This document shows, one piece after another, positions 1-64,000 of a DNA stretch of 64,000 nucleotides. The stretch lies in contig JAQXNX010000022.1 of assembly GCA_029098225.1 (NCBI GenBank), forward strand, positions 1 through 64,000, in the 5' to 3' direction. A model generated the notes under the pieces. The model saw nothing but the letters and a program-made list of their open reading frames with translations, was not told where the DNA came from and made no database searches. Every line of letters starts with the position of its first letter. The stretch's first letter is position 1. This DNA comes from Spirochaetales bacterium. Its GTDB lineage: Bacteria > Spirochaetota > Spirochaetia > Treponematales > Treponemataceae. The translations under genes and the position numbers were made by a program.

Positions 1-199
1 CTATTTTTGGGTTTTCGTAAATTTCGGGATTCTTTAAGGGGGCAAAAACTTCTCCATCAAGAATTGTTGTATCAAAAAGTTTTATAACTCCGTTCGAAAA
101 CTTTAACAGGTAAACACCACTGTACATGTGCCTGACTTCTAGAACAGTCAACATGGGCTCTGGATTATCTGAATATACAATTCCATTTTCTTCATGCAT
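1..199 (-). CDS. DUF2442 domain protein (partial, runs off window start)
   Basis: The open frame begins at ATG 199 with an AGGAGG ribosome site seven bases upstream and continues to the window edge, so the C-terminus is missing. The 66 visible residues include the pattern LEVRHMYSGVYLLKFSNG followed by IKLFDTTILDGEVFAPLKN, which is typical of DUF2442, a small family usually encoded next to DUF4160. It sits immediately downstream of a DUF4160 gene whose TAG stop lies in this gene's ribosome site, so the two are one unit. The pair resembles a toxin-antitoxin or small accessory module, but no biochemical role is established for it. Family assignment is fairly sure; function is unknown. Confidence 0.75.
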   Translation of the reverse strand, partial: MHEENGIVYSDNPEPMLTVLEVRHMYSGVYLLKFSNGVIKLFDTTILDGEVFAPLKNPEIYENPKI

Positions 200-210
200 A
201 CATTTACCTC

Positions 211-471
211 CTATGAATCAATCTTATCAAAGTGCTTATTCTGAACTGCAAGATTCCATGCGGCATACGCTTTTTCTTCATTGTTTTTTAACCAATCCTG
301 AACGGCCTTTAACTGCTTTGCCGGCAATTCCCCAGCTAAAAGTGTACCGTCTATTGCAACAGATGCCCTGAATTCTCCGTAAAAAACATGTACATGAGGC
401 TTATTATGATGTTTTATATCATTGAACATCATATAAATAACAATTCCATCAAATCGTTTTAGTTCAGGCAT
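211..471 (-). CDS. DUF4160 domain protein
   Basis: This 86-residue protein starts at ATG 471 behind a GAGG site and carries the DUF4160 signature: a short N-terminal strand (GIVIYMMF), then HHNKPHVHVFYGEF with its clustered histidines, an ASVAIDGTLLAGELP segment and a closing KAVQDWL helix. DUF4160 proteins are small, usually partnered with DUF2442 as here, and common in accessory regions. The partner's translation start overlaps the end of this gene, which suggests co-translation. A toxin-antitoxin-like role has been suspected from such pairings but is not demonstrated, and I make no firm functional claim. Confidence 0.8.
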   Translation of the reverse strand: MPELKRFDGIVIYMMFNDIKHHNKPHVHVFYGEFRASVAIDGTLLAGELPAKQLKAVQDWLKNNEEKAYAAWNLAVQNKHFDKIDS

Positions 472-539
472 ATTCTTACCTCGGTTTTATTATAGCATAA
501 TAATTTAAGTTTTTGCATATAATTTAACCAAAATACTCG

Positions 540-663
540 TCACAGCCAGGACTGCTTAGCGAATTTTGCTACGCAAAATATCGCTGCATGAGGCTTTTGT
601 ACAAAGTTTGTCGCAATCCGCTTCGCGACTTGCTTACCGAGTTTTCGTTCCGAAAACTCGCGC
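540..663. pseudogene. Remnant of a second hsdS 3' end with short palindromes
   Basis: On the minus strand, 604-569 read as LYKSLMQRYFA and a stop. This closely matches the C-terminus LYKSLMQTYFG of the adjacent hsdS gene (stop at 664), so the 3' end of hsdS is duplicated about 95 bases downstream. Between the two ends lie a perfect palindrome with arms 638-647 and 651-660 and a shorter GTCGC/GCGAC hairpin at 610-629. I infer recombination or decay at an hsdS locus rather than a functional gene. Confidence 0.55.
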
Positions 664-1290
664 TTACCCGAAATAAGTTTGCATGAGGCTTTTATAAAGT
701 ATTTCTGTCTTTTCGAGTGACTTCTGCACGGCAAATTTTGATTTGTCGATTTGTTGGACGAAAGAGGCAAAATCATCTTGCATTTGTTTTGGTGGTAAAA
801 TTACATGTCTTTTCTTAAACTGATTAAAATCAATATTATCTGCAGTTACAGCACGGACCCCAGATAATACATCTCTTTCAATACCCGTAAAATAAAATAA
901 TAAATAATATGGATTTATTTCAGAAGAAGGTATAAAAACTTTCATATCCTGATTTATAGTAACTTCAACTTTATTCATAGCTACAGGTAAAGTATGCTTT
1001 AAAATACCACTTCTTATTACCATTAAGATGGAATCACTTTTTATTTTCTTTGCAGAGCTATTGTTTACAGCATCTTCAGTAATATGATCTTGGCTATCAA
1101 GAATAAATAAAGATTTCATATCTTTTGGAGATACCCATGGAATTGTACCTTCAAAATATTCTGGTTTAGATTTAGAAGGAGTACCACCGCCCATTATATT
1201 TTCACATAATTCTGTTATCGCTTTTGTATTCCAATGTTTAGGATTTGTTGTCGGATCTCCAAACATCTCGATAAATCGGGATTTGGGCAT
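664..1290 (-). pseudogene. Type I restriction-modification specificity subunit HsdS, C-terminal half only
   Basis: The 208-residue product matches one target-recognition domain of HsdS. It opens with PKSRFIEMFGDP, the usual lead-in to the second recognition domain, continues with GGGTPSKSKPEYFEGTIPWV, and ends in a helical spacer (DDFASFVQQIDKSKFAVQKSL). Full HsdS proteins have two such domains and about 400 residues, and specify the DNA site for the HsdM/HsdR complex. Here the frame is closed by a TGA directly before the ATG at 1290, and the DNA beyond becomes an RHS-type gene on the other strand, so the first half is lost. No hsdM or hsdR is visible. It may be a silent cassette for recombination or a dead remnant. 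Confidence 0.75.
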
Positions 1291-1936
1291 TCAAATAGCG
1301 ATTTGTATGACTACGCAGGGAATAATCCTGCGAGATATATTGGTCCTAACGGAAGCGAAGATAAAAAAATCGAATGGATAATGAAAAATGTACCAGAGCA
1401 ATATCGAGATAAAGCTATAAAATCCTGGGAAGAAAATCGAACTATACCTGGTGGTACTTTGACGGCAAAAGAATTAGCTGCTATTTTGTTTAATGAAACA
1501 CGTTCTTTAAGTGGAGAAAAGATAAAACAGGCTAGAAAAGAAGTAGCCCATTCTATAATTAATGCTGATAAAAAATGGAAAGAAAAAAGATCTACATATG
1601 CAAAAACTGCAGCAAAAGAAGCTAAAGTTCCTGAAGTAGAAAGTTATATTTACGAAGCTTGTCTAGAAGCTGCAATAGAAGCAGTAAAGGAAGATGAAGA
1701 AGGCATAGACCCCACAAATAATAATTTGCAGGAGGATAGCAAAAAATACACAGATTTTGCCTGAATTTCAGTATAAATCTGGCGAAAACGTGCGAATTTT
1801 AAATGGAAATATACAAACAGCTTTATTTTCTATAACCTATCAAAATGGGAATGCTGCTGTTACTAGAGAATTAATGGATAATATTTTATCAGGAGATTTG
1901 TTTCTTGTTTTTTCCAAAAGGTGTGCTAAAATATAA
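1291..1936 (+). pseudogene. C-terminal fragment of an RHS/YD-repeat protein, frameshifted
   Basis: Directly after the hsdS boundary the plus strand reads SDLYDYAGNNPARYIGPNG, a form of the conserved RHS-core ending (YxYxxNNPxxYxDPxG) that precedes variable toxin domains. About 140 residues of a helical, Lys/Glu-rich tail follow, stopping at TGA 1764. A neighbouring frame then stays open to TAA 1936 (starting near ILPEFQYKSGENVRILNG), so the tail was probably one frame broken in the A-run at about 1740-1746. There is no start codon or RHS repeat region of its own. The tail includes EGIDPTNNN, reminiscent of the DPT segment of RHS-linked cell-wall hydrolase-like domains, but that link is weak. 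Confidence 0.6.
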
Positions 1937-1997
1937 TTATTGGTAAAAGTTTTTAAGAGAGAGAAAAAACTAAAACCCAATAAAAGGAGTGATTTTT

Positions 1998-2405
1998 ATG
2001 GGAAAAAAAGTTAGCCTGATGAGCTATCTGTATCTTGTTGGTATGGCACTTGTTGCTGTTGGTTTCTGTTGTCCTATGGTAAAAGGAATTTTCGGTTCTT
2101 CTGCCAATGGTTTTGATTTTATTCGCAATGCAAAAGAAGGTGGATTCGTTTGTATCGGTTCTATCTTGATTTTTGCAGGTGCAGTTGCAGGTATTCTTGC
2201 ATTTTTTGTTCCGCAGCTTAAAGGTCTTAAATTAATTTTTGCTCTTGTTGCTCTTGCTGGAGCTATTGTTCTTGTAATTGGATTTATGACAAGTGGTGGA
2301 ATATATAAGGCAATTGGTAAGCACTTTTTAAAGAATGCTTTAATCGGTTTATATATGGTAGTTGCAGGAATTGTTCTTGGCATTATCGGCGCTTTGCAGA
2401 AATAG
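1998..2405 (+). CDS. Small four-helix membrane protein of unknown function
   Basis: This 135-residue protein starts at ATG 1998, chosen over an in-frame GTG at 1989 because AAAGGAG (1983-1989) is correctly spaced for the ATG and overlaps the GTG. It has four hydrophobic segments: about 10-30, 50-72, 76-98 and 112-132. The loops are short and glycine-rich, with lysines between helices. I see no catalytic motif. It stands alone between the RHS remnant and a convergent methyltransferase gene, and is likely an inner-membrane protein. Function not recognised. Confidence 0.7.
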   Translation: MGKKVSLMSYLYLVGMALVAVGFCCPMVKGIFGSSANGFDFIRNAKEGGFVCIGSILIFAGAVAGILAFFVPQLKGLKLIFALVALAGAIVLVIGFMTSGGIYKAIGKHFLKNALIGLYMVVAGIVLGIIGALQK

Positions 2406-2411
2406 CCGGAT

Positions 2412-3725
2412 TTACAATTCTATAATTAACGCACCGGATTTTTCGTCCACAGGAAGGGAATCCGGTGTTTTTATTTTAACACTAATTAAATCGCCTGATT
2501 TTGGCCGGAAGCGGGGTTTTGGCAGTCGTGTGTTATTTTCGTCGGGCAGGGTAATAAGTACAAGACCATACTGTGAGCATCCGTAAAAACCACACATATA
2601 GTTTGGCAGACGAAGTTTATCCGAAGTAATGCGTATAAATGTTTTATCCTCTAAAGCTGTCTGCCCATGCTTTACTCTTGCATCTTCAACTGCAATAAAA
2701 CTAAGTGTTGCACGTTCTTTTGGAAGTTTAGCTAAATCTGAAAGCTTCTGAAGTTTTAATGGAGCATCTTCTGTTGTAAAGGCAAAATTGCACCATTTAT
2801 TTTTACTTCCTGTATAAGCTTTAAAGCCACTCATAGGACAGTCGCATTCATGTGTACATGGCGCTGTAACTTTACGGCCATCTTTTATATAACGTGCACG
2901 CAGAAGGCTGAGTGTTCTTGCAGCCTTAGGAACGCCCGGTTCTACAAGAATTATTCCGGCTCCTTTTTCACAGTAGCGTTCAAAATGTTCATAATAATTT
3001 TTTGTCTGGAATTCTGGCGGCATATCACTTGCCTGATCCAGTTCATTCAGCATATTTGCACAAGTTAGAAAGCCGGCCTTCTGCTTTATCTGTGTTCCAA
3101 AATTTCCTTTTATGCGTATTATGTTCCAGGGATCCTCTGAAGTTTTTGCTGCAATGCTAAGAAAAATGTCTTCGCCAAGAGTTAGAGAATTTGCAGAAAC
3201 ATCAAGACAATACCATGTTAGTTTAAGCTTACGAAGCTCCGGCCTTGCGAGCCATAAAGCAGTAACTACTGTAAGAGGCCCGCTTCCAAGATCAATACAT
3301 GTGCAGTCCGAAGAAGGAAAAACTGATGACGGCAGATTTGCAAATAGTCTTGTAAGCCGGACAAGGTTCCACCAGGTGTAGTAGCGTACATAAGATGAAA
3401 GCTGAATGTTATCGTTCATATAACCAAGTCGTCTACTGGCTCTATCGTCTGTAAGCTGATGAGAAAGCTTACGGATATTTTCCGGCAGCTGCTGAAGCTG
3501 GCGGCTGTTTAATGGGCGAACATTTTGAATTATTTCATCAAAGCTGTTCAGAATTTTTATTGTTGCGTGATTAAGATTTCTTGTGTCAAATAAATTTGAA
3601 TTAAACGAAGAATTACTTTTAGAATCTTTTGTCTTTATTAATTTTTCAGTCTGTTTTTTTGTTGTAATTTTTTTAGAGGATTCTTTTTTGTTATTTGAAT
3701 TATTTCTTGTATTCATATGTGGCAT
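2412..3725 (-). CDS. Rsm22-like class I SAM methyltransferase with cysteine cluster
   Basis: The 437-residue product has a lysine/serine-rich disordered N-terminus (1-45), a conserved helical lead (PENIRKLSHQLTDDRASRR and the YVRYYTWWN segment), a Rossmann SAM-binding motif IDLGSGP at residues 144-150, and a motif-IV-like region (CANMLNELD, 222-230). Four cysteines follow at 290, 294, 296 and 312, the arrangement typical of the Rsm22 family, whose mitochondrial members support small-subunit ribosome assembly and bind an iron-sulphur cluster. A ribosome-related role here is by family only. It lies five bases after the merR stop with no clear ribosome site of its own, so it is probably translated from the der-merR transcript. 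Confidence 0.75.
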   Translation of the reverse strand: MPHMNTRNNSNNKKESSKKITTKKQTEKLIKTKDSKSNSSFNSNLFDTRNLNHATIKILNSFDEIIQNVRPLNSRQLQQLPENIRKLSHQLTDDRASRRLGYMNDNIQLSSYVRYYTWWNLVRLTRLFANLPSSVFPSSDCTCIDLGSGPLTVVTALWLARPELRKLKLTWYCLDVSANSLTLGEDIFLSIAAKTSEDPWNIIRIKGNFGTQIKQKAGFLTCANMLNELDQASDMPPEFQTKNYYEHFERYCEKGAGIILVEPGVPKAARTLSLLRARYIKDGRKVTAPCTHECDCPMSGFKAYTGSKNKWCNFAFTTEDAPLKLQKLSDLAKLPKERATLSFIAVEDARVKHGQTALEDKTFIRITSDKLRLPNYMCGFYGCSQYGLVLITLPDENNTRLPKPRFRPKSGDLISVKIKTPDSLPVDEKSGALIIEL

Positions 3726-3730
3726 AAATT

Positions 3731-4078
3731 TTAGTTTTCTGAAGCTTCAGCTTCTGCACTGCTTTCATTCTTTTTTACAATAAGATACATTTCTGTAAGC
3801 AGCTGGCGTGCTTCCCGAATTTGATTTATTAATTCAGAATTGTTCTGGGCTGTTTGTGCCTCTTCTATAATCTGACGGCCTGCTCCTTCTGCTGTAAATT
3901 TTTTTTCGTTAATCAGATATTTAAGCCGGAGAATTAAATCTACTTCGCGCTGGGAATATAGCCTTCTGCCAGACATATCTTTGCGTGGAGTAAAGCCGGG
4001 AACAACTTCTTCCCAGTAGCGAAGAACATGAGCTTTTACACCTGTTAAGTCTTCAATTTGCCCTATTGTATATGTCAT
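3731..4078 (-). CDS. MerR-family transcriptional regulator
   Basis: Starting at ATG 4078, the 115-residue protein opens with MTYTIGQIEDLTGVKAHVLR and continues YWEEVVPGFTPRKD, then RRLYSQREVDLILRLKYLI: a MerR winged helix-turn-helix of the DNA-binding kind. A coiled-coil dimerisation stretch follows (about 75-105) with no effector-binding or metal-binding cysteine domain, so it is a minimal MerR protein. The ATG overlaps the der stop as ATGA, which fixes this start over an in-frame ATG at 4096 that lies within der. Its targets are unknown. Confidence 0.85.
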   Translation of the reverse strand: MTYTIGQIEDLTGVKAHVLRYWEEVVPGFTPRKDMSGRRLYSQREVDLILRLKYLINEKKFTAEGAGRQIIEEAQTAQNNSELINQIREARQLLTEMYLIVKKNESSAEAEASEN

Positions 4079-5652
4079 TTTCCACGCTGCTCCCATTTCT
4101 GGCGGCTGCCCTTCATTTCCAGTTGAACCGGAATCTGATCAAAGCCAAGGTCTTCACGAATTCTGTTTTTAAGATAGGTAATATATGTTTCTGGTACGAC
4201 TTCAGGCCTTGTTGCAAAAATCATAAAGTTTACAGGATTTGTACTTGTCTGTGTCATATAGCGGATTTTAAAATGCGCTGTTTTACTTGCAGGAGGAGGG
4301 TAACGTTCAAGCCAGTCCTGCAAAGCATTGTTTAATGCCGAGGTTTCAATTTTCCTTGTAAGCTGTTCGTAAAGTGTAATGGCTGTATTTAATAAATCTT
4401 TTATTCCTTTTCCTTCAAGTGCGGAAAGTGGAAGAATAGGTGCGTAGTCCATATGAGCAAACATAATGTTCATCCAGTTGCGAACTTCTTTTACGGCCTT
4501 CTGGCTTTGTTCTTCCCGTAAATCCCATTTGTTCATTACGAAAATTATTCCTCTGCCTTTTTCGTATGCAAGCGAACAGATTTTTTTATCCTGCTCTGCA
4601 AGGCCTTCAACTGCATCTATCATTAAAAATACAACATCGCATTCGTCCAGAGTTTTTATTGCACGGTTTACAGAATAATATTCAACATCATCATGAACCC
4701 GTGCCTTTCTGCGGATTCCTGCAGTATCCAGAACTTTAAAGTTTCTTCCGCCATAAGTAAAATCGCCTTCTACAACATCTCTGGTAGTTCCTGCATAATC
4801 GCATACAATAGAATTTTCTGAATGTGTAAGCCGGTTACTTAAGGTTGATTTTCCTGTATTTGGTTTTCCAAGAATTGCAATTTTAATCGGGCGTTCGGTA
4901 GACACAATTTTTGCTTTAGAAAAATCACAATGAGAAGTTATTTCCTGAGCAAATTCTGTTATGTTGTCTCCGTGAGAAGCAGAAATCAAAAATAAATTTT
5001 CAAAACCATATTTTGCATAATTCCAGGCCTCGCTTTGATTTTTTCCGCCTTCGGTTTTGTTTACTGCTGCAATTAATTTATTCCAGTAAGGCCGCATCTG
5101 AAGAATAAATTCTTCATCTTCTCCGGTAATCATTCCGGCTTCAAGCAGCAGAATTACAACATCTGCTTTTTTAATCATTTCAAGAGAACGTTCTACTACA
5201 TAATTATCAAGCTCAGCTTCTTTTGTTCCAATATCTCTTGTAAGCTTGTAACCGCCGGTATCTATAAGATGAACAGGTTTTCCGTTAATTACTGCAGTTG
5301 CTTCTACAGGGTCTCTTGTTACTCCAGGCTGATCATTTACAATAGCTACTCTATGATGAATGAAGCGGTTAAAAAGTGTAGACTTTCCAACATTTGGTCT
5401 GCCTGCAATTACGACAACAGGGAGACCTTCGTATTCAAGATCTTCGGCATCTAATCCATATGGAACTTTAATTGTTCCATCCGAAAGCAAAACTGGTTCT
5501 GTTACATATTCTGAATTTGCAGATTTTTGATTGAATTGGGGATTAATAAAATCTGGCTGTTCAATTTCCTGTGAATCATTGCCGTTTAAAAAATCATCTT
5601 TTTGTGAAACTTCTTTTGGTTTAGAAAAATCGGGTTTGCGCTTTTTAGCCAT
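4075..5652 (-). CDS. der: Ribosome biogenesis GTPase Der (EngA)
   Basis: Der is a tandem GTPase needed for 50S subunit maturation. The 525-residue product has P-loops at 84-92 (GRPNVGKST) and 262-270 (GKPNTGKST), DTGG and DTAG switch-II motifs, NKWD in the second domain, the conserved TTRDVVEG switch I and a C-terminal KH-like domain. An acidic and lysine-rich N-terminal extension of about 75 residues makes it longer than the usual 440-490. In the first domain the expected NKxD reads NKTE, a departure from consensus at the base-recognition site. It heads the der-merR-Rsm22 unit and is divergent from prs. Confidence 0.95.
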   Translation of the reverse strand: MAKKRKPDFSKPKEVSQKDDFLNGNDSQEIEQPDFINPQFNQKSANSEYVTEPVLLSDGTIKVPYGLDAEDLEYEGLPVVVIAGRPNVGKSTLFNRFIHHRVAIVNDQPGVTRDPVEATAVINGKPVHLIDTGGYKLTRDIGTKEAELDNYVVERSLEMIKKADVVILLLEAGMITGEDEEFILQMRPYWNKLIAAVNKTEGGKNQSEAWNYAKYGFENLFLISASHGDNITEFAQEITSHCDFSKAKIVSTERPIKIAILGKPNTGKSTLSNRLTHSENSIVCDYAGTTRDVVEGDFTYGGRNFKVLDTAGIRRKARVHDDVEYYSVNRAIKTLDECDVVFLMIDAVEGLAEQDKKICSLAYEKGRGIIFVMNKWDLREEQSQKAVKEVRNWMNIMFAHMDYAPILPLSALEGKGIKDLLNTAITLYEQLTRKIETSALNNALQDWLERYPPPASKTAHFKIRYMTQTSTNPVNFMIFATRPEVVPETYITYLKNRIREDLGFDQIPVQLEMKGSRQKWEQRGK

Positions 5653-5719
5653 GAAGATATTTTAACATATTTTATGCCAATAAAAAAGAGTTTGACGAAA
5701 AAAAGGCTTGCGGGGTATC

Positions 5720-5748
5720 TTCCTAAACAACACTAAATATGCTATAGT
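5720..5748 (+). promoter_or_regulatory. Probable sigma-70 promoter of prs (extended -10)
   Basis: An extended -10 element TGCTATAGT lies at 5740-5748, with a weak -35-like TTCCTA at 5720-5725 and a 17-base spacer. It sits 35 bases before the prs start. The strong -10 and weak -35 fit the usual extended -10 class. Confidence 0.5.
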
Positions 5749-5782
5749 GTGCTAACAAATCCCACTATAAAAGAGGTCTACT

Positions 5783-7033
5783 ATGCCTTATACCGAGCCA
5801 ACAAGTCTTGCGATTGTTGCCTGTCCTGGTGGCGAAGCTTTCGCCAATGAAGTCATAACGCACCTTAAACATATGTATAAGCACCGCTTCACTTTGAAGA
5901 ACGATGTTATATCTAAGCGTTATGAGCTGACTAAAGAAGAGCTTGTACAGAGAATCAATCTGCAAAATGATTTGCAGACATCTGAACTTTGTATAAGAGG
6001 TTCAACTGATAAGTATAGACCGCCTGTTTTTAAAGTTAACTCGCGATTCACTTATTTTGCTAACGGTGAAGTTAAGACGGAGCTGTTGGATACTATCCGT
6101 GGAAAAGATGTTTTTATCTTTCAGGATGTAGAAAATCATGAGTTGCTAAGTCTTAATGGTGGAGCAAATAAAAAAGTACTTACCGTAAACGATCATGTTA
6201 TGACTCTTCTTACTGCAATTGATACAGTAAGAATTGCCGGTGCAGAAAAAATTACTCTTGTTGTTCCAGCTTATCCTTATGCAAGACAGCATAAGCGAAA
6301 GGGCCGCGAAAGTTTAACAGCAAGTCTTTTAGGTCATATTTACGAAATGCAGGGTGTAGAAAGAATCATTACTCTTGATTTACATTCCCGCGAAATTGTA
6401 AATGCATTTTCGTCTGCTAATCTTGATAATCTGCATGCAAGTTATCAGATTATCCGCGAGCTTGCTAAAATTGTTGATTTAACCGGAAAAACTGAAGATA
6501 TGGTTATTGTATCTCCGGATACCGGTGCTATTGATAGAAATAAATTTTATGCTTCAGGATTACATCTTCCTCTGGCTATGATTTATAAAGAGCGTGATTA
6601 TTCAATTGTAACTCAGGATGCTCATTCAACAAATATTAAGTCTGTAAAATTACTTGGTGATGTAAAAGGTAAAGTTGCCTTCCTTGCTGATGATATGCTT
6701 GGAACTGGTGGAACATTACTTAAAGCCATGGAATTTTTAAAAGAGCAGGGTGCTACAAAAGTTATCTGTGCAATTTCTCTTCCATTCTTTACAGGTGATG
6801 CTGTAAAGAACTTTGATGAAGCTTATGAAAAGGGACTGTTCTACAGAATTATTGGTACTAATGCAGTTTATCAGGAAGAGCTTTTAAAGCGCGAATGGTA
6901 TATTAGTACAGATGTAAGTGGTCTTTTTGCAAATGTAATTACCCGTATTCATTATAATCAGTCGTTGAGTGAATTGCTCGATAACCGAAGTATTATTGAA
7001 AAGGTTGTTAAACAGACTGTAAATAATGATTAA
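5783..7033 (+). CDS. prs: Ribose-phosphate pyrophosphokinase (PRPP synthetase), long form
   Basis: The enzyme makes PRPP from ribose 5-phosphate and ATP for nucleotide, histidine and tryptophan synthesis. Visible family motifs are the ATP-binding flexible-loop region YPYARQHKRKGRESLTASL, ITLDLHS, and the PRPP-binding DDMLGTGGTLLKA. At 416 residues it exceeds the common 310-320. The extra length is an N-terminal segment of about 70 residues before FANGEV and scattered insertions in the second half. GAGG precedes the ATG at 5783. The FGGY kinase start overlaps its end by eight bases, so they are translationally linked. Identity is secure from the PRPP loop. Confidence 0.92.
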   Translation: MPYTEPTSLAIVACPGGEAFANEVITHLKHMYKHRFTLKNDVISKRYELTKEELVQRINLQNDLQTSELCIRGSTDKYRPPVFKVNSRFTYFANGEVKTELLDTIRGKDVFIFQDVENHELLSLNGGANKKVLTVNDHVMTLLTAIDTVRIAGAEKITLVVPAYPYARQHKRKGRESLTASLLGHIYEMQGVERIITLDLHSREIVNAFSSANLDNLHASYQIIRELAKIVDLTGKTEDMVIVSPDTGAIDRNKFYASGLHLPLAMIYKERDYSIVTQDAHSTNIKSVKLLGDVKGKVAFLADDMLGTGGTLLKAMEFLKEQGATKVICAISLPFFTGDAVKNFDEAYEKGLFYRIIGTNAVYQEELLKREWYISTDVSGLFANVITRIHYNQSLSELLDNRSIIEKVVKQTVNND

Positions 7034-8327
7034 CGCTGTTCTTTGTGTTGATATTGGAACGACTTCACTTAAAGCTGGGCTTATAACAGAAGAGGGTGAA
7101 GTCGTTTCTGTTGCTTCTGCAAAAATACTTGCAAACGATGAAGAAAAAAGCTTTATAGCTAATAAATGGATGGCTGCATTTAATTGTGCAGTAAAAAAGG
7201 TTTTTGCTGGAATTTCTTCCTTTAGTAAAGACTTACATGACGAAATTATTAATCTTTGTGCATTAAGTATTTCTGGAAATGGTCCTACAGTTGTTACTCA
7301 AAATGGCCGTACAGAACTCTGGAATGAAGATCATTCGCAGGGGCAGAATTTAATGCAGCAGTTGACTGAAGCTGCAAATATTCCTTCACACTCTTTATTT
7401 ATTCCTAAAATACTTACATTAAAAAGCAAATTTCCTTCTGATTTTTCTTCGGCAGAATATATTTTCTCCGGTCCGGAATATTTAATTTATGAGCTTACAG
7501 GAAATGCAGTAACAATATTGCCCGAAGAAAGATTCGTTTCGGCATACTGGAATGACGATATTCTTAAAGCCTGTAAAATTCCTGTAGAAAAAATGCCGCC
7601 TTATTATAAATATTCGCAGTCTTACGGTAAGTTAAAATCTGAATATCTGGAGCATCTGAAAAAAAATATTTCTAAATGTTTTACCGTGAAAGAATGTGCA
7701 GATAACGGCGAAAAGTACGGCATGAATGTATGTGCAGATAACGGTGCATTTTCTTCTGCGGAGAGCAAGGCCTGCAAATCAAATTCCGGCAAAAAAATTG
7801 AAATTTCAATTCCCAATAAGCTTAATGTTTTTGGAGCAGGTCCAGATTTTATTGCTGCGTTGATTGGAACAAATACTTTAAAGCCAGGCCGCATTTGCGA
7901 TCGTTCAGGCTCTTCAGAAGGTTTAAATTACTGCGTTCCGGTTTGTGTCCGTTATTATGGAATTCGTTCTTTACCTTCTGTAATTCCCGGGTTATGGAAT
8001 GTTTCTGTTTTAATTCCAAGAAGCGGAAAACTCAACGAAAACAAGAGAATTTATGCTGTAAAAGATGCCGTGCGTACTCTTAGAGCTATTGCAAAGCAAT
8101 ATGGATTTATTTTCCCGGAAAGACTTTTTGTGACTGGCGGACAGACAAGAAATACCGGATACATGAAAAGAAAACGTAATGAATTGGGAATGGATTTGAG
8201 TATTGCAAATTGTGACGATGCAGAATTGCTTGGCGATGCATGCGTTGCATTTTATGCGCTGGGAAAATATAAAAGTTTACAGGAAGCGGCCGAAAAAATT
8301 GTTCACGAAAAGAGCTTTACATTATGA
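7026..8327 (+). CDS. FGGY-family carbohydrate kinase (short form)
   Basis: The N-terminus, VLCVDIGTTSLKAGLI, is the ATP-phosphate-1 motif of sugar kinases such as xylulokinase and gluconokinase. The C-terminal FVTGGQTRN and ELLGDACVAFYALG segments match the adenosine-binding part of the second FGGY domain. At 433 residues it is shorter than the usual 480-520, and the substrate cannot be read from the sequence. The centre contains an internal 14-base duplication coding CADNG twice (7697-7710 and 7731-7744). It overlaps prs by eight bases and the HAD gene by ATGA, which suggests a sugar or pentose-phosphate salvage link to PRPP, as an inference. Confidence 0.82.
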   Translation: MINAVLCVDIGTTSLKAGLITEEGEVVSVASAKILANDEEKSFIANKWMAAFNCAVKKVFAGISSFSKDLHDEIINLCALSISGNGPTVVTQNGRTELWNEDHSQGQNLMQQLTEAANIPSHSLFIPKILTLKSKFPSDFSSAEYIFSGPEYLIYELTGNAVTILPEERFVSAYWNDDILKACKIPVEKMPPYYKYSQSYGKLKSEYLEHLKKNISKCFTVKECADNGEKYGMNVCADNGAFSSAESKACKSNSGKKIEISIPNKLNVFGAGPDFIAALIGTNTLKPGRICDRSGSSEGLNYCVPVCVRYYGIRSLPSVIPGLWNVSVLIPRSGKLNENKRIYAVKDAVRTLRAIAKQYGFIFPERLFVTGGQTRNTGYMKRKRNELGMDLSIANCDDAELLGDACVAFYALGKYKSLQEAAEKIVHEKSFTL

Positions 8328-9013
8328 AAATTTATAAAATACCTTTAGAAATAAAAGCAATTATTTTTGATATAGATTCTACCCTCTATACGAATTCAGC
8401 TTATGCATTTGAACAGGTGGATTGTCAGGTACGGGAATTTGCCCGCGAACGGGGAATTACAGCCGATGAAGCAAGAAAAATGGTTTCTGAATATCGTAAA
8501 AAATTTGCAAATGAAAATAACGGAAAAAAAATAAGCCTTGGAAATACACTTCTTTCTTTTGGCGTTCCTATAGAGCAGAGTGTTGAATGGCGGAAAAAGT
8601 TACTTGAGCCGGCTGATTTTCTTTCTGAAGATAAAAAGCTTATAGAAGAATTAAAAGTTCTTTCAAAAAAATATTCATTAATCTGCGTTACAAATAATCC
8701 AATACTTCCTGCAAGAAAAACTCTTGAAGCAATTGGAATTTCTGACTTTTTTCCAGAGATAGTAGGGCTTGATACCTGTTTTAAATCAAAGCCGGCTTTA
8801 GAACCGTTCAAAAAAGCCTGCGAGCTTTTGCATATTTCACCCGAAAAATGTCTTGCAATCGGCGACAGATATGATATGGATATAGCTTTGCCTCTTCAAA
8901 TGGGAATGGGTGGAATTCTTGTAAATGGTGTTGAAGATGTATATGACATTTCGAGCCATTTGTGTTATAATAGTAATGAATATGAAAACAAAGAAGTGGG
9001 AAAAGCAGATTGA
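8324..9013 (+). CDS. HAD-superfamily phosphatase
   Basis: The 229-residue protein has the haloacid dehalogenase motifs in order: nucleophile motif FDIDSTLY (about 15-22), helical cap, motif II CVTNN, motif III lysine in FKSKPALEPF, and motif IV GDRYDMDI with its acidic pair. HAD proteins of this type dephosphorylate small phospho-metabolites such as sugar phosphates or nucleotides. The start ATG overlaps the kinase stop as ATGA, showing tight coupling, and the MBL-fold gene begins inside its 3' end. Substrate not determined; a kinase next to a phosphatase suggests sugar-phosphate metabolism. Confidence 0.85.
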   Translation: MKIYKIPLEIKAIIFDIDSTLYTNSAYAFEQVDCQVREFARERGITADEARKMVSEYRKKFANENNGKKISLGNTLLSFGVPIEQSVEWRKKLLEPADFLSEDKKLIEELKVLSKKYSLICVTNNPILPARKTLEAIGISDFFPEIVGLDTCFKSKPALEPFKKACELLHISPEKCLAIGDRYDMDIALPLQMGMGGILVNGVEDVYDISSHLCYNSNEYENKEVGKAD

Positions 9014-9818
9014 ACTAACGAATAGTGGAGAATTGTCCTTGTTTTTTGTAGGAACAGGAACTGCTTTTACTAAAAGTGATTATCAGACAAATTTGCTTGT
9101 AATAAAAGGAAATACTCATATTCTTATTGATTGCGGAACTTTGTGTTCTTATGCAATTGTAAATGAATACAAAACTCCTCTAAAATCAATAAAAAATCTT
9201 TTGATTACACATCCACATGCAGATCACATAGGAAGCCTGGAAGAATTTGCTCTTTCGGGAATGTATATTACTAAAGCAAAGCCTGCTATTATTATTTCTG
9301 ATGAATTTAAGAAAAAGCTCTGGAACGAATCTTTAAAAGGCGGTATTCAATATAGCGAAAACGGTAAAATGCATTTTGAAGATTATTTTGATCAGGTAAA
9401 ACCTAAGCTTATTCAAAAAAAACCGTTTGCAATTTATGAATGTAATTTTGGAGATGTTAATATTAAGCTTTTTAGAACAAGACATGTAACTTCTAAGCCT
9501 AACAGTTTAAGACATTCGCAAATTTCTTATGGTCTGATTTTTGATGACAGGGTTCTTTTTACAGGTGATACTCAGTTCAATCAAGCTCAGCTTGAATTCT
9601 TAATTAATAAATATAATATTGAAACAATTTTCCATGATTGCGATATTCAGGGCTGGTCTGGCGGAGTCCATGCTACTTATGACCAGTTGTGTACACTTCC
9701 TCTTGAATTAAAAAAGAAAATTTTCCTTTGTCACTATTCTAAAACATTACAAATAGATGAGCCACTTTCTGATGGCTTTGCAGGCCTTACAAAACAGGGC
9801 TATTATTACATTTTTTAA
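8982..9818 (+). CDS. MBL-fold metallohydrolase (RNase Z/phosphodiesterase-like)
   Basis: The product carries LSLFFVGTGTAF, then the zinc motif THPHADHIGSLEEF, a later RTRHV histidine, LFTGDTQFN and a final FLCHYS. These are the metal ligands of the metallo-beta-lactamase fold in the RNase Z/ComA-like branch. It is likely a cytoplasmic phosphodiesterase or hydrolase acting on nucleic-acid or small phosphoester substrates. The start is uncertain: ATGs at 8976 and 8982 lie inside the HAD gene without a clear ribosome site, and a TTG near 9037 follows GGAG. It is last in the prs operon. Confidence 0.8.
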   Translation: MKTKKWEKQIELTNSGELSLFFVGTGTAFTKSDYQTNLLVIKGNTHILIDCGTLCSYAIVNEYKTPLKSIKNLLITHPHADHIGSLEEFALSGMYITKAKPAIIISDEFKKKLWNESLKGGIQYSENGKMHFEDYFDQVKPKLIQKKPFAIYECNFGDVNIKLFRTRHVTSKPNSLRHSQISYGLIFDDRVLFTGDTQFNQAQLEFLINKYNIETIFHDCDIQGWSGGVHATYDQLCTLPLELKKKIFLCHYSKTLQIDEPLSDGFAGLTKQGYYYIF

Positions 9819-9910
9819 GCGTTAGCGCTGGGAGCATCTGCGTAGCAGCCGACCGCAGCGAGCTAAGCGAGCGAGGACGGTGAGCGTTAGCGAAATGCGG
9901 ACATAGCGTA
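9819..9910. repeat. GC-rich intergenic segment with short repeated motifs
   Basis: The stretch after the MBL gene is far richer in G and C than its surroundings. It repeats the motif GCGTTAGCG (9829 region and 9893 region) and the motif GAGC/GCGAG around 9858-9876. It resembles dispersed short palindromic intergenic repeats rather than a gene. The long antisense frame that crosses it extends into pckG and is not supported as coding. Confidence 0.45.
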
Positions 9911-9918
9911 AAACGCCC

Positions 9919-9947
9919 TTGAATTCAGAAGCAAAAATCGTTAAATT
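9919..9947 (+). promoter_or_regulatory. Probable promoter of pckG
   Basis: TTGAAT (9919-9924) and TAAATT (9942-9947) are separated by 17 bases, leaving a leader of about 80 bases before pckG. The leader contains a six-pair hairpin with a TGG loop near 9966-9980. A GGAG-type ribosome site lies at about 10023. Confidence 0.45.
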
Positions 9948-10032
9948 ATATGTTGGTGTACGAGGGTCTCTTGGAGAGGCTTTAGTGCATACAGAAAATG
10001 GTCCGGTTTGGCCGGGCTGACAGGAGTTTTTA

Positions 10033-11883
10033 ATGAACGTTTCTGATATTAAACATGCTGGAATTAAAGCATGGGTTGAAGAATGTGTTAAGATGTGTGA
10101 ACCAGACAATGTTGTTGTTGTTGACGGTTCTACAGCTGAATATGACCGCCTTATGAAGAAGTGTGTAGACGCTGGTCTCGCTACTCCTTTGAAGGCAAAA
10201 GAGAACTGCTTCCTTTTCCGTTCTCTTCCAAGCGACGTTGCTCGCGTTGAATCACGTACATTCATTTCTTCTAAGAAGGAAGAAGATGCTGGTCCTACTA
10301 ACCACTGGATTGACCCGGTTGAATTGAAGGCTACAATGAAGGGACTTTACACAGGTTGTATGCACGGTCGTACAATGTATGTAATTCCATTCTGCATGGG
10401 TCCACTCGGTTCTCCAATTGCTAAGTACGGTATTGAACTTACAGACTCTGAATACGTTGTATTGAACATGGACATCATGACTCGTGCCGGTGAAAAGGTA
10501 TGGCAGTACCTCGGTACTGACGGTGACTGGGTTCCATGTCTCCACTCTGTAGGTAAGCCACTCAACAATGGCGAAACAGACAACGGAATCTGGCCTTGTG
10601 CTGATGTTGAGCACAAATACATTTCTCAGTTCCCGGAAGAGCACCTTGTTTGGTCTTACGGTTCTGGATACGGCGGAAACGCTCTTCTTGGTAAGAAGTG
10701 TTTCGCTCTTCGTATTGCAACTGTTATCGCTCGTGAAGAGGGATGGCTTGCAGAACACATGCTTATTCTTAAGCTCACAAACCCTAAGGGTGAAGTAAAA
10801 TATGTAACAGGTGCTTTCCCAAGTGCTTGTGGTAAAACAAACCTCGCTATGTTGATTCCTACTATCCCTGGATGGAAGGTTGAAACTGTAGGTGATGATA
10901 TTGCATGGATGAAGTTCGGAAAAGACGGACGTCTCTACGCTATCAACCCAGAAGCAGGTTTCTTCGGAGTTGCTCCAGGAACTTCTGCTGAATCTAACAA
11001 GAACGCTCTTATTTCTGCTGAAAAGAATACTATCTATACTAACTGTGCTCTTACAGAAGACGGTGATGTATGGTGGGAAGGAATTGGATATCCTGCTAAA
11101 GGTAAACTTGTTGACTGGAAAGGACAGACTCGTGATGCTCTTCCTAAGGACAAGTCTCCTAAGGGTGAAGAATTCGCTCATCCAAACGCTCGCTTTACAG
11201 CTCCTGCTAAGCAGTGTCCATGTATCGCAGATGAATGGGAAAATCCAGAAGGTGTACCTATTTCTGCTATCCTCTTTGGTGGACGCCGCCCTTCAACTGT
11301 ACCTCTCGTACACCAGGCTCGTTCTTGGAACCACGGTGTATTCCTTGGATCTATAGTAGGTTCAGAAATTACTGCTGCTTCTACTATCGATGCAAGCCAG
11401 GTTGGTAAGATCCGCCGTGACCCATTTGCTATTCTCCCATTCTGTGGATATAACATGGGTGACTACTTCCAGCACTGGATTGACGTAGGTGCCAAGGCTG
11501 ATCAGGACAAGCTTCCTAAGATCTTCTACGTTAACTGGTTCCGCAAGGACGAAAACAACAAGGATCTCCCAGGTGGATTCATGTGGCCAGGATACGGCGA
11601 TAACTCACGCGTTCTCGCATGGATTTTCGACCGCTGCGACGGCGTAGACAATGCTGTTGATACACCAATCGGACTTATGCCAAAAGATGGTGCTTTGAAC
11701 ACAGACGGTCTTGCTGACTACTACAAGAAGACTCTCCCAGAAATCCTCAAGGTTGATGTTGAAGGATGGAAGAAAGAGGTTAAGGATATTCGCGAGAACC
11801 ATTATCCAAAATTTGGAAAACATCTTCCAAAAGAACTTACAGCTATCTTGGATGATTTGGAATCTCGCTTGAATAAAGCTTAG
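10033..11883 (+). CDS. pckG: Phosphoenolpyruvate carboxykinase (GTP)
   Basis: PEPCK interconverts oxaloacetate and PEP with GTP/GDP. In fermenters it often fixes CO2 towards succinate. The 616 residues show the GTP-class signature: [10 protein letters not shown] with the hyper-reactive cysteine at 266 and P-loop lysine at 268, VGDDIAWM (metal/kinase-2), the [10 protein letters not shown] segment, [12 protein letters not shown], and the [11 protein letters not shown] guanine-site region. Length agrees with the family (about 600-620). Codons end in C far more often than in neighbouring genes, the usual mark of high expression, and this creates long meaningless antisense frames. A strong terminator follows, so it is monocistronic. 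Confidence 0.97.
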
Positions 11884-11924
11884 GCTGACACCTGTGGTGC
11901 AGTCTAAACTGCTATGATAACGAC

Positions 11925-11953
11925 AAAAGGGGAAGCCTCTGGCTTCCCCTTTT
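11925..11953 (+). terminator. Rho-independent terminator of pckG
   Basis: A 13-base arm (11925-11937) pairs perfectly with 11941-11953 around a TCT loop. The outer pairs are A/T, so the transcript ends in a short U-run. Confidence 0.85.
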
Positions 11954-12016
11954 GCGTTTCAAACTAATTTCGTGCCGACAAACTCGCTTCGCTCCTTTGC
12001 GGTACAAATCATAGAT

Positions 12017-12050
12017 AAAAAAAACAGGCTGTCGAAACTGACAGCCTGGT
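12017..12050 (-). terminator. Rho-independent terminator of the chemotaxis receptor gene
   Basis: Arms AGGCTGTC (12026-12033) and GACAGCCT (12040-12047) form an eight-pair stem. Read on the minus strand it is followed by a U-run from the A-tract at 12017-12024. It lies 21 bases after the receptor stop. Confidence 0.8.
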
Positions 12051-12070
12051 TTTATAACACTTAAATTTAC

Positions 12071-14152
12071 TTATACCTTGAACAAATCAACGTCGTTCTT
12101 AATCTGTGTAATTGAATTTTCAAGGGTAGAAGCAATTTCTTTAAGACTAGAGGTTGTGTTGTTTACATAATCTGTACCTGTATTAATCTCGTCTACGGCA
12201 GAAGTAACTTCCTGCATGGAAGAGTTCATATTGGTAATGTCTCTCATCATCATTTCTCCGCCCTTTGTCATTTCCTGAGCAGCACCCTTTACTTCTGTTG
12301 TACTGTTATTCATCTGCTGCAAGGCATCAAGAATCTGCTTAGAACCAGACTGCTGTTCTTCCATTGCGGCTTTAATCTGTGTAATTAATTCACCTGTAGA
12401 AGCAATTCTGTTAGATACTGCAGAGAATGATTTTTCAGATTCTGTTGAAGCATTAACAACCTGTTCAATACCACCCTGAATATTATTCAATTCCTGACCA
12501 ATCTTTGTTGACTGTTCAGCAGAGGTTTCTGCAAGCTTACGAATTTCATCAGCAACAACAGAGAAGCCTTTTCCACTTTCTCCTGCATGAGCAGCTTCGA
12601 TTGCGGCGTTCATAGCAAGAAGGTTTGTCTGTTCTGCAATGTTTTGAATTGTAAGGTTGGCATCAACCATAGAAGAAGACTGGTCTGCAATTTTCTGGAG
12701 GAGGGAAGCAACCATAGAGTTCTGGTCAATACCTGTTTTTGTATCTTCTTCAAGGATTTTAAATTCGCCGGACATAGACTGAACTGATTTATCTACAGCA
12801 TTAATGTTTCCAAGCATTTGTTCTACAGCAGCAGATGCCTGTACTACACAAGATGACTGATCCTGAATCATTGCATCAAGAGATTCAATGTTTTTAGAAA
12901 TCTCGGTTACACTAGCAGAGGTACTTTCAATCATATTTCCCTGTTCTTTTACCTGACCATTTACAGATTTAATGTTTCCAGACATCTGGCCAATTGTCGA
13001 GGTAGTTGCAGAAATTTCCTGAGTGAGTGTGTCTCCTGCCCTGGTTAAGTCATTTGTTGAATTCTTAATTGTTGTAATAATTCCTCTGAATTTTGCAAGA
13101 AGCTTATTAACTGAAATAAGAAGGTTATCAATTTCATCATGCTTCTTGATTTCGAGTTGAATTGTAAGGTCTGCTTCTCCAGTAGACATTTCTTCTATAA
13201 GGTCACTAACTTTTCCGATTCTCTTGAATATTCTTAACAGGCAAACAAAGAAGAGAATAAATGTTACAATACCAATTATAATACCGAATATAATTGTAAT
13301 CTGACGGATATATGAAATGGATGCAAGAACTTCTGATTCATCTATCTGGAGAATTAATGTGAATCCGCTGTTGCCAACTGGAGAAGAATATAAATATTGA
13401 GGAACTCCATCAATATTTTCGGTTCTAGTCATGCTGGCAGTAGTAGCTTTTAAAAGTTCTGCAATTGCCGGATTAGCTTTTCCATCCTGCATAAAGAGAT
13501 TCTCATCAGGATGGGCTACTATCATTCCTTCGCTGTCCAAAAGGAAGAATATACCTGTATCTCCAACTTTAAAAGAAGAGATTTTATCGGAAAGGGTTTT
13601 AAAACCTACCATTCCAACCCAAAATCCAAAGGTTTTTCCATTTTTGTCTCTTGCCGGACGAGCAACTGGAACTACATACTGACCGCTTGTTTTAGAAAGA
13701 ATCATTTTTCCAATGAATTCATTCTTATTTTGATTCATCATGGCAACATAATAATCGCGGGTTGTTAATGCGCCTTTTGAACCAACTAAACCAGTATCTC
13801 GTACAGATGTACCTTCTTTATCACAGAAGAACATATAATCATAATCTTTGTTTCTAAGGTTTTCATGAGCCTGAAGCCAGGTAATTACCTGCTGATCATC
13901 TCCAGTAAGATTTATATCAGCATCTGAATAAATTCTCAGGTCGTTTTTATAAATATCAAACCAGTTTTGAATTTCGTCTGCACGTCCCTGAACAATATTC
14001 TCTGACATGTTATTGTTTGTCTTAATATTTTGAGATTTTACTGTTCCAAGAATTATTGAAAGCATAGCAGCAAACAATATAATTAATGCAATTAAAATAA
14101 TCGTACTAATTTTTACGGTCTGACGACGAAAGAATAAGATTTTTTCAGCCAT
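12071..14152 (-). CDS. Methyl-accepting chemotaxis protein with dCache sensor
   Basis: The 693-residue receptor has TM1 at about 14-37, a periplasmic sensor of about 240 residues whose [11 protein letters not shown] and [17 protein letters not shown] segments fit a dCache fold, and TM2 at about 284-308. A HAMP domain and a long coiled-coil signalling domain follow. The hairpin tip reads [20 protein letters not shown], the near-universal CheA/CheW contact. It would sense small amino-acid-like or related ligands outside the inner membrane and signal to the flagellar motor. The ligand cannot be named. It is a single gene with its own terminator and a possible sigma-28-like promoter. Confidence 0.93.
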
Positions 14153-14202
14153 TACGAATCCTCTTCTAATAGTAGAATTTTTTTATAAATTACGTTAATT
14201 AT

Positions 14203-14231
14203 AACATCGGAATATTAAAAAATAAAGTTTA
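14203..14231 (-). promoter_or_regulatory. Possible sigma-28 (FliA) promoter of the receptor gene
   Basis: On the minus strand, TAAA (14231-14228) is followed by TCCGATGT at about 14211-14204 with a 16-base gap, close to the flagellar sigma-28 pattern TAAA-N15-GCCGATAA. Both the gap and two positions of the -10 differ from consensus, so this is only a candidate. Confidence 0.3.
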
Positions 14232-14260
14232 AATTATACTTTTTTACTAAGAGGAAATCT

Positions 14261-15805
14261 TTACATAGCCTGAGTAACAGTTTTTAAGTCAGAATTGAGT
14301 TTTTTATCGGCAGGAAATTTTTTTAAGCCTTCTTCTATTATTTTTCTAGCTTCTTCATAATTCTTTTTATTATATTCTCTTGCAAAATTATTATGAATTA
14401 TTGTAATTGAATTATTATAAAATGCATTTTTCATTTGTTTTAAATTTGCGCTCTGAGGAAGCTGAGAGATTGCAATTTCTGCTTCTTCATAGCCTTTTTC
14501 AAAGGAGTTTTCGCGCATAAGGGCATTCAGTTTTCCTGCCCACGCGTTTTCAAGTGCAGCAGCCAGTTTTTTTTGAGGAATCATTATGTAATTTTGTGGA
14601 ATTTCTGACGAATTTTCCGATTCACCAGTTTCATTTTTCAGCAGTTCATATAAAAAATTAATTTTTTCTTCCGGCTGCATGTCTTTTGTAAGAGTTTGCA
14701 GTTCAAGCTCGGTAAGTAAATCTGCAGTTGAACTGATTTGCGAAGCGCTTATCATGTTTTTAAATTTATTATAGCAATCCAGCGCGTTTATAATATCTCC
14801 GGAATTATAACACAGCAGGATATAATTATAACTGTGAGTATCTGCAACTTTTTGAACGTAAGGAGCCATTCCCCAGTAATTAATATAATCACAGAGCCAG
14901 TTTAATTTTTCCATGAACATCTGGTTTGATTCATTTTTAAGGTTCATATAGTTTCCGACAAGCGTATCTAAGTCTTTTCTGGCTTCATCAGAATCTGCTG
15001 ATTTTTCATTTTTTATGATTTCGTATCGCAACGCTTCCAGTGGAATTGAATCAAAAAAATTATTTTTATTTGAATAATATGATGCCAGATTTGCAGAAAT
15101 TAAGCCGCACATAACCTTATCTGTAGCCTGATGCCGGTTTACGTAATTCTTTTTTGGAACTATATAATAGCCTTTAATTCTATCTTCATTTTCTATTGCT
15201 TCTTTGCTTCCCGGATTAAAGCCATAAGGATTTGTAGTTTCTACATCTATAGTTTTTTTATCTATATATACTGTACAGAAGGCATGTTCTGTAGTTTTTT
15301 GTCCGTAAACTTCCAGCCCTGCTGCCTTTGCAGCTGCCATATATAAAATTGCAGAAGAAACACAATTATAAGTTCCTTCTTTTAAAGCTGTATTGATTTT
15401 TGTCTGTGCATAATTATATTTTTTTAAATAATCCCTATATAAAAGCTTTAAAACTGCTTTTCCTTTTTCTTCAGTCTGCATTTTATTGTATTCTTCTGAA
15501 GTTACTTCGGATTTTATTTTTTCAAATATAATAAGACATTCTTTGCCTTCTTCTGATTCAGGCGGGCATTCCGAAAGAATGAGCGATAATTGAAATAATT
15601 CATCTGCGGTAAGCTTTTCCGGGCAGGTTGAAAAATAATCCTGTGGAAAAGTCTGACCTGATACACCCGGGTAAAAGGAAGGATTTTGTGCAAAAAGCTT
15701 TAATGGAATAAAGAAAATTAAAAGAAATAAAAAAAAGGTTCGTATTTTGCAGGGCAAATAAAATTGCGGAGAAAAATATGAACCTTTTAAGGAGTGATTT
15801 TTCAT
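14261..15805 (-). CDS. Secreted transglutaminase-like protein with TPR-like C-terminus
   Basis: The 514-residue protein has a signal peptide ending KLFAQNPS (about residues 20-41). A papain-like transglutaminase core follows, with cysteine in GTYNCVSSAILY, histidine in KTTEHAFCTV and aspartate in KTIDVETTNPYG, so the Cys-His-Asp triad is intact. The remaining 250 residues are helical, with TPR-like repeats near the end (KNYEEARKIIEEGLKKFPAD). A periplasmic protease, peptidoglycan-modifying or crosslinking role is possible; the family is poorly characterised. It lies seven bases after an SDR gene and shares its transcript. It belongs to the same broad fold as the two proteins at 30-34 kb. Confidence 0.75.
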   Translation of the reverse strand: MKNHSLKGSYFSPQFYLPCKIRTFFLFLLIFFIPLKLFAQNPSFYPGVSGQTFPQDYFSTCPEKLTADELFQLSLILSECPPESEEGKECLIIFEKIKSEVTSEEYNKMQTEEKGKAVLKLLYRDYLKKYNYAQTKINTALKEGTYNCVSSAILYMAAAKAAGLEVYGQKTTEHAFCTVYIDKKTIDVETTNPYGFNPGSKEAIENEDRIKGYYIVPKKNYVNRHQATDKVMCGLISANLASYYSNKNNFFDSIPLEALRYEIIKNEKSADSDEARKDLDTLVGNYMNLKNESNQMFMEKLNWLCDYINYWGMAPYVQKVADTHSYNYILLCYNSGDIINALDCYNKFKNMISASQISSTADLLTELELQTLTKDMQPEEKINFLYELLKNETGESENSSEIPQNYIMIPQKKLAAALENAWAGKLNALMRENSFEKGYEEAEIAISQLPQSANLKQMKNAFYNNSITIIHNNFAREYNKKNYEEARKIIEEGLKKFPADKKLNSDLKTVTQAM

Positions 15806-15812
15806 AACTTTT

Positions 15813-16586
15813 TTACATGCAGGTATATCCGCCGTCTACAGGAAGGTTTACACCTGTAACGTAAGTAGAAGCCGGACTGGCAAGGAAAATTGCTGCGCTG
15901 TCTAGTTCACCTTCGTTTCCATAGCGTTCAAGCGGAATCATTGTTTTTGCATTCTGCTGGAAGAAATCTGAATCCAGAGTTTCTTTTGTAAGCGGAGTGT
16001 AAAAATATCCAGGGCAGATTGAATTTACTGTTATATTATATTTGCCCCATTCTGCGGCGAGGGCGCGTGTAAGATTAACTACACCACCTTTTGCTGCGTG
16101 ATAAGGTGCGGAACCACAAATTTTGTTTCCTACAAGACCATACATTGAAGCAATATTAATTACACGACCATATTTTGCAGGAATCATTGCTTTTTTGGCA
16201 GCAGCACGGGCAAATTTAAATGTACCAAAAAGGTCAACATTCATTTCTCCCATAAACTGATCGTCTGTAATATCTTCTGCAGGAGCAACTGCACCGGTTC
16301 CTGCATTGTTAATAAGAATGTCGATTCGGCCAAATTTTGCCATAATTTCATCGACTGCAGAATTTACGCGGTTTGTATCTGTAATATCACACTGAATTGC
16401 GAGTGTTTCTACTTTATAAGTATCTGCAATTTCTTTTGCAACTGCTTCTATAAGTTCTTTTCTGCGTGCAACGGCAACAATTTTTGCTCCCTGATTAGCA
16501 AGTGCCTTTGCCATCTGAACACCAAGTCCTGTTGAACATCCTGTTACTACAGCAACCTGACCTGTTAAATCAAAATATGATTTCAT
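15813..16586 (-). CDS. Short-chain dehydrogenase/reductase (SDR)
   Basis: This 257-residue classical SDR has the NAD(P)-binding TGCSTGLG motif at about 16-23, NNAG near 93, catalytic serine in INIASMYGLVG and YHAAK with the Tyr/Lys pair, and the C-terminal VDGGYTCM typical of gluconate 5-dehydrogenase and 3-oxoacyl-reductase-like members. DIT and ARRKE segments around the cofactor pocket suggest NADP may be accepted. The substrate is not clear; a sugar-acid or polyol oxidoreductase is the most likely class. A GGAGG site precedes the ATG. It is first in a two-gene unit with the transglutaminase-like protein. Confidence 0.88.
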   Translation of the reverse strand: MKSYFDLTGQVAVVTGCSTGLGVQMAKALANQGAKIVAVARRKELIEAVAKEIADTYKVETLAIQCDITDTNRVNSAVDEIMAKFGRIDILINNAGTGAVAPAEDITDDQFMGEMNVDLFGTFKFARAAAKKAMIPAKYGRVINIASMYGLVGNKICGSAPYHAAKGGVVNLTRALAAEWGKYNITVNSICPGYFYTPLTKETLDSDFFQQNAKTMIPLERYGNEGELDSAAIFLASPASTYVTGVNLPVDGGYTCM

Positions 16587-16855
16587 GGATTCCTCCAGTA
16601 ATTTAATATTTTCAAAATTGATTTTGAATTAATTATATTCTATAGTAATAGAAAAATAAAAACAAGTAATAGAATTAGTGGTAACTAACACAGGCGTGGA
16701 GTAATGCAATTTGTGAGAAATAATTAGCAGTAATTGTGAAGACTTTTTGCAGTTGAGGATGTTTAGTAACAAACGAAATTTTTTTATGGGGAAAACTTAT
16801 AACTTGAAAAATTAATTAGTTTTTTTATAATTATGAAATATAATTGAGGTCGAAT

Positions 16856-17716
16856 ATGAATGAATCTGAATTTACACATGCAAGCGAAAATCTTCTTTCT
16901 AAAACAGAAACCTTTATAGCATGGATAAAAAGCTTTATAACCTGGAATAATTTATTTAAATTAATTGGCGGAATATTATTTGTTGTAGTTTTATGGATTG
17001 CTTATAGACTGATTTTGAGAGGAATCAAAAAAACAAAATCAGAAAAAATGAATGTTCATAAGCAGCAGATGCTTATCCGTTTTGTAAAATATGTTTTTTA
17101 CGTTATCATTGTTCTGGAAGTTTTAAGTCTTTTTGGAATTAAACTTTCGGCACTTCTTGGGGCAGCCGGTATTGCCGGAGTTGCAATTGGTTTTGCTGCA
17201 CAAACTTCTGTAAGTAATTTAATCAGTGGATTATTTGTTTTAACAGAAGGCTCAATTAAAATAGGAGATGCAGTTACCGTAGATGGAATTACAGGAATAG
17301 TTGATGAAATTAATCTTCTTTCTGTAAGGATTCATACATATGACAACCAGATGGTAAGAATTCCTAATTCTACTATTATTAATTCAAATCTTACAAATAT
17401 CAGTTATCATGCAAAAAGAAGAATTACAATCAGTGTTTCAATTGATTATTCTACAGATATGCAGACTGCATTAGAAGCTCTAAAAAAAGCTCCAGGGCTT
17501 TGTCCTACAGTTGTTGAAGATCCTGCGCCTGCAGTCTGGTATGATGGCTTTGCAGCAAGTGGAATAAATTTAACTGTAGCTGCATGGTTTAAATCCAGCG
17601 ACTTTTTGCAGACAAAAAACGATTTATATATTGCAATAAAAAAAGTCCTTGATGAAGCCGGAATCTCAATTCCATTTAATCAGCTTGATGTTAAAATTAA
17701 GGATGATAGTCAATAA
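16856..17716 (+). CDS. Small-conductance mechanosensitive channel (MscS family)
   Basis: The 286-residue protein begins at ATG 16856, placed by the GAGGT site just upstream; an in-frame TTG twelve bases earlier overlaps that site. It has three membrane segments, about 35-55, 72-95 and 100-120. The pore-lining TM3 reads GAAGIAGVAIGFAAQTSVSN, closely matching the MscS pattern, and is followed by the beta domain with GDAVTVDGITGIVDEI and RIPNSTIINS. MscS channels open on hypo-osmotic shock to release solutes. It has its own terminator and no operon partner. Confidence 0.93.
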   Translation: MNESEFTHASENLLSKTETFIAWIKSFITWNNLFKLIGGILFVVVLWIAYRLILRGIKKTKSEKMNVHKQQMLIRFVKYVFYVIIVLEVLSLFGIKLSALLGAAGIAGVAIGFAAQTSVSNLISGLFVLTEGSIKIGDAVTVDGITGIVDEINLLSVRIHTYDNQMVRIPNSTIINSNLTNISYHAKRRITISVSIDYSTDMQTALEALKKAPGLCPTVVEDPAPAVWYDGFAASGINLTVAAWFKSSDFLQTKNDLYIAIKKVLDEAGISIPFNQLDVKIKDDSQ

Positions 17717-17768
17717 TGTAAAAAAGAGTTGAGTTATGATTCTTTTTTGATGATTCAATTTACGTAAG

Positions 17769-17796
17769 TAACGGCCCGGAGATTTCCGGGCCGTTT
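17769..17796. terminator. Terminator between mscS and the convergent queuosine-precursor transporter
   Basis: An 11-base arm (17770-17780) pairs with 17785-17795 around a GATT loop, giving a GC-rich stem with short T-rich flanks. It sits between convergent genes and could serve either. Confidence 0.7.
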
Positions 17797-17811
17797 GTAT
17801 GCAAAAACTGA

Positions 17812-18510
17812 TTATTCAGCTATCTTGTTTCCTGCAATTTTGCGTGCAAGGTAAACAAAAGGAGTGTCCAGCAAACTTGTTGCTATATAAATTACATAGC
17901 AGCTGCCGGTTATTGCAAGAAGCTCGCGGAAAGTATAGATTCCAAGGAAAGCTCCAAAGTTAAAAATTACAATGTTCACAAACTGAGAAATCAGTGTAGA
18001 AAAGTTGTTGCGGAACCAGAGCATTTTTGTGTGGCTGCCGGTTTTCTTTTCTGTGAGATTCCACCAGGCGTGATAAAGTGAAACGTCAACGAATTCAGAA
18101 ATTACATAAGCAATCAGGCTGGAAAGCAGCATTCTTGGAGTGTTTGTGAAAAGTCCGTGTACATATCCGCTTGCCCAGTCGCCTTCTGCAGGAATGTAGT
18201 GAACCCACATAAAGCTTAAAAGAATAAAGCTGAGGCTTGTGAAAACTCCTGCAAGAACTCCCTTGTTTGCTTCTTTCTTTCCATAGAGTTCGCTGAGAAT
18301 ATCAGTTGCAAGAAAGGTTGCCGCAAAAAGCGTATTGCCCAATGTCTGATCCATACCAAAGGCGTGTACGAGAATTGTAACTTCAATGTTAGCAAGAACT
18401 GTACAGATACCAATCCAGGCGAAAAGACCGCCTTTTCCAAAAACTTTCAGGAAAAGCAAGGTTCCCCCGAACGACACTAAAAGTGTAATAGCGAGTAAAA
18501 GTTCATTCAT
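17812..18510 (-). CDS. yhhQ: Queuosine precursor transporter (YhhQ/VUT family)
   Basis: The 232-residue membrane protein has about six hydrophobic segments and the family's conserved pieces: VLANIEVT, FLATDILSELYGKKEA, SEFVDVSLYHAWW and the RNNFSTLISQFVN segment. YhhQ imports queuine/preQ0-type 7-deazaguanines used for the tRNA wobble base queuosine. The family is well defined by the acidic and histidine residues in these helices, so the call is firm, though the precise substrate differs between species. It is transcribed alone, with a 200-base leader that I could not match to any preQ1 riboswitch class. Confidence 0.88.
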   Translation of the reverse strand: MNELLLAITLLVSFGGTLLFLKVFGKGGLFAWIGICTVLANIEVTILVHAFGMDQTLGNTLFAATFLATDILSELYGKKEANKGVLAGVFTSLSFILLSFMWVHYIPAEGDWASGYVHGLFTNTPRMLLSSLIAYVISEFVDVSLYHAWWNLTEKKTGSHTKMLWFRNNFSTLISQFVNIVIFNFGAFLGIYTFRELLAITGSCYVIYIATSLLDTPFVYLARKIAGNKIAE

Positions 18511-18715
18511 TTAAAATGACCTCATAAAAAAGAATTGACCTGGTTTTGATTTGCAGCAGGCTTGTTGTGTTGCTGCCGGCAGGAAGGACTTCGAACTGCC
18601 GTGTATCCGGATAATTTATCGTATTTATGAATTTTATACAATGGGCGAATAGATTCCCGTGCAAATGGATTCACATGCAAATGGATTCGCCGTCGCGCTT
18701 TTTGTACCATAATTA
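18511..18715 (-). promoter_or_regulatory. Structured leader upstream of yhhQ (class unknown)
   Basis: On the minus strand a long stem GGCGAAT/ATTCGCC encloses two near-identical copies of GAATCCATTTGCA, and a second hairpin (CCTGCCGGCAGC region, about 18560-18585) lies nearer the gene. The conserved C-rich loop and A-rich tail of preQ1-I, and the preQ1-II core, are not evident. It may be a regulatory leader or a repeat. A 62-codon frame crosses it but has no features of a real gene. Confidence 0.35.
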
Positions 18716-18789
18716 ATATCTATTGATTTTCTTTTGATATAGGGTTAATATTTTAAAAACACCAAAAAAATTAAGAAGCGAGGTATTAT

Positions 18790-19257
18790 ATGTCATTGAA
18801 TAAAACATTTTCTAGTGATGGTAAGAAATGTACAGTTGTATTTACAGTGAATCCTCAGGCAGCAAGCGGAGCTACAAAGGTTCATCTTGTTGGTGATTTT
18901 AATAGTTGGAATACTACTGCAAATCCTATGAAAAAGGGACCTGATGGTTCATTTACATTAAAAAAGCAGTTTGAAACAAATAAGGAATTTCAGTTCCGTT
19001 ATGTGCTTGATGGAAATGTTTGGATTAACGATTGGAAAGCAGATAAATATGTTCGTTCTGAAATTGCAAATGATGATAATTCAGTTTTGGATACAACTGT
19101 TCCAAAGGCTCCAAAAGTTTCTAAGAAGCCTACATCAAAAGCTGTAACAAAAAATAAAGACAAAAAGCCTGCTGCAAAAAAGCCTGCAGCTAAAAAAACA
19201 GCAGACAAGACTCCTGCAGCAAAAAAGACAACAGCTAAAAAAGCAGCTGCAAAATAA
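18790..19257 (+). CDS. Glycogen-binding (CBM48-like) protein with a histone-like Lys/Ala tail
   Basis: Residues 12-100 form an early-set/CBM48 domain as in isoamylase and AMPK beta subunits: KVHLVGDFNSWNTTANPM, then FQFRYVLDGNVWINDWKADK, with tryptophans in the places used for glycogen binding. The last 50 residues are a low-complexity tail of KPAAKK-type repeats resembling bacterial histone H1-like proteins and expected to bind nucleic acid or other polyanions. There is no signal peptide, so it is cytoplasmic. The gene is alone, with a GAGG site and a strong terminator. Binding of glycogen is inferred from the domain; the tail's role is unknown. Confidence 0.82.
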   Translation: MSLNKTFSSDGKKCTVVFTVNPQAASGATKVHLVGDFNSWNTTANPMKKGPDGSFTLKKQFETNKEFQFRYVLDGNVWINDWKADKYVRSEIANDDNSVLDTTVPKAPKVSKKPTSKAVTKNKDKKPAAKKPAAKKTADKTPAAKKTTAKKAAAK

Positions 19258-19289
19258 TAAACAAATAGTTTGAAAAATTAAATTTACGG

Positions 19290-19338
19290 AAAAGCATCTT
19301 TGATTGAATAATATTTTCAATTAAAGATGCTTTTTTTT
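19290..19338 (+). terminator. Terminator after the glycogen-binding protein gene
   Basis: A long stem pairs AAGCATCTTTGATTGAA (19291-19307) with TTCAATTAAAGATGCTT, with one G-T pair, followed by a T-run. It lies between convergent genes. Confidence 0.85.
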
Positions 19339-19345
19339 GCCATTC

Positions 19346-19972
19346 TTATTTATTGTTTATGATTACTACAGGTATTCCTGATTTCTGATATTCGCGGAGC
19401 AGATTGCGTTGTGCGTGAAAGCGTCGGAGAATTTGTGTAACTGGCAGATGATCGCGGTGGCGGGCACGACGCAGTCTTGTGAAAAAAGGTGCAGCTACAA
19501 AGATGATTTTTTCGCAGCGGGCCAGGAGCTCGGGCGTTTTATATAGTACGGTTGCATTGATGATGGTTTTATGGTGAGAGCTGATGAAAGCTTCAATTTT
19601 CTCTGTAATTATCGGGTAGACAATTGATTCCTGTTTTTTTAAAAACTCCGGATTTGAAAAAAGCAGCTGGCCAAGAGCCTTGCGGTTGATAGATCCGTCT
19701 TCCCTTTGAATCTGCAGGTTTTCTTCTTTTGCGTAGGGTTCGAAGGTTTCTAAAATGCGATCTTTTGCAAGTTCAATTGCTTCGTGTACCAGGAGGTCTG
19801 CGTCTATTGCAGCCCATCCTTCTTCTTTGAGTTTTTCGCAGATGTAGTTTTTGCCGGCTGCCATGGGGCCGGTTACGGCCACGATAGATTTTTTAGACGA
19901 GTTTTCGCCAGAAAACTCGTGGGAAAGATTGAAGTTATGTTTTTTGTAAAAAGAATCTTTAATCTTTCCCAT
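19346..19972 (-). CDS. coaE: Dephospho-CoA kinase
   Basis: CoaE carries out the last step of coenzyme A synthesis. The 208-residue product has the P-loop strand SIVAVTGPMAAGKN (GxxxxGK with an unusual AAGKN ending), AIDADLLVHEAI for substrate binding, and the RLRRARHRD lid region. An N-terminal extension of about 28 residues precedes the first strand. Part of it is encoded by a perfect palindrome at 19897-19920. The ATG lies two bases after the polA stop, with GGGGAGAG in the end of polA, so the two are co-translated. The call is firm by motif order and length, slightly less so because of the odd P-loop. Confidence 0.88.
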   Translation of the reverse strand: MGKIKDSFYKKHNFNLSHEFSGENSSKKSIVAVTGPMAAGKNYICEKLKEEGWAAIDADLLVHEAIELAKDRILETFEPYAKEENLQIQREDGSINRKALGQLLFSNPEFLKKQESIVYPIITEKIEAFISSHHKTIINATVLYKTPELLARCEKIIFVAAPFFTRLRRARHRDHLPVTQILRRFHAQRNLLREYQKSGIPVVIINNK

Positions 19973-19974
19973 AA

Positions 19975-22929
19975 TTAGTGGAACTCTCCCCAGTTTTTAC
20001 CGTATTCAATGCTTACACGCAGCGGTACATTAAGCTTTACTGCGTTTTCCATTTTATCTTTGATAAGGGCGATTGTGGCGTCGATTGTTTTCTGGTCGTC
20101 AGGGCACTCAAAAATAAGTTCATCGTGAACCTGGAGGAGGAGGCGGGCAGGAGATTTTGTCTTTGCAAGGGCTTCGCTTACTGAAAGCATGGCCTTTTTT
20201 ACTATGTCTGCGGCTGAGCCCTGAACCGGTGTGTTTACGGCTATGCGTTCGGCGGCGGCCTTTTCCAGCTTGTTACGGCTGTTGATGTTCATAATCGGGC
20301 GGCGGCGGCCAAAGAGAGTTTCTACCCAGCCGGTCTCTTCTGCCTTTTTGATTGTGTCTTTGATAAAGGCGTCTACGTTTGAGTATTGGGCAAAGTAATT
20401 GTCTATAAACTGAGCTGCCTGGGTGCGGTTGATGCCGAGGTCGCGGGCCAGGCGGAAGGCTGACATTCCGTAGATTACTCCGAAGTTGATTGTTTTAGCG
20501 GTGCGGCGCATGTCAGGTGTGACGGCATCTGGTGTAACTCCGTAGATTAGGGCGGCGGTGGCCTTATGTACGTCTGTTCCGTCTATAAAGGACTGGCTCA
20601 TATTTTTGTCGGCCGAAAGGTGGGCAAGCACTACAAGCTCAATCTGAGAATAGTCTGCTGAGATGAGGACTTTGCCTTCCGGCGCAGTAAAGGCAGAGCG
20701 GATGCGGCGGCCTGCTTCGTTTCGGACAGGGATATTCTGTAAGTTCGGGTCGCGGCAGGAGAGGCGGCCGGTGGCAGTTCCGGTCTGCACGAAATCTGTG
20801 TGGATGCGGCCCTGGTCGTCTGTAAGCTTTGGCAGAGTTTCTACGTAAGTTGATTTAAGCTTTGCCATTTCGCGATAGTCGAGAATCATGCGGGGAACAG
20901 GATCTTCAAAGGCCAGCTCTTCGAGAACGCTTGTGTCGGTAGAGTAACCGGTCTTGGTCTTTTTGCCCGCTTTAAGGCCGCGTTCTTCGAAGAGAACTGT
21001 CTGCAGCTGCTTTGGGGAGGCTATGTTGAATTCGTGGCCGACTTCCTTGTAGATGGCCTGCTCCGCTGCGGCGATGCCTTCTGTAAGCTCCTTATTGTAA
21101 GCGTGGAGGGTGGCAGTATCCAGGTGGATTCCTGTCAGCTCCATACGGGTGAGAATTGGAAGGACTTTCATTTCGAGTGCGAAGAGGTCTTTGAGGTGGC
21201 CGTCATCTGATTTTTGCTGGGCCTGAGCAAGCTTAAGTGTAAAGTCTGCGTCTTCGGCGCCGTAAGGGGCGGCTTTTTCCAGCGGTACGTCCGCAAAGGT
21301 CTGACCTTTTTCTACTATGTCGCTGAACTCAATGCCTTTGAGGCCGAGAAGCTGCTCGCCAAGGGATTCCAGCGAGTAGCTGTTTTTGCCGGTGCGCTCG
21401 GGATTCTGCAGCCAGGCGTAAATCATTGTATCATAAATAGAAGATTCTAAGATTTTGTCTGCCAGCTCGGTATTTTTGAAGCCTGCTTTTTTGATGTTCG
21501 TTGCGAGGACTTTTAGGTCGAACTTTGCGTTGTGCATGATTACAGTTACATCTTTTGCCTGGAAAAGGCGGAGCAGCTGGGTAAGGGCATCTTTAAGGGG
21601 GATGCCGGTGCTGTCTGCAAAGAGGTCTTCGCTGTCTCGGGCAATTGGTATGTATACGGCTTTGCCTTCTTCGTAACAGAGTGAGAAACCGAGGATATTT
21701 GCTGTGATTGTGTCGAGGCCGTCTGTTTCGCTGTCGTAGGCTACCTGTGGAGCTTTGAGGGCGGAGTCGATGTAAGATGTGAGCTCGGACAGAGTTGTGA
21801 GGGCACGGTAGTTTGAAGTGTCGTTTTGAGTTAGTGTAAGAGGCGCCTCGGTGAAGTCTCCGGGTTTTTTTAAGGGGGTGCCCCCCTTAGGAGAAGGGAT
21901 GGCGCAGGTCGTTGAATTAATCGTAAAATTAGCATCTGTTGCACCCGCGCCTGCAGTTTCGCTTCGCAAAACTGCTTTCATTTTATTGTCAAGGAGGCTT
22001 CCCCCTCCTTGTCCATTTTCTACACCAAGACTTGCATACTGCTTTGCAATTGCAGGAACTCCATACTTCATAAGGAGGTCGGCAGCGGCGGCGTAATTGA
22101 AGGTGTACTGGTCGCGGGTGATGGCGGCGTCTATGTCCGAGCAGGGAACGGTGTCGCAGAGGCGGACAAGGTCGCGGCTGAAGTAGGCATCCTTTTTGCC
22201 CTCGGCGAGTTTTTTCTGCATGGCCCCTTTGATTTCGTCGATGTGGGCGTAAATGCCGTCCAGGTTGGAATAGTCGCCTATGAGCTTGGCTGCGGTTTTA
22301 ACACCGACGCCACGAACACCGGGAATATTATCGGCTGAGTCGCCGAAGAGGGCGAGAAGATCGAGGAGCTGTGGAGGCTTTACCCCCCATTCGGCTTCTA
22401 CGCCTTCGATCCCGGTTACCTTCCAGGTTTCGCCACCGGTTACCGGTTTTAAGATTTGAGTTGATTCGTCTACCAGCTGCATGAGGTCCTTGTCTCCGCT
22501 GAGGATGCGGCAGGTGCGGCCAGATTCGCGGCACTTGCGGGAAACGGTTGCGATGATGTCATCTGCCTCGTAACCGTCGCACTGGAGAACCGGGATGCCG
22601 AGGGCTTGGAGGACTTCGCAGATCCATGGCACCTGGGCATGCAGGTCTTCCGGAGTTTTAGGGCGGTTGGCCTTGTAGAGGTCGTACATTTCGTGGCGGA
22701 AGGTTTTTGTTTTACTATCCATAGCGGCTACGATGTAGCCTGGCTTGTAATGCTGAAGTATATAATGGAAGTTTCTGAAAAAGCCGAAGAGGGCCGAAAC
22801 GTTCTCGCCCCGCTGGTTTGTAAGTGGGCGACTGATGAAAGCAAAGTAGCAGCGGAAAATCAGTCCGTAGCTGTCTAAGATATATACTGTTTTATCGTTG
22901 AATTCGTTTTTGTTATTTTTGTCTGCCAT
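19975..22929 (-). CDS. polA: DNA polymerase I
   Basis: The 984-residue enzyme has all three domains. The 5' nuclease (about 12-290) includes CDGYEADDIIAT and GDSADNIPGVRGVG. The 3'-5' exonuclease has the DEDDy residues in VAYDSETDGLD, MHNAKFDLKV and YGAEDADFT, so proofreading looks active. The polymerase has DYSQIELVVLAHL (motif A), RRTAKTINFGVIYG (motif B) and VHDELIFE (motif C). A linker of about 100 residues between nuclease and exonuclease is longer than usual and low in complexity, and contains three palindromes in its DNA. The gene and coaE are visibly richer in G and C at third positions than nearby genes. Confidence 0.97.
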   Translation of the reverse strand: MADKNNKNEFNDKTVYILDSYGLIFRCYFAFISRPLTNQRGENVSALFGFFRNFHYILQHYKPGYIVAAMDSKTKTFRHEMYDLYKANRPKTPEDLHAQVPWICEVLQALGIPVLQCDGYEADDIIATVSRKCRESGRTCRILSGDKDLMQLVDESTQILKPVTGGETWKVTGIEGVEAEWGVKPPQLLDLLALFGDSADNIPGVRGVGVKTAAKLIGDYSNLDGIYAHIDEIKGAMQKKLAEGKKDAYFSRDLVRLCDTVPCSDIDAAITRDQYTFNYAAAADLLMKYGVPAIAKQYASLGVENGQGGGSLLDNKMKAVLRSETAGAGATDANFTINSTTCAIPSPKGGTPLKKPGDFTEAPLTLTQNDTSNYRALTTLSELTSYIDSALKAPQVAYDSETDGLDTITANILGFSLCYEEGKAVYIPIARDSEDLFADSTGIPLKDALTQLLRLFQAKDVTVIMHNAKFDLKVLATNIKKAGFKNTELADKILESSIYDTMIYAWLQNPERTGKNSYSLESLGEQLLGLKGIEFSDIVEKGQTFADVPLEKAAPYGAEDADFTLKLAQAQQKSDDGHLKDLFALEMKVLPILTRMELTGIHLDTATLHAYNKELTEGIAAAEQAIYKEVGHEFNIASPKQLQTVLFEERGLKAGKKTKTGYSTDTSVLEELAFEDPVPRMILDYREMAKLKSTYVETLPKLTDDQGRIHTDFVQTGTATGRLSCRDPNLQNIPVRNEAGRRIRSAFTAPEGKVLISADYSQIELVVLAHLSADKNMSQSFIDGTDVHKATAALIYGVTPDAVTPDMRRTAKTINFGVIYGMSAFRLARDLGINRTQAAQFIDNYFAQYSNVDAFIKDTIKKAEETGWVETLFGRRRPIMNINSRNKLEKAAAERIAVNTPVQGSAADIVKKAMLSVSEALAKTKSPARLLLQVHDELIFECPDDQKTIDATIALIKDKMENAVKLNVPLRVSIEYGKNWGEFH
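21871..22011. repeat. Three short palindromes inside the polA interdomain linker
   Basis: Perfect inverted repeats occur at 21871-21878/21882-21889 (eight pairs, TGC loop), 21953-21959/21969-21975 (seven pairs) and 21990-21997/22004-22011 (eight pairs). They are in frame and encode the Gly/Pro/Lys-rich linker at about residues 305-353. They resemble palindromic elements inserted into a tolerant coding site. Confidence 0.6.
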
Positions 22930-23028
22930 GAGAATATTTTAGAGTAAAAAGGGAGTGCGCGCAAGCATGTTATATTAATGCATAAAATGCGAATTGCGCG
23001 CGGCTATGATATTTTAATTAATTGCAGT

Positions 23029-24771
23029 TTATTTCTTCCAGAAAATATACCCGCCAATATTATAAGATGAGAACAGTTTTAGAGCAGTATTCCAGTAATA
23101 ATCAAAGTCGGTTATGTAAACGACTATATTGTCATCTAAATCACAACGCAGGTATTGCTCATGGAGATCTTGTGTTTCGTAATTGAAAAGAAAATCTGTA
23201 ATGTCATATGATTTTCCATCAATTTCTATAAGCGCTTTATCCAGTTTTATTGCATAGTAATTGTATCCTTCGTCATCTTCTCCCCATGATGATTTGCTGA
23301 TATATAATTTCTGCATTTTAGAAAATTCAGAAATATCAACAGGCGTATAATTTCCGTATGTATCTTTCGTGGCGGAATACCAGTATTTATAAATTGTGTT
23401 ATCTTCTGTTTCATCAACTATAATTTTAAATAATTCATAAAATGATTTATAATCACCATCTATAGTAAGAGCCCAGTCTGGTAAAGGAATTTCACATGGG
23501 TATTTTAAGTAACTGTAACTTGAATAAAGCTGCTCTTTATCTTCTTTAGTCATCCGGTCATTTATTTTATCTGCGTCATAATCAAATAATCTGTTATTCA
23601 GATTATCAAACATTTCATATTTATTCAAAATCTTCATCATTCTGTTTGTCTGATTTTTATGCGCCATATTAATCAGGTTCAGCGGAGTAACAGAGGCAAT
23701 GAGAATTATTACTGCAAGAATCAAAATAGAATATTTTATATATTTTCCTTTTTTGATGAATGTAAGAGTGAACATCAAAACGGTAAATATAATGAACATA
23801 AGACTGGAATATCTCCAGCCTGTAAATCCATAAGCATTCAGGCGGATAATATAAGCCGGAATCTGAACACAAACTAAAGGTATAAAAGCAAAGGCTCCAA
23901 ACTTATAGAAAAATTTTATTGCCGGAAGTTCTTCATATTCTTTAAGGATAAAATAAAATACAAAATAAAAGCACGATGCAAATGAAACAATCCAGTTCAT
24001 CTGGCCTTTTGGAAATTTAAATAATACAAGTGCTTTAATAAGATAAGCATAAAGAAGGCCGATAAGAATAAAGAATACTGGAAGAAGAATATAGAGAATG
24101 ATGATTTTAAATGCTTTTCCGGAAGAGGCTTCTTCCCGTTTGTAAAAAAGATAATATACAAAAATATTTAAAGCGAATACAAAATAACAGAATGAAGCAT
24201 AAGTTTCATAAATCTCGCCATAATCAGAAAAATTATAAATAAGATTCTGGAAGGCGTAAATTAATAGACTTCCTCCTCCAAACAAAATAGAAGCAAGCAG
24301 CAGAGAAAAACAGAAATGCTTTACAAGTCCCGCAATATAAGTCTTCTGATTTTCTTTTGGAAGAAAAATAAAAATTGTAAAAAGTACAAGTGCAAAGAAG
24401 ATTCCCCAGAAGTATAAGTCTCCGTAAATTGAATTTCCGAATCCCTGCTGTGCAAAATATCCTGTTACTCCGCCGGCAGCTGCAGCTGCTGTTTGAATAA
24501 GATATTTTTTTAATGCCTTCATTGATTTTGTAAGGTAAGAAGCAGGAAGTGCAAAAAGACAGCTCATCAGCAGGGCAAGCGAAAGGTGCCAGAAAAATTT
24601 ATAATAACTATAATTATTAAAAACAGTAGCCTCTAAATCGTAAATATACAGACAGCAGGAAACACAAGAGAGAATACTGAATATAAAAATTACACGCTGT
24701 TCTTTAAGAGAAATAAATAAATTTTTTACCGCAGTTTTTATTCGCTGCAAAACATTTTTCTTTTCATTCAT
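23029..24771 (-). CDS. DUF4153 multi-spanning membrane protein
   Basis: The 580-residue protein has about eleven hydrophobic segments over residues 25-370, followed by a hydrophilic domain of about 200 residues. Membrane segments with FFALVLFTIFIFLPKE, SILFGGGSLLIYAFQNL and ALNIFVYYLFYKREEASS fit DUF4153, a family of inner-membrane proteins of unknown function. The C-terminal part (YKYWYSATKDTYGNYTPV onwards) has no recognised domain. It stands alone and divergent from the FecR-like gene. No catalytic motif could be identified. Confidence 0.7.
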   Translation of the reverse strand: MNEKKNVLQRIKTAVKNLFISLKEQRVIFIFSILSCVSCCLYIYDLEATVFNNYSYYKFFWHLSLALLMSCLFALPASYLTKSMKALKKYLIQTAAAAAGGVTGYFAQQGFGNSIYGDLYFWGIFFALVLFTIFIFLPKENQKTYIAGLVKHFCFSLLLASILFGGGSLLIYAFQNLIYNFSDYGEIYETYASFCYFVFALNIFVYYLFYKREEASSGKAFKIIILYILLPVFFILIGLLYAYLIKALVLFKFPKGQMNWIVSFASCFYFVFYFILKEYEELPAIKFFYKFGAFAFIPLVCVQIPAYIIRLNAYGFTGWRYSSLMFIIFTVLMFTLTFIKKGKYIKYSILILAVIILIASVTPLNLINMAHKNQTNRMMKILNKYEMFDNLNNRLFDYDADKINDRMTKEDKEQLYSSYSYLKYPCEIPLPDWALTIDGDYKSFYELFKIIVDETEDNTIYKYWYSATKDTYGNYTPVDISEFSKMQKLYISKSSWGEDDEGYNYYAIKLDKALIEIDGKSYDITDFLFNYETQDLHEQYLRCDLDDNIVVYITDFDYYWNTALKLFSSYNIGGYIFWKK

Positions 24772-24897
24772 AATAAAAGTATAAAAGGTATTTTATATTT
24801 ATTAAAGAGTTAAAAATAAGGATATAAAAATATAATTTTTTGCATGCTAAAAAAAATAAGTAGAAAAATAAAATTTTTTATTATTATAAAAATATTA

Positions 24898-24926
24898 TTG
24901 ATTTAAATAAAAAAATCGATAATAAT
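24898..24926 (+). promoter_or_regulatory. Possible promoter of the FecR-like gene
   Basis: TTGATT (24898-24903) and AATAAT (24921-24926) are 17 bases apart in a very AT-rich intergenic stretch (24772-24971). A GGAGG ribosome site follows at about 24960. AT-richness makes chance matches likely. Confidence 0.35.
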
Positions 24927-24971
24927 TATAAGCAAAGCGTATTATTTACAAGTTGGATGGAGGATTAATTT

Positions 24972-25385
24972 ATGAAACGACTTATAGCTTTGATTATGGT
25001 TTTGTTCGCTGGAACAATGTTATTTGCGGCTACAGGTTCTTATGTAGTTGAGTCTATTGTTGGTAATGTTACTTATGAAAAAGCTCCCGGTCAATTTGAA
25101 AAGGTAACTGTTGGACAGGAACTTTCAGCTTCTACAGTTTTGAATACTGGACTTAATTCAAGCGTTGTTATTAATTACGATGGAAAATCTATCACAATTA
25201 AGGCAAAGCAAAAAGGAAATGTAGAATCACTTTGTATTAATGCAAACCCTTCAAAAGGTGGACTTAAGAGACAGGTAATTACAAAAGCAGATGCTGAAGA
25301 TACTGCTGATGGAAAACGCGAAGGTGTTGCAACTGCTTCTTCTCGTGCTTCTGATGCAAAAGCAGATTATACATGGGATGAGTAA
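24972..25385 (+). CDS. Small secreted FecR-like protein
   Basis: The 137-residue product has a signal peptide cleaved after LFAA (about residue 20). A single FecR-like beta domain follows: VESIVGNVTYEKAPGQ, KVTVGQELSASTVLNTG, and SVVINYDGKSITIKAKQ. In FecR this fold sits in the periplasm. The family is often found beside CHASE2 cyclases in spirochaetes and other bacteria, as here. The C-terminal 40 residues are polar and probably disordered. It is followed by a strong terminator and then, 16 bases on, the cyclase start, so some readthrough or a second promoter must serve the cyclase. A periplasmic partner of the cyclase is a fair inference. Confidence 0.75.
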   Translation: MKRLIALIMVLFAGTMLFAATGSYVVESIVGNVTYEKAPGQFEKVTVGQELSASTVLNTGLNSSVVINYDGKSITIKAKQKGNVESLCINANPSKGGLKRQVITKADAEDTADGKREGVATASSRASDAKADYTWDE

Positions 25386-25423
25386 CATTCGTTAAAAGCC
25401 TTGCAAGCTTATTTTGAGCTTAG

Positions 25424-25457
25424 CAGGGGCTGCCAGAAGGCAGCCCCTTTTTTATTT
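25424..25457 (+). terminator. Terminator/attenuator between the FecR-like gene and the cyclase
   Basis: A nine-pair GC-rich stem (25426-25434 with 25439-25447, loop AGAA) is followed by a long T-run. It ends only about 16 bases before the cyclase ATG, so it could set the ratio of the two products. Confidence 0.85.
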
Positions 25458-25472
25458 TTGAGAGTCAATCAT

Positions 25473-28181
25473 ATGAAAAAACAAAATCTTATTTCTCTTT
25501 TAATACCATTTATTTCGGTGGCAGTGTGTTCACTTCTTTTATTATCTTCTCTTGATAAAAAAACAGCTGATTTTTTTCAGCGCCCTTTAAAAGCAACAGA
25601 GGAAAGTCCGCGGGTTATTATGATTAATGTTGATGATGATGCCGTTGATCAGATTGGTACCTGGCCATTTTCTCGAACTGTTTATTCGCAGATGCTTACA
25701 AATCTTAAGGAGCTTGGTGTCCGGGCGGCTGTATTCGATTTAAGCTTTCTTGATAAAAGTCAGGCAACTGTTGATGCAGATTATGTTAGAGAAGCTTTGC
25801 CGGGATATGTAAATAATTATTTTTCTCTTTTGAATGATAGTGCTGCCTGGGCATTAGAATCTGTTTCGGACGGCAGTTCAGATATTAATGAGGTTTATGA
25901 AGATTTCGATTCTGAATCAAAGAAATATGAACTTGAACTGAATACTGCAATTTCGCATGCAATTGTATCAGCTGATGATGTTCTGGCTTCCTCATTAAAA
26001 GATTTTAATAATGCTTTCCTTACGCTTACCTTTGAAAAAAATATAACTCCTTCGGATGAAGAAAAAGAATTTTTGCAGAATTACGTTGCTTTAAAAAATG
26101 TTGATGTAAAAGATGATTCAAAGGTAAAAGAGTATACTGGAGTTCAGCCTGCTTTGTATGAATTCCTTACACAGGCAAAATCTGCCGGCTTTGTAAATGC
26201 TGATCCAGATTCTGATGGATACCTTCGCCGGCTTTATCTTATTGTAAAATATGACGGAAAGTATTACGCACAGCTTGTGTTCCGTCCTATTCTTGATTTG
26301 CTTGGAAATCCTACTGTAGAAATTACAAAGAATTACATTAAAGCTGGTGATCTTAAAATTCCGCTTGCTCAAGATGGTTCTGTAATAATTAAATATCCAA
26401 AGAAAAAATACAAAGATTATACAAATACTATTTCTCTTGCAAACATTTATTTTCTTTCTGCTATGGAAAATACTTATATTCAAAATCTTTCCATTATGAA
26501 TGACAGCGGCTTCTTTGAAGATCTTGATCCGGATGAAAATCCTTACGATCTTTATGAAACTGCAGAATATATTCGTGGAGAACTTGTCTATGGAGAATCT
26601 ATAGAAGATGGTATTTCTTATGATGAATATTTAAAATATAGAAATATGTATTACGATGCTTCCAGAGCTTTCCTTACAGACGAAACAGAAGATTATTTCT
26701 GTGCGCTTTATGAAGAAGATGAAGATTATGTCCGCGAGTTATTTAAAGAGACAAAAACAGCGTTTACAAAATTTATGGAATCTCATGAGCGAAGTGCTGC
26801 AAAAGTAAAGGATGCAATTTGTATTATTGGAACAAATGCTTCGAGTACTACAGATTATGGTTTGAATCAGTATGATGAACATTATGCAAATCCTGGCGTG
26901 CATTATACTCTTGCAAATATGATTCTTTCCCGCGATTTTGTTGACGATTCTCCGCTTATAATTTCTGTTATAATTGCGCTTATTATTTGTCTTGGATACA
27001 GCTTTATTGCAAAAAAAATAAAGAGAACAGGAACTCAGATTGTACTAGGAATTGCTTCGGTCGCTGTAACGGCTGGAGTTCTGCTTTTATTCTTTATAAT
27101 TACAAGACATTATATTGGAGCAGTAGTTCCTGTAGTTTCTGTTTTTGTTTCGTTTGTTGCAACTACAATTGTAGGCTTTGTTACTGCAAATCATGATAAA
27201 AAATTTATTACAAATGCATTCAGCCAGTGCCTTTCAAAAGAAGTTGTAAACGAAATTGTTGCTAATCCTTCTTCCTTTAAGCTTGGTGGTCAGCGTATTC
27301 AGATGACAGCCATGTTTACAGATATTCAGAAATTTTCGGGCTTTAGTGAATTACTTACGGCAGGTCAGCTGGTTGCTCTTTTAAATTATTATCTTACTAA
27401 AATGTCTGATATTATTATGGATGAACGCGGAACTGTAGATAAGTATGAAGGAGACGCAATTATTGCCCTGGTTGGTGCTCCTGTGCAGATGAAAGATCAT
27501 GCAGAAAGAGCCTGTGCAGCTGCAATAAAAATGAAGGCTGCAGAAGTTCTTATGAATGAAGGTATTGAACAGATTGCTTCCGGAGAAAAGCCTGCCGGAA
27601 TGGATGAAGAGCTTTATGAAGCCTTTAAGATTATGGTTAAAAATGACCGCCGCTTATTTACAAGAATCGGTTTAAATTCCGGAGAAATGATTGCAGGGTA
27701 TATGGGCTCAGAAAATAAAAAGAATTACACTATGATGGGTAATAATGTAAACCTTGCTTCCCGACTTGAAGGCGTTAATAAACAGTATTGTACGGGCGGA
27801 ATTATGATTAGTGCGGCGACACGCGAGCTTATTGGCGATCGTTTTATAGTACGTAGTCTTGATAGAGTTCGTGTTGTAAACGTAAATACTCCTATCCGAC
27901 TTTATGAACTTATATGTGAGCGTGAAGGAGCTTCTGCAGAAACCGTAAGTTATTATGAGCGATGGGAAAAGGCCTTTGCAGATTTTGAAGTCAGACAATA
28001 TGATAAAGCTTTGGAACAGTTTAAGCAGCTTTATGGTGAAAAGCCGGATGATAAGGTAGCTGCATATTATATAATGATTACAGAAAAATTCTTTATAAAA
28101 GGAAAATACCCTGTAGAACAGGATGACATAGGTGTAGCCTATAATCCAGAAGATGGAGTATTTAAGTTAATGCAGAAATAG
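25473..28181 (+). CDS. Adenylate cyclase with CHASE2 sensor
   Basis: Starting at ATG 25473 (an upstream in-frame ATG lies across the terminator), the 902-residue protein has an N-terminal TM (about 6-25) and a periplasmic CHASE2 domain beginning PRVIMINVDDDAVDQIGTWP. Three membrane helices (about 487-590) and a class III cyclase domain follow. The cyclase has both metal aspartates (FTDIQKFSGF and KYEGDAIIALVG), the lysine and threonine expected for ATP (KYEGD, YTMMGNNVNLASRLE) and the transition-state Asn/Arg. A TPR-like helical end follows. It would convert an envelope signal to cAMP. It pairs with the FecR-like gene. Confidence 0.92.
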   Translation: MKKQNLISLLIPFISVAVCSLLLLSSLDKKTADFFQRPLKATEESPRVIMINVDDDAVDQIGTWPFSRTVYSQMLTNLKELGVRAAVFDLSFLDKSQATVDADYVREALPGYVNNYFSLLNDSAAWALESVSDGSSDINEVYEDFDSESKKYELELNTAISHAIVSADDVLASSLKDFNNAFLTLTFEKNITPSDEEKEFLQNYVALKNVDVKDDSKVKEYTGVQPALYEFLTQAKSAGFVNADPDSDGYLRRLYLIVKYDGKYYAQLVFRPILDLLGNPTVEITKNYIKAGDLKIPLAQDGSVIIKYPKKKYKDYTNTISLANIYFLSAMENTYIQNLSIMNDSGFFEDLDPDENPYDLYETAEYIRGELVYGESIEDGISYDEYLKYRNMYYDASRAFLTDETEDYFCALYEEDEDYVRELFKETKTAFTKFMESHERSAAKVKDAICIIGTNASSTTDYGLNQYDEHYANPGVHYTLANMILSRDFVDDSPLIISVIIALIICLGYSFIAKKIKRTGTQIVLGIASVAVTAGVLLLFFIITRHYIGAVVPVVSVFVSFVATTIVGFVTANHDKKFITNAFSQCLSKEVVNEIVANPSSFKLGGQRIQMTAMFTDIQKFSGFSELLTAGQLVALLNYYLTKMSDIIMDERGTVDKYEGDAIIALVGAPVQMKDHAERACAAAIKMKAAEVLMNEGIEQIASGEKPAGMDEELYEAFKIMVKNDRRLFTRIGLNSGEMIAGYMGSENKKNYTMMGNNVNLASRLEGVNKQYCTGGIMISAATRELIGDRFIVRSLDRVRVVNVNTPIRLYELICEREGASAETVSYYERWEKAFADFEVRQYDKALEQFKQLYGEKPDDKVAAYYIMITEKFFIKGKYPVEQDDIGVAYNPEDGVFKLMQK

Positions 28182-28192
28182 CCTGTGAAGCG

Positions 28193-28225
28193 AAAGCGGT
28201 GAATTTTCATTCACCGCTTTTTTTT
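28193..28225 (+). terminator. Terminator of the CHASE2 cyclase gene
   Basis: The stem AAAGCGGTGAA (from 28193) pairs with TTCACCGCTTT and is followed by a run of eight Ts. It lies just before the convergent SulP gene and may serve both. Confidence 0.85.
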
Positions 28226-28232
28226 AGAGCAC

Positions 28233-29981
28233 CTATTTTGATTTGCGGCAGCGGTTCAGAGCGTCGTTAATATTTTCAAAAATATTTTCGCGGCCAAGCT
28301 TGTCTGCCATTCCAGATTTTTCCAATAAAAGGTAAGGTTGTGTGTGAATTCCGCTTATTACAATTGTTATTCCTTTGCGGTCACAGGCTGCCTTACATTG
28401 TTCCAGCGCGCGTATTCCACCTGCATCAAGATAAATTGTATTTCTCATTCTAAGAACAAGATATTTACATTCTGATTGAGCACGTTCTGTAGCGAGTTCA
28501 AATTTTCGGACTGTACCAAAGAACAGAGGACCTTCAATTTCATAAATAAAGGTTTCGGCCGGAATATCAAGATTTTCTGACGGCTGATCTTTTTTAATTC
28601 CACCAGTAAGAATTTCGCGCTCGTTTTGAACTTCAGATAAATCAATCATCTTTTTTATAAAGAAGAAGGCTGCAAAGCCAAGACCAACTTCTATAGCTAC
28701 TGTAAGGTCAACAAAAACTGTAATAAGGAAAGTCACTGCAAAAACTGTTATATCTGATTTTTGTCCTTTGAGCAGTGAGCGGATTGCAGGAAAGCCTGCC
28801 ATATTCCAGGCTACATTTATAAGTACAGCGGCAAGGGCAGCCATTGGAATATAAGCTGCATATTTTCCGGCGAATAGTAAAATTATAAGAAGGGTAATTG
28901 CATGAATAATTCCTGCAACCGGAGTACGTCCTCCATTTTTAATATTTGTTGCAGTTCTGGCAATTGCACCTGTTGCCGGAATTCCGCCAAAAAGTGGCGA
29001 TGCAATATTTGCAATTCCCTGCGCAATAAGCTCTGTATTAGAATCGTGCTTGCTTCCTATCATACCGTCTGCAACAACTGCGCTGAGAAGCGATTCAATA
29101 GCGGCAAGAACTGCAATAGAAATTGCTGTAGGGAAGAGTGTCGTGATAGTCTTTATACTTAAAGCTGGGAGCTGAGGTTTTGGCAAAGTATTTGGAATTA
29201 CAAAGTGCTGAGATCCGTCTGCAAAAGTTCCGATTGTGTCTGTATGAAGCCCTGCAGTTTTTTCAAGGATAATGCTTGCAACTGTTGCAAGAATAATAAC
29301 AACAAAGCTTCCTGGAATTTTCTTAATAAATTTTGACCATATAAAAATGAAAGCAAGGCAGATTGCAGCCATTGCAAAAGAGTACCAGTTTATTGTAGCA
29401 GCCGAACGAACGTAAACAATAATCTTCGGCAGGAAATCACCAGGCATTTTTGAATACTCTTCACCAAGAATCATCATTGGAGTAGAGAAATCAGGACGGA
29501 GACCAAAGAAGTCTCCCAGCTGTCCTGCAGCAATCGTTACTGCAATTCCCGCTGTAAAACCTGTAACAATTGTGTAAGGAATAAACTTTACCAGACCGCC
29601 CATTTTAAATGCACCAAGAAGAATCAAAATGATTCCGGCCATAACGGTTGCTGTGGCAAGTCCGCTCAAACCGTACTGAGCAACTACGCCATATACAATT
29701 ACCGCAAAGGCACCTGTCGGGCCACCAATCTGAACGCGGCTGCCGCCAAAGGCAGAAATACAAAAGCCTGCAATGATAGCTGTAAAAAGTCCGGCTGCAG
29801 GATTTACGCCCGAAGCAATGGCAAACGCAATTGCAAGCGGAAGGGCAACAATGCCGACAATTACGCCGGCAATTAAATCACTTAAAAAGGTTTTAGAATT
29901 ATAAGACTTAAATGAATTTATCAATTCTGGTTTAAACATAGTTGTTCGATTATAGTGATTTTTTATAAATGTGTCATTCAT
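28233..29981 (-). CDS. SulP-family anion transporter with STAS domain
   Basis: This 582-residue inner-membrane transporter has ten to twelve hydrophobic segments with SulP hallmarks: DLIAGVIVGIVALPLAIAFA, IGGPTGAFAVIVYG, and ELIAQGIANIASPLFGGIPATGAIART. The C-terminal STAS domain is EGPLFFGTVRKFE to YLDAGGIRALEQCKAAC. SulP proteins move sulfate, bicarbonate or dicarboxylates. The last two would suit a PEPCK-based fermenter, but substrate cannot be read here. The start could be ATG 29981 or ATG 29939; neither has a clear ribosome site. It is a single gene. Confidence 0.9.
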   Translation of the reverse strand: MNDTFIKNHYNRTTMFKPELINSFKSYNSKTFLSDLIAGVIVGIVALPLAIAFAIASGVNPAAGLFTAIIAGFCISAFGGSRVQIGGPTGAFAVIVYGVVAQYGLSGLATATVMAGIILILLGAFKMGGLVKFIPYTIVTGFTAGIAVTIAAGQLGDFFGLRPDFSTPMMILGEEYSKMPGDFLPKIIVYVRSAATINWYSFAMAAICLAFIFIWSKFIKKIPGSFVVIILATVASIILEKTAGLHTDTIGTFADGSQHFVIPNTLPKPQLPALSIKTITTLFPTAISIAVLAAIESLLSAVVADGMIGSKHDSNTELIAQGIANIASPLFGGIPATGAIARTATNIKNGGRTPVAGIIHAITLLIILLFAGKYAAYIPMAALAAVLINVAWNMAGFPAIRSLLKGQKSDITVFAVTFLITVFVDLTVAIEVGLGFAAFFFIKKMIDLSEVQNEREILTGGIKKDQPSENLDIPAETFIYEIEGPLFFGTVRKFELATERAQSECKYLVLRMRNTIYLDAGGIRALEQCKAACDRKGITIVISGIHTQPYLLLEKSGMADKLGRENIFENINDALNRCRKSK

Positions 29982-29989
29982 ATTTTTAA

Positions 29990-30018
29990 TAGACTAAAAT
30001 ATTGTTTTCTTATATAAT
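29990..30018 (+). promoter_or_regulatory. Probable promoter of the giant-lipoprotein operon
   Basis: TAGACT (29990-29995) and a perfect TATAAT (30013-30018) are 17 bases apart, with the first ATG 24 bases on. It is the only good promoter-like sequence before the four tightly packed genes that follow. Confidence 0.5.
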
Positions 30019-30041
30019 TATATCGGATTTGGGATTTATCT

Positions 30042-31967
30042 ATGAAAAAAGTGTTATACGCAATGCTTGCATTCTGTGTGAGTGCAGGACTTTTTGCGAC
30101 CGAAATTACAATAAAAGTAACTCCGACAGTAATGTTTCCTTTTCTATCTGGCGAAGCAAAGAAATATGATATAGCTGGTGGTGGAGCATTTTTAGATCCT
30201 GGAATAAATCTTTTTGGTTTTTTAAATGTTGGCCCAGAGTTTGGAGTTATAGTTCTTCCAAAAAATAATTCAAAACAACTTGCAGAAGGAATTGATAAGC
30301 AGGTTACATTTATTCCTGTAGGACTTCAGGCTGGTGCTTTTTATGATATTTTTTCGCGTGTAGAAGCAGGTGGCGGAATAGCATTCGGAGCTTATGGAGC
30401 AACTACAGATAAAAAATGGCATTATGCGCCATGGTATAGAGTCTATGCTGATGTTGCTTTTAAAATCAATACAAAGGTTTCTCTTGGACTTGATGTTTCA
30501 TGGTTTAACTGTCAGAACACAACCTGGGTAGGGAATCCTGGTGCTGCAGGAATAACGGCAGGTATTGTATTAAAATTTAAAATTGATACAGAAAAATCTT
30601 CGGGAAACGTTAATGCTTCTATCGAAAACGGAGAAAATGTTTTCCCGCTTCTTTATACACTTTACAAGTCTGAACCTTTTGGAGCAATTACAATTAATAA
30701 TGACGAAACTGGTGATATAAGAAATGTTATAGTAAAATTCCGCGCCGAAGGTTATACAGCTTCAGAGATGGAATGCGGAAGAATAAATATGATAAGAAAG
30801 CACCGCAGCGAACAGCTTTCTCTTTGTGCAGATTTTAATGATAAAATTCTCCGCTTTTCTGAATCGGGAAAAATTTCAGGTGAAATTGTAATTGAATATT
30901 CACTTTTGGGAGACAAGCGTGTTTCTGTAGTTCCTGTAACAATTTCTGTTTACGGAAGAAATACATTACGCTGGTTTGATCCTGCGATGGTTGCAAGTTT
31001 TGTTTATCCAAAATCAGAAGAAGTGCTTGAAATTTCAAAATATTCTGTAGGAATTGCAAGAAGCCATGCGCGTTCCGGATTGAATAATAATCTTCAGTTT
31101 TCTATGTATTTGTTTGAAGCTATGCGTCTTGCAGGAATTACCTGCGAAGAAAATTCAGATACTCCTTATAATTCATTTCATATTAATCCAGAGGTTTTGG
31201 ATTATCTGCAGTATCCTTATCAGACACTTTCTTACCGTTCAGGAGATAAAGATGATATAGGAATCCTTTTTTCTTCTATGCTTGAATCTGTTGATATTCC
31301 GGCTGCTTTTATTCCTCTGGAAAATGATTTTATAGTTGCGGCCTGTCTTGGCGATGATTCAAATTCATTAAGAAATATGTTTAACGGTGATGAAAGAATT
31401 CTTAGCGTAGATAATAAAATCTGGCTTCCTCTTTCTATGTCAGAAATTGAAAATGGATATATGTCCAGCTGGGCAAAGGCTGTAAGAGAAATTAATTATT
31501 TACTTGAAAATGATGAAGATGTTGATTTTATAATTCTTTCGGATGCCTGGATGAGTTATCCTACAGCAGGCTTTTCTTCGAATGAAACAAATGTAAAGCT
31601 TCCTGCAGAAAAAAATCTTTATGCTGCCGGCGAAAATGTGTTGAATCAGTATATTAATCAGGAATATGGTCCACAGATTGCAAATCTTCAGGCTCGCATA
31701 AAATCTGAAGGAGCTTCTGTTACTCTTTATAATCAGCTTGGTATGCTTTATGTTCGTGCAGGAATGTATGACAATGCTGTTTCAGTTTATGAAATTTCTG
31801 CAAAGCTTGGCTCAATTCCTGCAATGAATAACCTTGGAAATATCTGCATCTTGCAGAAGAAATATAAAACTGCTAAGAGCTGGTACGAAAAGGTTCTTGC
31901 AATTGATCCAACAAATGAGACTGCTTTGAGAAACTTGGAAAGAATAGCCACTGAACTGGACTATTAG
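30042..31967 (+). CDS. Secreted barrel/transglutaminase-like (inactive)/TPR protein
   Basis: The 641-residue protein has a signal peptide (cleaved near LFAT, residue 19-20). An outer-membrane-barrel-like N-terminal region (20-180) has alternating strands such as GPEFGVIVLP and SLGLDVSWF. A central domain clearly paralogous to the next gene follows, and TPR repeats close the protein (about 560-635; MYDNAVSVYEISAKLGSIPA and YKTAKSWYEKVLAIDP). In the transglutaminase-like core the catalytic cysteine is Lys403 (SGDKDD), the histidine is Asp429, and the acidic residue is Ser, so it should be a pseudoenzyme. First gene of the operon; eight bases separate it from the paralogue. Confidence 0.7.
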   Translation: MKKVLYAMLAFCVSAGLFATEITIKVTPTVMFPFLSGEAKKYDIAGGGAFLDPGINLFGFLNVGPEFGVIVLPKNNSKQLAEGIDKQVTFIPVGLQAGAFYDIFSRVEAGGGIAFGAYGATTDKKWHYAPWYRVYADVAFKINTKVSLGLDVSWFNCQNTTWVGNPGAAGITAGIVLKFKIDTEKSSGNVNASIENGENVFPLLYTLYKSEPFGAITINNDETGDIRNVIVKFRAEGYTASEMECGRINMIRKHRSEQLSLCADFNDKILRFSESGKISGEIVIEYSLLGDKRVSVVPVTISVYGRNTLRWFDPAMVASFVYPKSEEVLEISKYSVGIARSHARSGLNNNLQFSMYLFEAMRLAGITCEENSDTPYNSFHINPEVLDYLQYPYQTLSYRSGDKDDIGILFSSMLESVDIPAAFIPLENDFIVAACLGDDSNSLRNMFNGDERILSVDNKIWLPLSMSEIENGYMSSWAKAVREINYLLENDEDVDFIILSDAWMSYPTAGFSSNETNVKLPAEKNLYAAGENVLNQYINQEYGPQIANLQARIKSEGASVTLYNQLGMLYVRAGMYDNAVSVYEISAKLGSIPAMNNLGNICILQKKYKTAKSWYEKVLAIDPTNETALRNLERIATELDY

Positions 31968-31975
31968 GAGAGAAT

Positions 31976-34114
31976 GTGTCGGGAAAGGTTGCCAGAAAAC
32001 TAAGAAAGAAACAATTCTCCATTTTGAATAAGCGTTCTAAGCGAATTATAGCTTTGTGTGCCGGGGTTGTTTTATTTTCTGCAATTCCATTAAGTGCACA
32101 AGAAAAATCAGAAAAATCTAAAGGACAGTTCCTTTTAAGCTTGTATCCAAAATTTACAAAACCATTTGGCGAAGCTCACCAGATTCAGTATGGAATTGGC
32201 GGCGGTTTAAATTTTACCTGGCGTCCTGTAAAGGTAATAAATGTTTTTGCCCAGGGAGAATATCTTTCTATGGCAATGCCAGGAATTGATCCTATAGCTA
32301 TTTTAAATGGTTCTATTGGCGCGGGCTATCATTTTGATTTTTCTGATAGAATTGGCCTGGACTGTAATGTTGATTTAGGACTTTATAATGCAAAGGCTTC
32401 TGAAAGAAGCATAACAGGACTTTCCGGTGGAGTTTCGATTGTTTTTTCTTACAGATTTAATCCGGTAGTTTCTGCAACGGTTAGTGCTTCGGGAACGCAT
32501 TTTGCTTCTGCTTCGCGTCCGCTTATGGTTGTTAATGCGGGAATTGCTCCCGGAGTTACATTTAATATTTCAGAACTCTTCAATAATTCAACAAATCTTG
32601 CCATGAATTCTGTTGAGCTTGCACCAGTATTCCCGGCTCTTTATTCATGGTATGAAAATAATTCATTCGGAAAGGTTCAGATTACAAATAACGAGGAATA
32701 CGCAATAACCGATGTTTCCATTTCTTTTTTTCAGCCTCAGTATATGGCACATGAAAAGGAATGTGTAAAAATAAAAAAAATTGATAAGGGTGAAACCATA
32801 GAAGCAGATCTGCTTGCATTCTTTGATGAGCAGATGCTTGAGCTTACAGAAAGGACAGATACAAACAGTTTGGTAATTGTAAATTATTCCTGTCTTGGAA
32901 GAAAGCGGACTCAAAGCTTTATGCTGGATGTACCTGTTTATGGACGTAACAATATGTCCTGGGATGATGACCGTCGTGCTGCAGTTTTTGTTTCTTCTAA
33001 GGATCCTGCCGCAATGCAGTTTGCAAAATATGTAGCCAGTCTTGTCCGCGAAAATCAGAGAACAGAAGTTCCTATGAATATTCAATATGCGCTTGGAATT
33101 TTTGAAGCATTGAATCAGTTTGGTATTAACTATGTTGTAGACCCTTCTTCGGCATTCGAAGACAATGTCGGAACCTCTTCAATTGACTTTCTTCAGTTCC
33201 CGTATCAGACACTTATGTATAAAGGCGGTGACTGTGATGACCTTTCTATTCTTTTCTGTTCACTTTTTGAAGCGGTAGGAATTCGTACGGCATTTATTAC
33301 AGTTCCTGGTCATATTTTTATGGCCTTTGATTCTGGCTTGAATGAACAAGAGGCTGATGAAAAACTTAAATATCTTTATAACTATATTGTTATTGATGAT
33401 GAAGTTTGGGTTCCTCTCGAAATTACAATGACCGATGAAGGTTTTTATAAGGCCTATCGTTATGGTTCAAGAGAGTGGACAAGAGCTTATTCTCAGGGAA
33501 CAGCAGCTATTTACAAAATGGAAGATTCCTGGAAAATCTATCCGCCAATAAGTGTTCCTGGCGCAGCTGCAAAATTCAGTATGCCGGAAGAAACAGACAT
33601 AACTAATGCTTTTGCAATGAGTATAGAAGAATACAGTTTTGGCGAAATAAGAAATCTTTTGCAATTCCGTCCTGTTAAAATTGCAGAAAAACAGGAAGAG
33701 CAGAAGATTGTTGAATTTGAGCTAAATGAAGAAAATCCATTTTCAGATCTTGCGTTGCGTGAAGTTCTTGCTCTTGCAGGCGTTGGCGATGCTATAGTTC
33801 CAATAGGGATTCGCGAGGAAGAGCTTGAAGATGATGAAGATGAAGAACTGGAAGATTTGTTCTCTTTTGATTCGGATGATTCAACACATCCTGTAACTCA
33901 TAAAACTGTTGCTGTAAAATCGAACGAAACTGTAAATAATCACGAGGCTCTTGCAAATAGCGCAGTGGCTGCAAATAGCGCGCCGGTAACTGCTGACATT
34001 ACAAAAGCCGGAGGAGTTTCTGCTGGTACTGTTGCTGCTATTTCTGCACCATTTATTATCGCAGCTACTGCAGCAGGAATTATTATTTATAAAAAGAAAA
34101 AAGAAGGAGAGTAA
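31976..34114 (+). CDS. Secreted transglutaminase-like protein with C-terminal membrane anchor
   Basis: The GTG start at 31976 follows AGGAG. The 712-residue product has a basic 23-residue lead, signal peptide to about residue 41 (PLSAQ), a barrel-like region (45-190), an Ig-like domain, and a transglutaminase-like core with Cys420 (GGDCDDLSILFC), His446 (VPGHIFMAF) and Glu482 (WVPLEIT) in place. An acidic linker (about 610-630) and an Ala-rich segment lead to a C-terminal TM ending IIIYKKKKEGE. Compared with its upstream paralogue it keeps the catalytic residues but has an anchor in place of TPRs. It probably acts in the periplasm on a protein or peptidoglycan; the substrate is not known, though the lipoprotein next door is an obvious guess. 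Confidence 0.72.
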   Translation: MSGKVARKLRKKQFSILNKRSKRIIALCAGVVLFSAIPLSAQEKSEKSKGQFLLSLYPKFTKPFGEAHQIQYGIGGGLNFTWRPVKVINVFAQGEYLSMAMPGIDPIAILNGSIGAGYHFDFSDRIGLDCNVDLGLYNAKASERSITGLSGGVSIVFSYRFNPVVSATVSASGTHFASASRPLMVVNAGIAPGVTFNISELFNNSTNLAMNSVELAPVFPALYSWYENNSFGKVQITNNEEYAITDVSISFFQPQYMAHEKECVKIKKIDKGETIEADLLAFFDEQMLELTERTDTNSLVIVNYSCLGRKRTQSFMLDVPVYGRNNMSWDDDRRAAVFVSSKDPAAMQFAKYVASLVRENQRTEVPMNIQYALGIFEALNQFGINYVVDPSSAFEDNVGTSSIDFLQFPYQTLMYKGGDCDDLSILFCSLFEAVGIRTAFITVPGHIFMAFDSGLNEQEADEKLKYLYNYIVIDDEVWVPLEITMTDEGFYKAYRYGSREWTRAYSQGTAAIYKMEDSWKIYPPISVPGAAAKFSMPEETDITNAFAMSIEEYSFGEIRNLLQFRPVKIAEKQEEQKIVEFELNEENPFSDLALREVLALAGVGDAIVPIGIREEELEDDEDEELEDLFSFDSDDSTHPVTHKTVAVKSNETVNNHEALANSAVAANSAPVTADITKAGGVSAGTVAAISAPFIIAATAAGIIIYKKKKEGE

Positions 34115-34119
34115 TCTGA

Positions 34120-37100
34120 ATGAAAAAGCTGTTTACAGGTTTATTATCCATAGTATTATTAGGAATGATTTCCAGCCTCTTTTTTTCATGCGACACATGG
34201 ATGAAAGATGATGATTTTTATTCTGACATAGAGAGAGATGTAAAAATTGCTAATGCCGAGCCTATAAGTGTATTTGTTCGTTATGCAATGACAAGACAGG
34301 GAAAAACTAATCCTGAAGGCTATACAACTTTTAAGGTTGGAATTCCTCATGAAATATCTGCTACAACAGAAACCGAATACGGCTTTGTAAAATGGGCAGC
34401 CTTTTCTACAAGTTTCCTTTCAACAAGTAATCAAAATAGCGATAAACTTTTTGTTGATGAGAATGATTATAATACAAGACTCCTTCCGCATGAACTTTCA
34501 AGCTCTATAGTTTTATTTGATAATCCGCGCAGTCCAAATACAAATGCAACAGTAAACGAATCTAGAGGAGATGTTTTTATTGTTCCAATTGTAACAGAAC
34601 GGCCAAGAGTAAACCTTACTATTCCTGCTCGCGGAAGTAATGATGTTGTACGCAATATGTCTGTACGAATCAGCTTTACAAAGCCAATGGATCCGTCTTC
34701 ATTCAGAGAAGAAGGAGTTGTTTCTATTACAGAAGGTTCCATTACAATTATTGATGGTGAAATGGAAATTGCCAGTAAAGATATTTCTAACCTTTTTGAA
34801 GAACCGATTTTGAGCAGAAATGGAAAAATGCTTACTTTAAAATTTACGACAGATGGATTAAGAGTAGGTTACGATTCAAAATCTACAGTAAATATTTCAA
34901 TTTCCAAGGAAGTAAAAGATATTTACGGCTTCTCTATGGTTAATGATGAAACAATCAGTTTTACAGCCGGAAGCGGTATGGACACAATTGCTCCTCGTAT
35001 TACACAGCTGACTGCTGGACGTGGCTTTGAATTTGGACAGTTCCAGGGAATGTATAATTCAAATTTAGTAATGCAGAATTTGAACAATACCTTAACAAAG
35101 TTTAAGCTTACAATGGGATCTAATGATGCAGCATCAAAGCCTCTCTCTGATTCTTTCTTTAATTCTGCAAATGGTATTTACCAGGCGTTTATTAAAAACC
35201 GTGTAAGCGATAAGGTTTCTCTCCGCGTTTATGCCGAAGACCTTACCGGAGAAAATTCAACCGACCATCTTGAAAATGATGTTGCCATGGTAGCAATCCG
35301 ATCTAAGGCTCTTTTCAATGCAGATGGAACGGCAGCCGCTTCTTCTGCAGACAATACTCTTTCTATGGCTTATATTCCTCAGGGTGATATTGCAGAAATT
35401 GGAAGAGCAGTTAATAAGACATATCAGAGACTTGTTCAGGATGAAAGGGCAAGACTTACAGCAAACGGAGACAATTCTTTTGATGATGCTGCTTCTGGTG
35501 TAGGATGTCTTTTTGTATATGATATGGCTTCTATTAATGTTCCGGATGGTTTAATTCAGATTGATGTTGCAGCTATAGATAATATTTCTAACAACGGCTA
35601 CACAGAATATACAGATTATACAGAGCAGTTAGGAAACGGATGGGCTTCTGTATTCGTTGTTAAAGATACAACTCCTCCAGCAAAACTTGGTTCTGGAAGA
35701 GTAAGCTTTACTCGTACCGATAATCCTGCAGTTATAGATCTTGATGATTTCTATAATGCAGTTGAATATGAAAAGCTTAAGGTTTCTGTTTCTGGTTCTG
35801 CCATTACTGATTATGGCGATACACGTCTCCGTTCTGCAAAAGTATGGTGGATTGTTAAACCAATTGACGATTCAGTTACAGCCGAAAATGTAGGAGAAGT
35901 CTTTGAATCTGCTGCTGATTCAGAATGGAAGGAAGCAGTTTCTGCAAATACCTTCCAGAACTTTACAGCTCCTTCAGAAGACAATATTGAAGGTCAGCGT
36001 TTTGCTTATGCCCTTAAAGATGATATGGGCAATATTGCTGCCGATATTCTTCCGGAAAGAATTAAGTTTGACTGTACAGATCCTGTTGTTGGTTCGCTTG
36101 AATGGATTGCTGATGAAGGTTCTGCAATTGGTGTTACAACCGGAAACGTACTTAATAATCAGACTCTGGTAATTCCAGTAAGCGAAGAAACTTCTGGAAT
36201 CGACAAAATAGAACTTTCTGTAAAGCATGTTGATTCTTTAGGAAATGAAGAACAGGCTTATGATTCTCCATTTGGAGGAAGTTTTGCTGTTACTGTAATA
36301 AAAACAAACGGAACTACACAACAGCTTTCTTCTTCAGATTATTCAATTGATACTCAAAACACAAAAGTCCTCAAATTTACAAATCCGGCAACAGACTGGC
36401 AAACAATCAAGATTAAGGGACTTAAGATTGCAGATTCAGCAACAGAAGGTAATTACAAAATAAGAGTAACTGTAAAAGACGCTGCTCTTAATGAAACAAC
36501 TTCTGCTCAGCCAATTGAATTAAGCAATGACTCTACAAATCCTGTTATAGAAAAGATTATTGTTCCAAATATTAATAAAGGAATTATTGCCGGAGGAACT
36601 ACAGATACTTACTGGGCAGATTATTCAAAGCTTGATACAAGCTCTACAATTCCAAAGACAAATATTTATGTTACATTCAACGAAACTAACTCTGGAGCAA
36701 ATGTATTTGACTTTACCGATTCAACAATAAATCTTACATCTGCTACAAAGATTTATAAAGCAAAACTAAATGCTGCAGGAGATGGTTTTGAACCTGATGG
36801 TGAAGAACTTGCAGGAACTATTTCTGGAAAAGTTCTTACACTTACTTCTTATAATGACATAATGCGAATAAAGGGAAGCTCAGTAACAGTTATTATTACA
36901 AATGTTCAGCTTGCACGAATTACTTCTACTTCTTCAGAAAAGTCTGGAATTAAACTTGTAATTTCTGATAGAGCAACAAACGCTTCTGCAGAAGTAACTT
37001 CTATGAATAGTGGAAGTAATATTACTGCCGCATCTCTTCCTCTTACATTTACAGAATTCAGCTATGATACTGAAACTCCTTCTATATCTTTAAACAGTAT

Positions 37101-40100
37101 AGCGGATAGGGGAACTGATGCAAACAGTGTTGCTGCTGATTCCGGCTTTACAAACGAAACTTATATTGATGCCGATTTTAAACTCCAGGAAACTTATTCC
37201 GGAGTAACTGCACTTACGTTAGACGGTGCAGTATTTGATGAAACAACAACAATCCAGGCTTACCTCAACGGTTGGGTAACAATTGTTAATGCAGGAGATA
37301 TTACTTCAGCTACTTCTACAGTAAGATTTAACAATAAGATAATTGTAGGTTCTGACATATCTGTTAATGTCTGCAATATTAAGCTTCTTCAGGAAAGTGG
37401 TGCTTCGCCTTCTGTAAGTGTAGAAGATGGTTTAAAGACCGTAAAACTTACTGCAACAAGCCTTGGTGGAATTACAAGTACAGTAAATAATTCTTCAACA
37501 AAGACGATTACTTACGACTCTTTAAGACCTCGCTGGAATGGAAACGGACTTTATACAACTACTCAGTCAACTTCTTCATTTACTGTTAATCCGAATTATG
37601 TATGGCCACATCCAAAGGCTCCTGATGTTGAAGCTTCGCAAAGAGCTTACGGCTTAAAGGATGAAGTAGAAGGAAATACCGCTGGAGATCTTTACTTCTA
37701 TGTAGCTCAAGATGGCGCATTTTATGCTGCTCCAATACGTATAGAAGCAGATGTTGAAGAATTAAACAGAAATTCAAATTCAATTTATATAGAAAATGTT
37801 TCCGGCTCAACTTATGAAGGTGTCGGAACTTCTGCAAGTAATTCAGGTCCATTTGCATATCACGGTCTTACACCTGCTGTCGGTGCAAATTGTAAATTTA
37901 ATACCTATGTAGTTGATAAAGCAGGTAATAAGTCAGATGTAATTACATTCCATATTATAATCGATTCGATTATGCAGAACGATTCAGAAGATTTGAACAG
38001 CTATATAGAAATTGAAGCACCAGACGGTTTTGAAGCTTCTAATATGCATAAGAATCCTGTAAGAAGTTCTACTCTTCAGAATACGAATAATGGTTATGAA
38101 TATACAGTAAGAGACGATTTAAAACCATTTTATATAAGTACTTATGATTATGTACTTAAGAAGTTTGATGCTAATCCATATAAGATAAGAATCAAGCTTG
38201 GTAACGGTACTGGAAGTTATGGAAAAGCTGGAGAAACAACAAGTTCTGCTCCAATAGAAAAATACTCGGTTACTCACTTGTATGATAACTTTAGCAGTAC
38301 ATATCATAGTGTAACAGGAAATTTAACAGCTTCTTATCTTACAGGAGAATTTATACCTGCGGCACCTGGTTCTGGAAGTAACGGAAAAGCTACCTGGATT
38401 GATTATAAAACTGGCGAAACTAGTCCTGATGGAACAGATATAACAAGTGCTGTAGATTCAAATGGAGATATTGTAATTACTCTTCCAAACAGAAATTGTC
38501 CTCCACTTTCACTCTGGCTTAAAGACGGTTGTGGCAATGAAGGATATGTTCTTATAAGACCAGGCCTGGCTGCTGTTCTGGGAAAGTCTAGTCTTGCAAA
38601 TTATGAGCATGTTGGCTGGATAATTGATGGCGAGGTTCAGCAAGGCACAAAGTCTATGAGCTATAGTGGAGTTACCAAGAAGACATTTGATGGTGTTCTT
38701 TATTACAAGGGAACTCCAGTTCTTTCTATTGATAATTCTGATTCTGCTCTCTTCAATAGTTCAGATACAGGATATACCTTGAGAACAAAGCTTATTTCCT
38801 GGTCCGGTGCCGGTGCAACAGGTCCTGAGAAAAATGATTTTGAAGCAGATACTGGAGCATGGACTTCTATTAAAGCAACTTCTCAATCTTCGTTCAGGTT
38901 AGATTTAAATCTTCCTGCACCTTCTCCAAATACTGCTGCTTCAGAATTGTGGTATATTATGGAAGATACGGTAGGTAACTGCAGTATTACAAAGCTTACA
39001 GACGGCACTGCAACAAAATGGATGTACGATAACGAAGGCCCTGTTTCTGCTGTAAATTCAAGTGAATATGTTAATACAATTACATCTGACGGGCCTGCAG
39101 ATTCAAATGGTAATCCGACAGGTATAAACTATTATAGTGCAAACTCTACGGTAACTTATAAGATTACCGATGAAGGTTCTGGTATTTACAACGACGGCGA
39201 TAGAACTTATTCAGATTCTGAGCGTCAGCAGGAAATTACAAAATCTTCATATGATATTTCATCAAGGCTTCCAGATTCTTCTATGAAGATAACTATTTCT
39301 GGTATTGAAGATTTTGTTGGTAATACTTCATCTATGGGATTTACAAAGAATAATGTAAGTAACTGGTTAAAGCAGAGTGTTCCTGAACTGGACCTTTCTA
39401 CTTCTAACCTTAATAATTCTCAATTAACTGCTAAAATAGAAGCTGGCGATCATAATTCTGGTATGGATAACTGGAATGACTGGGGAATCAGCCGTTCATA
39501 TACAGCTTCTGATAAAACTTACAAAATTACAGCTACTAAATATCGCTATAAGATGTATGTAAAACTTAATGCAAAATGGCATGAAAATGATTCAAGCTCT
39601 TATACAACTTCGGAATCTAAAGATTTACTTGGCTGGATTGTAAGAACAACTCCTCTTTCTGATACAGCTTCTAATCCTGCCGACAAATTCAAGTCTTTCT
39701 ATAGTGCTTCTCTTGTTGGCAGCGAAATTACAAGTATATCTGATAATAAATATTTATTCGAAAAAACTGATGATACAGAATGGAATTCTTTTGCACCAGT
39801 AACTTATTTCTATCCTGTAAATAAAGCCGGACTTATTTGTAAAACTCCTGTTATTGTAAGATTTGAAGCTAATGTTTCTCCGTCAATAAAAACAGATTCA
39901 ATTTCGTATCCGAATGTCGGTTCTTATGTAAATGGTAATGAAAAGATTAACTACTTAAAGGCAACCTCTAAATTTAAATTTACAACAAACGATAATACAC
40001 TTTCAAAATGCGATATAATGATTGGCGGCCAGTATAGCAATGATAAGTGGACTTATACAAATTCTTCTACAGGTTTGGAGAAGAATGGTTATGAATATAC

Positions 40101-43100
40101 TCTTGATTTATCTAAACTTGGAACTAATATTTCTGGTAAAGAACTTTGGGTAAAACTGTATACAGAAACTGAATCAACGACATATCGTATTTTTGGACCT
40201 TCTGGTGCAAATAACTGGACATATGATGCAACTGCTCCAGATTTTGCATTAGCTGCTTCTAATCCTGTTACAAAAGTTGAAAGCACCGGTGAACTCTGGC
40301 AAAATACATCAACTGATGTATATTACTTTAGCAGTAACAATGTTAAGGTTTCGTTCGATTATTCTGCAACTGATATTATTAAGTTTGAAGCAAAAATAGA
40401 AAGAGAAGACGATACTTCAACTCCAGATTTTACAGACATTACTTCTTCATTTGATAAAACAAATAAAACTTATACACTTAACGGCTTAGAAGAAGGAAAG
40501 CTATATAAAATAACCTTCCGTGCAATAGATAAGGCAGAAAATCCAACAACTTTAACAGCTTTAAAACTTCAGAAGGATACAACAGCTCCAACGGGAACAG
40601 TTTCTCACACACTTGCAAAGGCTTCTTCTGGAGCTCCTGTAGAAAACACACATTACAACATAAAAACTGGTACAGAAGACGGGGCAGAAAAACAGACAAT
40701 TTACTTTAGAAACTCTGGAACAGACAGATTAACTACTGTTACAATCAGCGTTTCTTCTCCTTCAGATTCCGGCTCTGGTTTAAACAGCGTATATTATACT
40801 ATAGATGGTGGAACAGAAACTGCTCTTACAGGCTCTTATAATCTGCCTGTAAGTCTTTCAGAAGGTTTGGAAGCAACCTATAAGATTTATGTAAAAGATA
40901 ATCTTGGCAATTCTAAACTATTAAAGACTTATGTTGTAAATGGAAATGGTCCTGCAGGAACTGTTTCTTTCACACAGATTACAGGAACAAAACTTTCTGC
41001 CGGCACTGCAGAAGATACAGATACAATTTATTACAATGCTTCAAATATAACCGAAGTTCAGCTGGCAGTAAGTGGTGTTCAGGATTCCCGTGGAAATACA
41101 AATGCAAGTACAGAAAATGCGGTTAAGATTTTCTATCAGAAGGGAAGTGCAACTCCAGTTGATATTTCTGGAACTTTAAAGCTGCCTTGCCCTGCAGGCG
41201 ATACGAATAATACTGCAACTTATACAGTTTATGCAGAAGATTCTCTTGGCAATAAGAAGACTCTCAGAAAATATGTTCTTAACGGAAAACTTCCTTCTGG
41301 AGCTGTAACTTATTCAGCAGAGGCTGGAACTGCAATAGATGGCACAGATTCTTCTATTATATATTTTAAGTCTACAGGTTCAGATGCAGTTGCAAAAATT
41401 AATCTGACATCAACAGTAAAGGATGCAGAAGAAAATAATGCGGCTTTGTATTATCAGATAGATGATGGTGCTTTAGTTCCTATGACAGGAACAGAACTTC
41501 CTTGTCCTGGTTCATCAGTATCTTACGAGACAACCTATAAGATTTACGCAAAAGATTCTATTGGAAATACTTCTGCCGTACTTGCAACCTTTACTCTTAA
41601 GGGAGCTGCTCCAACAGGTTCTATAGATTCTTATGTTCTTAAGAAAGATTCAGCTACAGCAGTTGAAGTAAGCGATTCTGCGCCTGGAGATTATATTGCC
41701 AGCGTAACACAAGATTCAAATAATGTTATTACGGCAGTTTCATTTATTTATAATCCGGCTAAAGTAAATAAAATTACTATTACACCAGGAACTATTACGG
41801 ATTGCGGTTCTGGTTCATCTATCGTAATGACAATTGATGGTAATTACGAAATGGATGGCAGCAATATAAAGACTTACTCAACTTCTTCAGCTTTTGATAT
41901 TGTACTTGGCTCTGACTGGACAACTAAGAAGGTATATAGAATTTTTGTAAGGGATGCAGCCGGAAATGAGACCCGCTTAATTAAATATGAATTTAAAGCA
42001 CATGGCTCTGCGCCTGTAGTAGAAAAAGAAAATGATAAGATTGGTTATACAGGACTTGCTCAGGTTCCAACTTATCCTGGAACTTATAGTGCAGGTAATA
42101 AATCTAACTGGATAAAGTCTTTTGCAAATAACGATTCTGACTACTCGGTTAGTCCTACACCTGTTGAACTCAAATCGGGTAAAATCAAGGTAATTACATA
42201 TAATGACGGCGTTCCAAATTCTAATACATCTGATGTTACTGATTATGTTATAAGACAGGTTGATGCAAATACAAAATTTACTCTGCCGGTAAAGAAATCT
42301 TCATTACCTTCTAATAATTTGTATTATGGAATTACTTATGGTTCTATAAAAGAATCTGATGTTGAATGGAATGGTCCAGTGGATGTTTCTGGTGGAAAGC
42401 TTACAAATATTTCTCTTGATATGAGTAAGCTTTCTAAGCTCTATACCTTTATATTTGTATGGTATAAGGATGAACTTGGAAATATTTGTGTTCACAATCT
42501 TGTTTTCTATAGTACAGAAGGCTATGCTCAAAACTGGTGGACAAAAGCTGACTATGCAGGAGATGTAAATACAGGAGATTCTTTTGTTACTCCAGACATT
42601 TCAATTGACTGCAGAATGGCCGGTGGTGCTTTTGGAAGTGCATGGAATTCTCTTGTCGGAGCGGCTGGAACAACTGCTTCAACAGTAAGCTCAGTTGCAG
42701 TTACTTACACAGAACCTGTTACAAGCTCTGTATATAATATAGTAAGGGAAATAACAGTTCCTTTGTCTTCTGTAGCTAAGTCAGCATCTGTGGCTTCGGC
42801 AAAAGCTGAAATTATGGAAGTTCCTGTTGAGGTAAATATATCAGCAGCAAGTTCTGTTACATCAGCTCCTGTTGCGGTTGATCTTGCTGCAGAAACTGAA
42901 GCTGTAACTTATGCTGTGCCTTCTGCTCCTTCAGTTAAAAAAGCATCGGTCAAATCTTCGCGCTCTTCAAAAACTATAGCTTTGGATGTTCAAGAGATTG
43001 AGACTGCTCAGGTTCAAAGTTCAGCTTTGGTACAAAATATTGTAGAAAATGAAGCTCAGACAGAAACTATGAATTTTGCCGGAGCTGTTACAAAAGTAAT

Positions 43101-43188
43101 TGCAGCATTTATCTGCGCATTACTTCTTAGCATCGGGGGATTTATAATATTCAGACGAAATAAGGTAAATAGAAATGAAGAAAATTAA
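34120..43188 (+). CDS. Giant Ig-repeat lipoprotein with C-terminal transmembrane anchor
   Basis: The 3022-residue product has a lipoprotein signal with a relaxed lipobox LFFSC (Cys24). A Big_5/SbsA-like Ig domain at about 155-290 contains VRISFTKPMDPSSF. A long series of roughly 100-residue Ig-like repeats follows, each opening with a D-x-x-x-P motif (DTTPPAK, CTDPVVG, STNPVIE, TETPSIS, ATAPDFA, TTAPTGT and others; at least eleven). The last few are most alike and end in a YxIYVKDNLGN-type strand. A Ser/Ala/Val stalk (about 2840-2985) leads to a TM helix and FRRNKVNR tail. It overlaps the AAA gene by 14 bases. Lipid at one end and a membrane helix at the other is unusual. I expect a surface or periplasm-spanning fibre. 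Confidence 0.8.
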   Translation: MKKLFTGLLSIVLLGMISSLFFSCDTWMKDDDFYSDIERDVKIANAEPISVFVRYAMTRQGKTNPEGYTTFKVGIPHEISATTETEYGFVKWAAFSTSFLSTSNQNSDKLFVDENDYNTRLLPHELSSSIVLFDNPRSPNTNATVNESRGDVFIVPIVTERPRVNLTIPARGSNDVVRNMSVRISFTKPMDPSSFREEGVVSITEGSITIIDGEMEIASKDISNLFEEPILSRNGKMLTLKFTTDGLRVGYDSKSTVNISISKEVKDIYGFSMVNDETISFTAGSGMDTIAPRITQLTAGRGFEFGQFQGMYNSNLVMQNLNNTLTKFKLTMGSNDAASKPLSDSFFNSANGIYQAFIKNRVSDKVSLRVYAEDLTGENSTDHLENDVAMVAIRSKALFNADGTAAASSADNTLSMAYIPQGDIAEIGRAVNKTYQRLVQDERARLTANGDNSFDDAASGVGCLFVYDMASINVPDGLIQIDVAAIDNISNNGYTEYTDYTEQLGNGWASVFVVKDTTPPAKLGSGRVSFTRTDNPAVIDLDDFYNAVEYEKLKVSVSGSAITDYGDTRLRSAKVWWIVKPIDDSVTAENVGEVFESAADSEWKEAVSANTFQNFTAPSEDNIEGQRFAYALKDDMGNIAADILPERIKFDCTDPVVGSLEWIADEGSAIGVTTGNVLNNQTLVIPVSEETSGIDKIELSVKHVDSLGNEEQAYDSPFGGSFAVTVIKTNGTTQQLSSSDYSIDTQNTKVLKFTNPATDWQTIKIKGLKIADSATEGNYKIRVTVKDAALNETTSAQPIELSNDSTNPVIEKIIVPNINKGIIAGGTTDTYWADYSKLDTSSTIPKTNIYVTFNETNSGANVFDFTDSTINLTSATKIYKAKLNAAGDGFEPDGEELAGTISGKVLTLTSYNDIMRIKGSSVTVIITNVQLARITSTSSEKSGIKLVISDRATNASAEVTSMNSGSNITAASLPLTFTEFSYDTETPSISLNSIADRGTDANSVAADSGFTNETYIDADFKLQETYSGVTALTLDGAVFDETTTIQAYLNGWVTIVNAGDITSATSTVRFNNKIIVGSDISVNVCNIKLLQESGASPSVSVEDGLKTVKLTATSLGGITSTVNNSSTKTITYDSLRPRWNGNGLYTTTQSTSSFTVNPNYVWPHPKAPDVEASQRAYGLKDEVEGNTAGDLYFYVAQDGAFYAAPIRIEADVEELNRNSNSIYIENVSGSTYEGVGTSASNSGPFAYHGLTPAVGANCKFNTYVVDKAGNKSDVITFHIIIDSIMQNDSEDLNSYIEIEAPDGFEASNMHKNPVRSSTLQNTNNGYEYTVRDDLKPFYISTYDYVLKKFDANPYKIRIKLGNGTGSYGKAGETTSSAPIEKYSVTHLYDNFSSTYHSVTGNLTASYLTGEFIPAAPGSGSNGKATWIDYKTGETSPDGTDITSAVDSNGDIVITLPNRNCPPLSLWLKDGCGNEGYVLIRPGLAAVLGKSSLANYEHVGWIIDGEVQQGTKSMSYSGVTKKTFDGVLYYKGTPVLSIDNSDSALFNSSDTGYTLRTKLISWSGAGATGPEKNDFEADTGAWTSIKATSQSSFRLDLNLPAPSPNTAASELWYIMEDTVGNCSITKLTDGTATKWMYDNEGPVSAVNSSEYVNTITSDGPADSNGNPTGINYYSANSTVTYKITDEGSGIYNDGDRTYSDSERQQEITKSSYDISSRLPDSSMKITISGIEDFVGNTSSMGFTKNNVSNWLKQSVPELDLSTSNLNNSQLTAKIEAGDHNSGMDNWNDWGISRSYTASDKTYKITATKYRYKMYVKLNAKWHENDSSSYTTSESKDLLGWIVRTTPLSDTASNPADKFKSFYSASLVGSEITSISDNKYLFEKTDDTEWNSFAPVTYFYPVNKAGLICKTPVIVRFEANVSPSIKTDSISYPNVGSYVNGNEKINYLKATSKFKFTTNDNTLSKCDIMIGGQYSNDKWTYTNSSTGLEKNGYEYTLDLSKLGTNISGKELWVKLYTETESTTYRIFGPSGANNWTYDATAPDFALAASNPVTKVESTGELWQNTSTDVYYFSSNNVKVSFDYSATDIIKFEAKIEREDDTSTPDFTDITSSFDKTNKTYTLNGLEEGKLYKITFRAIDKAENPTTLTALKLQKDTTAPTGTVSHTLAKASSGAPVENTHYNIKTGTEDGAEKQTIYFRNSGTDRLTTVTISVSSPSDSGSGLNSVYYTIDGGTETALTGSYNLPVSLSEGLEATYKIYVKDNLGNSKLLKTYVVNGNGPAGTVSFTQITGTKLSAGTAEDTDTIYYNASNITEVQLAVSGVQDSRGNTNASTENAVKIFYQKGSATPVDISGTLKLPCPAGDTNNTATYTVYAEDSLGNKKTLRKYVLNGKLPSGAVTYSAEAGTAIDGTDSSIIYFKSTGSDAVAKINLTSTVKDAEENNAALYYQIDDGALVPMTGTELPCPGSSVSYETTYKIYAKDSIGNTSAVLATFTLKGAAPTGSIDSYVLKKDSATAVEVSDSAPGDYIASVTQDSNNVITAVSFIYNPAKVNKITITPGTITDCGSGSSIVMTIDGNYEMDGSNIKTYSTSSAFDIVLGSDWTTKKVYRIFVRDAAGNETRLIKYEFKAHGSAPVVEKENDKIGYTGLAQVPTYPGTYSAGNKSNWIKSFANNDSDYSVSPTPVELKSGKIKVITYNDGVPNSNTSDVTDYVIRQVDANTKFTLPVKKSSLPSNNLYYGITYGSIKESDVEWNGPVDVSGGKLTNISLDMSKLSKLYTFIFVWYKDELGNICVHNLVFYSTEGYAQNWWTKADYAGDVNTGDSFVTPDISIDCRMAGGAFGSAWNSLVGAAGTTASTVSSVAVTYTEPVTSSVYNIVREITVPLSSVAKSASVASAKAEIMEVPVEVNISAASSVTSAPVAVDLAAETEAVTYAVPSAPSVKKASVKSSRSSKTIALDVQEIETAQVQSSALVQNIVENEAQTETMNFAGAVTKVIAAFICALLLSIGGFIIFRRNKVNRNEEN

Positions 43189-44329
43189 AATTCGCTTTTC
43201 TGTAATTTTTGTGGTGCTGGCTTTTTTTGGGGTTGCAGCATATTTTGCGTATGATTTTTTTAAATATCGTATAGATATTGAAAAAGTTTCTTATGCGGAT
43301 TTCTGGAAAGCAGTTGAATATAATGATGTAAGCACCGTAAAATTTGATGGAGATAAAATTCATTTTACAACAAATCTTACCGGAATGCCTTTTATAACGG
43401 ATAATCCTCATTCTCCGATTCTTGAAGAAGAACTTATGAAGCGTGGAATTGAAGTAACTGTTGTAAAAGATGGTGCAGAAATATTTTCGCTTATTTTGGA
43501 TGTAATATTTTATGTATTTTTCTTTGGTGTAATTATTTTTGCATTCAGAAAATTTATTAGTCCGAATACATTTAAGGTTGTTCATAAAACTGGCGTTAAG
43601 TTTGATGATGTTGTCGGTATGGAAAAACTTAAGCGGGATATGGTGCAGGTTATGGAAATAATGAAGAATCCTGCAGAGTTTGCAAAAAAAGGAATTCGCA
43701 TGCCTAAGGGAATTCTTCTGGAAGGTGAGCCTGGTAACGGAAAAACTCTTTTTGCAAAGGCTCTTGCTGGAGAAGCCAGAATAAATTTTATTCCTGCAAA
43801 AGCAACTGATTTTGAAAGTATGTTTATGGCAATCGGTCCTATGAAGGTAAAACTTCTTTTTAGAAAAGCCCGTCGTCGTGCTCCATGTATTGTATTTATA
43901 GATGAATTTGATGGTATTGGTACAATAAGAAATTACAGCGGCTCTGCTCTGGAAACAGAAAATACCCGCATTGTTACTGCACTTTTAAATGAACTTGATG
44001 GTTTTGAAGCTTCGAATGGTGTGCTTGTAATTGCTGCTACAAACAGTATAAAAGCTCTGGATCCGGCGCTTATAAGACCAGGTCGTTTTGATTCAAAATT
44101 AACTGTTCCGTATCCTGATGAGGCTGCACGTGCTAAGCTTATAGAAATGTATTCCCGCGGAAAAAAACGTTCTTCCGATTGTTCAACAGAAGCTCTTGTA
44201 CGTTTATTTAACGGCTATTCCTGTGCTAAAATTGAAAGCATTTTAAACGGGGCTGCCCTTTGTGCAAGACAGAATAATCGTGAAGAGATTATTATGGATG
44301 ATATAAAAGAAGCTGTTTCTGAATGTTAA
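43175..44329 (+). CDS. Membrane AAA ATPase resembling FtsH but lacking the peptidase domain
   Basis: The 384-residue protein has TM1 at about 9-28, an FtsH-type extracytoplasmic domain (VSYADFWKAVEYNDVSTVKF), TM2 at about 107-128, and an AAA module starting FDDVVGMEKLKRDM. Walker A GEPGNGKT is at 184-191, Walker B FIDEFDG has Asp243/Glu244, and arginine fingers in LIRPGRFD lie at about 301 and 304. The helical lid follows, and the chain then stops at EAVSEC where FtsH would continue into a zinc protease. No HEXXH is present. It could unfold or extract membrane-anchored substrates without degrading them, and the anchored proteins encoded just upstream are the natural candidates (inference). 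It overlaps the lipoprotein gene by 14 bases. Confidence 0.85.
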   Translation: MKKIKIRFSVIFVVLAFFGVAAYFAYDFFKYRIDIEKVSYADFWKAVEYNDVSTVKFDGDKIHFTTNLTGMPFITDNPHSPILEEELMKRGIEVTVVKDGAEIFSLILDVIFYVFFFGVIIFAFRKFISPNTFKVVHKTGVKFDDVVGMEKLKRDMVQVMEIMKNPAEFAKKGIRMPKGILLEGEPGNGKTLFAKALAGEARINFIPAKATDFESMFMAIGPMKVKLLFRKARRRAPCIVFIDEFDGIGTIRNYSGSALETENTRIVTALLNELDGFEASNGVLVIAATNSIKALDPALIRPGRFDSKLTVPYPDEAARAKLIEMYSRGKKRSSDCSTEALVRLFNGYSCAKIESILNGAALCARQNNREEIIMDDIKEAVSEC

Positions 44330-44332
44330 TAT

Positions 44333-44361
44333 TTGCAATTTTTTTATACAATTGATAAAAT
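44333..44361 (+). promoter_or_regulatory. Promoter of the small outer-membrane protein gene
   Basis: TTGCAA (44333-44338) and TAAAAT (44356-44361) are 17 bases apart, starting four bases after the AAA gene stop. A GGGAG ribosome site follows, so the next gene can be expressed separately from the operon. Confidence 0.5.
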
Positions 44362-44391
44362 CTACGAACAATAATTTTTAGGGAGAAATTT

Positions 44392-44997
44392 ATGCGAAAA
44401 TCATTAAAAGCATTTTTTGCTGCTTTTATATTAGCTTTTGCTGTTCCAGCTTCTGTTTCTGCATTTGAATGGTCAGAGTGCTGGTGTAATTATGGCGGTG
44501 GAATTGAAAAGCATGATTTTTTAATTAACGTCGATGGTGGTATCTGGTATGATGTATTTGGATATTCACAATTTAATGATTTCTGGTTTATTCCGCCAGT
44601 TATGGTAGATGTTCAGTTTGCACAGCCAATCTGGAAGCTTCCATTTACTTTTGGTGGATATGCAGGTTTTCGTTCATATGGATATAGCTATATTGACCAT
44701 CATGAATGGATAGATGGTAAGTATACACCAATTTACCATTCTACATCTTTCTGGGGAATGTTCGTTGGAGCAGAATCAGCTTATCATATTCAGCTTCCGC
44801 CAGAGCATCTTGATGTTTATGTAATTACAAGACTTGGTGCAACCATTCCTTTTATAACTTCACGTTATTGGGATGCTTCTGAATGCTTTAATGCTGGTGG
44901 TGCACTCGGAGCAAACTGGTTCTTTAATGATGTTATAGGCGTGAATTTGGAATTTGGTTATCCAATGACAAAATTTGGATTATCATTAAAATTCTAA
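44392..44997 (+). CDS. Small outer-membrane beta-barrel-like protein
   Basis: The 201-residue product has a signal peptide ending SVSAFEWSE (about residue 24). A glycine- and aromatic-rich sequence of alternating strands follows (VDGGIWYDVFGYSQF, FTFGGYAGFRSYGY, WGMFVGAESAYHI) and ends in GLSLKF with a terminal phenylalanine, the usual signal for BamA-mediated outer-membrane insertion. Its size suits an eight-strand barrel. Two close cysteines (CWC) lie at the mature N-terminus. It has its own promoter and a terminator, and follows the giant-lipoprotein operon, whose first two products also start with barrel-like regions. Function unknown. Confidence 0.7.
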   Translation: MRKSLKAFFAAFILAFAVPASVSAFEWSECWCNYGGGIEKHDFLINVDGGIWYDVFGYSQFNDFWFIPPVMVDVQFAQPIWKLPFTFGGYAGFRSYGYSYIDHHEWIDGKYTPIYHSTSFWGMFVGAESAYHIQLPPEHLDVYVITRLGATIPFITSRYWDASECFNAGGALGANWFFNDVIGVNLEFGYPMTKFGLSLKF

Positions 44998-45017
44998 TAA
45001 GATAGAAAAGGGGATTG

Positions 45018-45052
45018 AAAGGGGAAAAACTGTAGTTTTGCCCCTTTTTTAA
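45018..45052 (+). terminator. Terminator of the barrel protein gene
   Basis: AGGGGAAAAACT pairs with AGTTTTGCCCCT (one mismatch) around a GT loop and is followed by a run of Ts. Confidence 0.75.
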
Positions 45053-45160
45053 TTAAGAGTTTATTACACCCCCTCAAAACGGCGAAGTCAAGCCATTAAG
45101 CGTGAGCGAGTCTTGATTCGACGTATTAAAATAGTATTTTTTTTGTTAAAAAGCGTCTTT

Positions 45161-45199
45161 TTGACACTAGATATAGTGGTTTTTCTAGAATTCTAGTGT
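45161..45199 (+). promoter_or_regulatory. Probable pflB promoter with overlapping palindromic operators
   Basis: A perfect -35 TTGACA (45161-45166) is followed by TAGAAT (45186-45191) with a longish 19-base gap. The same segment contains CACTA/TAGTG arms (45165-45178), a 12-base palindrome CTAGAATTCTAG (45185-45196) and the inverted pair ACACTAG/CTAGTGT (45164-45170 and 45193-45199). This nesting over the promoter suggests a repressor or activator site; redox control would fit pflB but no FNR or Rex consensus is exact. Confidence 0.5.
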
Positions 45200-45286
45200 G
45201 AATTGGATTTAAAATGCTTGATAATTAAATATCATTGCATTATTATATAATAAGACCGGTACGGAAAGTTTTTCCATTCCGCGCAA

Positions 45287-45351
45287 GAATCATAAAGGAG
45301 TCCTGTTCGGAAATCGGTAAATTCATGGCTGAGGGAATCATAAAGGAGTCC
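45287..45351 (+). repeat. 17-base direct repeat carrying a ribosome-site-like core in the pflB leader
   Basis: GAATCATAAAGGAGTCC occurs exactly at 45287-45303 and 45335-45351, 48 bases apart. Each copy contains AAAGGAG, a strong Shine-Dalgarno-like string, yet neither is spaced for the pflB ATG, which has its own AGAGG. Confidence 0.7.
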
Positions 45352-45375
45352 CAAGGCGAAAGAGGTTTTATATGA
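45325..45375 (+). CDS. Possible 16-residue leader peptide overlapping pflB
   Basis: ATG 45325 opens a 16-codon frame ([16 protein letters not shown]) whose TGA at 45373-45375 overlaps the pflB ATG as ATGA. The nearest GGAG is about 25 bases upstream, too far for a normal ribosome site, so translation is uncertain. Its codons run through the second copy of the 17-base repeat. Confidence 0.3.
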
Positions 45376-47669
45376 CTTTAAGACCAGAATGGGAAGGATT
45401 CAATCCTGATGGTTTATGGACAAGCGAAATCAATGTTCGCGACTTCATTCAGGCTAACTACACACAGTATGATGGAGATTCATCATTCTTAGCTGGCCCG
45501 ACAAAGGCAACAGAAAAGCTTTTTGATGAACTTCAGAAATTGCAGAAAGCAGAATACACAAAAAAATCTGTTGGATTAGACGGAAAAGAACGCAACGGTG
45601 TTCTTGATATGGATACTGACGTTGTAACAGGCCTTACTTCTCATCCGGCTGGATATATTTGTCCGGAAGGAAAGGAGCTTGAGCAGGTTGTAGGTCTCCA
45701 GACAGACAAACCATTGAAGAGAGCTTTCATGCCTTTCGGTGGAATCAAGATGGCAGAGCAGTCTTGCGAAATGTATGGTTACAAGCCAAACGCAGAACTT
45801 CACAAGATCTTTACTGAGTACCACAAGACTCACTCAGACGCTGTATTTGATGTATACACTCCAGAGATCCGCAAGGCTCGTAAGGCACACATCCTTACTG
45901 GTTTGCCAGATACATACGGACGTGGACGTATCGTAGGTGACTACCGCCGTGTTGCTCTTTATGGTATCGACTACCTCATCGAGCAGAAGGAAGCTGATAA
46001 GGCTAACTGCGGAAACGGTACAATGACAGAAGAAGTAATCCGCCAGCGCGAAGAGCTTGCTGAGCAGATTAAGGCTTTGAAGGGTATGAAGGCTATGGCT
46101 GCCCTTTACGGTTATGATATTTCTAAGCCAGCTACAACAGCAAAGGAAGCATTCCAGTGGCTCTACTTCGGATACCTTGCTGCCATCAAGACACAGAACG
46201 GTGCCGCAATGTCTGTAGGACGTATTTCTACATTCCTGGATTGTTACATCGAGCGTGATATCAAGAAGGGAATCCTTACTGAGGAAAAAGCTCAGGAACT
46301 CGTTGACCATATCGTTATGAAGTTCCGTATGGTACGCTTCGCACGTATCGAATCTTACAACCAGCTCTTCTCTGGTGACCCAATCTGGGCTACTCTTGAA
46401 GTTGCAGGTCTTGGACAGGACGGACGTTCACAGGTAACAAAGAACGACTTCCGCTTCCTCCATACACTCGAAAACATGGGACCTTCTCCAGAGCCAAACA
46501 TCACAGTTCTTTACTCAAAGAGACTCCCAGAAAACTTCCGCAAATACGCTGCAAAGATTTCTATTGATACATCTTCTATCCAGTACGAGAACGACGACAT
46601 CATGCGCCCAATCTGGGGTGATGACTACTCAATCTGCTGCTGTGTATCTGCTACACAGACTGGTAAGGAAATGCAGTTCTTCGGTGCCCGCGCTAACTTG
46701 GCTAAGGCTCTTCTTTACGCTATCAACGGTGGTAAAGACGAAGGTGCCGGACTTACACCATACGCTCAGGTTGGTCCTGAATTGCAGCCAATCACTTCTG
46801 AGTACCTCGACTACGACGAAGTTATGCGCAAGTACGATGTAATGCTTGAATGGCTCTGCGACCTCTATGTAAACACATTGAACGCTATCCATTACATGCA
46901 CGATAAATACTACTACGAAGCTGCTGAAATGGCCCTCATCGATACAGATGTTCGCCGAACATTCGCAACTGGTATTGCAGGTTTCTCTCACGTAGTAGAT
47001 TCTCTCTCTGCTATCAAGTATGCAAAGGTTAAGGTTATCCGCGATGACCACGGTCTTGCATGCGACTTCAAGCCAGAAGGAGACTTCCCACGCTACGGTC
47101 AGGATGATGACAGAGCAGACGAAATTGCTGTATGGCTCCTTAAGACATTCATTTCTAAGATTAAGAAGCATCCTACATACCGCAATGCTGAGCCTACAAC
47201 ATCTATCCTTACTATTACTTCTAACGTTGTATACGGTAAGGCTACAGGTGCTCTTCCTAACGGACGTCCTGCTCACGCTCCATTCTCACCAGGAGCTTCT
47301 CCATCTTACGGTGCAGAAACAAAGGGTCTTATCAAGTCTTTGAACTCTGTTGCTAAGGTTCCATACAAGTACTCACTTGATGGTATCTCTAACACACAGA
47401 CAATCAACCCATCTGCTCTTGGTCACGATGAAAATGAACGCGTTTCTAACCTTGTAAACGTTCTTGACGGATACTTCTCTAAGGGTGCTCACCACCTGAA
47501 CGTAAACGTATTCGGCGTTGAAAAACTTAAGGACTGTCAGGCTCACCCTGAAAAGCCAGAGTATGCTAACTTCACAGTTCGCGTTTCTGGATACGCAGTA
47601 CGCTTCATCAACCTTACAAAGGAACAGCAGGACGACGTTATCGCTCGTACTTGCCACGCATCATTGTAA
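45372..47669 (+). CDS. pflB: Pyruvate formate-lyase (formate C-acetyltransferase)
   Basis: PflB splits pyruvate with CoA into acetyl-CoA and formate under anaerobic conditions, using a glycyl radical installed by PflA. In the 765 residues the radical motif RVSGYAVRF places the radical glycine at 740. The catalytic cysteine pair lies at 423-424 in a run of three (CCCVSAT), followed by [19 protein letters not shown]. Length and both motifs match the family. Codons are strongly biased to C endings, as in pckG. The activase gene is about 8 kb downstream (55617) rather than adjacent. The start at ATG 45372 is fixed by AGAGG. Confidence 0.97.
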
Positions 47670-47681
47670 GATGATACAAAT

Positions 47682-47706
47682 GGTGGTTGAGCTTGTCGAA
47701 ACCACC
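47682..47706. repeat. REP-like palindrome after pflB
   Basis: GGTGGTT (47682-47688) pairs with AACCACC (47700-47706) around an 11-base loop containing GAGCTTGTCGA. It resembles a widespread dispersed intergenic palindrome type and sits between the pflB stop and its terminator. Confidence 0.55.
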
Positions 47707-47710
47707 TCAA

Positions 47711-47740
47711 AAAAAAACGCCTCTACGGAGGCGTTTTTTT
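47711..47740. terminator. Bidirectional terminator between pflB and the FMN enzyme gene
   Basis: AACGCCTC (47716-47723) pairs with GAGGCGTT (47728-47735) around a TACG loop. An A-run on one side and a T-run on the other let it act for both convergent genes. Confidence 0.85.
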
Positions 47741-47743
47741 ATT

Positions 47744-48640
47744 CTATAAACGGTGCAATGCCGAATCATTTATTTCACTAACTTTTGAAAATCCTGTTGA
47801 ACTCATTATAAAGCAAAGTTCATCGGCAGCATTTTTCAGAAAGTTTTCTACACCTTCAATGCCGTTTTTTTCCAGATGAGGCAGCATAGAACGGCCAACT
47901 GCAACTGCATCGGCACCAAGCGCAAGTGCTTTGTACACATCGGCTCCGCTTGAAATTCCGCAATCTAAAAATATCTGAACTCCATAACCTTTGAGTGCTT
48001 TTTTTATTTCGGGAAGTATCAGCATTGGAGGTACAGCATAAGGAAGCCTTCCGTGATGATGACTGACAATAATTGCCTTTGCGCCTATTTCAGCACATTT
48101 TACTGCATCTGTTACGCTGAGGACTCCTTTTACTACAAAGGGAAGCTTTGAAGATTCAATATATGACTGGAGCATTTCTGCAGATTGTGCGGCCATTTTT
48201 TCTCCAACAACTACATCGTATCCTCCGTTGCCAAAAATATGATCAATGTCCATTCCAATACCAAATGCACCATTATCTTCAGCAAACTTAAACTGGTCTC
48301 TTATTTTTGCGTTATCTGCATAAGGTTTTACTATTCGAATAGTTTTGGCTCCAGTATCAATAATTTTCTTAAACTGCTCATTTTCCATCATACCGCAAAA
48401 GTTAAGTATATTGCAGTTTTTCGCTGCAATTGAATATTCTTCAAGTCCGGTAAGATTTCGTCCATTATAATTTTTAAGGTGCGAAAATGCCGGTGTAAGA
48501 ATTGGCATTGAAAAAGTTTCGCCAAGAATTCTTGTTGTAAGCTCTGCTTTTACAGAATCAATAAGGCGTTCTTCAATTAAAATAGAATCCATGTAGCGTT
48601 CTGTAATTTCATTAGCATCAGATAATCGTGTATAACTCAT
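47744..48640 (-). CDS. FMN-dependent alpha-hydroxy-acid dehydrogenase-family enzyme
   Basis: The 298-residue TIM-barrel protein follows the lactate oxidase/isopentenyl isomerase pattern: SMPILTPAFSHL at the start, KLPFVVKGVLSV with the FMN-contacting lysine, IIVSHHHGRLPYAVPP in place of the usual SNHGGRQLD active-site segment, IFLDCGISSGADVYKALALGADAVAVGRS for the phosphate. It is shorter than lactate oxidases (350-390), and the substitution around the catalytic histidine means the substrate cannot be assumed to be lactate. It is encoded 21 bases downstream of a sugar isomerase-like gene, with which it likely forms a small catabolic unit. Confidence 0.8.
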   Translation of the reverse strand: MSYTRLSDANEITERYMDSILIEERLIDSVKAELTTRILGETFSMPILTPAFSHLKNYNGRNLTGLEEYSIAAKNCNILNFCGMMENEQFKKIIDTGAKTIRIVKPYADNAKIRDQFKFAEDNGAFGIGMDIDHIFGNGGYDVVVGEKMAAQSAEMLQSYIESSKLPFVVKGVLSVTDAVKCAEIGAKAIIVSHHHGRLPYAVPPMLILPEIKKALKGYGVQIFLDCGISSGADVYKALALGADAVAVGRSMLPHLEKNGIEGVENFLKNAADELCFIMSSTGFSKVSEINDSALHRL

Positions 48641-48661
48641 TACTGCCTCCAGTTTAAATAA

Positions 48662-49474
48662 TTACAAAGTTTTTTTCAGGTAATTCATATATTTTATATA
48701 TTGTTCATCAGAATCAAGATGTTCAAGAATAACAGGCATTTGAGAATCTATTTCATTCATCTTCTGTACATAATATTGCAGTGGAAATTCTCCATCCCCA
48801 GGTCCGCATTCTACAAGCTGGAATGTATATTTTTCATTTAAATGTACGTCTTTTATATGACAGCTTCTTATTCGATTGCCAAGAACTTCTGCACATTCGT
48901 TAATAAATTCTTTCGCATTAAAATATCGTTCTGCAGAATTAATCATATTGATTATATCCATATGAACTGCAAAACGGTCGCGGTCTACATCCTCTAAAAG
49001 ACGGATATATTCCTGTGGGCTTGCAGGAATCATCCAGGGCATAGGTTCAAGTGTAAAATAAGTCTTCTTTACATTTGCGCGGTCAATAATTTCCTGAACC
49101 ATAGAAACTGTCTTTTTCCAGGCTTCTTTAGAAAAGTTCTCTTTATAACCGCCGTCCCATCTTGGTCCAAAAGCTCCTGCAACATTAACGGCACAGCGTG
49201 CATTCAAAAAATCAGCCATACGCAGCTGATTAACACAATAATCCATATTTGCTTTTCGTTCAGCAGAATCTGCTGCAAGTGCATTTCGCCATATTCCAAC
49301 TTCTGCAATTGTAAGCCTGGCTTTTTCGGCGGCTTCTTTATAAGCAATTATTTTCTCTTCGCTTTCGTTGCTTTGAACAGGAAAAACAACTGTTGTACAT
49401 CCTAATTGAAGCTGATTTTCTGCCCATTCTTCGGGCGAGCTATGTTTAAGTGGTGAAGAAGTCCCCAGTCTCAT
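48662..49474 (-). CDS. Sugar phosphate isomerase/epimerase-like TIM barrel
   Basis: The 270-residue protein fits the xylose isomerase-like TIM-barrel family: LGTSSPLKH at the first strand, a central YFTLEPMPWMIPAS with the metal glutamate, FAVHMDIINMI with the aspartate, SCHIKDVHLNE with the histidine, and a final VILEHLDSDEQYI glutamate. These supply the usual Glu-Asp-His-Glu metal site. Members isomerise or epimerise sugars, inositol derivatives or hydroxypyruvate, so the substrate is open. AGGAGG precedes the ATG at 49474. It heads the pair with the FMN enzyme. Confidence 0.82.
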   Translation of the reverse strand: MRLGTSSPLKHSSPEEWAENQLQLGCTTVVFPVQSNESEEKIIAYKEAAEKARLTIAEVGIWRNALAADSAERKANMDYCVNQLRMADFLNARCAVNVAGAFGPRWDGGYKENFSKEAWKKTVSMVQEIIDRANVKKTYFTLEPMPWMIPASPQEYIRLLEDVDRDRFAVHMDIINMINSAERYFNAKEFINECAEVLGNRIRSCHIKDVHLNEKYTFQLVECGPGDGEFPLQYYVQKMNEIDSQMPVILEHLDSDEQYIKYMNYLKKTL

Positions 49475-49481
49475 TATTTCC

Positions 49482-49653
49482 TCCTTTAAAGCCTCCGCGG
49501 CGAGCGGGCGCGCACGGAGGCGCGAAATAATCAGCTTTTGCCGACGGCAAAACTGCTATAGAAAAAAGTACAGGGAAGTACTTTTTTCAAATTCCTTTAA
49601 AGCCTCCGCGGCGAGCGGGCGCGCATGGATGCGCGAAATAATCAGCTTTTGCC
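49482..49653. repeat. 61-base direct repeat, two copies, with a hairpin between
   Basis: Copies at 49482-49542 and 49593-49653 differ at only two positions, both in the right arm of a GCCTCCG/CGGAGGC stem that is intact in copy 1. Between them 49561-49571 and 49578-49588 form a perfect 11-pair hairpin ending in T-runs on either strand. Copy 1 also ends in a TTTTGCC/GGCAAAA palindrome. Composition is far GC-richer than the flanks. Confidence 0.75.
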
Positions 49654-49822
49654 AGCAGCAGTTTACGAAAGATTTAAGCTTTACTAAATATATTAAACGT
49701 ACTTTCTTTTGAGTCAAAGAACAGAGATTTATAAAAATAGAATGAATCTGCAGCGCCTTGAAGCATGCTTACATTATAACATATAGTTATAGCAATTATA
49801 AAAAAATTATATACAAAACCTA

Positions 49823-49858
49823 TTGACTTAGTAGGTAATAAGCATTAATCTAAGTCAA
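49823..49858 (+). promoter_or_regulatory. Promoter and operator-like inverted repeat of the ABC transporter operon
   Basis: TTGACT (49823-49828) and a weak TAATCT (49846-49851) are 17 bases apart. TTGACTTA and TAAGTCAA (49851-49858) are perfect eight-base inverted arms that bracket the promoter, as expected of a repressor site. The regulator is not identified. Confidence 0.5.
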
Positions 49859-49913
49859 CAAATATCGCAGGGCGGTATTTGAAAGTTAAAAATGCTTTTC
49901 TGGAGGTTGATTT

Positions 49914-50762
49914 ATGAAAAGAGAATTAAAAATTATTTTGGCCGCAGCTTTTGTTATTTTAGCTGCTTCACCATGCTTTGCTAAAACTACAAAGTCAAAA
50001 AAATCAAAGAATAGTGTTCGTGTAATCAACGTCGCTCATACAGTAACTAATGTTCCATACGACTTCCTTGATGAAAATGGCAATCCTGACGGTTTTGAAA
50101 TTGCTGTTCTTAAGGCTGTGGATGAGCTTCTTCCTGAATATGAATTTAAATTTCATGGGGTAAGTGATGAAGAGCTTTTGATAGGAACTGAATCTGGAAA
50201 ATATCAGGTTGGAACAAAAGGCGCATGGATTACTGAGGAACGAAAAAAGAAGTTCCTTATTCCAAACAATCCTCTTGCTGCAAGTGTTATTGGAATTGCA
50301 TTCCGTTCAGAAAATAAAAATGAAATTACAGATTTAGAAAGCTTTGCTCGTTTTTCCGGTAAGCTTATTCCAATTTCACCTCAGAGTGCACAGTATTCAG
50401 TAATTCAGGAATATAACGATGCGCATAAAGATAATCAGATAAAGCTTGTACCTTCTGATGTTTTTGATATTGCTGATTCTTATCTCTGGGTTTTGGAAGG
50501 CCGATACGATGCTTACTTTGTACTTAAGCTTTCTTATGAGAAAAATGTTCTTAAAGAAAATGGTCCTTATCATCAGTTTGCAGATAAGCTTGCATATGTT
50601 CCTTACAAGGGAATTCCAACCTGGCCATTATTCAATAAAAAGGAAACTGAACTTGCTGCAGCCTACGATAAGGCCGTGCAACAATTAAAAGAAAATGGTA
50701 CAATATCAAAGCTATCACAAAAGTACTTTGGAGAGGATGTATTTAATTTTGTGACAGATTAA
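49914..50762 (+). CDS. ABC transporter substrate-binding protein, polar amino acid type
   Basis: The 282-residue periplasmic protein has a signal peptide ending SPCFAKT (about residue 23) and a family 3 solute-binding fold: VPYDFLDENGNPDGFEIAVLK, the TKGAWITEERKKKFLI loop, and GRYDAYFVLKLSYEK. This class binds amino acids such as cystine, glutamate or histidine. The downstream permeases resemble cystine-type transporters, but the ligand arginine usually seen after the third strand is not clearly present, so the ligand stays open. A GGAGG site precedes the ATG. A repeat RNA hairpin separates it from the permease gene and may give it higher expression. Confidence 0.88.
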   Translation: MKRELKIILAAAFVILAASPCFAKTTKSKKSKNSVRVINVAHTVTNVPYDFLDENGNPDGFEIAVLKAVDELLPEYEFKFHGVSDEELLIGTESGKYQVGTKGAWITEERKKKFLIPNNPLAASVIGIAFRSENKNEITDLESFARFSGKLIPISPQSAQYSVIQEYNDAHKDNQIKLVPSDVFDIADSYLWVLEGRYDAYFVLKLSYEKNVLKENGPYHQFADKLAYVPYKGIPTWPLFNKKETELAAAYDKAVQQLKENGTISKLSQKYFGEDVFNFVTD

Positions 50763-50766
50763 AATT

Positions 50767-50814
50767 GAAAATCCGTTATAAAATGGGCAGCGCAAGCTGA
50801 CCATTTTAGGATTA
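50767..50814 (+). ncRNA. GNRA-capped hairpin motif, copy 1
   Basis: The structure is AATCC (50770-50774) paired with GGATT (50809-50813), an asymmetric loop (GTTAT opposite A), then AAAATGG (50780-50786) with CCATTTT (50801-50807), a G-A mismatch, and CAGC/GCTG closed by GCAA. The same architecture recurs at 56396-56435 with different stem bases. It lies between the binding protein and first permease genes, followed by a T-run. Confidence 0.55.
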
Positions 50815-50847
50815 CTCATTTTTTTAATTATAGGAGTATCATACGGA

Positions 50848-51558
50848 ATGAACAGACCTTTTTCGCCGGTTCAGATATATAAAAGTTTTGTAAAAATCAT
50901 TCCGTATTTTGGTGTGACTTTTGGAGTTGTTCTGGGGACAGTCTGCCTCGCGCTCCTGATTGCAATAGGTCTGTTCTGCCAGAAGCAGAGCAGACTTCAT
51001 TTTGTTCGTGCACTTGCAGTCGGTTATATAAACGTAATTCGCTGTACACCAAGTATTGTACTTCTTTTTATTGTTTATTACGGAATTCCAAAAATTGCAC
51101 TTGAGCTGTTTAGTCTTAATCTTAACTTTTCTTCAAAAATCATTTATGTGATTATTTCACTTGCTCTTATTTATTCAGCGACACTTGCAGAAATAATTCG
51201 ATCTGTTTATCTTGCTTTAGGTAGAGCCCAATACGAGGCTGCGCTTTCTATAGGGCTAACACCCTGGCAGGCTATTCGTAGAATTATGATTCCGCAGGGA
51301 ATTGTTGTTGCTCTGCCGAATTTGGGTAATTCCCTTATTTCACTTTTTAAAGAAGGAAGTCTTGCTTTTACAATCGGGCTTGTTGATATGATGGGGTCTG
51401 GAAATCTTATAATTGCCCGTAATTATGGTGCTTATTCACTGGAAACTTATATTGCTCTTGCCATAATATACTGGACAATAACTCTTATTATAGAACAGAT
51501 TTTTTTGCGCCTTGAAAAACATTATTCAAAGGGCAGGAGGTCGCTGAATGCAGCTTGA
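50848..51558 (+). CDS. ABC transporter permease 1, polar amino acid type
   Basis: This 236-residue inner-membrane protein has about five TM segments and the binding-protein-dependent permease signature EAALSIGLTPWQAIRRIMIPQ (the EAA loop that docks on the ATPase), preceded by NVIRCTPSIVLLFIVYYGIP, a typical His/Glu-type permease region. Codons overlap those of permease 2 by 11 bases. The pair would form a heterodimeric channel for amino acids. AGGAG lies 11 bases upstream of the ATG. Confidence 0.9.
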   Translation: MNRPFSPVQIYKSFVKIIPYFGVTFGVVLGTVCLALLIAIGLFCQKQSRLHFVRALAVGYINVIRCTPSIVLLFIVYYGIPKIALELFSLNLNFSSKIIYVIISLALIYSATLAEIIRSVYLALGRAQYEAALSIGLTPWQAIRRIMIPQGIVVALPNLGNSLISLFKEGSLAFTIGLVDMMGSGNLIIARNYGAYSLETYIALAIIYWTITLIIEQIFLRLEKHYSKGRRSLNAA

Positions 51559-52276
51559 TTTTTCCTACCTTATAAAAACTTTCTGGCTTTGTATTAAGGC
51601 TATTCCAGTTACTTTGGAAATTACTGTCGTTTCTATTTTGATAGCAGTTATTCCCGCAATTTTAATTTCTCTTGCGCGCATTCATCACATTAAGGGTGTA
51701 GAACAGCTTTGCAGAATTTTTGTTTCATTTATTCGTGGCACTCCGATTGTCCTGCAAATTCTGATTGTTTACAGCATAATGCCAAGCCTTTTAAATTCTC
51801 TTGTAAAAAACATGGAATGGTCTTTGAATGTTTTTGATGTGAATCCTATAATTTATGCTTTTGTAGTTTTCGGAATTAATTCAACTGCAAATTTGAGTGA
51901 AGTTTTCAGATCTGCTATTTCATCTGTTGACAGAGGACAGTTAGAAGCCGCTTTGAGTATTGGAGAAACAAACTGGCAGGCCTTTAGAAGAGTTGTTTTT
52001 CCACAGGCTATGGTTTCTGCTTTGCCAAATCTTTGCAGTACCACAGTTATTCTTATTAAAAATACATCTCTTGCTTTTATGATGACTGTTCGCGAAATAA
52101 CGGCAGTTGCAAAAATTGAAGCAGCCTATGGTTACAATTATGTAGAATCTTATATAGATATTTTTGTGATATATATTGTACTATGTCTTGTTGTAGAGTA
52201 TGCTTTTCGTAAAATTGAAAAGAAAGTTGTTTACAGGGGAATAAAGGAACATCGGGCTTTTGTAGGAGTGTATTAA
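51548..52276 (+). CDS. ABC transporter permease 2, polar amino acid type
   Basis: The 242-residue partner permease has five TM segments, [20 protein letters not shown] near the second, and the EAA loop [20 protein letters not shown]. It starts inside the end of permease 1 and its TAA shares one base with the ATPase ATG, so the three are translated in series. Together with the binding protein it forms an importer for a polar amino acid or its dimer. Confidence 0.9.
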
Positions 52277-53010
52277 TGTTAAAACTAACTAACGTTCATA
52301 AGTCTTTTGGTAAGGTCGAGGTTCTCAAAGGAATTTCTTTAAATGTAGATAAAGGAAGTGTAACTACAATTATAGGACCTTCGGGTGCTGGAAAAACGAC
52401 TTTACTTCGCTGCATAAATTTTCTTGAAAAAGCAGATTCAGGAGAACTTGATTTTAACGGTATTCATGTAGACTTAAAAAAAGTTTCTAAAAAGACAATG
52501 CTGGAGCTTCGAAGAAAAACATCCTTTGTTTTTCAAAACTATAATCTTTTTGCAAATATGTCAGCCCTTGAAAATGTAATGGAAGGCCTCGTAACCGCAA
52601 GAAAAGTTTCCAAGGCAGAAGCTAAAGATAGAGCAATTCGGGCACTTGAAAAAGTAGGCCTTAGAGACCGCGCTGATTTTTACCCTTCCAGTCTTTCTGG
52701 CGGGCAGCAGCAGCGTGTTGGAATTGCAAGAGCTATTGCAGTTGAGCCTGATGTAATTCTTTTTGATGAACCAACTTCCGCTTTAGATCCAGAGCTTACT
52801 CTTGAAGTCCTAAATGTAATTAATCAGCTTGCTCGTGAAGGAATAACAATGGTTATTGTTACACATGAAATGTCTTTTGCCCGCAAAATATCTGATCATG
52901 TTATTTTTATGGATAAAGGTTCAATCGTTGAAGAGGGTACAGCGGAAGATATTTTTGTAAATCCTAAAAATGAAAGAACCCGACAATTTTTAAGTAAAGT
53001 AAATTCATAA
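52276..53010 (+). CDS. Amino acid ABC transporter ATP-binding protein
   Basis: The 244-residue ATPase has Walker [10 protein letters not shown] (about 35-43), Q-loop FVFQNYNLF, signature [16 protein letters not shown], Walker [16 protein letters not shown] and switch histidine VTHEMSFA, all intact. The sequence is of the GlnQ/HisP type. Its stop codon TAA at 53008-53010 is also the first three bases of the 220-base inverted repeat that follows, which is an intriguing boundary. Confidence 0.95.
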
Positions 53011-53227
53011 AACACGGAAATCAATTTTATTCTTTAATAGTTTTTAAAAAAATCTTTCAGGAGCCTTCTGAATTTCAAAACCGCACGCTAGCGTGCTACA
53101 CGCTACAGTGCCTTGTAATTATATACGTTGCCGCTCACGCGGCAGCACTGTAGAGTGTTTTTGAATTCCAGAATTCTCCTTTCGATTTTTTTTACATTTT
53201 CTCTATAAAATTGATTTCCGCGTTTTA
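53008..53227. mobile_element. MITE-like 220-bp imperfect inverted repeat
   Basis: The ends are 23-base terminal inverted repeats (53008-53030 and 53205-53227) with one mismatch, and pairing continues imperfectly inward for about 100 bases per arm. The centre holds a perfect 14-base palindrome (53083-53096) and a GCCGC/GCGGC hairpin near 53131-53144. There is no frame for a protein. The left end includes the ATPase stop codon. No clear target duplication is seen. A very long RNA hairpin acting on the operon transcript is the alternative. Confidence 0.6.
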
Positions 53228-53316
53228 AATTACTTTATAAAAATGCATCAACATTGACTATTTAATTTTATAGTGTAATAATAGAATTTATATCTTTTAC
53301 AACTATCGAGGTTTTT
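53011..53316. other. Intergenic region after the ABC transporter operon
   Basis: Most of this 306-base gap is the inverted-repeat element (to 53227). The rest holds a promoter-like TTGACT (53254-53259) and AATAAT (53277-53282), 17 bases apart, serving the lipoprotein gene. Confidence 0.55.
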
Positions 53317-54111
53317 ATGAAAAAATTACTTACTTGTTTTTCTTTTTTATTTTTATCAGCTATTACAGCATTAACTTTTGCTTCCTGTGGAAGTTCAAAA
53401 TACAATATTAATGCAAATAATGGTTATTATGCTGATGGTACAGATTTATCATTTCTTAAAGATGGAAAAATATATGAATATGACTTGGAAGAAGGAACTT
53501 ATTATATTTCAGATGACCCTATAATTGTTCCTAAAAATATAACTGAAAAAAATATTTGTTATACTAATGGATATGATGCTTATGTAATTGAAAAAAATAA
53601 AATTTCGCGTTATACAACTGAATATTCAAATGGTGACGATGGAGAAGAGATTGGTCGATTAATTCCTGATGATGAAAAATTCTGGGTTCCATTTGATATA
53701 CCTGAAAAAAAATATAAATCGGTTGTAGTGATTAAGGCAGATCTTATAATGCTTCAAACAAAAGATAAAATTTCATTCTATAGCATAACTAATACTCCAG
53801 AAGGATTGAAATGGAAAGAACACTATTCTATTTCTTCAGAAAAAGAATATGATACTTCATTATTAATTGATAAATCTGGAACAGAAGGATTCGTAGGTTT
53901 TATAAAAGGAACTGAAGTTGATATTTATTATTTTGATTCTCCTGAAAAGGTTTGTAAGTTACAAAAATCTTTTGAGTTAAAAAAAGAATATGACGCATAT
54001 ATTGGTTTTATAGATGATGATGATAGATTGCAGTTAGGCTGTTTAGAAGGAAAGAAAATAATGCTTCATGATATTTCATTTGGAGCAATTGTTTCTGCCA
54101 GAACTTTGTAA
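53317..54111 (+). CDS. Small lipoprotein of unknown function
   Basis: The 264-residue product has a lipoprotein signal with lipobox TFASC (cysteine about residue 24). A mostly beta, aromatic-rich sequence follows in which short blocks recur (KDGKIYEYDLEEG, KNKISRYTTEY, KDKISFYSIT, YYFDSPEKVCKL), suggestive of a beta-propeller or similar fold. I find no named family. GAGG precedes the ATG, and a promoter-like pair lies at 53254-53282. It is a single gene, followed twelve bases later by the pseudouridine synthase. Confidence 0.7.
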   Translation: MKKLLTCFSFLFLSAITALTFASCGSSKYNINANNGYYADGTDLSFLKDGKIYEYDLEEGTYYISDDPIIVPKNITEKNICYTNGYDAYVIEKNKISRYTTEYSNGDDGEEIGRLIPDDEKFWVPFDIPEKKYKSVVVIKADLIMLQTKDKISFYSITNTPEGLKWKEHYSISSEKEYDTSLLIDKSGTEGFVGFIKGTEVDIYYFDSPEKVCKLQKSFELKKEYDAYIGFIDDDDRLQLGCLEGKKIMLHDISFGAIVSARTL

Positions 54112-54123
54112 TTTGTTTTTAAT

Positions 54124-54930
54124 ATGAATAAAAGAGCTTCATATTCTAAATATGATAATAAAAAATCTTTCGTTCATGAAAAGCTGGAACTTTTATATTT
54201 AGACCAGTGGATTGCCGTAATTTACAAACCCGCTGGTCTTCTTTCTGTCCCATATCCGGGAAGTAAAGCTCGTACGGCTCAGTCTGTTTTAGAAGAGCTT
54301 CTTCGTAAGCAGGGTATTGTAAATTCAAAGCACAAACCTTTTCCTGTACATCGGCTGGACCGCGGCACAAGTGGTGTTATGATGTTTGCTCTTAGCGAGC
54401 AGGCTCAGAAGAAAATCATGAATTCCTGGCATAAAATGGTAACAGAACGCCTTTATCATGCTCTGGCAGAAATATCTCCTTTAGCTAAAAAAAATCCGCT
54501 TATGGCTGAAGGTCTTATAGATGATCCTATTTCTCTAAACGCCTATAATATCGGTTATGTAAAAAAGAACAGAAAAAAGACATTATCTGATAATGTGGAA
54601 TTATCAGATAAAAAATTTAACAACCACGAAATGCCTGCAAGAACTCATTATAAAAAACTAATGGAAGGAAGTAATTACGCCCTTTTTGAGCTGTCTCTTG
54701 ATACCGGTAAAAAAAATCAGATTCGTGCTCATTTAGCTGCTCATGGCTACCCGATAGCTGGTGATAAAGAACATCGTTCATATACAAATCCTTTTAATCG
54801 TCTTTGCTTACATGCACGTACATTGGAGTTCATTCATCCTTACACTGGTGAAAAAAAGAGTTTTGAAGTTCCTGAGCCGGAGCAGTGGATAGAGTTTGTA
54901 AAAAAAGGTATGCTAAAACCTGATAAATAA
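54124..54930 (+). CDS. RluA-family RNA pseudouridine synthase
   Basis: The 268-residue protein has the RluA core: LDQWIAVIYKPAGLLSVP, the catalytic HRLDRGTSGVMMF with its aspartate, the RTHYKKLMEG strand and TGKKNQIRAHLAAHGYPIAGD. These enzymes convert uridine to pseudouridine in rRNA or tRNA. The target site cannot be told from sequence. There is no S4 domain. No clear ribosome site is seen before the ATG at 54124, and it lies close behind the lipoprotein gene, so it may be translated from that transcript. Confidence 0.9.
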   Translation: MNKRASYSKYDNKKSFVHEKLELLYLDQWIAVIYKPAGLLSVPYPGSKARTAQSVLEELLRKQGIVNSKHKPFPVHRLDRGTSGVMMFALSEQAQKKIMNSWHKMVTERLYHALAEISPLAKKNPLMAEGLIDDPISLNAYNIGYVKKNRKKTLSDNVELSDKKFNNHEMPARTHYKKLMEGSNYALFELSLDTGKKNQIRAHLAAHGYPIAGDKEHRSYTNPFNRLCLHARTLEFIHPYTGEKKSFEVPEPEQWIEFVKKGMLKPDK

Positions 54931-54973
54931 GTTCAAACTAAAATTTCAATTTTTAATATTCAGGGAGGTATCT

Positions 54974-55507
54974 ATGCTTGAAAGAAAAAATATTACTTTG
55001 ACCTTAGCTGAATTCTCTAAAAAAATGATGGCTTTTAATAAGGGTGCAGAAGTTTATATCCGCGAAAATACCTCAGCAATAAAAAATCTTCAGGAAAAAA
55101 TCAGGGAAGAGGAAAAAGATAGAATTAACTATCTGAAAGCTCGTTTTGCAGAATATCTTGAACCTGTAACTAAGGAAATAGAAGAGGATGAAGAAAATCT
55201 TATAAAGGCATATAATCTTTTTTGTCAGATAAATGAGATTATGGAAAAAATGCCGGATCATACAACTCATTTAAAAAGTCTTTTGATTGCCAGCCCTTTA
55301 TGTCATAAATCTGAATATACATCTGAGTTACCTTCAGAAGATTTTTCATTTCTTCGATTATGGTTTTTAGTAAAAAATCCATCAAGTAATTATGTGCCAG
55401 AGATTGTTAAACAGGATAATCAGGCAGAATCTTATGCGATAGATTTTATTGATATAGAAATGTGGCATCAAACTTCGTTAGAAAAAGAAATTTTACAGAT
55501 GACTTGA
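54974..55507 (+). CDS. Coiled-coil protein of unknown function
   Basis: This 177-residue protein starts behind AGGGAGG. Its central part (about 28-95) is highly charged and heptad-like (KNLQEKIREEEKDRINYLKA, EEDEENLIKAYNLF), so a coiled coil is likely. A C-terminal part has SPLCHKSEY and FLRLWFLVKNPSS. No signal peptide, membrane segment or known domain is seen. It sits between the pseudouridine synthase and pflA with a clear ribosome site, so it is probably real. No function can be assigned. Confidence 0.6.
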   Translation: MLERKNITLTLAEFSKKMMAFNKGAEVYIRENTSAIKNLQEKIREEEKDRINYLKARFAEYLEPVTKEIEEDEENLIKAYNLFCQINEIMEKMPDHTTHLKSLLIASPLCHKSEYTSELPSEDFSFLRLWFLVKNPSSNYVPEIVKQDNQAESYAIDFIDIEMWHQTSLEKEILQMT

Positions 55508-55616
55508 TTTTATTAAAATGCTACAATGCTCACGTTTTATATTGAAGAGAAAAGCCTGCAATTGACATTCTCGCATAATTTGGCGAGTTTACTGTTCAGG
55601 TGATTAAGGAGATTTT

Positions 55617-56390
55617 ATGCAGGGATATATTCATCAACTGGAAAGCTTTGGTTGTGCAGACGGGCCTGGCAGCCGATTTATAATTTTTTTCTCTGGCTGT
55701 CCGTTACGTTGTCTTTATTGCCATAATCCCGATACATGGAAAATGACAGACGGAAAACTTTATTCAGTTGAAGAACTTGTAAATGAAGCTATGAGCTGTA
55801 AAGAATACTGGGGTAAAAAGGGTGGTGTTACAGTTAGCGGAGGCGAACCTCTTTTTCAGATTGATTTTTTGATTGAACTTTTTACACGTTTTAAGGAACT
55901 TGGAGTTAATACTTGTATAGACACTTCCGGTGCACCATTCCGTAATGGAGAAGCCTCAGATGCTACAGAAGAAGATAAAATATGGTTTGAAAAATTTAAC
56001 CGCCTTATGAAAGTAACAGATATTCTTTTAATGGATATAAAACATATTAACGAAGATGAACATGTAAAGCTTACAGGTAAATCTGGAAAAAATATTCGCG
56101 AAATGTTTGCTTATCTTGATAAAATAAATAAGCCGATATGGATTCGCCATGTGCTTGTTCCTGGAATTACCGATAATGATGAATTTCTTACACAAACCCG
56201 CGATTTTATCCGTACTCTGCATAATGTTGAGCGGGTAGAAATTCTTCCTTATCACGGGCTTGGAGCAATAAAATATAAGGATTTGGGAATTGATTATCCA
56301 TTAAAAGATCTGGAAAGTCCTACTCTTGAACGTGTTGCAAATGCAAAGAAAATCCTTGAGTGTGATAATTATACTAAGTGGTGCCAATAA
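55617..56390 (+). CDS. pflA: Pyruvate formate-lyase activating enzyme (radical SAM)
   Basis: PflA uses SAM and a 4Fe-4S cluster to install the glycyl radical in PflB. The 257-residue protein begins with GYIHQLESFGCADGPGSR, followed by the cluster motif CPLRCLYCHNP (CxxxCxxC), VTVSGGEPLF and VLVPGITDND, all as in the family. AAGGAG precedes the ATG. It is about 8 kb from pflB, in the same orientation, so the two are separately transcribed. The identity is firm, both from the motifs and from the presence of pflB nearby. Confidence 0.95.
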   Translation: MQGYIHQLESFGCADGPGSRFIIFFSGCPLRCLYCHNPDTWKMTDGKLYSVEELVNEAMSCKEYWGKKGGVTVSGGEPLFQIDFLIELFTRFKELGVNTCIDTSGAPFRNGEASDATEEDKIWFEKFNRLMKVTDILLMDIKHINEDEHVKLTGKSGKNIREMFAYLDKINKPIWIRHVLVPGITDNDEFLTQTRDFIRTLHNVERVEILPYHGLGAIKYKDLGIDYPLKDLESPTLERVANAKKILECDNYTKWCQ

Positions 56391-56395
56391 TCGAA

Positions 56396-56435
56396 AATCC
56401 GTTAAAAAACGAGCCGAAAGGGTCGTTTTAGGATT
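56396..56435 (+). ncRNA. GNRA-capped hairpin motif, copy 2
   Basis: AATCC (56396-56400) pairs with GGATT (56431-56435), GTTAA faces A, AAAACGA (56406-56412) pairs with TCGTTTT (56423-56429), a G-G mismatch follows, then CC/GG closed by GAAA. Compared with copy 1 the inner helix changes by compensatory base pairs, while the outer stem and internal loop are kept. It lies between pflA and the C_GCAxxG_C_C gene. Confidence 0.55.
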
Positions 56436-56499
56436 ATCGAAAGAATGGCACAGAGGTAAGCTGTGCTTGCCGACATACTTTGAACTAGGAGAAAACTAA

Positions 56500-56904
56500 A
56501 TGTCAAAATATTTAGACCGCGCAAAAGAAATACGTGCAATTGCTGCTCCACATCATAATTGTGCACAGTCAGTTTTAATGTCTTTTACGCAATCTCTTAA
56601 TCTTGATGATGAAACTGCTTTTAAGCTTGCAACTGCTTTTGGAGCCGGAATGAAAAGCGGTCTTGTATGCGGTGTAATTACCGGAGGGTTAATGGTGCTC
56701 GGACTTTTTGATGTAGATGATCAGCCGACTACTCAGAAGCTCATCAGCGATTTTAAGGAAAGACATTCTTCTATGATTGACTGTGCTGAGCTTCTTCGTG
56801 CAAACTCGGCAGCCGGCGGTCAGCGAAAACCTCATTGCGATGCCCTTGTTTATGAAATGGTTGAATATGTAGAAAATATTCTAAAAGAGCGTGGAAAAAT
56901 TTAA
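56500..56904 (+). CDS. C_GCAxxG_C_C family protein
   Basis: The 134-residue protein has the cysteine pattern of this redox-associated family: HNCAQSVLMSF near 22-32, FGAGMKSGLVCGVITGGLMVLG in the middle, then DCAELLR and PHCDALVYEM. These small proteins are common in anaerobes and often lie near metal- or redox-enzyme genes; a metal-binding or redox role is suspected but unproven. It follows pflA, with the GNRA hairpin and about 110 bases between, and TAGGAG before the ATG. Its stop overlaps the end of pbpC, which is on the opposite strand. Confidence 0.88.
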   Translation: MSKYLDRAKEIRAIAAPHHNCAQSVLMSFTQSLNLDDETAFKLATAFGAGMKSGLVCGVITGGLMVLGLFDVDDQPTTQKLISDFKERHSSMIDCAELLRANSAAGGQRKPHCDALVYEMVEYVENILKERGKI

Positions 56905-59348
56905 TATTCTGTTTCTACAACATTTATAACTACTACATCAGATCGTCCTTTCTGGTCTGTTACAGTAATTTCATGAGTTCCCGGCTTTAGCTGATATTCA
57001 AGAATTTGCGAAGGATTAGCTCTACCTATAAAGTTTTCTCCGTCAAACCAGAGTAATTCTGTCGTATCTGCATCACTTGCTGCATAAAGTAAAATTTTAT
57101 TTTTATCCGGAGACTTTGGTCTATAAACATAATCTGTTCCACTAAGAAGAGATTTTATTTCCGGCGGAAATCCTTGCGCTGTATTTTTAAAATTCGAGTC
57201 ACTCGGAGGATAATCTGGCGGAAGAATTCTTGGAAGTCCGGCTTGATCAAATAACGCGCGTAAATCGCTGGGCCAGAATTCCCTTACAACAGTCCTGATA
57301 TATGGCTTATTGGTTTCATCAGTTCTGTATCCTGTTCTTGTATCTATATTGATTTTTCGGTGGATTTTACATTTTTCAATTGGCGATACTCCCGGAATAA
57401 AATATGCTTTTTCTGTTTGAGGGCAGTCAGGTCCCGGAATGGCACCAGAAACAGAACAAACATCTATCAGACTTACGCCTTCCGGCATTTCTGGTTCTGG
57501 TAATAATTCTGCTTCTGGAGTATTTGAAAGTATACTGTATGCAATATTAAAAAGAAGGGGAGCTGCCATTTTTCTTCCTAAGAACGCATTGTTACCTTCT
57601 CCGTTAAAATTTCCAACCCAAACTATGATTACATAACGGTCAAAAATAGCTGCGCTCCAGGCGTCTTTGAAGCCTATGGAAGTTCCTGTTTTATATGCAA
57701 TAGGAACATTTTTTGCTAGCTGTGGTTTGTTCTGATACGGTGGAGTATTTTCTTCCAGCATCTTTCTTACTATAAAAGAACTTTCTTCTGTAAGCATTCG
57801 TTTTCCGCTGTTCTGAACATATTTTTTTTCATAAAGAATATTTTTTTGAATTCCGCCGTTTGCAATAGTACAGTACATTTTTGCAAGTTCAAGCATAGAA
57901 ACATCGGCTGTGCCCAATACAATGGAAAGACCGTAGTGATCGCTTTCTTTTAAACCTGTAACACCTGAATCCTGCATGAATGTATATAGATTTCTGGATT
58001 TGTCCAGATGCTGTTCAAGATAAATTGCCGGAATGTTTCTGCTGTCACCAAGTGCAAACCATGCCTGAACAGGACCTTTGAATATGCTTTCATAATTGTC
58101 TGGTGTATATTCATTAAAGGTTGATGGTAAATCTTTTAGCATTGTTCTGTAATGAATCAGTCCCTGCTCAAGAGCCATCGCGTAAATAAATGGTTTTAAT
58201 GTAGAGCCGGGAGAACGTTTGGAAGTAGTTGCATTTACCTTTCCTTCTATTTCATCGTTATAATAATCTGCGGAACCTATGTTTGCAATTATTTCCATAG
58301 ATTTCCAGTCTACCAGAAGGACAGCTCCATTTTTAATACCGAAATTTTTGTTTTTATTCATATATGCATTAAATATTTCTTCGCATTTTAATTGAGTATC
58401 AAGATTCAAGGTTGTTGCTTTTGCTGGAAGAGGACCATTATTTTTCTGTTTATTCGGCACAGTGATTGAAGCAGGATCTTTTTCATAAAGAATCATTTCT
58501 GTAAAGTGACGTGCATAATCTGGAAATCTGCATTCAACGCTAATCTGCATGTCCATATAAATTTCTTTATCAGTATCTTCGGGATGCTTTTCTACCCAGG
58601 AAGAAAATAATACTTTTCTTGCGTTAATAAGTTCACTCGGAGTTTTCTGCGGGGTAGGGCTTCTTTTTATAGGATTCTGAGGAAGAACACAAAGCATTAT
58701 ATTTTCTGAAAGATTAAGGTCTTCAATACTTTTAGAAAAATAATACCAGCTTGCAGTTTCAAATCCCTGAATATTTCCTCCGCAAGGGGCAAGATTTAAA
58801 TAGGCTTCAAGAATTTCGTCCTTAGAAAAACATAATTCAAGGTAAATTGCTTTTCGTATCTGCTTTAATTTTCCACCAATAGATTTTGTATACAGATTAT
58901 ATTTTAATTTTGCAGTCTGCATTGTAATGGTTGAAGCACCCATTCTTCGGGATTTTTTTATATAAGTTTCCCAGCCGGCTTTAAAAATTGCTACGGGATT
59001 TATTCCAAAGTGTGAATAAAAATATCTGTCCTCCTGCATGAGAAGCGCTTCAATAAATTCGGGAGGATATTCTTCTATTGGTTTGAAAATTCTATATTGT
59101 TCGTCTTCTGTTAAAAATATCTGAAGAAGTTTTCCATTTCTGTCGCAATAGGCTGAAGAAAATTCAATTCCATCATAAATGTTTCCATACTTACGCATGT
59201 ATAGAATATGAATTGAGAAGATTATTATTATGAGAAAAAATACCGCAGAAATACTAAGAAGAATTTTTGTTCTTAGTTTCTGCGGTTTTTTAATTTTTCC
59301 GGCCAGTTGGGAGAAAAATACTCCGGGCCGGAAATTTAATTTTTTCAT
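56901..59348 (-). CDS. pbpC: Penicillin-binding protein 1C
   Basis: The 815-residue bifunctional enzyme has an N-terminal TM (about 30-50), a glycosyltransferase 51 domain (ALLMQEDRYFYSHFGINP with its catalytic glutamate, and GASTITMQTAKL), a transpeptidase domain with SxxK in SPGSTLKPFIYA and the KTG box in AYKTGTSIGFKDAW, and a C-terminal BiPBP domain (about 720-810). It polymerises and may crosslink peptidoglycan. The ATG overlaps the stop of the alpha-2-macroglobulin gene as ATGA, the classic pairing of these two proteins. Convergent with the C_GCAxxG_C_C gene. Confidence 0.93.
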   Translation of the reverse strand: MKKLNFRPGVFFSQLAGKIKKPQKLRTKILLSISAVFFLIIIIFSIHILYMRKYGNIYDGIEFSSAYCDRNGKLLQIFLTEDEQYRIFKPIEEYPPEFIEALLMQEDRYFYSHFGINPVAIFKAGWETYIKKSRRMGASTITMQTAKLKYNLYTKSIGGKLKQIRKAIYLELCFSKDEILEAYLNLAPCGGNIQGFETASWYYFSKSIEDLNLSENIMLCVLPQNPIKRSPTPQKTPSELINARKVLFSSWVEKHPEDTDKEIYMDMQISVECRFPDYARHFTEMILYEKDPASITVPNKQKNNGPLPAKATTLNLDTQLKCEEIFNAYMNKNKNFGIKNGAVLLVDWKSMEIIANIGSADYYNDEIEGKVNATTSKRSPGSTLKPFIYAMALEQGLIHYRTMLKDLPSTFNEYTPDNYESIFKGPVQAWFALGDSRNIPAIYLEQHLDKSRNLYTFMQDSGVTGLKESDHYGLSIVLGTADVSMLELAKMYCTIANGGIQKNILYEKKYVQNSGKRMLTEESSFIVRKMLEENTPPYQNKPQLAKNVPIAYKTGTSIGFKDAWSAAIFDRYVIIVWVGNFNGEGNNAFLGRKMAAPLLFNIAYSILSNTPEAELLPEPEMPEGVSLIDVCSVSGAIPGPDCPQTEKAYFIPGVSPIEKCKIHRKINIDTRTGYRTDETNKPYIRTVVREFWPSDLRALFDQAGLPRILPPDYPPSDSNFKNTAQGFPPEIKSLLSGTDYVYRPKSPDKNKILLYAASDADTTELLWFDGENFIGRANPSQILEYQLKPGTHEITVTDQKGRSDVVVINVVETEY

Positions 59349-62300
59349 TTTTTCTGAGCTTCAATCTTAAGTGTAGAAGATGCAGACATTCCATAAATGT
59401 CTTTATTATACATGCTTTCACCAAACATTGGAGGAACTACGAATGTTCCGGAATTTGTTGCCTTAGCTGTATATGTGAATGTCTGAACCTTTTCGGTTGC
59501 AGTTGCATAAATAACTACACGATCTTCTCTTATGTCAACATAATCAGGACTCCAGCGGTTATCTTTAAAGCTTCTTACAGATTCAATATCTGCTTCAAGA
59601 CCAGCTACCTGAAGATCTACAAGAGCTACATTTCTTACAGTTCCCTTAGTTGAGCGGAATGAAACTTTTACCATAATATCATCGCCAACTTTTACAGAAC
59701 CTAATGAGCCTCCTTCGAGATTACAGAATTCTCTGGAAACTTCAATACCATTCTTTACATCTTTTTTAGGAAGCTCTTTGTCGAATCCTGCTATATATGT
59801 CTGATAGTACATTGGCATTGTCTTGCTTGAAACAAATTTAATCTTTTCTGCTTTATCAGAGAAGCTTGCAGTCATAACTGGCTTTCCAGAAATATCGAGC
59901 TTAGTCTCTGTTTTGCCTGTTACTTCATAAGCACTATAGTTTTCTGTAGAAGCAGAACCCGTCCAGCTTTCGAATGCTCTTATAGCTGCAGATGTAGAAT
60001 AAGAATTGTAGTAGCGGTTTTCAAGACGACCACACAAAAGTTCAATATCGTCTGTTGTAATATCCTTAATTCTTGAAGGGAAGTAGCTTGCAATAACATC
60101 AATGTATGTTGCAATGTACTGCAAATCATTCTGATATGCCCATGAAGAATCATGTGTCTTCTTTCGGTCAATCTTAGCAAGAAGGGCATTTGCTTTTTTG
60201 TCTTCCTTCATCATTGCATAACTTGCAGCAAGGTATAAGCCGTCGTATCCTGTTGTATTGAAATTCTTTCTTGTAATAGAATCTTCAAGCTTTTCAATAT
60301 AACTTGTTGTTATTATTTCGCCCTTTGTAAGTACATAGATTGCAAATGAACGCAGGTAAATTGAATAGCCGTCATCTTCAGAAGAGTTTGCAATAGATTT
60401 TACAGCTCCCATAACCTTATTATAGAAGTCAGAAGAAACAAAGAATCCGTTTGATCGTGCATCTGTAAGGAATTCAGCTACATAAAGAGTTATAAATGGA
60501 TCATCAGGACTCTTGTTTGTCCAGTATCCGATGTTTCCGTTACTCTTCATTCTTGACTGAAGAATACTTAACGTAGAAGCAACCATAGAAATTGCATCAG
60601 CTCTTGTTTTTCCATTTGCTGTTACAAAGTCGCTGTACAGATATGGATAAGCCTTACTTGTAATTTGTTCTGAACAACCATATGGATATTCTGCAAGATA
60701 TTTCTTGAGTCCGTTTTCAAAAGAAGCAGGCACATTTGCAACGGTAACTTCGCGTTCAGAATATTCATCATAAAGATCTTTCTTTACATCTATAGAAGCT
60801 TCTTTTTTAGTTGTGCTTCCAGATCTGATCCAGGTCTGGTAAGGCATAGAAGGTCTAACGCTCATTGTTGTTACATATTTAGATTCTTCTGTTGCATCAG
60901 AAGCTGTAAATATAAGATCAGCATTTCCAAGTCCATCTTTTGCTTTTACCTTAAACATTACAGTTGCATCTTTTCCTTCTGAAATTGTAAGAGGAACTGA
61001 TTTTTCTCCTGAAATTTCGAGGTTGCTGCTTGTGTTTGCTTTTAATGTTATTTTTGCGTTGTTTCCGCTTCCTTTGTGATTATTTGTTACAGTTACAGAA
61101 ACATCGAATTCATCTCCTGGAGCTGCAGCAAGCGGTGTATTTGGAGAAATAATGAATGTATTAGTTGCAAGAGTAGAATTCTGTGCTGTTCCAAGAGTTC
61201 TTGAAGAAACCGCAATAGCCATAATCTTTAAGTTTCCATTAAAGTAATCCGGAATATGATAAGTTACGCTGCGGGTTGTTGAATCTGTATCAAGAATGCC
61301 AGACCAGAATGCAACTGGTTTATTCTGCTTTCTCTTGAACGGATTGAGGTTTCTTGCAAGTTCATCCATTCCGGCACCACCACCAATTGCAGACATATTT
61401 TTAAGAACTTCATATTCTGGTAAAACAAGATCAAGAATTTGAGTTGTAGAAACTTCTAGAGCTCGTTTCTTAAAGAATTCTGCAAGTGGGTTAGGCATTG
61501 TATATCCTGCAACCTGTAAAATACCTTCATCTACAGCGTAGATAATGATTTTTCCGCTGTCTGAAGAAGAATATTCAATTGTTAAATCGCTACCAGATTT
61601 AATTTCTTCCGGAACATTAAGTGTAATCTTATTTGTTCTGTTGTCTTTATCAATTGAGAATGGAACTGCTCCATAGCAGAATGGACTCATAAAGATTTCT
61701 TCAGATGCAGCATCTCGAGTAAACATTACATTAATGTAACCGTTACCTTCCATGTCTGCAGGAATATCAATCGTTTGTTCTGTAGAAAGAGAATCTGTCT
61801 TGAACCATTTGCTTGTATAAACCTTATCTCGTTCAACAGTAATAAGACCAGCTCCAGCATATGGTGCCTTAATGAATACTTTAGCTTTTTGTCCAGCCTT
61901 CAAATCTGAAGATTCAAGACTTAATTCGAGCTCTGCAGTTCTTGTAAGGCTTCTTGTGACATTTTCTGTTCCCATTACACTGTAAGAAATTGTGTTGAAA
62001 ACAAGACCTGAATTATCTGTAATTGTAACTTTGTATTCACCACCGTTAGTAGTTGGCAGGGTAAAATCAAGTCCTTCTTTTGGAATTGTATAAGCCTTAG
62101 AAGAAACAGGATAGGTTTTCTTTACAGACTGATATTTATAAAGTCCATCATATTGTTTTACAAGAGTAGAAACGTATTTAACTTCTTCAATTGCAATTGT
62201 TACATCATTTACAGAAGTCTTTTCAAGATTCTGATCTATTGCAATAAGATTGATTTTTCTTACAGAGTTTCTGTTTATGTAAGAAAGCTTTCCATCTGCT

Positions 62301-64000
62301 TTGTATCCGATAAGATATTTAAGCGGAGAAACATAAGTTCTTGCAACCTGAGAAACACTTCTTCCGCCTCCCTTTACATAACCTTCAGCATAGAAGTCGA
62401 GTCTGTAAGTTGCTTTTTCAAATTTTTCTGTATTAAGAATAAATGAAGTTTCTCCGTTCTCATCGGTTTCTTTTGTTCCAAGGAATTCTTCAAAAGAATT
62501 ACCTTTATATAAAGGATCAGAGAAATAGTAATCTGAATATCGTCTTAAGCTTGGGAAGCCTGGAGTAAGAGTTAATTGAGCCTTTATTTCATTTCCGCTT
62601 GCTGGTGTACCAAAGAGATTTTTAAGAGAAACAGTTCCCTTTAAGTCTCCCGGATTAAGCCAGCCGGTATTTGGAAGCGGATCAAAGCCTGTTGAAATTT
62701 TAAGAGTATCAGGAAGGAATTCTTCAACTTTAACAGTTGTTCCTGTAAGATAAATTTTACGTGTGTAATCATTGTTTTGAATGACACGTGAAATTTCAAT
62801 ATTATAAACTCCAGTTGGAGAGTAATCCTGAGTTGCAAAATTAATTTCAGCAAAGCCTGTGGAATCCAGCTGGAACTGCTGTGAATAAACTGTAGAAGAA
62901 TTTGAATCTGTAACATTACATTCAAGAGTAATATTAGATAAATTGATATTCCAGTCGCCTGCTTTAACAATAAGTCCAAGATTTACAGAATCTCCTGGTC
63001 TGTACATTCCCCGGTCAGAGAAGATATATCCTGTTAAAGTCTCTGGATCTGATTTTCCATAAACTCCACCAACGTCATAGTTAGAGTAATCAAGATAACG
63101 GCCGTTTCCTTCATATGGCATGAACGAAAGATCATTTGCTGTTTTTACTACAAAAGCTGTTGGCTTATGTTCATTAGAATAAGTACTATAACTTGTTTCA
63201 GGAAGCTTTGCATGTCCGTTAGAGTCTGTTTTTGTTGAGGCAATTGCATTGCCGTTAAGACCAACAATGCTTACTTCTGCATTTGCAACAGGTTTTCCTG
63301 TAGAAAGAGACTGAACAAAAACATCTTTTGTGTTATCTGAATTTCTCTTTACAAAGAAACCAAGATCTGTAATAAGGATAAGTCTTTTATCGCTAAGATC
63401 GTCATCATCATAATAATAAGAACTGCTGTTGTTTGTATTGCTTACTTTAAAAATGAACAATCCGTTGCTTAGATTTTTTGAAGGAACATTTTTAAGGTCA
63501 TCAGAGAAATCAAAGGCAAAGTAAGAAATAGTCTCATCTGAATAATCTACAATATCGTGCTCGTAGTATTTTGTTTCGGCAATATTCTTTTCTGAGAAGC
63601 GATATGAATCGAATGAGAAATTCTTCATATTTCCGTTAGACATAGAAACAAGATGATTAACGTCCTTCGGCATAATTCTTGAAAGAGAGTAGTAAACAGT
63701 TTCTACTCCGCGAGAATACATTGCCATTTTCTTACTACCCGAAAGTGAAAGAATTGTACCTTCAGAAAGGATTCCAAGTTCTTTTGGATAGCGTTTTGAA
63801 TAAATAACTGTTTCGGTGTCTTCTGTAAGTTTATATCCGCCATGGAATAAAATGTTTCCTGTAAGTTTTACATAAAGAGCTTTTCCTGCAGGAGCCTTAA
63901 ACTTAAATGAATTTAATGTAGAAACATTTTCTTCTGTTGGAATTATTTCAAAATCAATTTTTGAAGATTTAGAAAGAACTAAGTCTGTAACTTCGTCTGT
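59345..64000 (-). CDS. Bacterial alpha-2-macroglobulin, YfhM type (N-terminus beyond window)
   Basis: The frame stays open to the window edge, giving 1551 visible residues; the start lies outside. The thioester motif GCSEQ at 60665-60679 is intact, embedded in YPYGCSEQITSKAYPYLY. The macroglobulin MG domains (about TGYIFSDRGMYRPGDSVNLG with its conserved RGMYRPG), bait region and the terpenoid-cyclase-like helical domain follow in order. Such proteins trap proteases in the periplasm, and are usually encoded with pbpC, as here, to guard or couple to cell-wall repair. The type with a thioester (as opposed to the partner lacking it) is the YfhM-like class. Confidence 0.93.
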   Translation of the reverse strand, partial: TDEVTDLVLSKSSKIDFEIIPTEENVSTLNSFKFKAPAGKALYVKLTGNILFHGGYKLTEDTETVIYSKRYPKELGILSEGTILSLSGSKKMAMYSRGVETVYYSLSRIMPKDVNHLVSMSNGNMKNFSFDSYRFSEKNIAETKYYEHDIVDYSDETISYFAFDFSDDLKNVPSKNLSNGLFIFKVSNTNNSSSYYYDDDDLSDKRLILITDLGFFVKRNSDNTKDVFVQSLSTGKPVANAEVSIVGLNGNAIASTKTDSNGHAKLPETSYSTYSNEHKPTAFVVKTANDLSFMPYEGNGRYLDYSNYDVGGVYGKSDPETLTGYIFSDRGMYRPGDSVNLGLIVKAGDWNINLSNITLECNVTDSNSSTVYSQQFQLDSTGFAEINFATQDYSPTGVYNIEISRVIQNNDYTRKIYLTGTTVKVEEFLPDTLKISTGFDPLPNTGWLNPGDLKGTVSLKNLFGTPASGNEIKAQLTLTPGFPSLRRYSDYYFSDPLYKGNSFEEFLGTKETDENGETSFILNTEKFEKATYRLDFYAEGYVKGGGRSVSQVARTYVSPLKYLIGYKADGKLSYINRNSVRKINLIAIDQNLEKTSVNDVTIAIEEVKYVSTLVKQYDGLYKYQSVKKTYPVSSKAYTIPKEGLDFTLPTTNGGEYKVTITDNSGLVFNTISYSVMGTENVTRSLTRTAELELSLESSDLKAGQKAKVFIKAPYAGAGLITVERDKVYTSKWFKTDSLSTEQTIDIPADMEGNGYINVMFTRDAASEEIFMSPFCYGAVPFSIDKDNRTNKITLNVPEEIKSGSDLTIEYSSSDSGKIIIYAVDEGILQVAGYTMPNPLAEFFKKRALEVSTTQILDLVLPEYEVLKNMSAIGGGAGMDELARNLNPFKRKQNKPVAFWSGILDTDSTTRSVTYHIPDYFNGNLKIMAIAVSSRTLGTAQNSTLATNTFIISPNTPLAAAPGDEFDVSVTVTNNHKGSGNNAKITLKANTSSNLEISGEKSVPLTISEGKDATVMFKVKAKDGLGNADLIFTASDATEESKYVTTMSVRPSMPYQTWIRSGSTTKKEASIDVKKDLYDEYSEREVTVANVPASFENGLKKYLAEYPYGCSEQITSKAYPYLYSDFVTANGKTRADAISMVASTLSILQSRMKSNGNIGYWTNKSPDDPFITLYVAEFLTDARSNGFFVSSDFYNKVMGAVKSIANSSEDDGYSIYLRSFAIYVLTKGEIITTSYIEKLEDSITRKNFNTTGYDGLYLAASYAMMKEDKKANALLAKIDRKKTHDSSWAYQNDLQYIATYIDVIASYFPSRIKDITTDDIELLCGRLENRYYNSYSTSAAIRAFESWTGSASTENYSAYEVTGKTETKLDISGKPVMTASFSDKAEKIKFVSSKTMPMYYQTYIAGFDKELPKKDVKNGIEVSREFCNLEGGSLGSVKVGDDIMVKVSFRSTKGTVRNVALVDLQVAGLEADIESVRSFKDNRWSPDYVDIREDRVVIYATATEKVQTFTYTAKATNSGTFVVPPMFGESMYNKDIYGMSASSTLKIEAQKK

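Follow-up and report, generated by a model that had tools for sequence, protein, structure and literature searches.

A recurrent spirochaete gene module combining a barrel-type transglutaminase-like protein, its predicted inactive twin and a giant Ig-like lipoprotein

Five consecutive genes (P1 to P5) occupy positions 30042-44997 of the window, the 64,000-nucleotide stretch of DNA that was analysed, and they raise the question of which of them belong together and what they might do at the cell envelope. An earlier note on this DNA had proposed an envelope operon of a non-catalytic paralogue, an active transglutaminase-like enzyme, a large surface fibre and a membrane ATPase to move it, followed by a barrel-like protein. 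The five plus-strand genes and their spacing are borne out by the open reading frame coordinates.

29990-30018, + strand: candidate promoter before P1, TAGACT-N17-TATAAT, 10/12, weak
30042-31967, + strand: P1, 641 aa, pseudo-transglutaminase; barrel, Ig and transglutaminase-like (TG) parts by homology to P2, C-terminal TPRs, catalytic Cys and His lost
31976-34114, + strand: P2, 712 aa, GTG start; predicted OmpA-like eight-strand barrel, Ig domain, transglutaminase-like domain, disordered linker, C-terminal hydrophobic helix and KKKK tail
34120-43188, + strand: P3, 3022 aa, giant Ig-like lipoprotein; lipobox, post-Cys motif, Big_5 (9.9e-7) and OmpL47-type (6.2e-9) matches
43175-44329, + strand: P4, 384 aa, FtsH-like ATPase
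44392-44997, + strand: P5, 201 aa, small barrel protein

Gaps of 8, 5 and 62 bases separate P1/P2, P2/P3 and P4/P5, respectively, and P3 and P4 overlap by 14 bases. The promoter before P1, previously described as good, is present as a motif but is not distinctive, as 48 promoter-like sites were found at this stringency against 54.9 +/- 6.2 expected, which is not above chance. TATAAT-like hexamers occur in most of the regions upstream of P1 in the relatives compared, which share no common layout, and no Rfam element was detected in the window or upstream of P1. On the opposite strand, sulP lies between P1 and a pair of genes at 24972-28181 that is considered below. Elsewhere in the window (56901-63727) a penicillin-binding protein 1C-like gene adjoins a bacterial alpha-2-macroglobulin gene, a known pairing.

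P4 consists of an FtsH extracellular domain and an AAA module and ends after the AAA lid, before the M41 protease, with a score of 270 of 600 bits against FtsH_fam. HExxH is absent from 23 of 23 distinct P4 homologues, while Walker A and B, the arginine finger and the pore loop are kept in nearly all of them, in agreement with its former description as a protease-less FtsH-like ATPase. It is restricted to the genus, with none seen in other families of the order, and is found alongside a normal FtsH. Membership of P4 and P5 in the module was rejected on synteny and co-occurrence. P4 occurs in 21 of the 35 genus genomes, in 7/9 with the module versus 14/26 without it (Fisher p=0.26); seven of them carry P4 together with the module, and in every one the two are on different contigs. 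Its homologues adjoin sulP, ftsH or unrelated genes. P5 shows no association with the module either (1/9 genomes with it versus 8/26 without, p=0.39). In some relatives (L044; L093) sulP and P4 are direct divergent neighbours and, because of this arrangement, P1-P2-P3 are most simply read as an insertion: in this lineage they apparently landed between sulP and the P4 gene.

The remaining three genes behave differently. Homologues of P1, P2 and P3 co-occur and adjoin one another in Treponema and in related genera, and the three genes are neighbours in those Treponema relatives whose contigs are long enough. The relatives with a name include Treponema bryantii strains NK4A124 and B25. The neighbourhood comparison that the earlier note had called for therefore upholds its grouping for these three genes and not for P4 and P5, which are neither associated nor linked. 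A search of spirochaete-phylum genomes and plasmids located the TG core in 65 of 392 genomes, representing 39 genera; the plasmid search returned just two fragmentary matches, to other proteins. At barrel-type loci, a strict lipobox test places a lipoprotein gene after the enzyme gene in 17 of 23 genera, compared with 14% in the background (p=1e-10), and four more genera that fail the lipobox regular expression look positive by eye. The junctions between the two genes at these loci mostly fall between -25 and +15 bases. Judged from gene order and co-occurrence, P1-P2-P3 is a real, recurrent module.

Several loci depart from this layout. One 4.06 Mb single-contig genome contains five separate P1-P2 loci (L111-L115), several of them behind large Ig-like or InlB-type proteins. 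Another locus, L119 (G054:C6), has an 8256-residue open frame, partly masked, with one copy of the TG core. A second subfamily (L149, L158, L159, L162-L165 and L173) has a long N-terminus, which in most members puts the TG core past residue 500, and usually lacks a lipoprotein gene downstream. Some paralogous P2 genes have a FecR gene after them in place of a lipoprotein gene.

BLAST shows P1 and P2 to be homologous (E=1.5e-50), and their profile alignment runs end to end, with the reservation that the P2 alignment includes some P1 rows and is hence not independent. The catalytic positions of P2 and its C-terminal helix are as follows.

33233-33235, + strand: codon of catalytic Cys420, invariant in 45/45 P2-type rows
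33311-33313, + strand: codon of catalytic His446, invariant in P2-type rows and absent from 37/37 P1-type rows
33419-33421, + strand: codon of Glu482, third residue of the triad, invariant in P2-type rows
34034-34090, + strand: C-terminal hydrophobic helix before the KKKK tail, kept in P2 of the genus, g33 and g87

In an alignment of relatives, some rows of which come from near-identical genomes, Cys, His and Glu are all kept in the 45 P2-type rows, while His is missing from every P1-type row and Cys is still present in 2 of the 37. The third residue of the triad is an aspartate in classical transglutaminases. These alignments identify P1 and P2 as a duplicated pair in which P1 is consistently the dead duplicate, and the previous assignments of P1 as a pseudoenzyme paralogue and of P2 as a transglutaminase-like enzyme with a predicted intact Cys-His-Glu triad both hold. 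Pfam matches to P2 are weak: Transglut_core (PF01841) reaches 18.8 bits, below the curated cut-off of 23, and there is a weak OMP_b-brl match.

An AlphaFold2 model of mature P2 (mean pLDDT 80.7, with 449 residues at or above 90) shows, in order, eight long strands, a beta-sandwich, a mixed domain in which a helix starts at the catalytic Cys, and a disordered linker. The strands, with pLDDT mostly above 89, superimpose on NspA, OmpA and OmpW with Z ~18-19 and an rmsd of ~2 A over ~150 residues, and the N-terminus is accordingly modelled as a closed eight-strand OmpA-like barrel. By analogy with OmpA topology, P2 would be positioned in the outer membrane, and the same analogy predicts the side on which its enzyme domain would lie. 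The sandwich (Ig domain) matches the C-terminal barrel of human TG2 with Z 9.9. The TG core modelled alone (pLDDT 91.9) matches the putative Parabacteroides protease 3kd4 (Z 9.7), PNGase (Z 9.2), a Cytophaga cysteine protease (Z 8.8) and L. pneumophila LapG (Z 8.4, 139-142 of 181 residues); these values of 8.4-9.7 are modest, that for LapG lying near the level at which chance arrangements arise, and back a fold, not an activity. When the PDB was searched by sequence, the TG core gave no significant match.

P3 combines a predicted signal peptide with a lipobox cysteine, as expected of a bacterial lipoprotein, and its earlier description as a giant Ig lipoprotein is supported by the lipobox, Big_5 and an OmpL47-like domain.

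34189-34191, + strand: codon of the lipidated Cys24 of P3, lipobox LFFS^C24, conserved in orthologues
43096-43152, + strand: C-terminal hydrophobic helix of P3 before the basic tail RRNKVNR, in 12/12 complete P3 of the genus and 0/2 in g33

The Treponema P3 proteins span 2600-5000 residues and share the lipobox and the conserved post-Cys motif C.xWM..D....IExEVkxANA, and all 12 complete copies have the C-terminal helix with its basic tail. A rule of matched C-terminal helices on P2 and P3 was dropped, as the P3 helix is missing from both g33 copies, and sortase or exosortase was rejected as an explanation of these helices, since neither PF04203 nor PF09721 was found in the 12 genomes tested. 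P3 shows neither a LapA-like retention module nor a T1SS signal. The membrane leaflet that would hold P3 is assigned, like the orientation of P2, from OmpA topology. Across genera, the partner lipoproteins contain Ig-like domains (Big_5, Big_7, Big_13, PKD, fn3 or InlB-type) together with variable extra modules (FGE-sulfatase, Lcl_C, FG-GAP); the post-Cys segment is conserved among them and the remainder varies widely. Two examples that end in FGE-sulfatase or Lcl_C are found at L154 8980-10278 and L168 7151-8740; both folds are known from variable ligand-binding proteins.

The pair of genes beyond sulP was absent from the set proposed earlier.

24972-25385, + strand: FecR-like small secreted protein, 137 aa, C-terminal end ...TASSRASDAKADYTWDE, a recurrent partner
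25476-28181, + strand: CHASE2 and class III adenylate/guanylate cyclase, 901 aa, Pfam CHASE2 4.6e-28 and Guanylate_cyc 1.2e-18

In five genomes (L129, L131, L175, L176 and L178) these genes come immediately after P3 in the same orientation, and in five further genomes they are adjacent to the module but inverted; the cyclase adjoins the module in at least ten. In other genomes FecR-like homologues come after P3 or after the P1-P2 pair, and the FecR/cyclase pair is linked as well to a second P1-P2 pair of shorter proteins, which in most cases lies immediately upstream. FecR is found in 11 of 12 genus genomes with transglutaminase genes versus 1 of 23 without (p=3.3e-7). From this linkage, the FecR-like protein and the CHASE2 cyclase are identified as real partners of the module. 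The FecR-like protein additionally gives a weak match to the NCBIfam model retention_LapA (6.4e-7).

A C-terminal tail of the form RAS...W(D/E)E, observed in the window at 25330-25385 and at L108-L110, L176-L178 and L139-L161, ends 16 of 20 FecR-like proteins, 34 of 134 transglutaminase-family proteins and 5 of 929 other nearby open reading frames. Two non-homologous partners seem to carry one shared C-terminal tag.

The genomes compared display a conserved gene content, a phylum-wide coupling of enzyme and lipoprotein and a strict division into active and dead copies, as far as these can be read from sequence. The preferred reading is a five-gene envelope module of P1, P2, P3, the FecR-like periplasmic protein and the CHASE2 class III cyclase. 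P2 would be held in the outer membrane by its OmpA-like barrel with the cysteine-enzyme domain in the periplasm, and would act on the co-produced lipoprotein P3, most likely as a LapG-type cysteine protease, so that P3 might be trimmed, released or otherwise controlled in its surface retention. P1, alike in fold but without the catalytic residues, might bind the same partner or P2 itself and regulate or recruit, while FecR and the cyclase might convey the state of the envelope or adhesin into the cytoplasm through a cyclic nucleotide signal. Action of P2 on its lipoprotein is suggested by the conservation of the catalytic residues, the outer-membrane anchor and the coupling to one lipoprotein; the structural resemblances of the TG part and the LapG/DvhG precedent favour proteolysis, and for P1, FecR and the cyclase the suggested roles would follow from co-conservation. 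The reading as a whole, in which the P2 enzyme domain processes or anchors its partner lipoprotein with P1 as cofactor and FecR/cyclase as sensor, is tentative and is given somewhat less than an even chance.

Docking could account for some of the same observations. P1 and P2 might mainly dock or display the lipoprotein at the outer membrane (compare RcsF with OMP barrels, and Slam), with the enzyme secondary; each P2 gene has its own coupled lipoprotein, in which the post-Cys segment is conserved amid wide variation, and P1 is retained despite its catalytic death. Pure docking would not need a triad, however, and that of P2 is strictly conserved across the phylum, so this reading is unlikely. 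P2 could instead be a true cross-linker that links P3 by covalent bonds with itself, with P1/P2 or with the envelope without sortase. The pairing of Ig and TG domains resembles eukaryotic TG2/TG3/FXIII and, with sortase and exosortase absent from the 12 genomes tested, no other known route of covalent anchoring was found, but in structure the TG part comes closest to putative proteases and PNGase, not to cross-linkers, and cross-linking is considered rather improbable.

Two further explanations carry very little weight. The P3/P4 overlap in this genome and the well kept ATPase motifs of P4 are what a four- or five-gene export operon would offer, with the FtsH-like ATPase moving a surface fibre as the earlier note supposed; the occurrence of P4 without the module, its lack of linkage in 7/7 genomes and the equal lack of association of P5 make this exceedingly improbable. 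An anti-phage function is hinted at by a match of P2 residues 233-452 to the start of NCBIfam NF058533, 'anti-phage protein ProA' (E=6.1e-10), for which no paper was found in an open-access literature search. The match scores 37.2 bits against a curated cut-off of 1500, P1 and P2 have no match in PADLOC or PHROGs, and the predicted architecture is secreted and envelope-localised, leaving this function very unlikely.

The module could also represent a covalent or proteolytic, sortase-independent system of surface-protein control that is particular to spirochaetes and has no descent from Lap, in which a barrel-TG protein with its pseudoenzyme twin would act on a lipoprotein fibre of up to 5000 residues and be coupled to a cyclic-nucleotide sensor; this wider proposal is possible, if doubtful.

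Spirochaetes display many lipoproteins, the processing and surface retention of which are poorly understood, and the phylum-wide pairing of a putative outer-membrane-anchored cysteine enzyme with its own lipoprotein, a dead twin and a sensor would offer a testable handle on lipoprotein processing and retention. The open-access literature search returned nothing relevant on a spirochaete transglutaminase/Ig-lipoprotein system, and the barrel-Ig-transglutaminase architecture is apparently undescribed, as far as the open literature searched shows.

Individual components have recognizable relatives. P4 shares the extracellular domain and AAA module of FtsH but, as a genus-restricted paralogue beside the normal FtsH, lacks M41. 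P2 begins with an eight-strand barrel like OmpA, NspA and OmpW, but the barrel is followed by Ig-TG and not by a peptidoglycan-binding domain. As in animal TG2/TG3/FXIII, the TG domain of P2 adjoins an Ig-like beta-sandwich of the C-terminal-barrel type (Z 9.9), whereas in P2 the Ig domain precedes the TG domain, an outer-membrane barrel is present and the sequence similarity is weak. The leptospiral Lig proteins are, like P3, spirochaete surface lipoproteins of many Ig-like domains; P3 is longer than they are, with a hydrophobic helix at its C-terminus, and no coupled transglutaminase gene is described for Lig in the portions consulted of the papers found (e.g. PMC7821625).

A close parallel is with the Lap and Dvh systems, in whose c-di-GMP-controlled pathways the transglutaminase-like proteases LapG and DvhG cleave large adhesins (PMC3032545, PMC13090378). 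Both those systems and the module combine a secreted transglutaminase-fold cysteine enzyme with a very large surface protein and a nucleotide second-messenger protein nearby, and the model of P2 points, modestly, to a transglutaminase-like cysteine-peptidase fold shared with LapG (Z 8.4). The differences are considerable. P2 carries an outer-membrane barrel and an Ig domain in the same chain, has no match to PF06035 (BTLCP), the weak Transglut_core being its sole TG-type Pfam hit, and has an invariant Cys-His-Glu triad in place of Cys-His-Asp. P3 is a Sec/lipobox lipoprotein and not a T1SS adhesin, with no retention-module match. The sensor is FecR with a CHASE2 class III cyclase, no LapD/DvhD c-di-GMP receptor being seen beside the module in the window, and a conserved pseudoenzyme twin is present. 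Because P2 lacks BTLCP sequence similarity and P3 is a lipoprotein and not a T1SS adhesin, the module is judged not to be a Lap system; it may follow the same logic.
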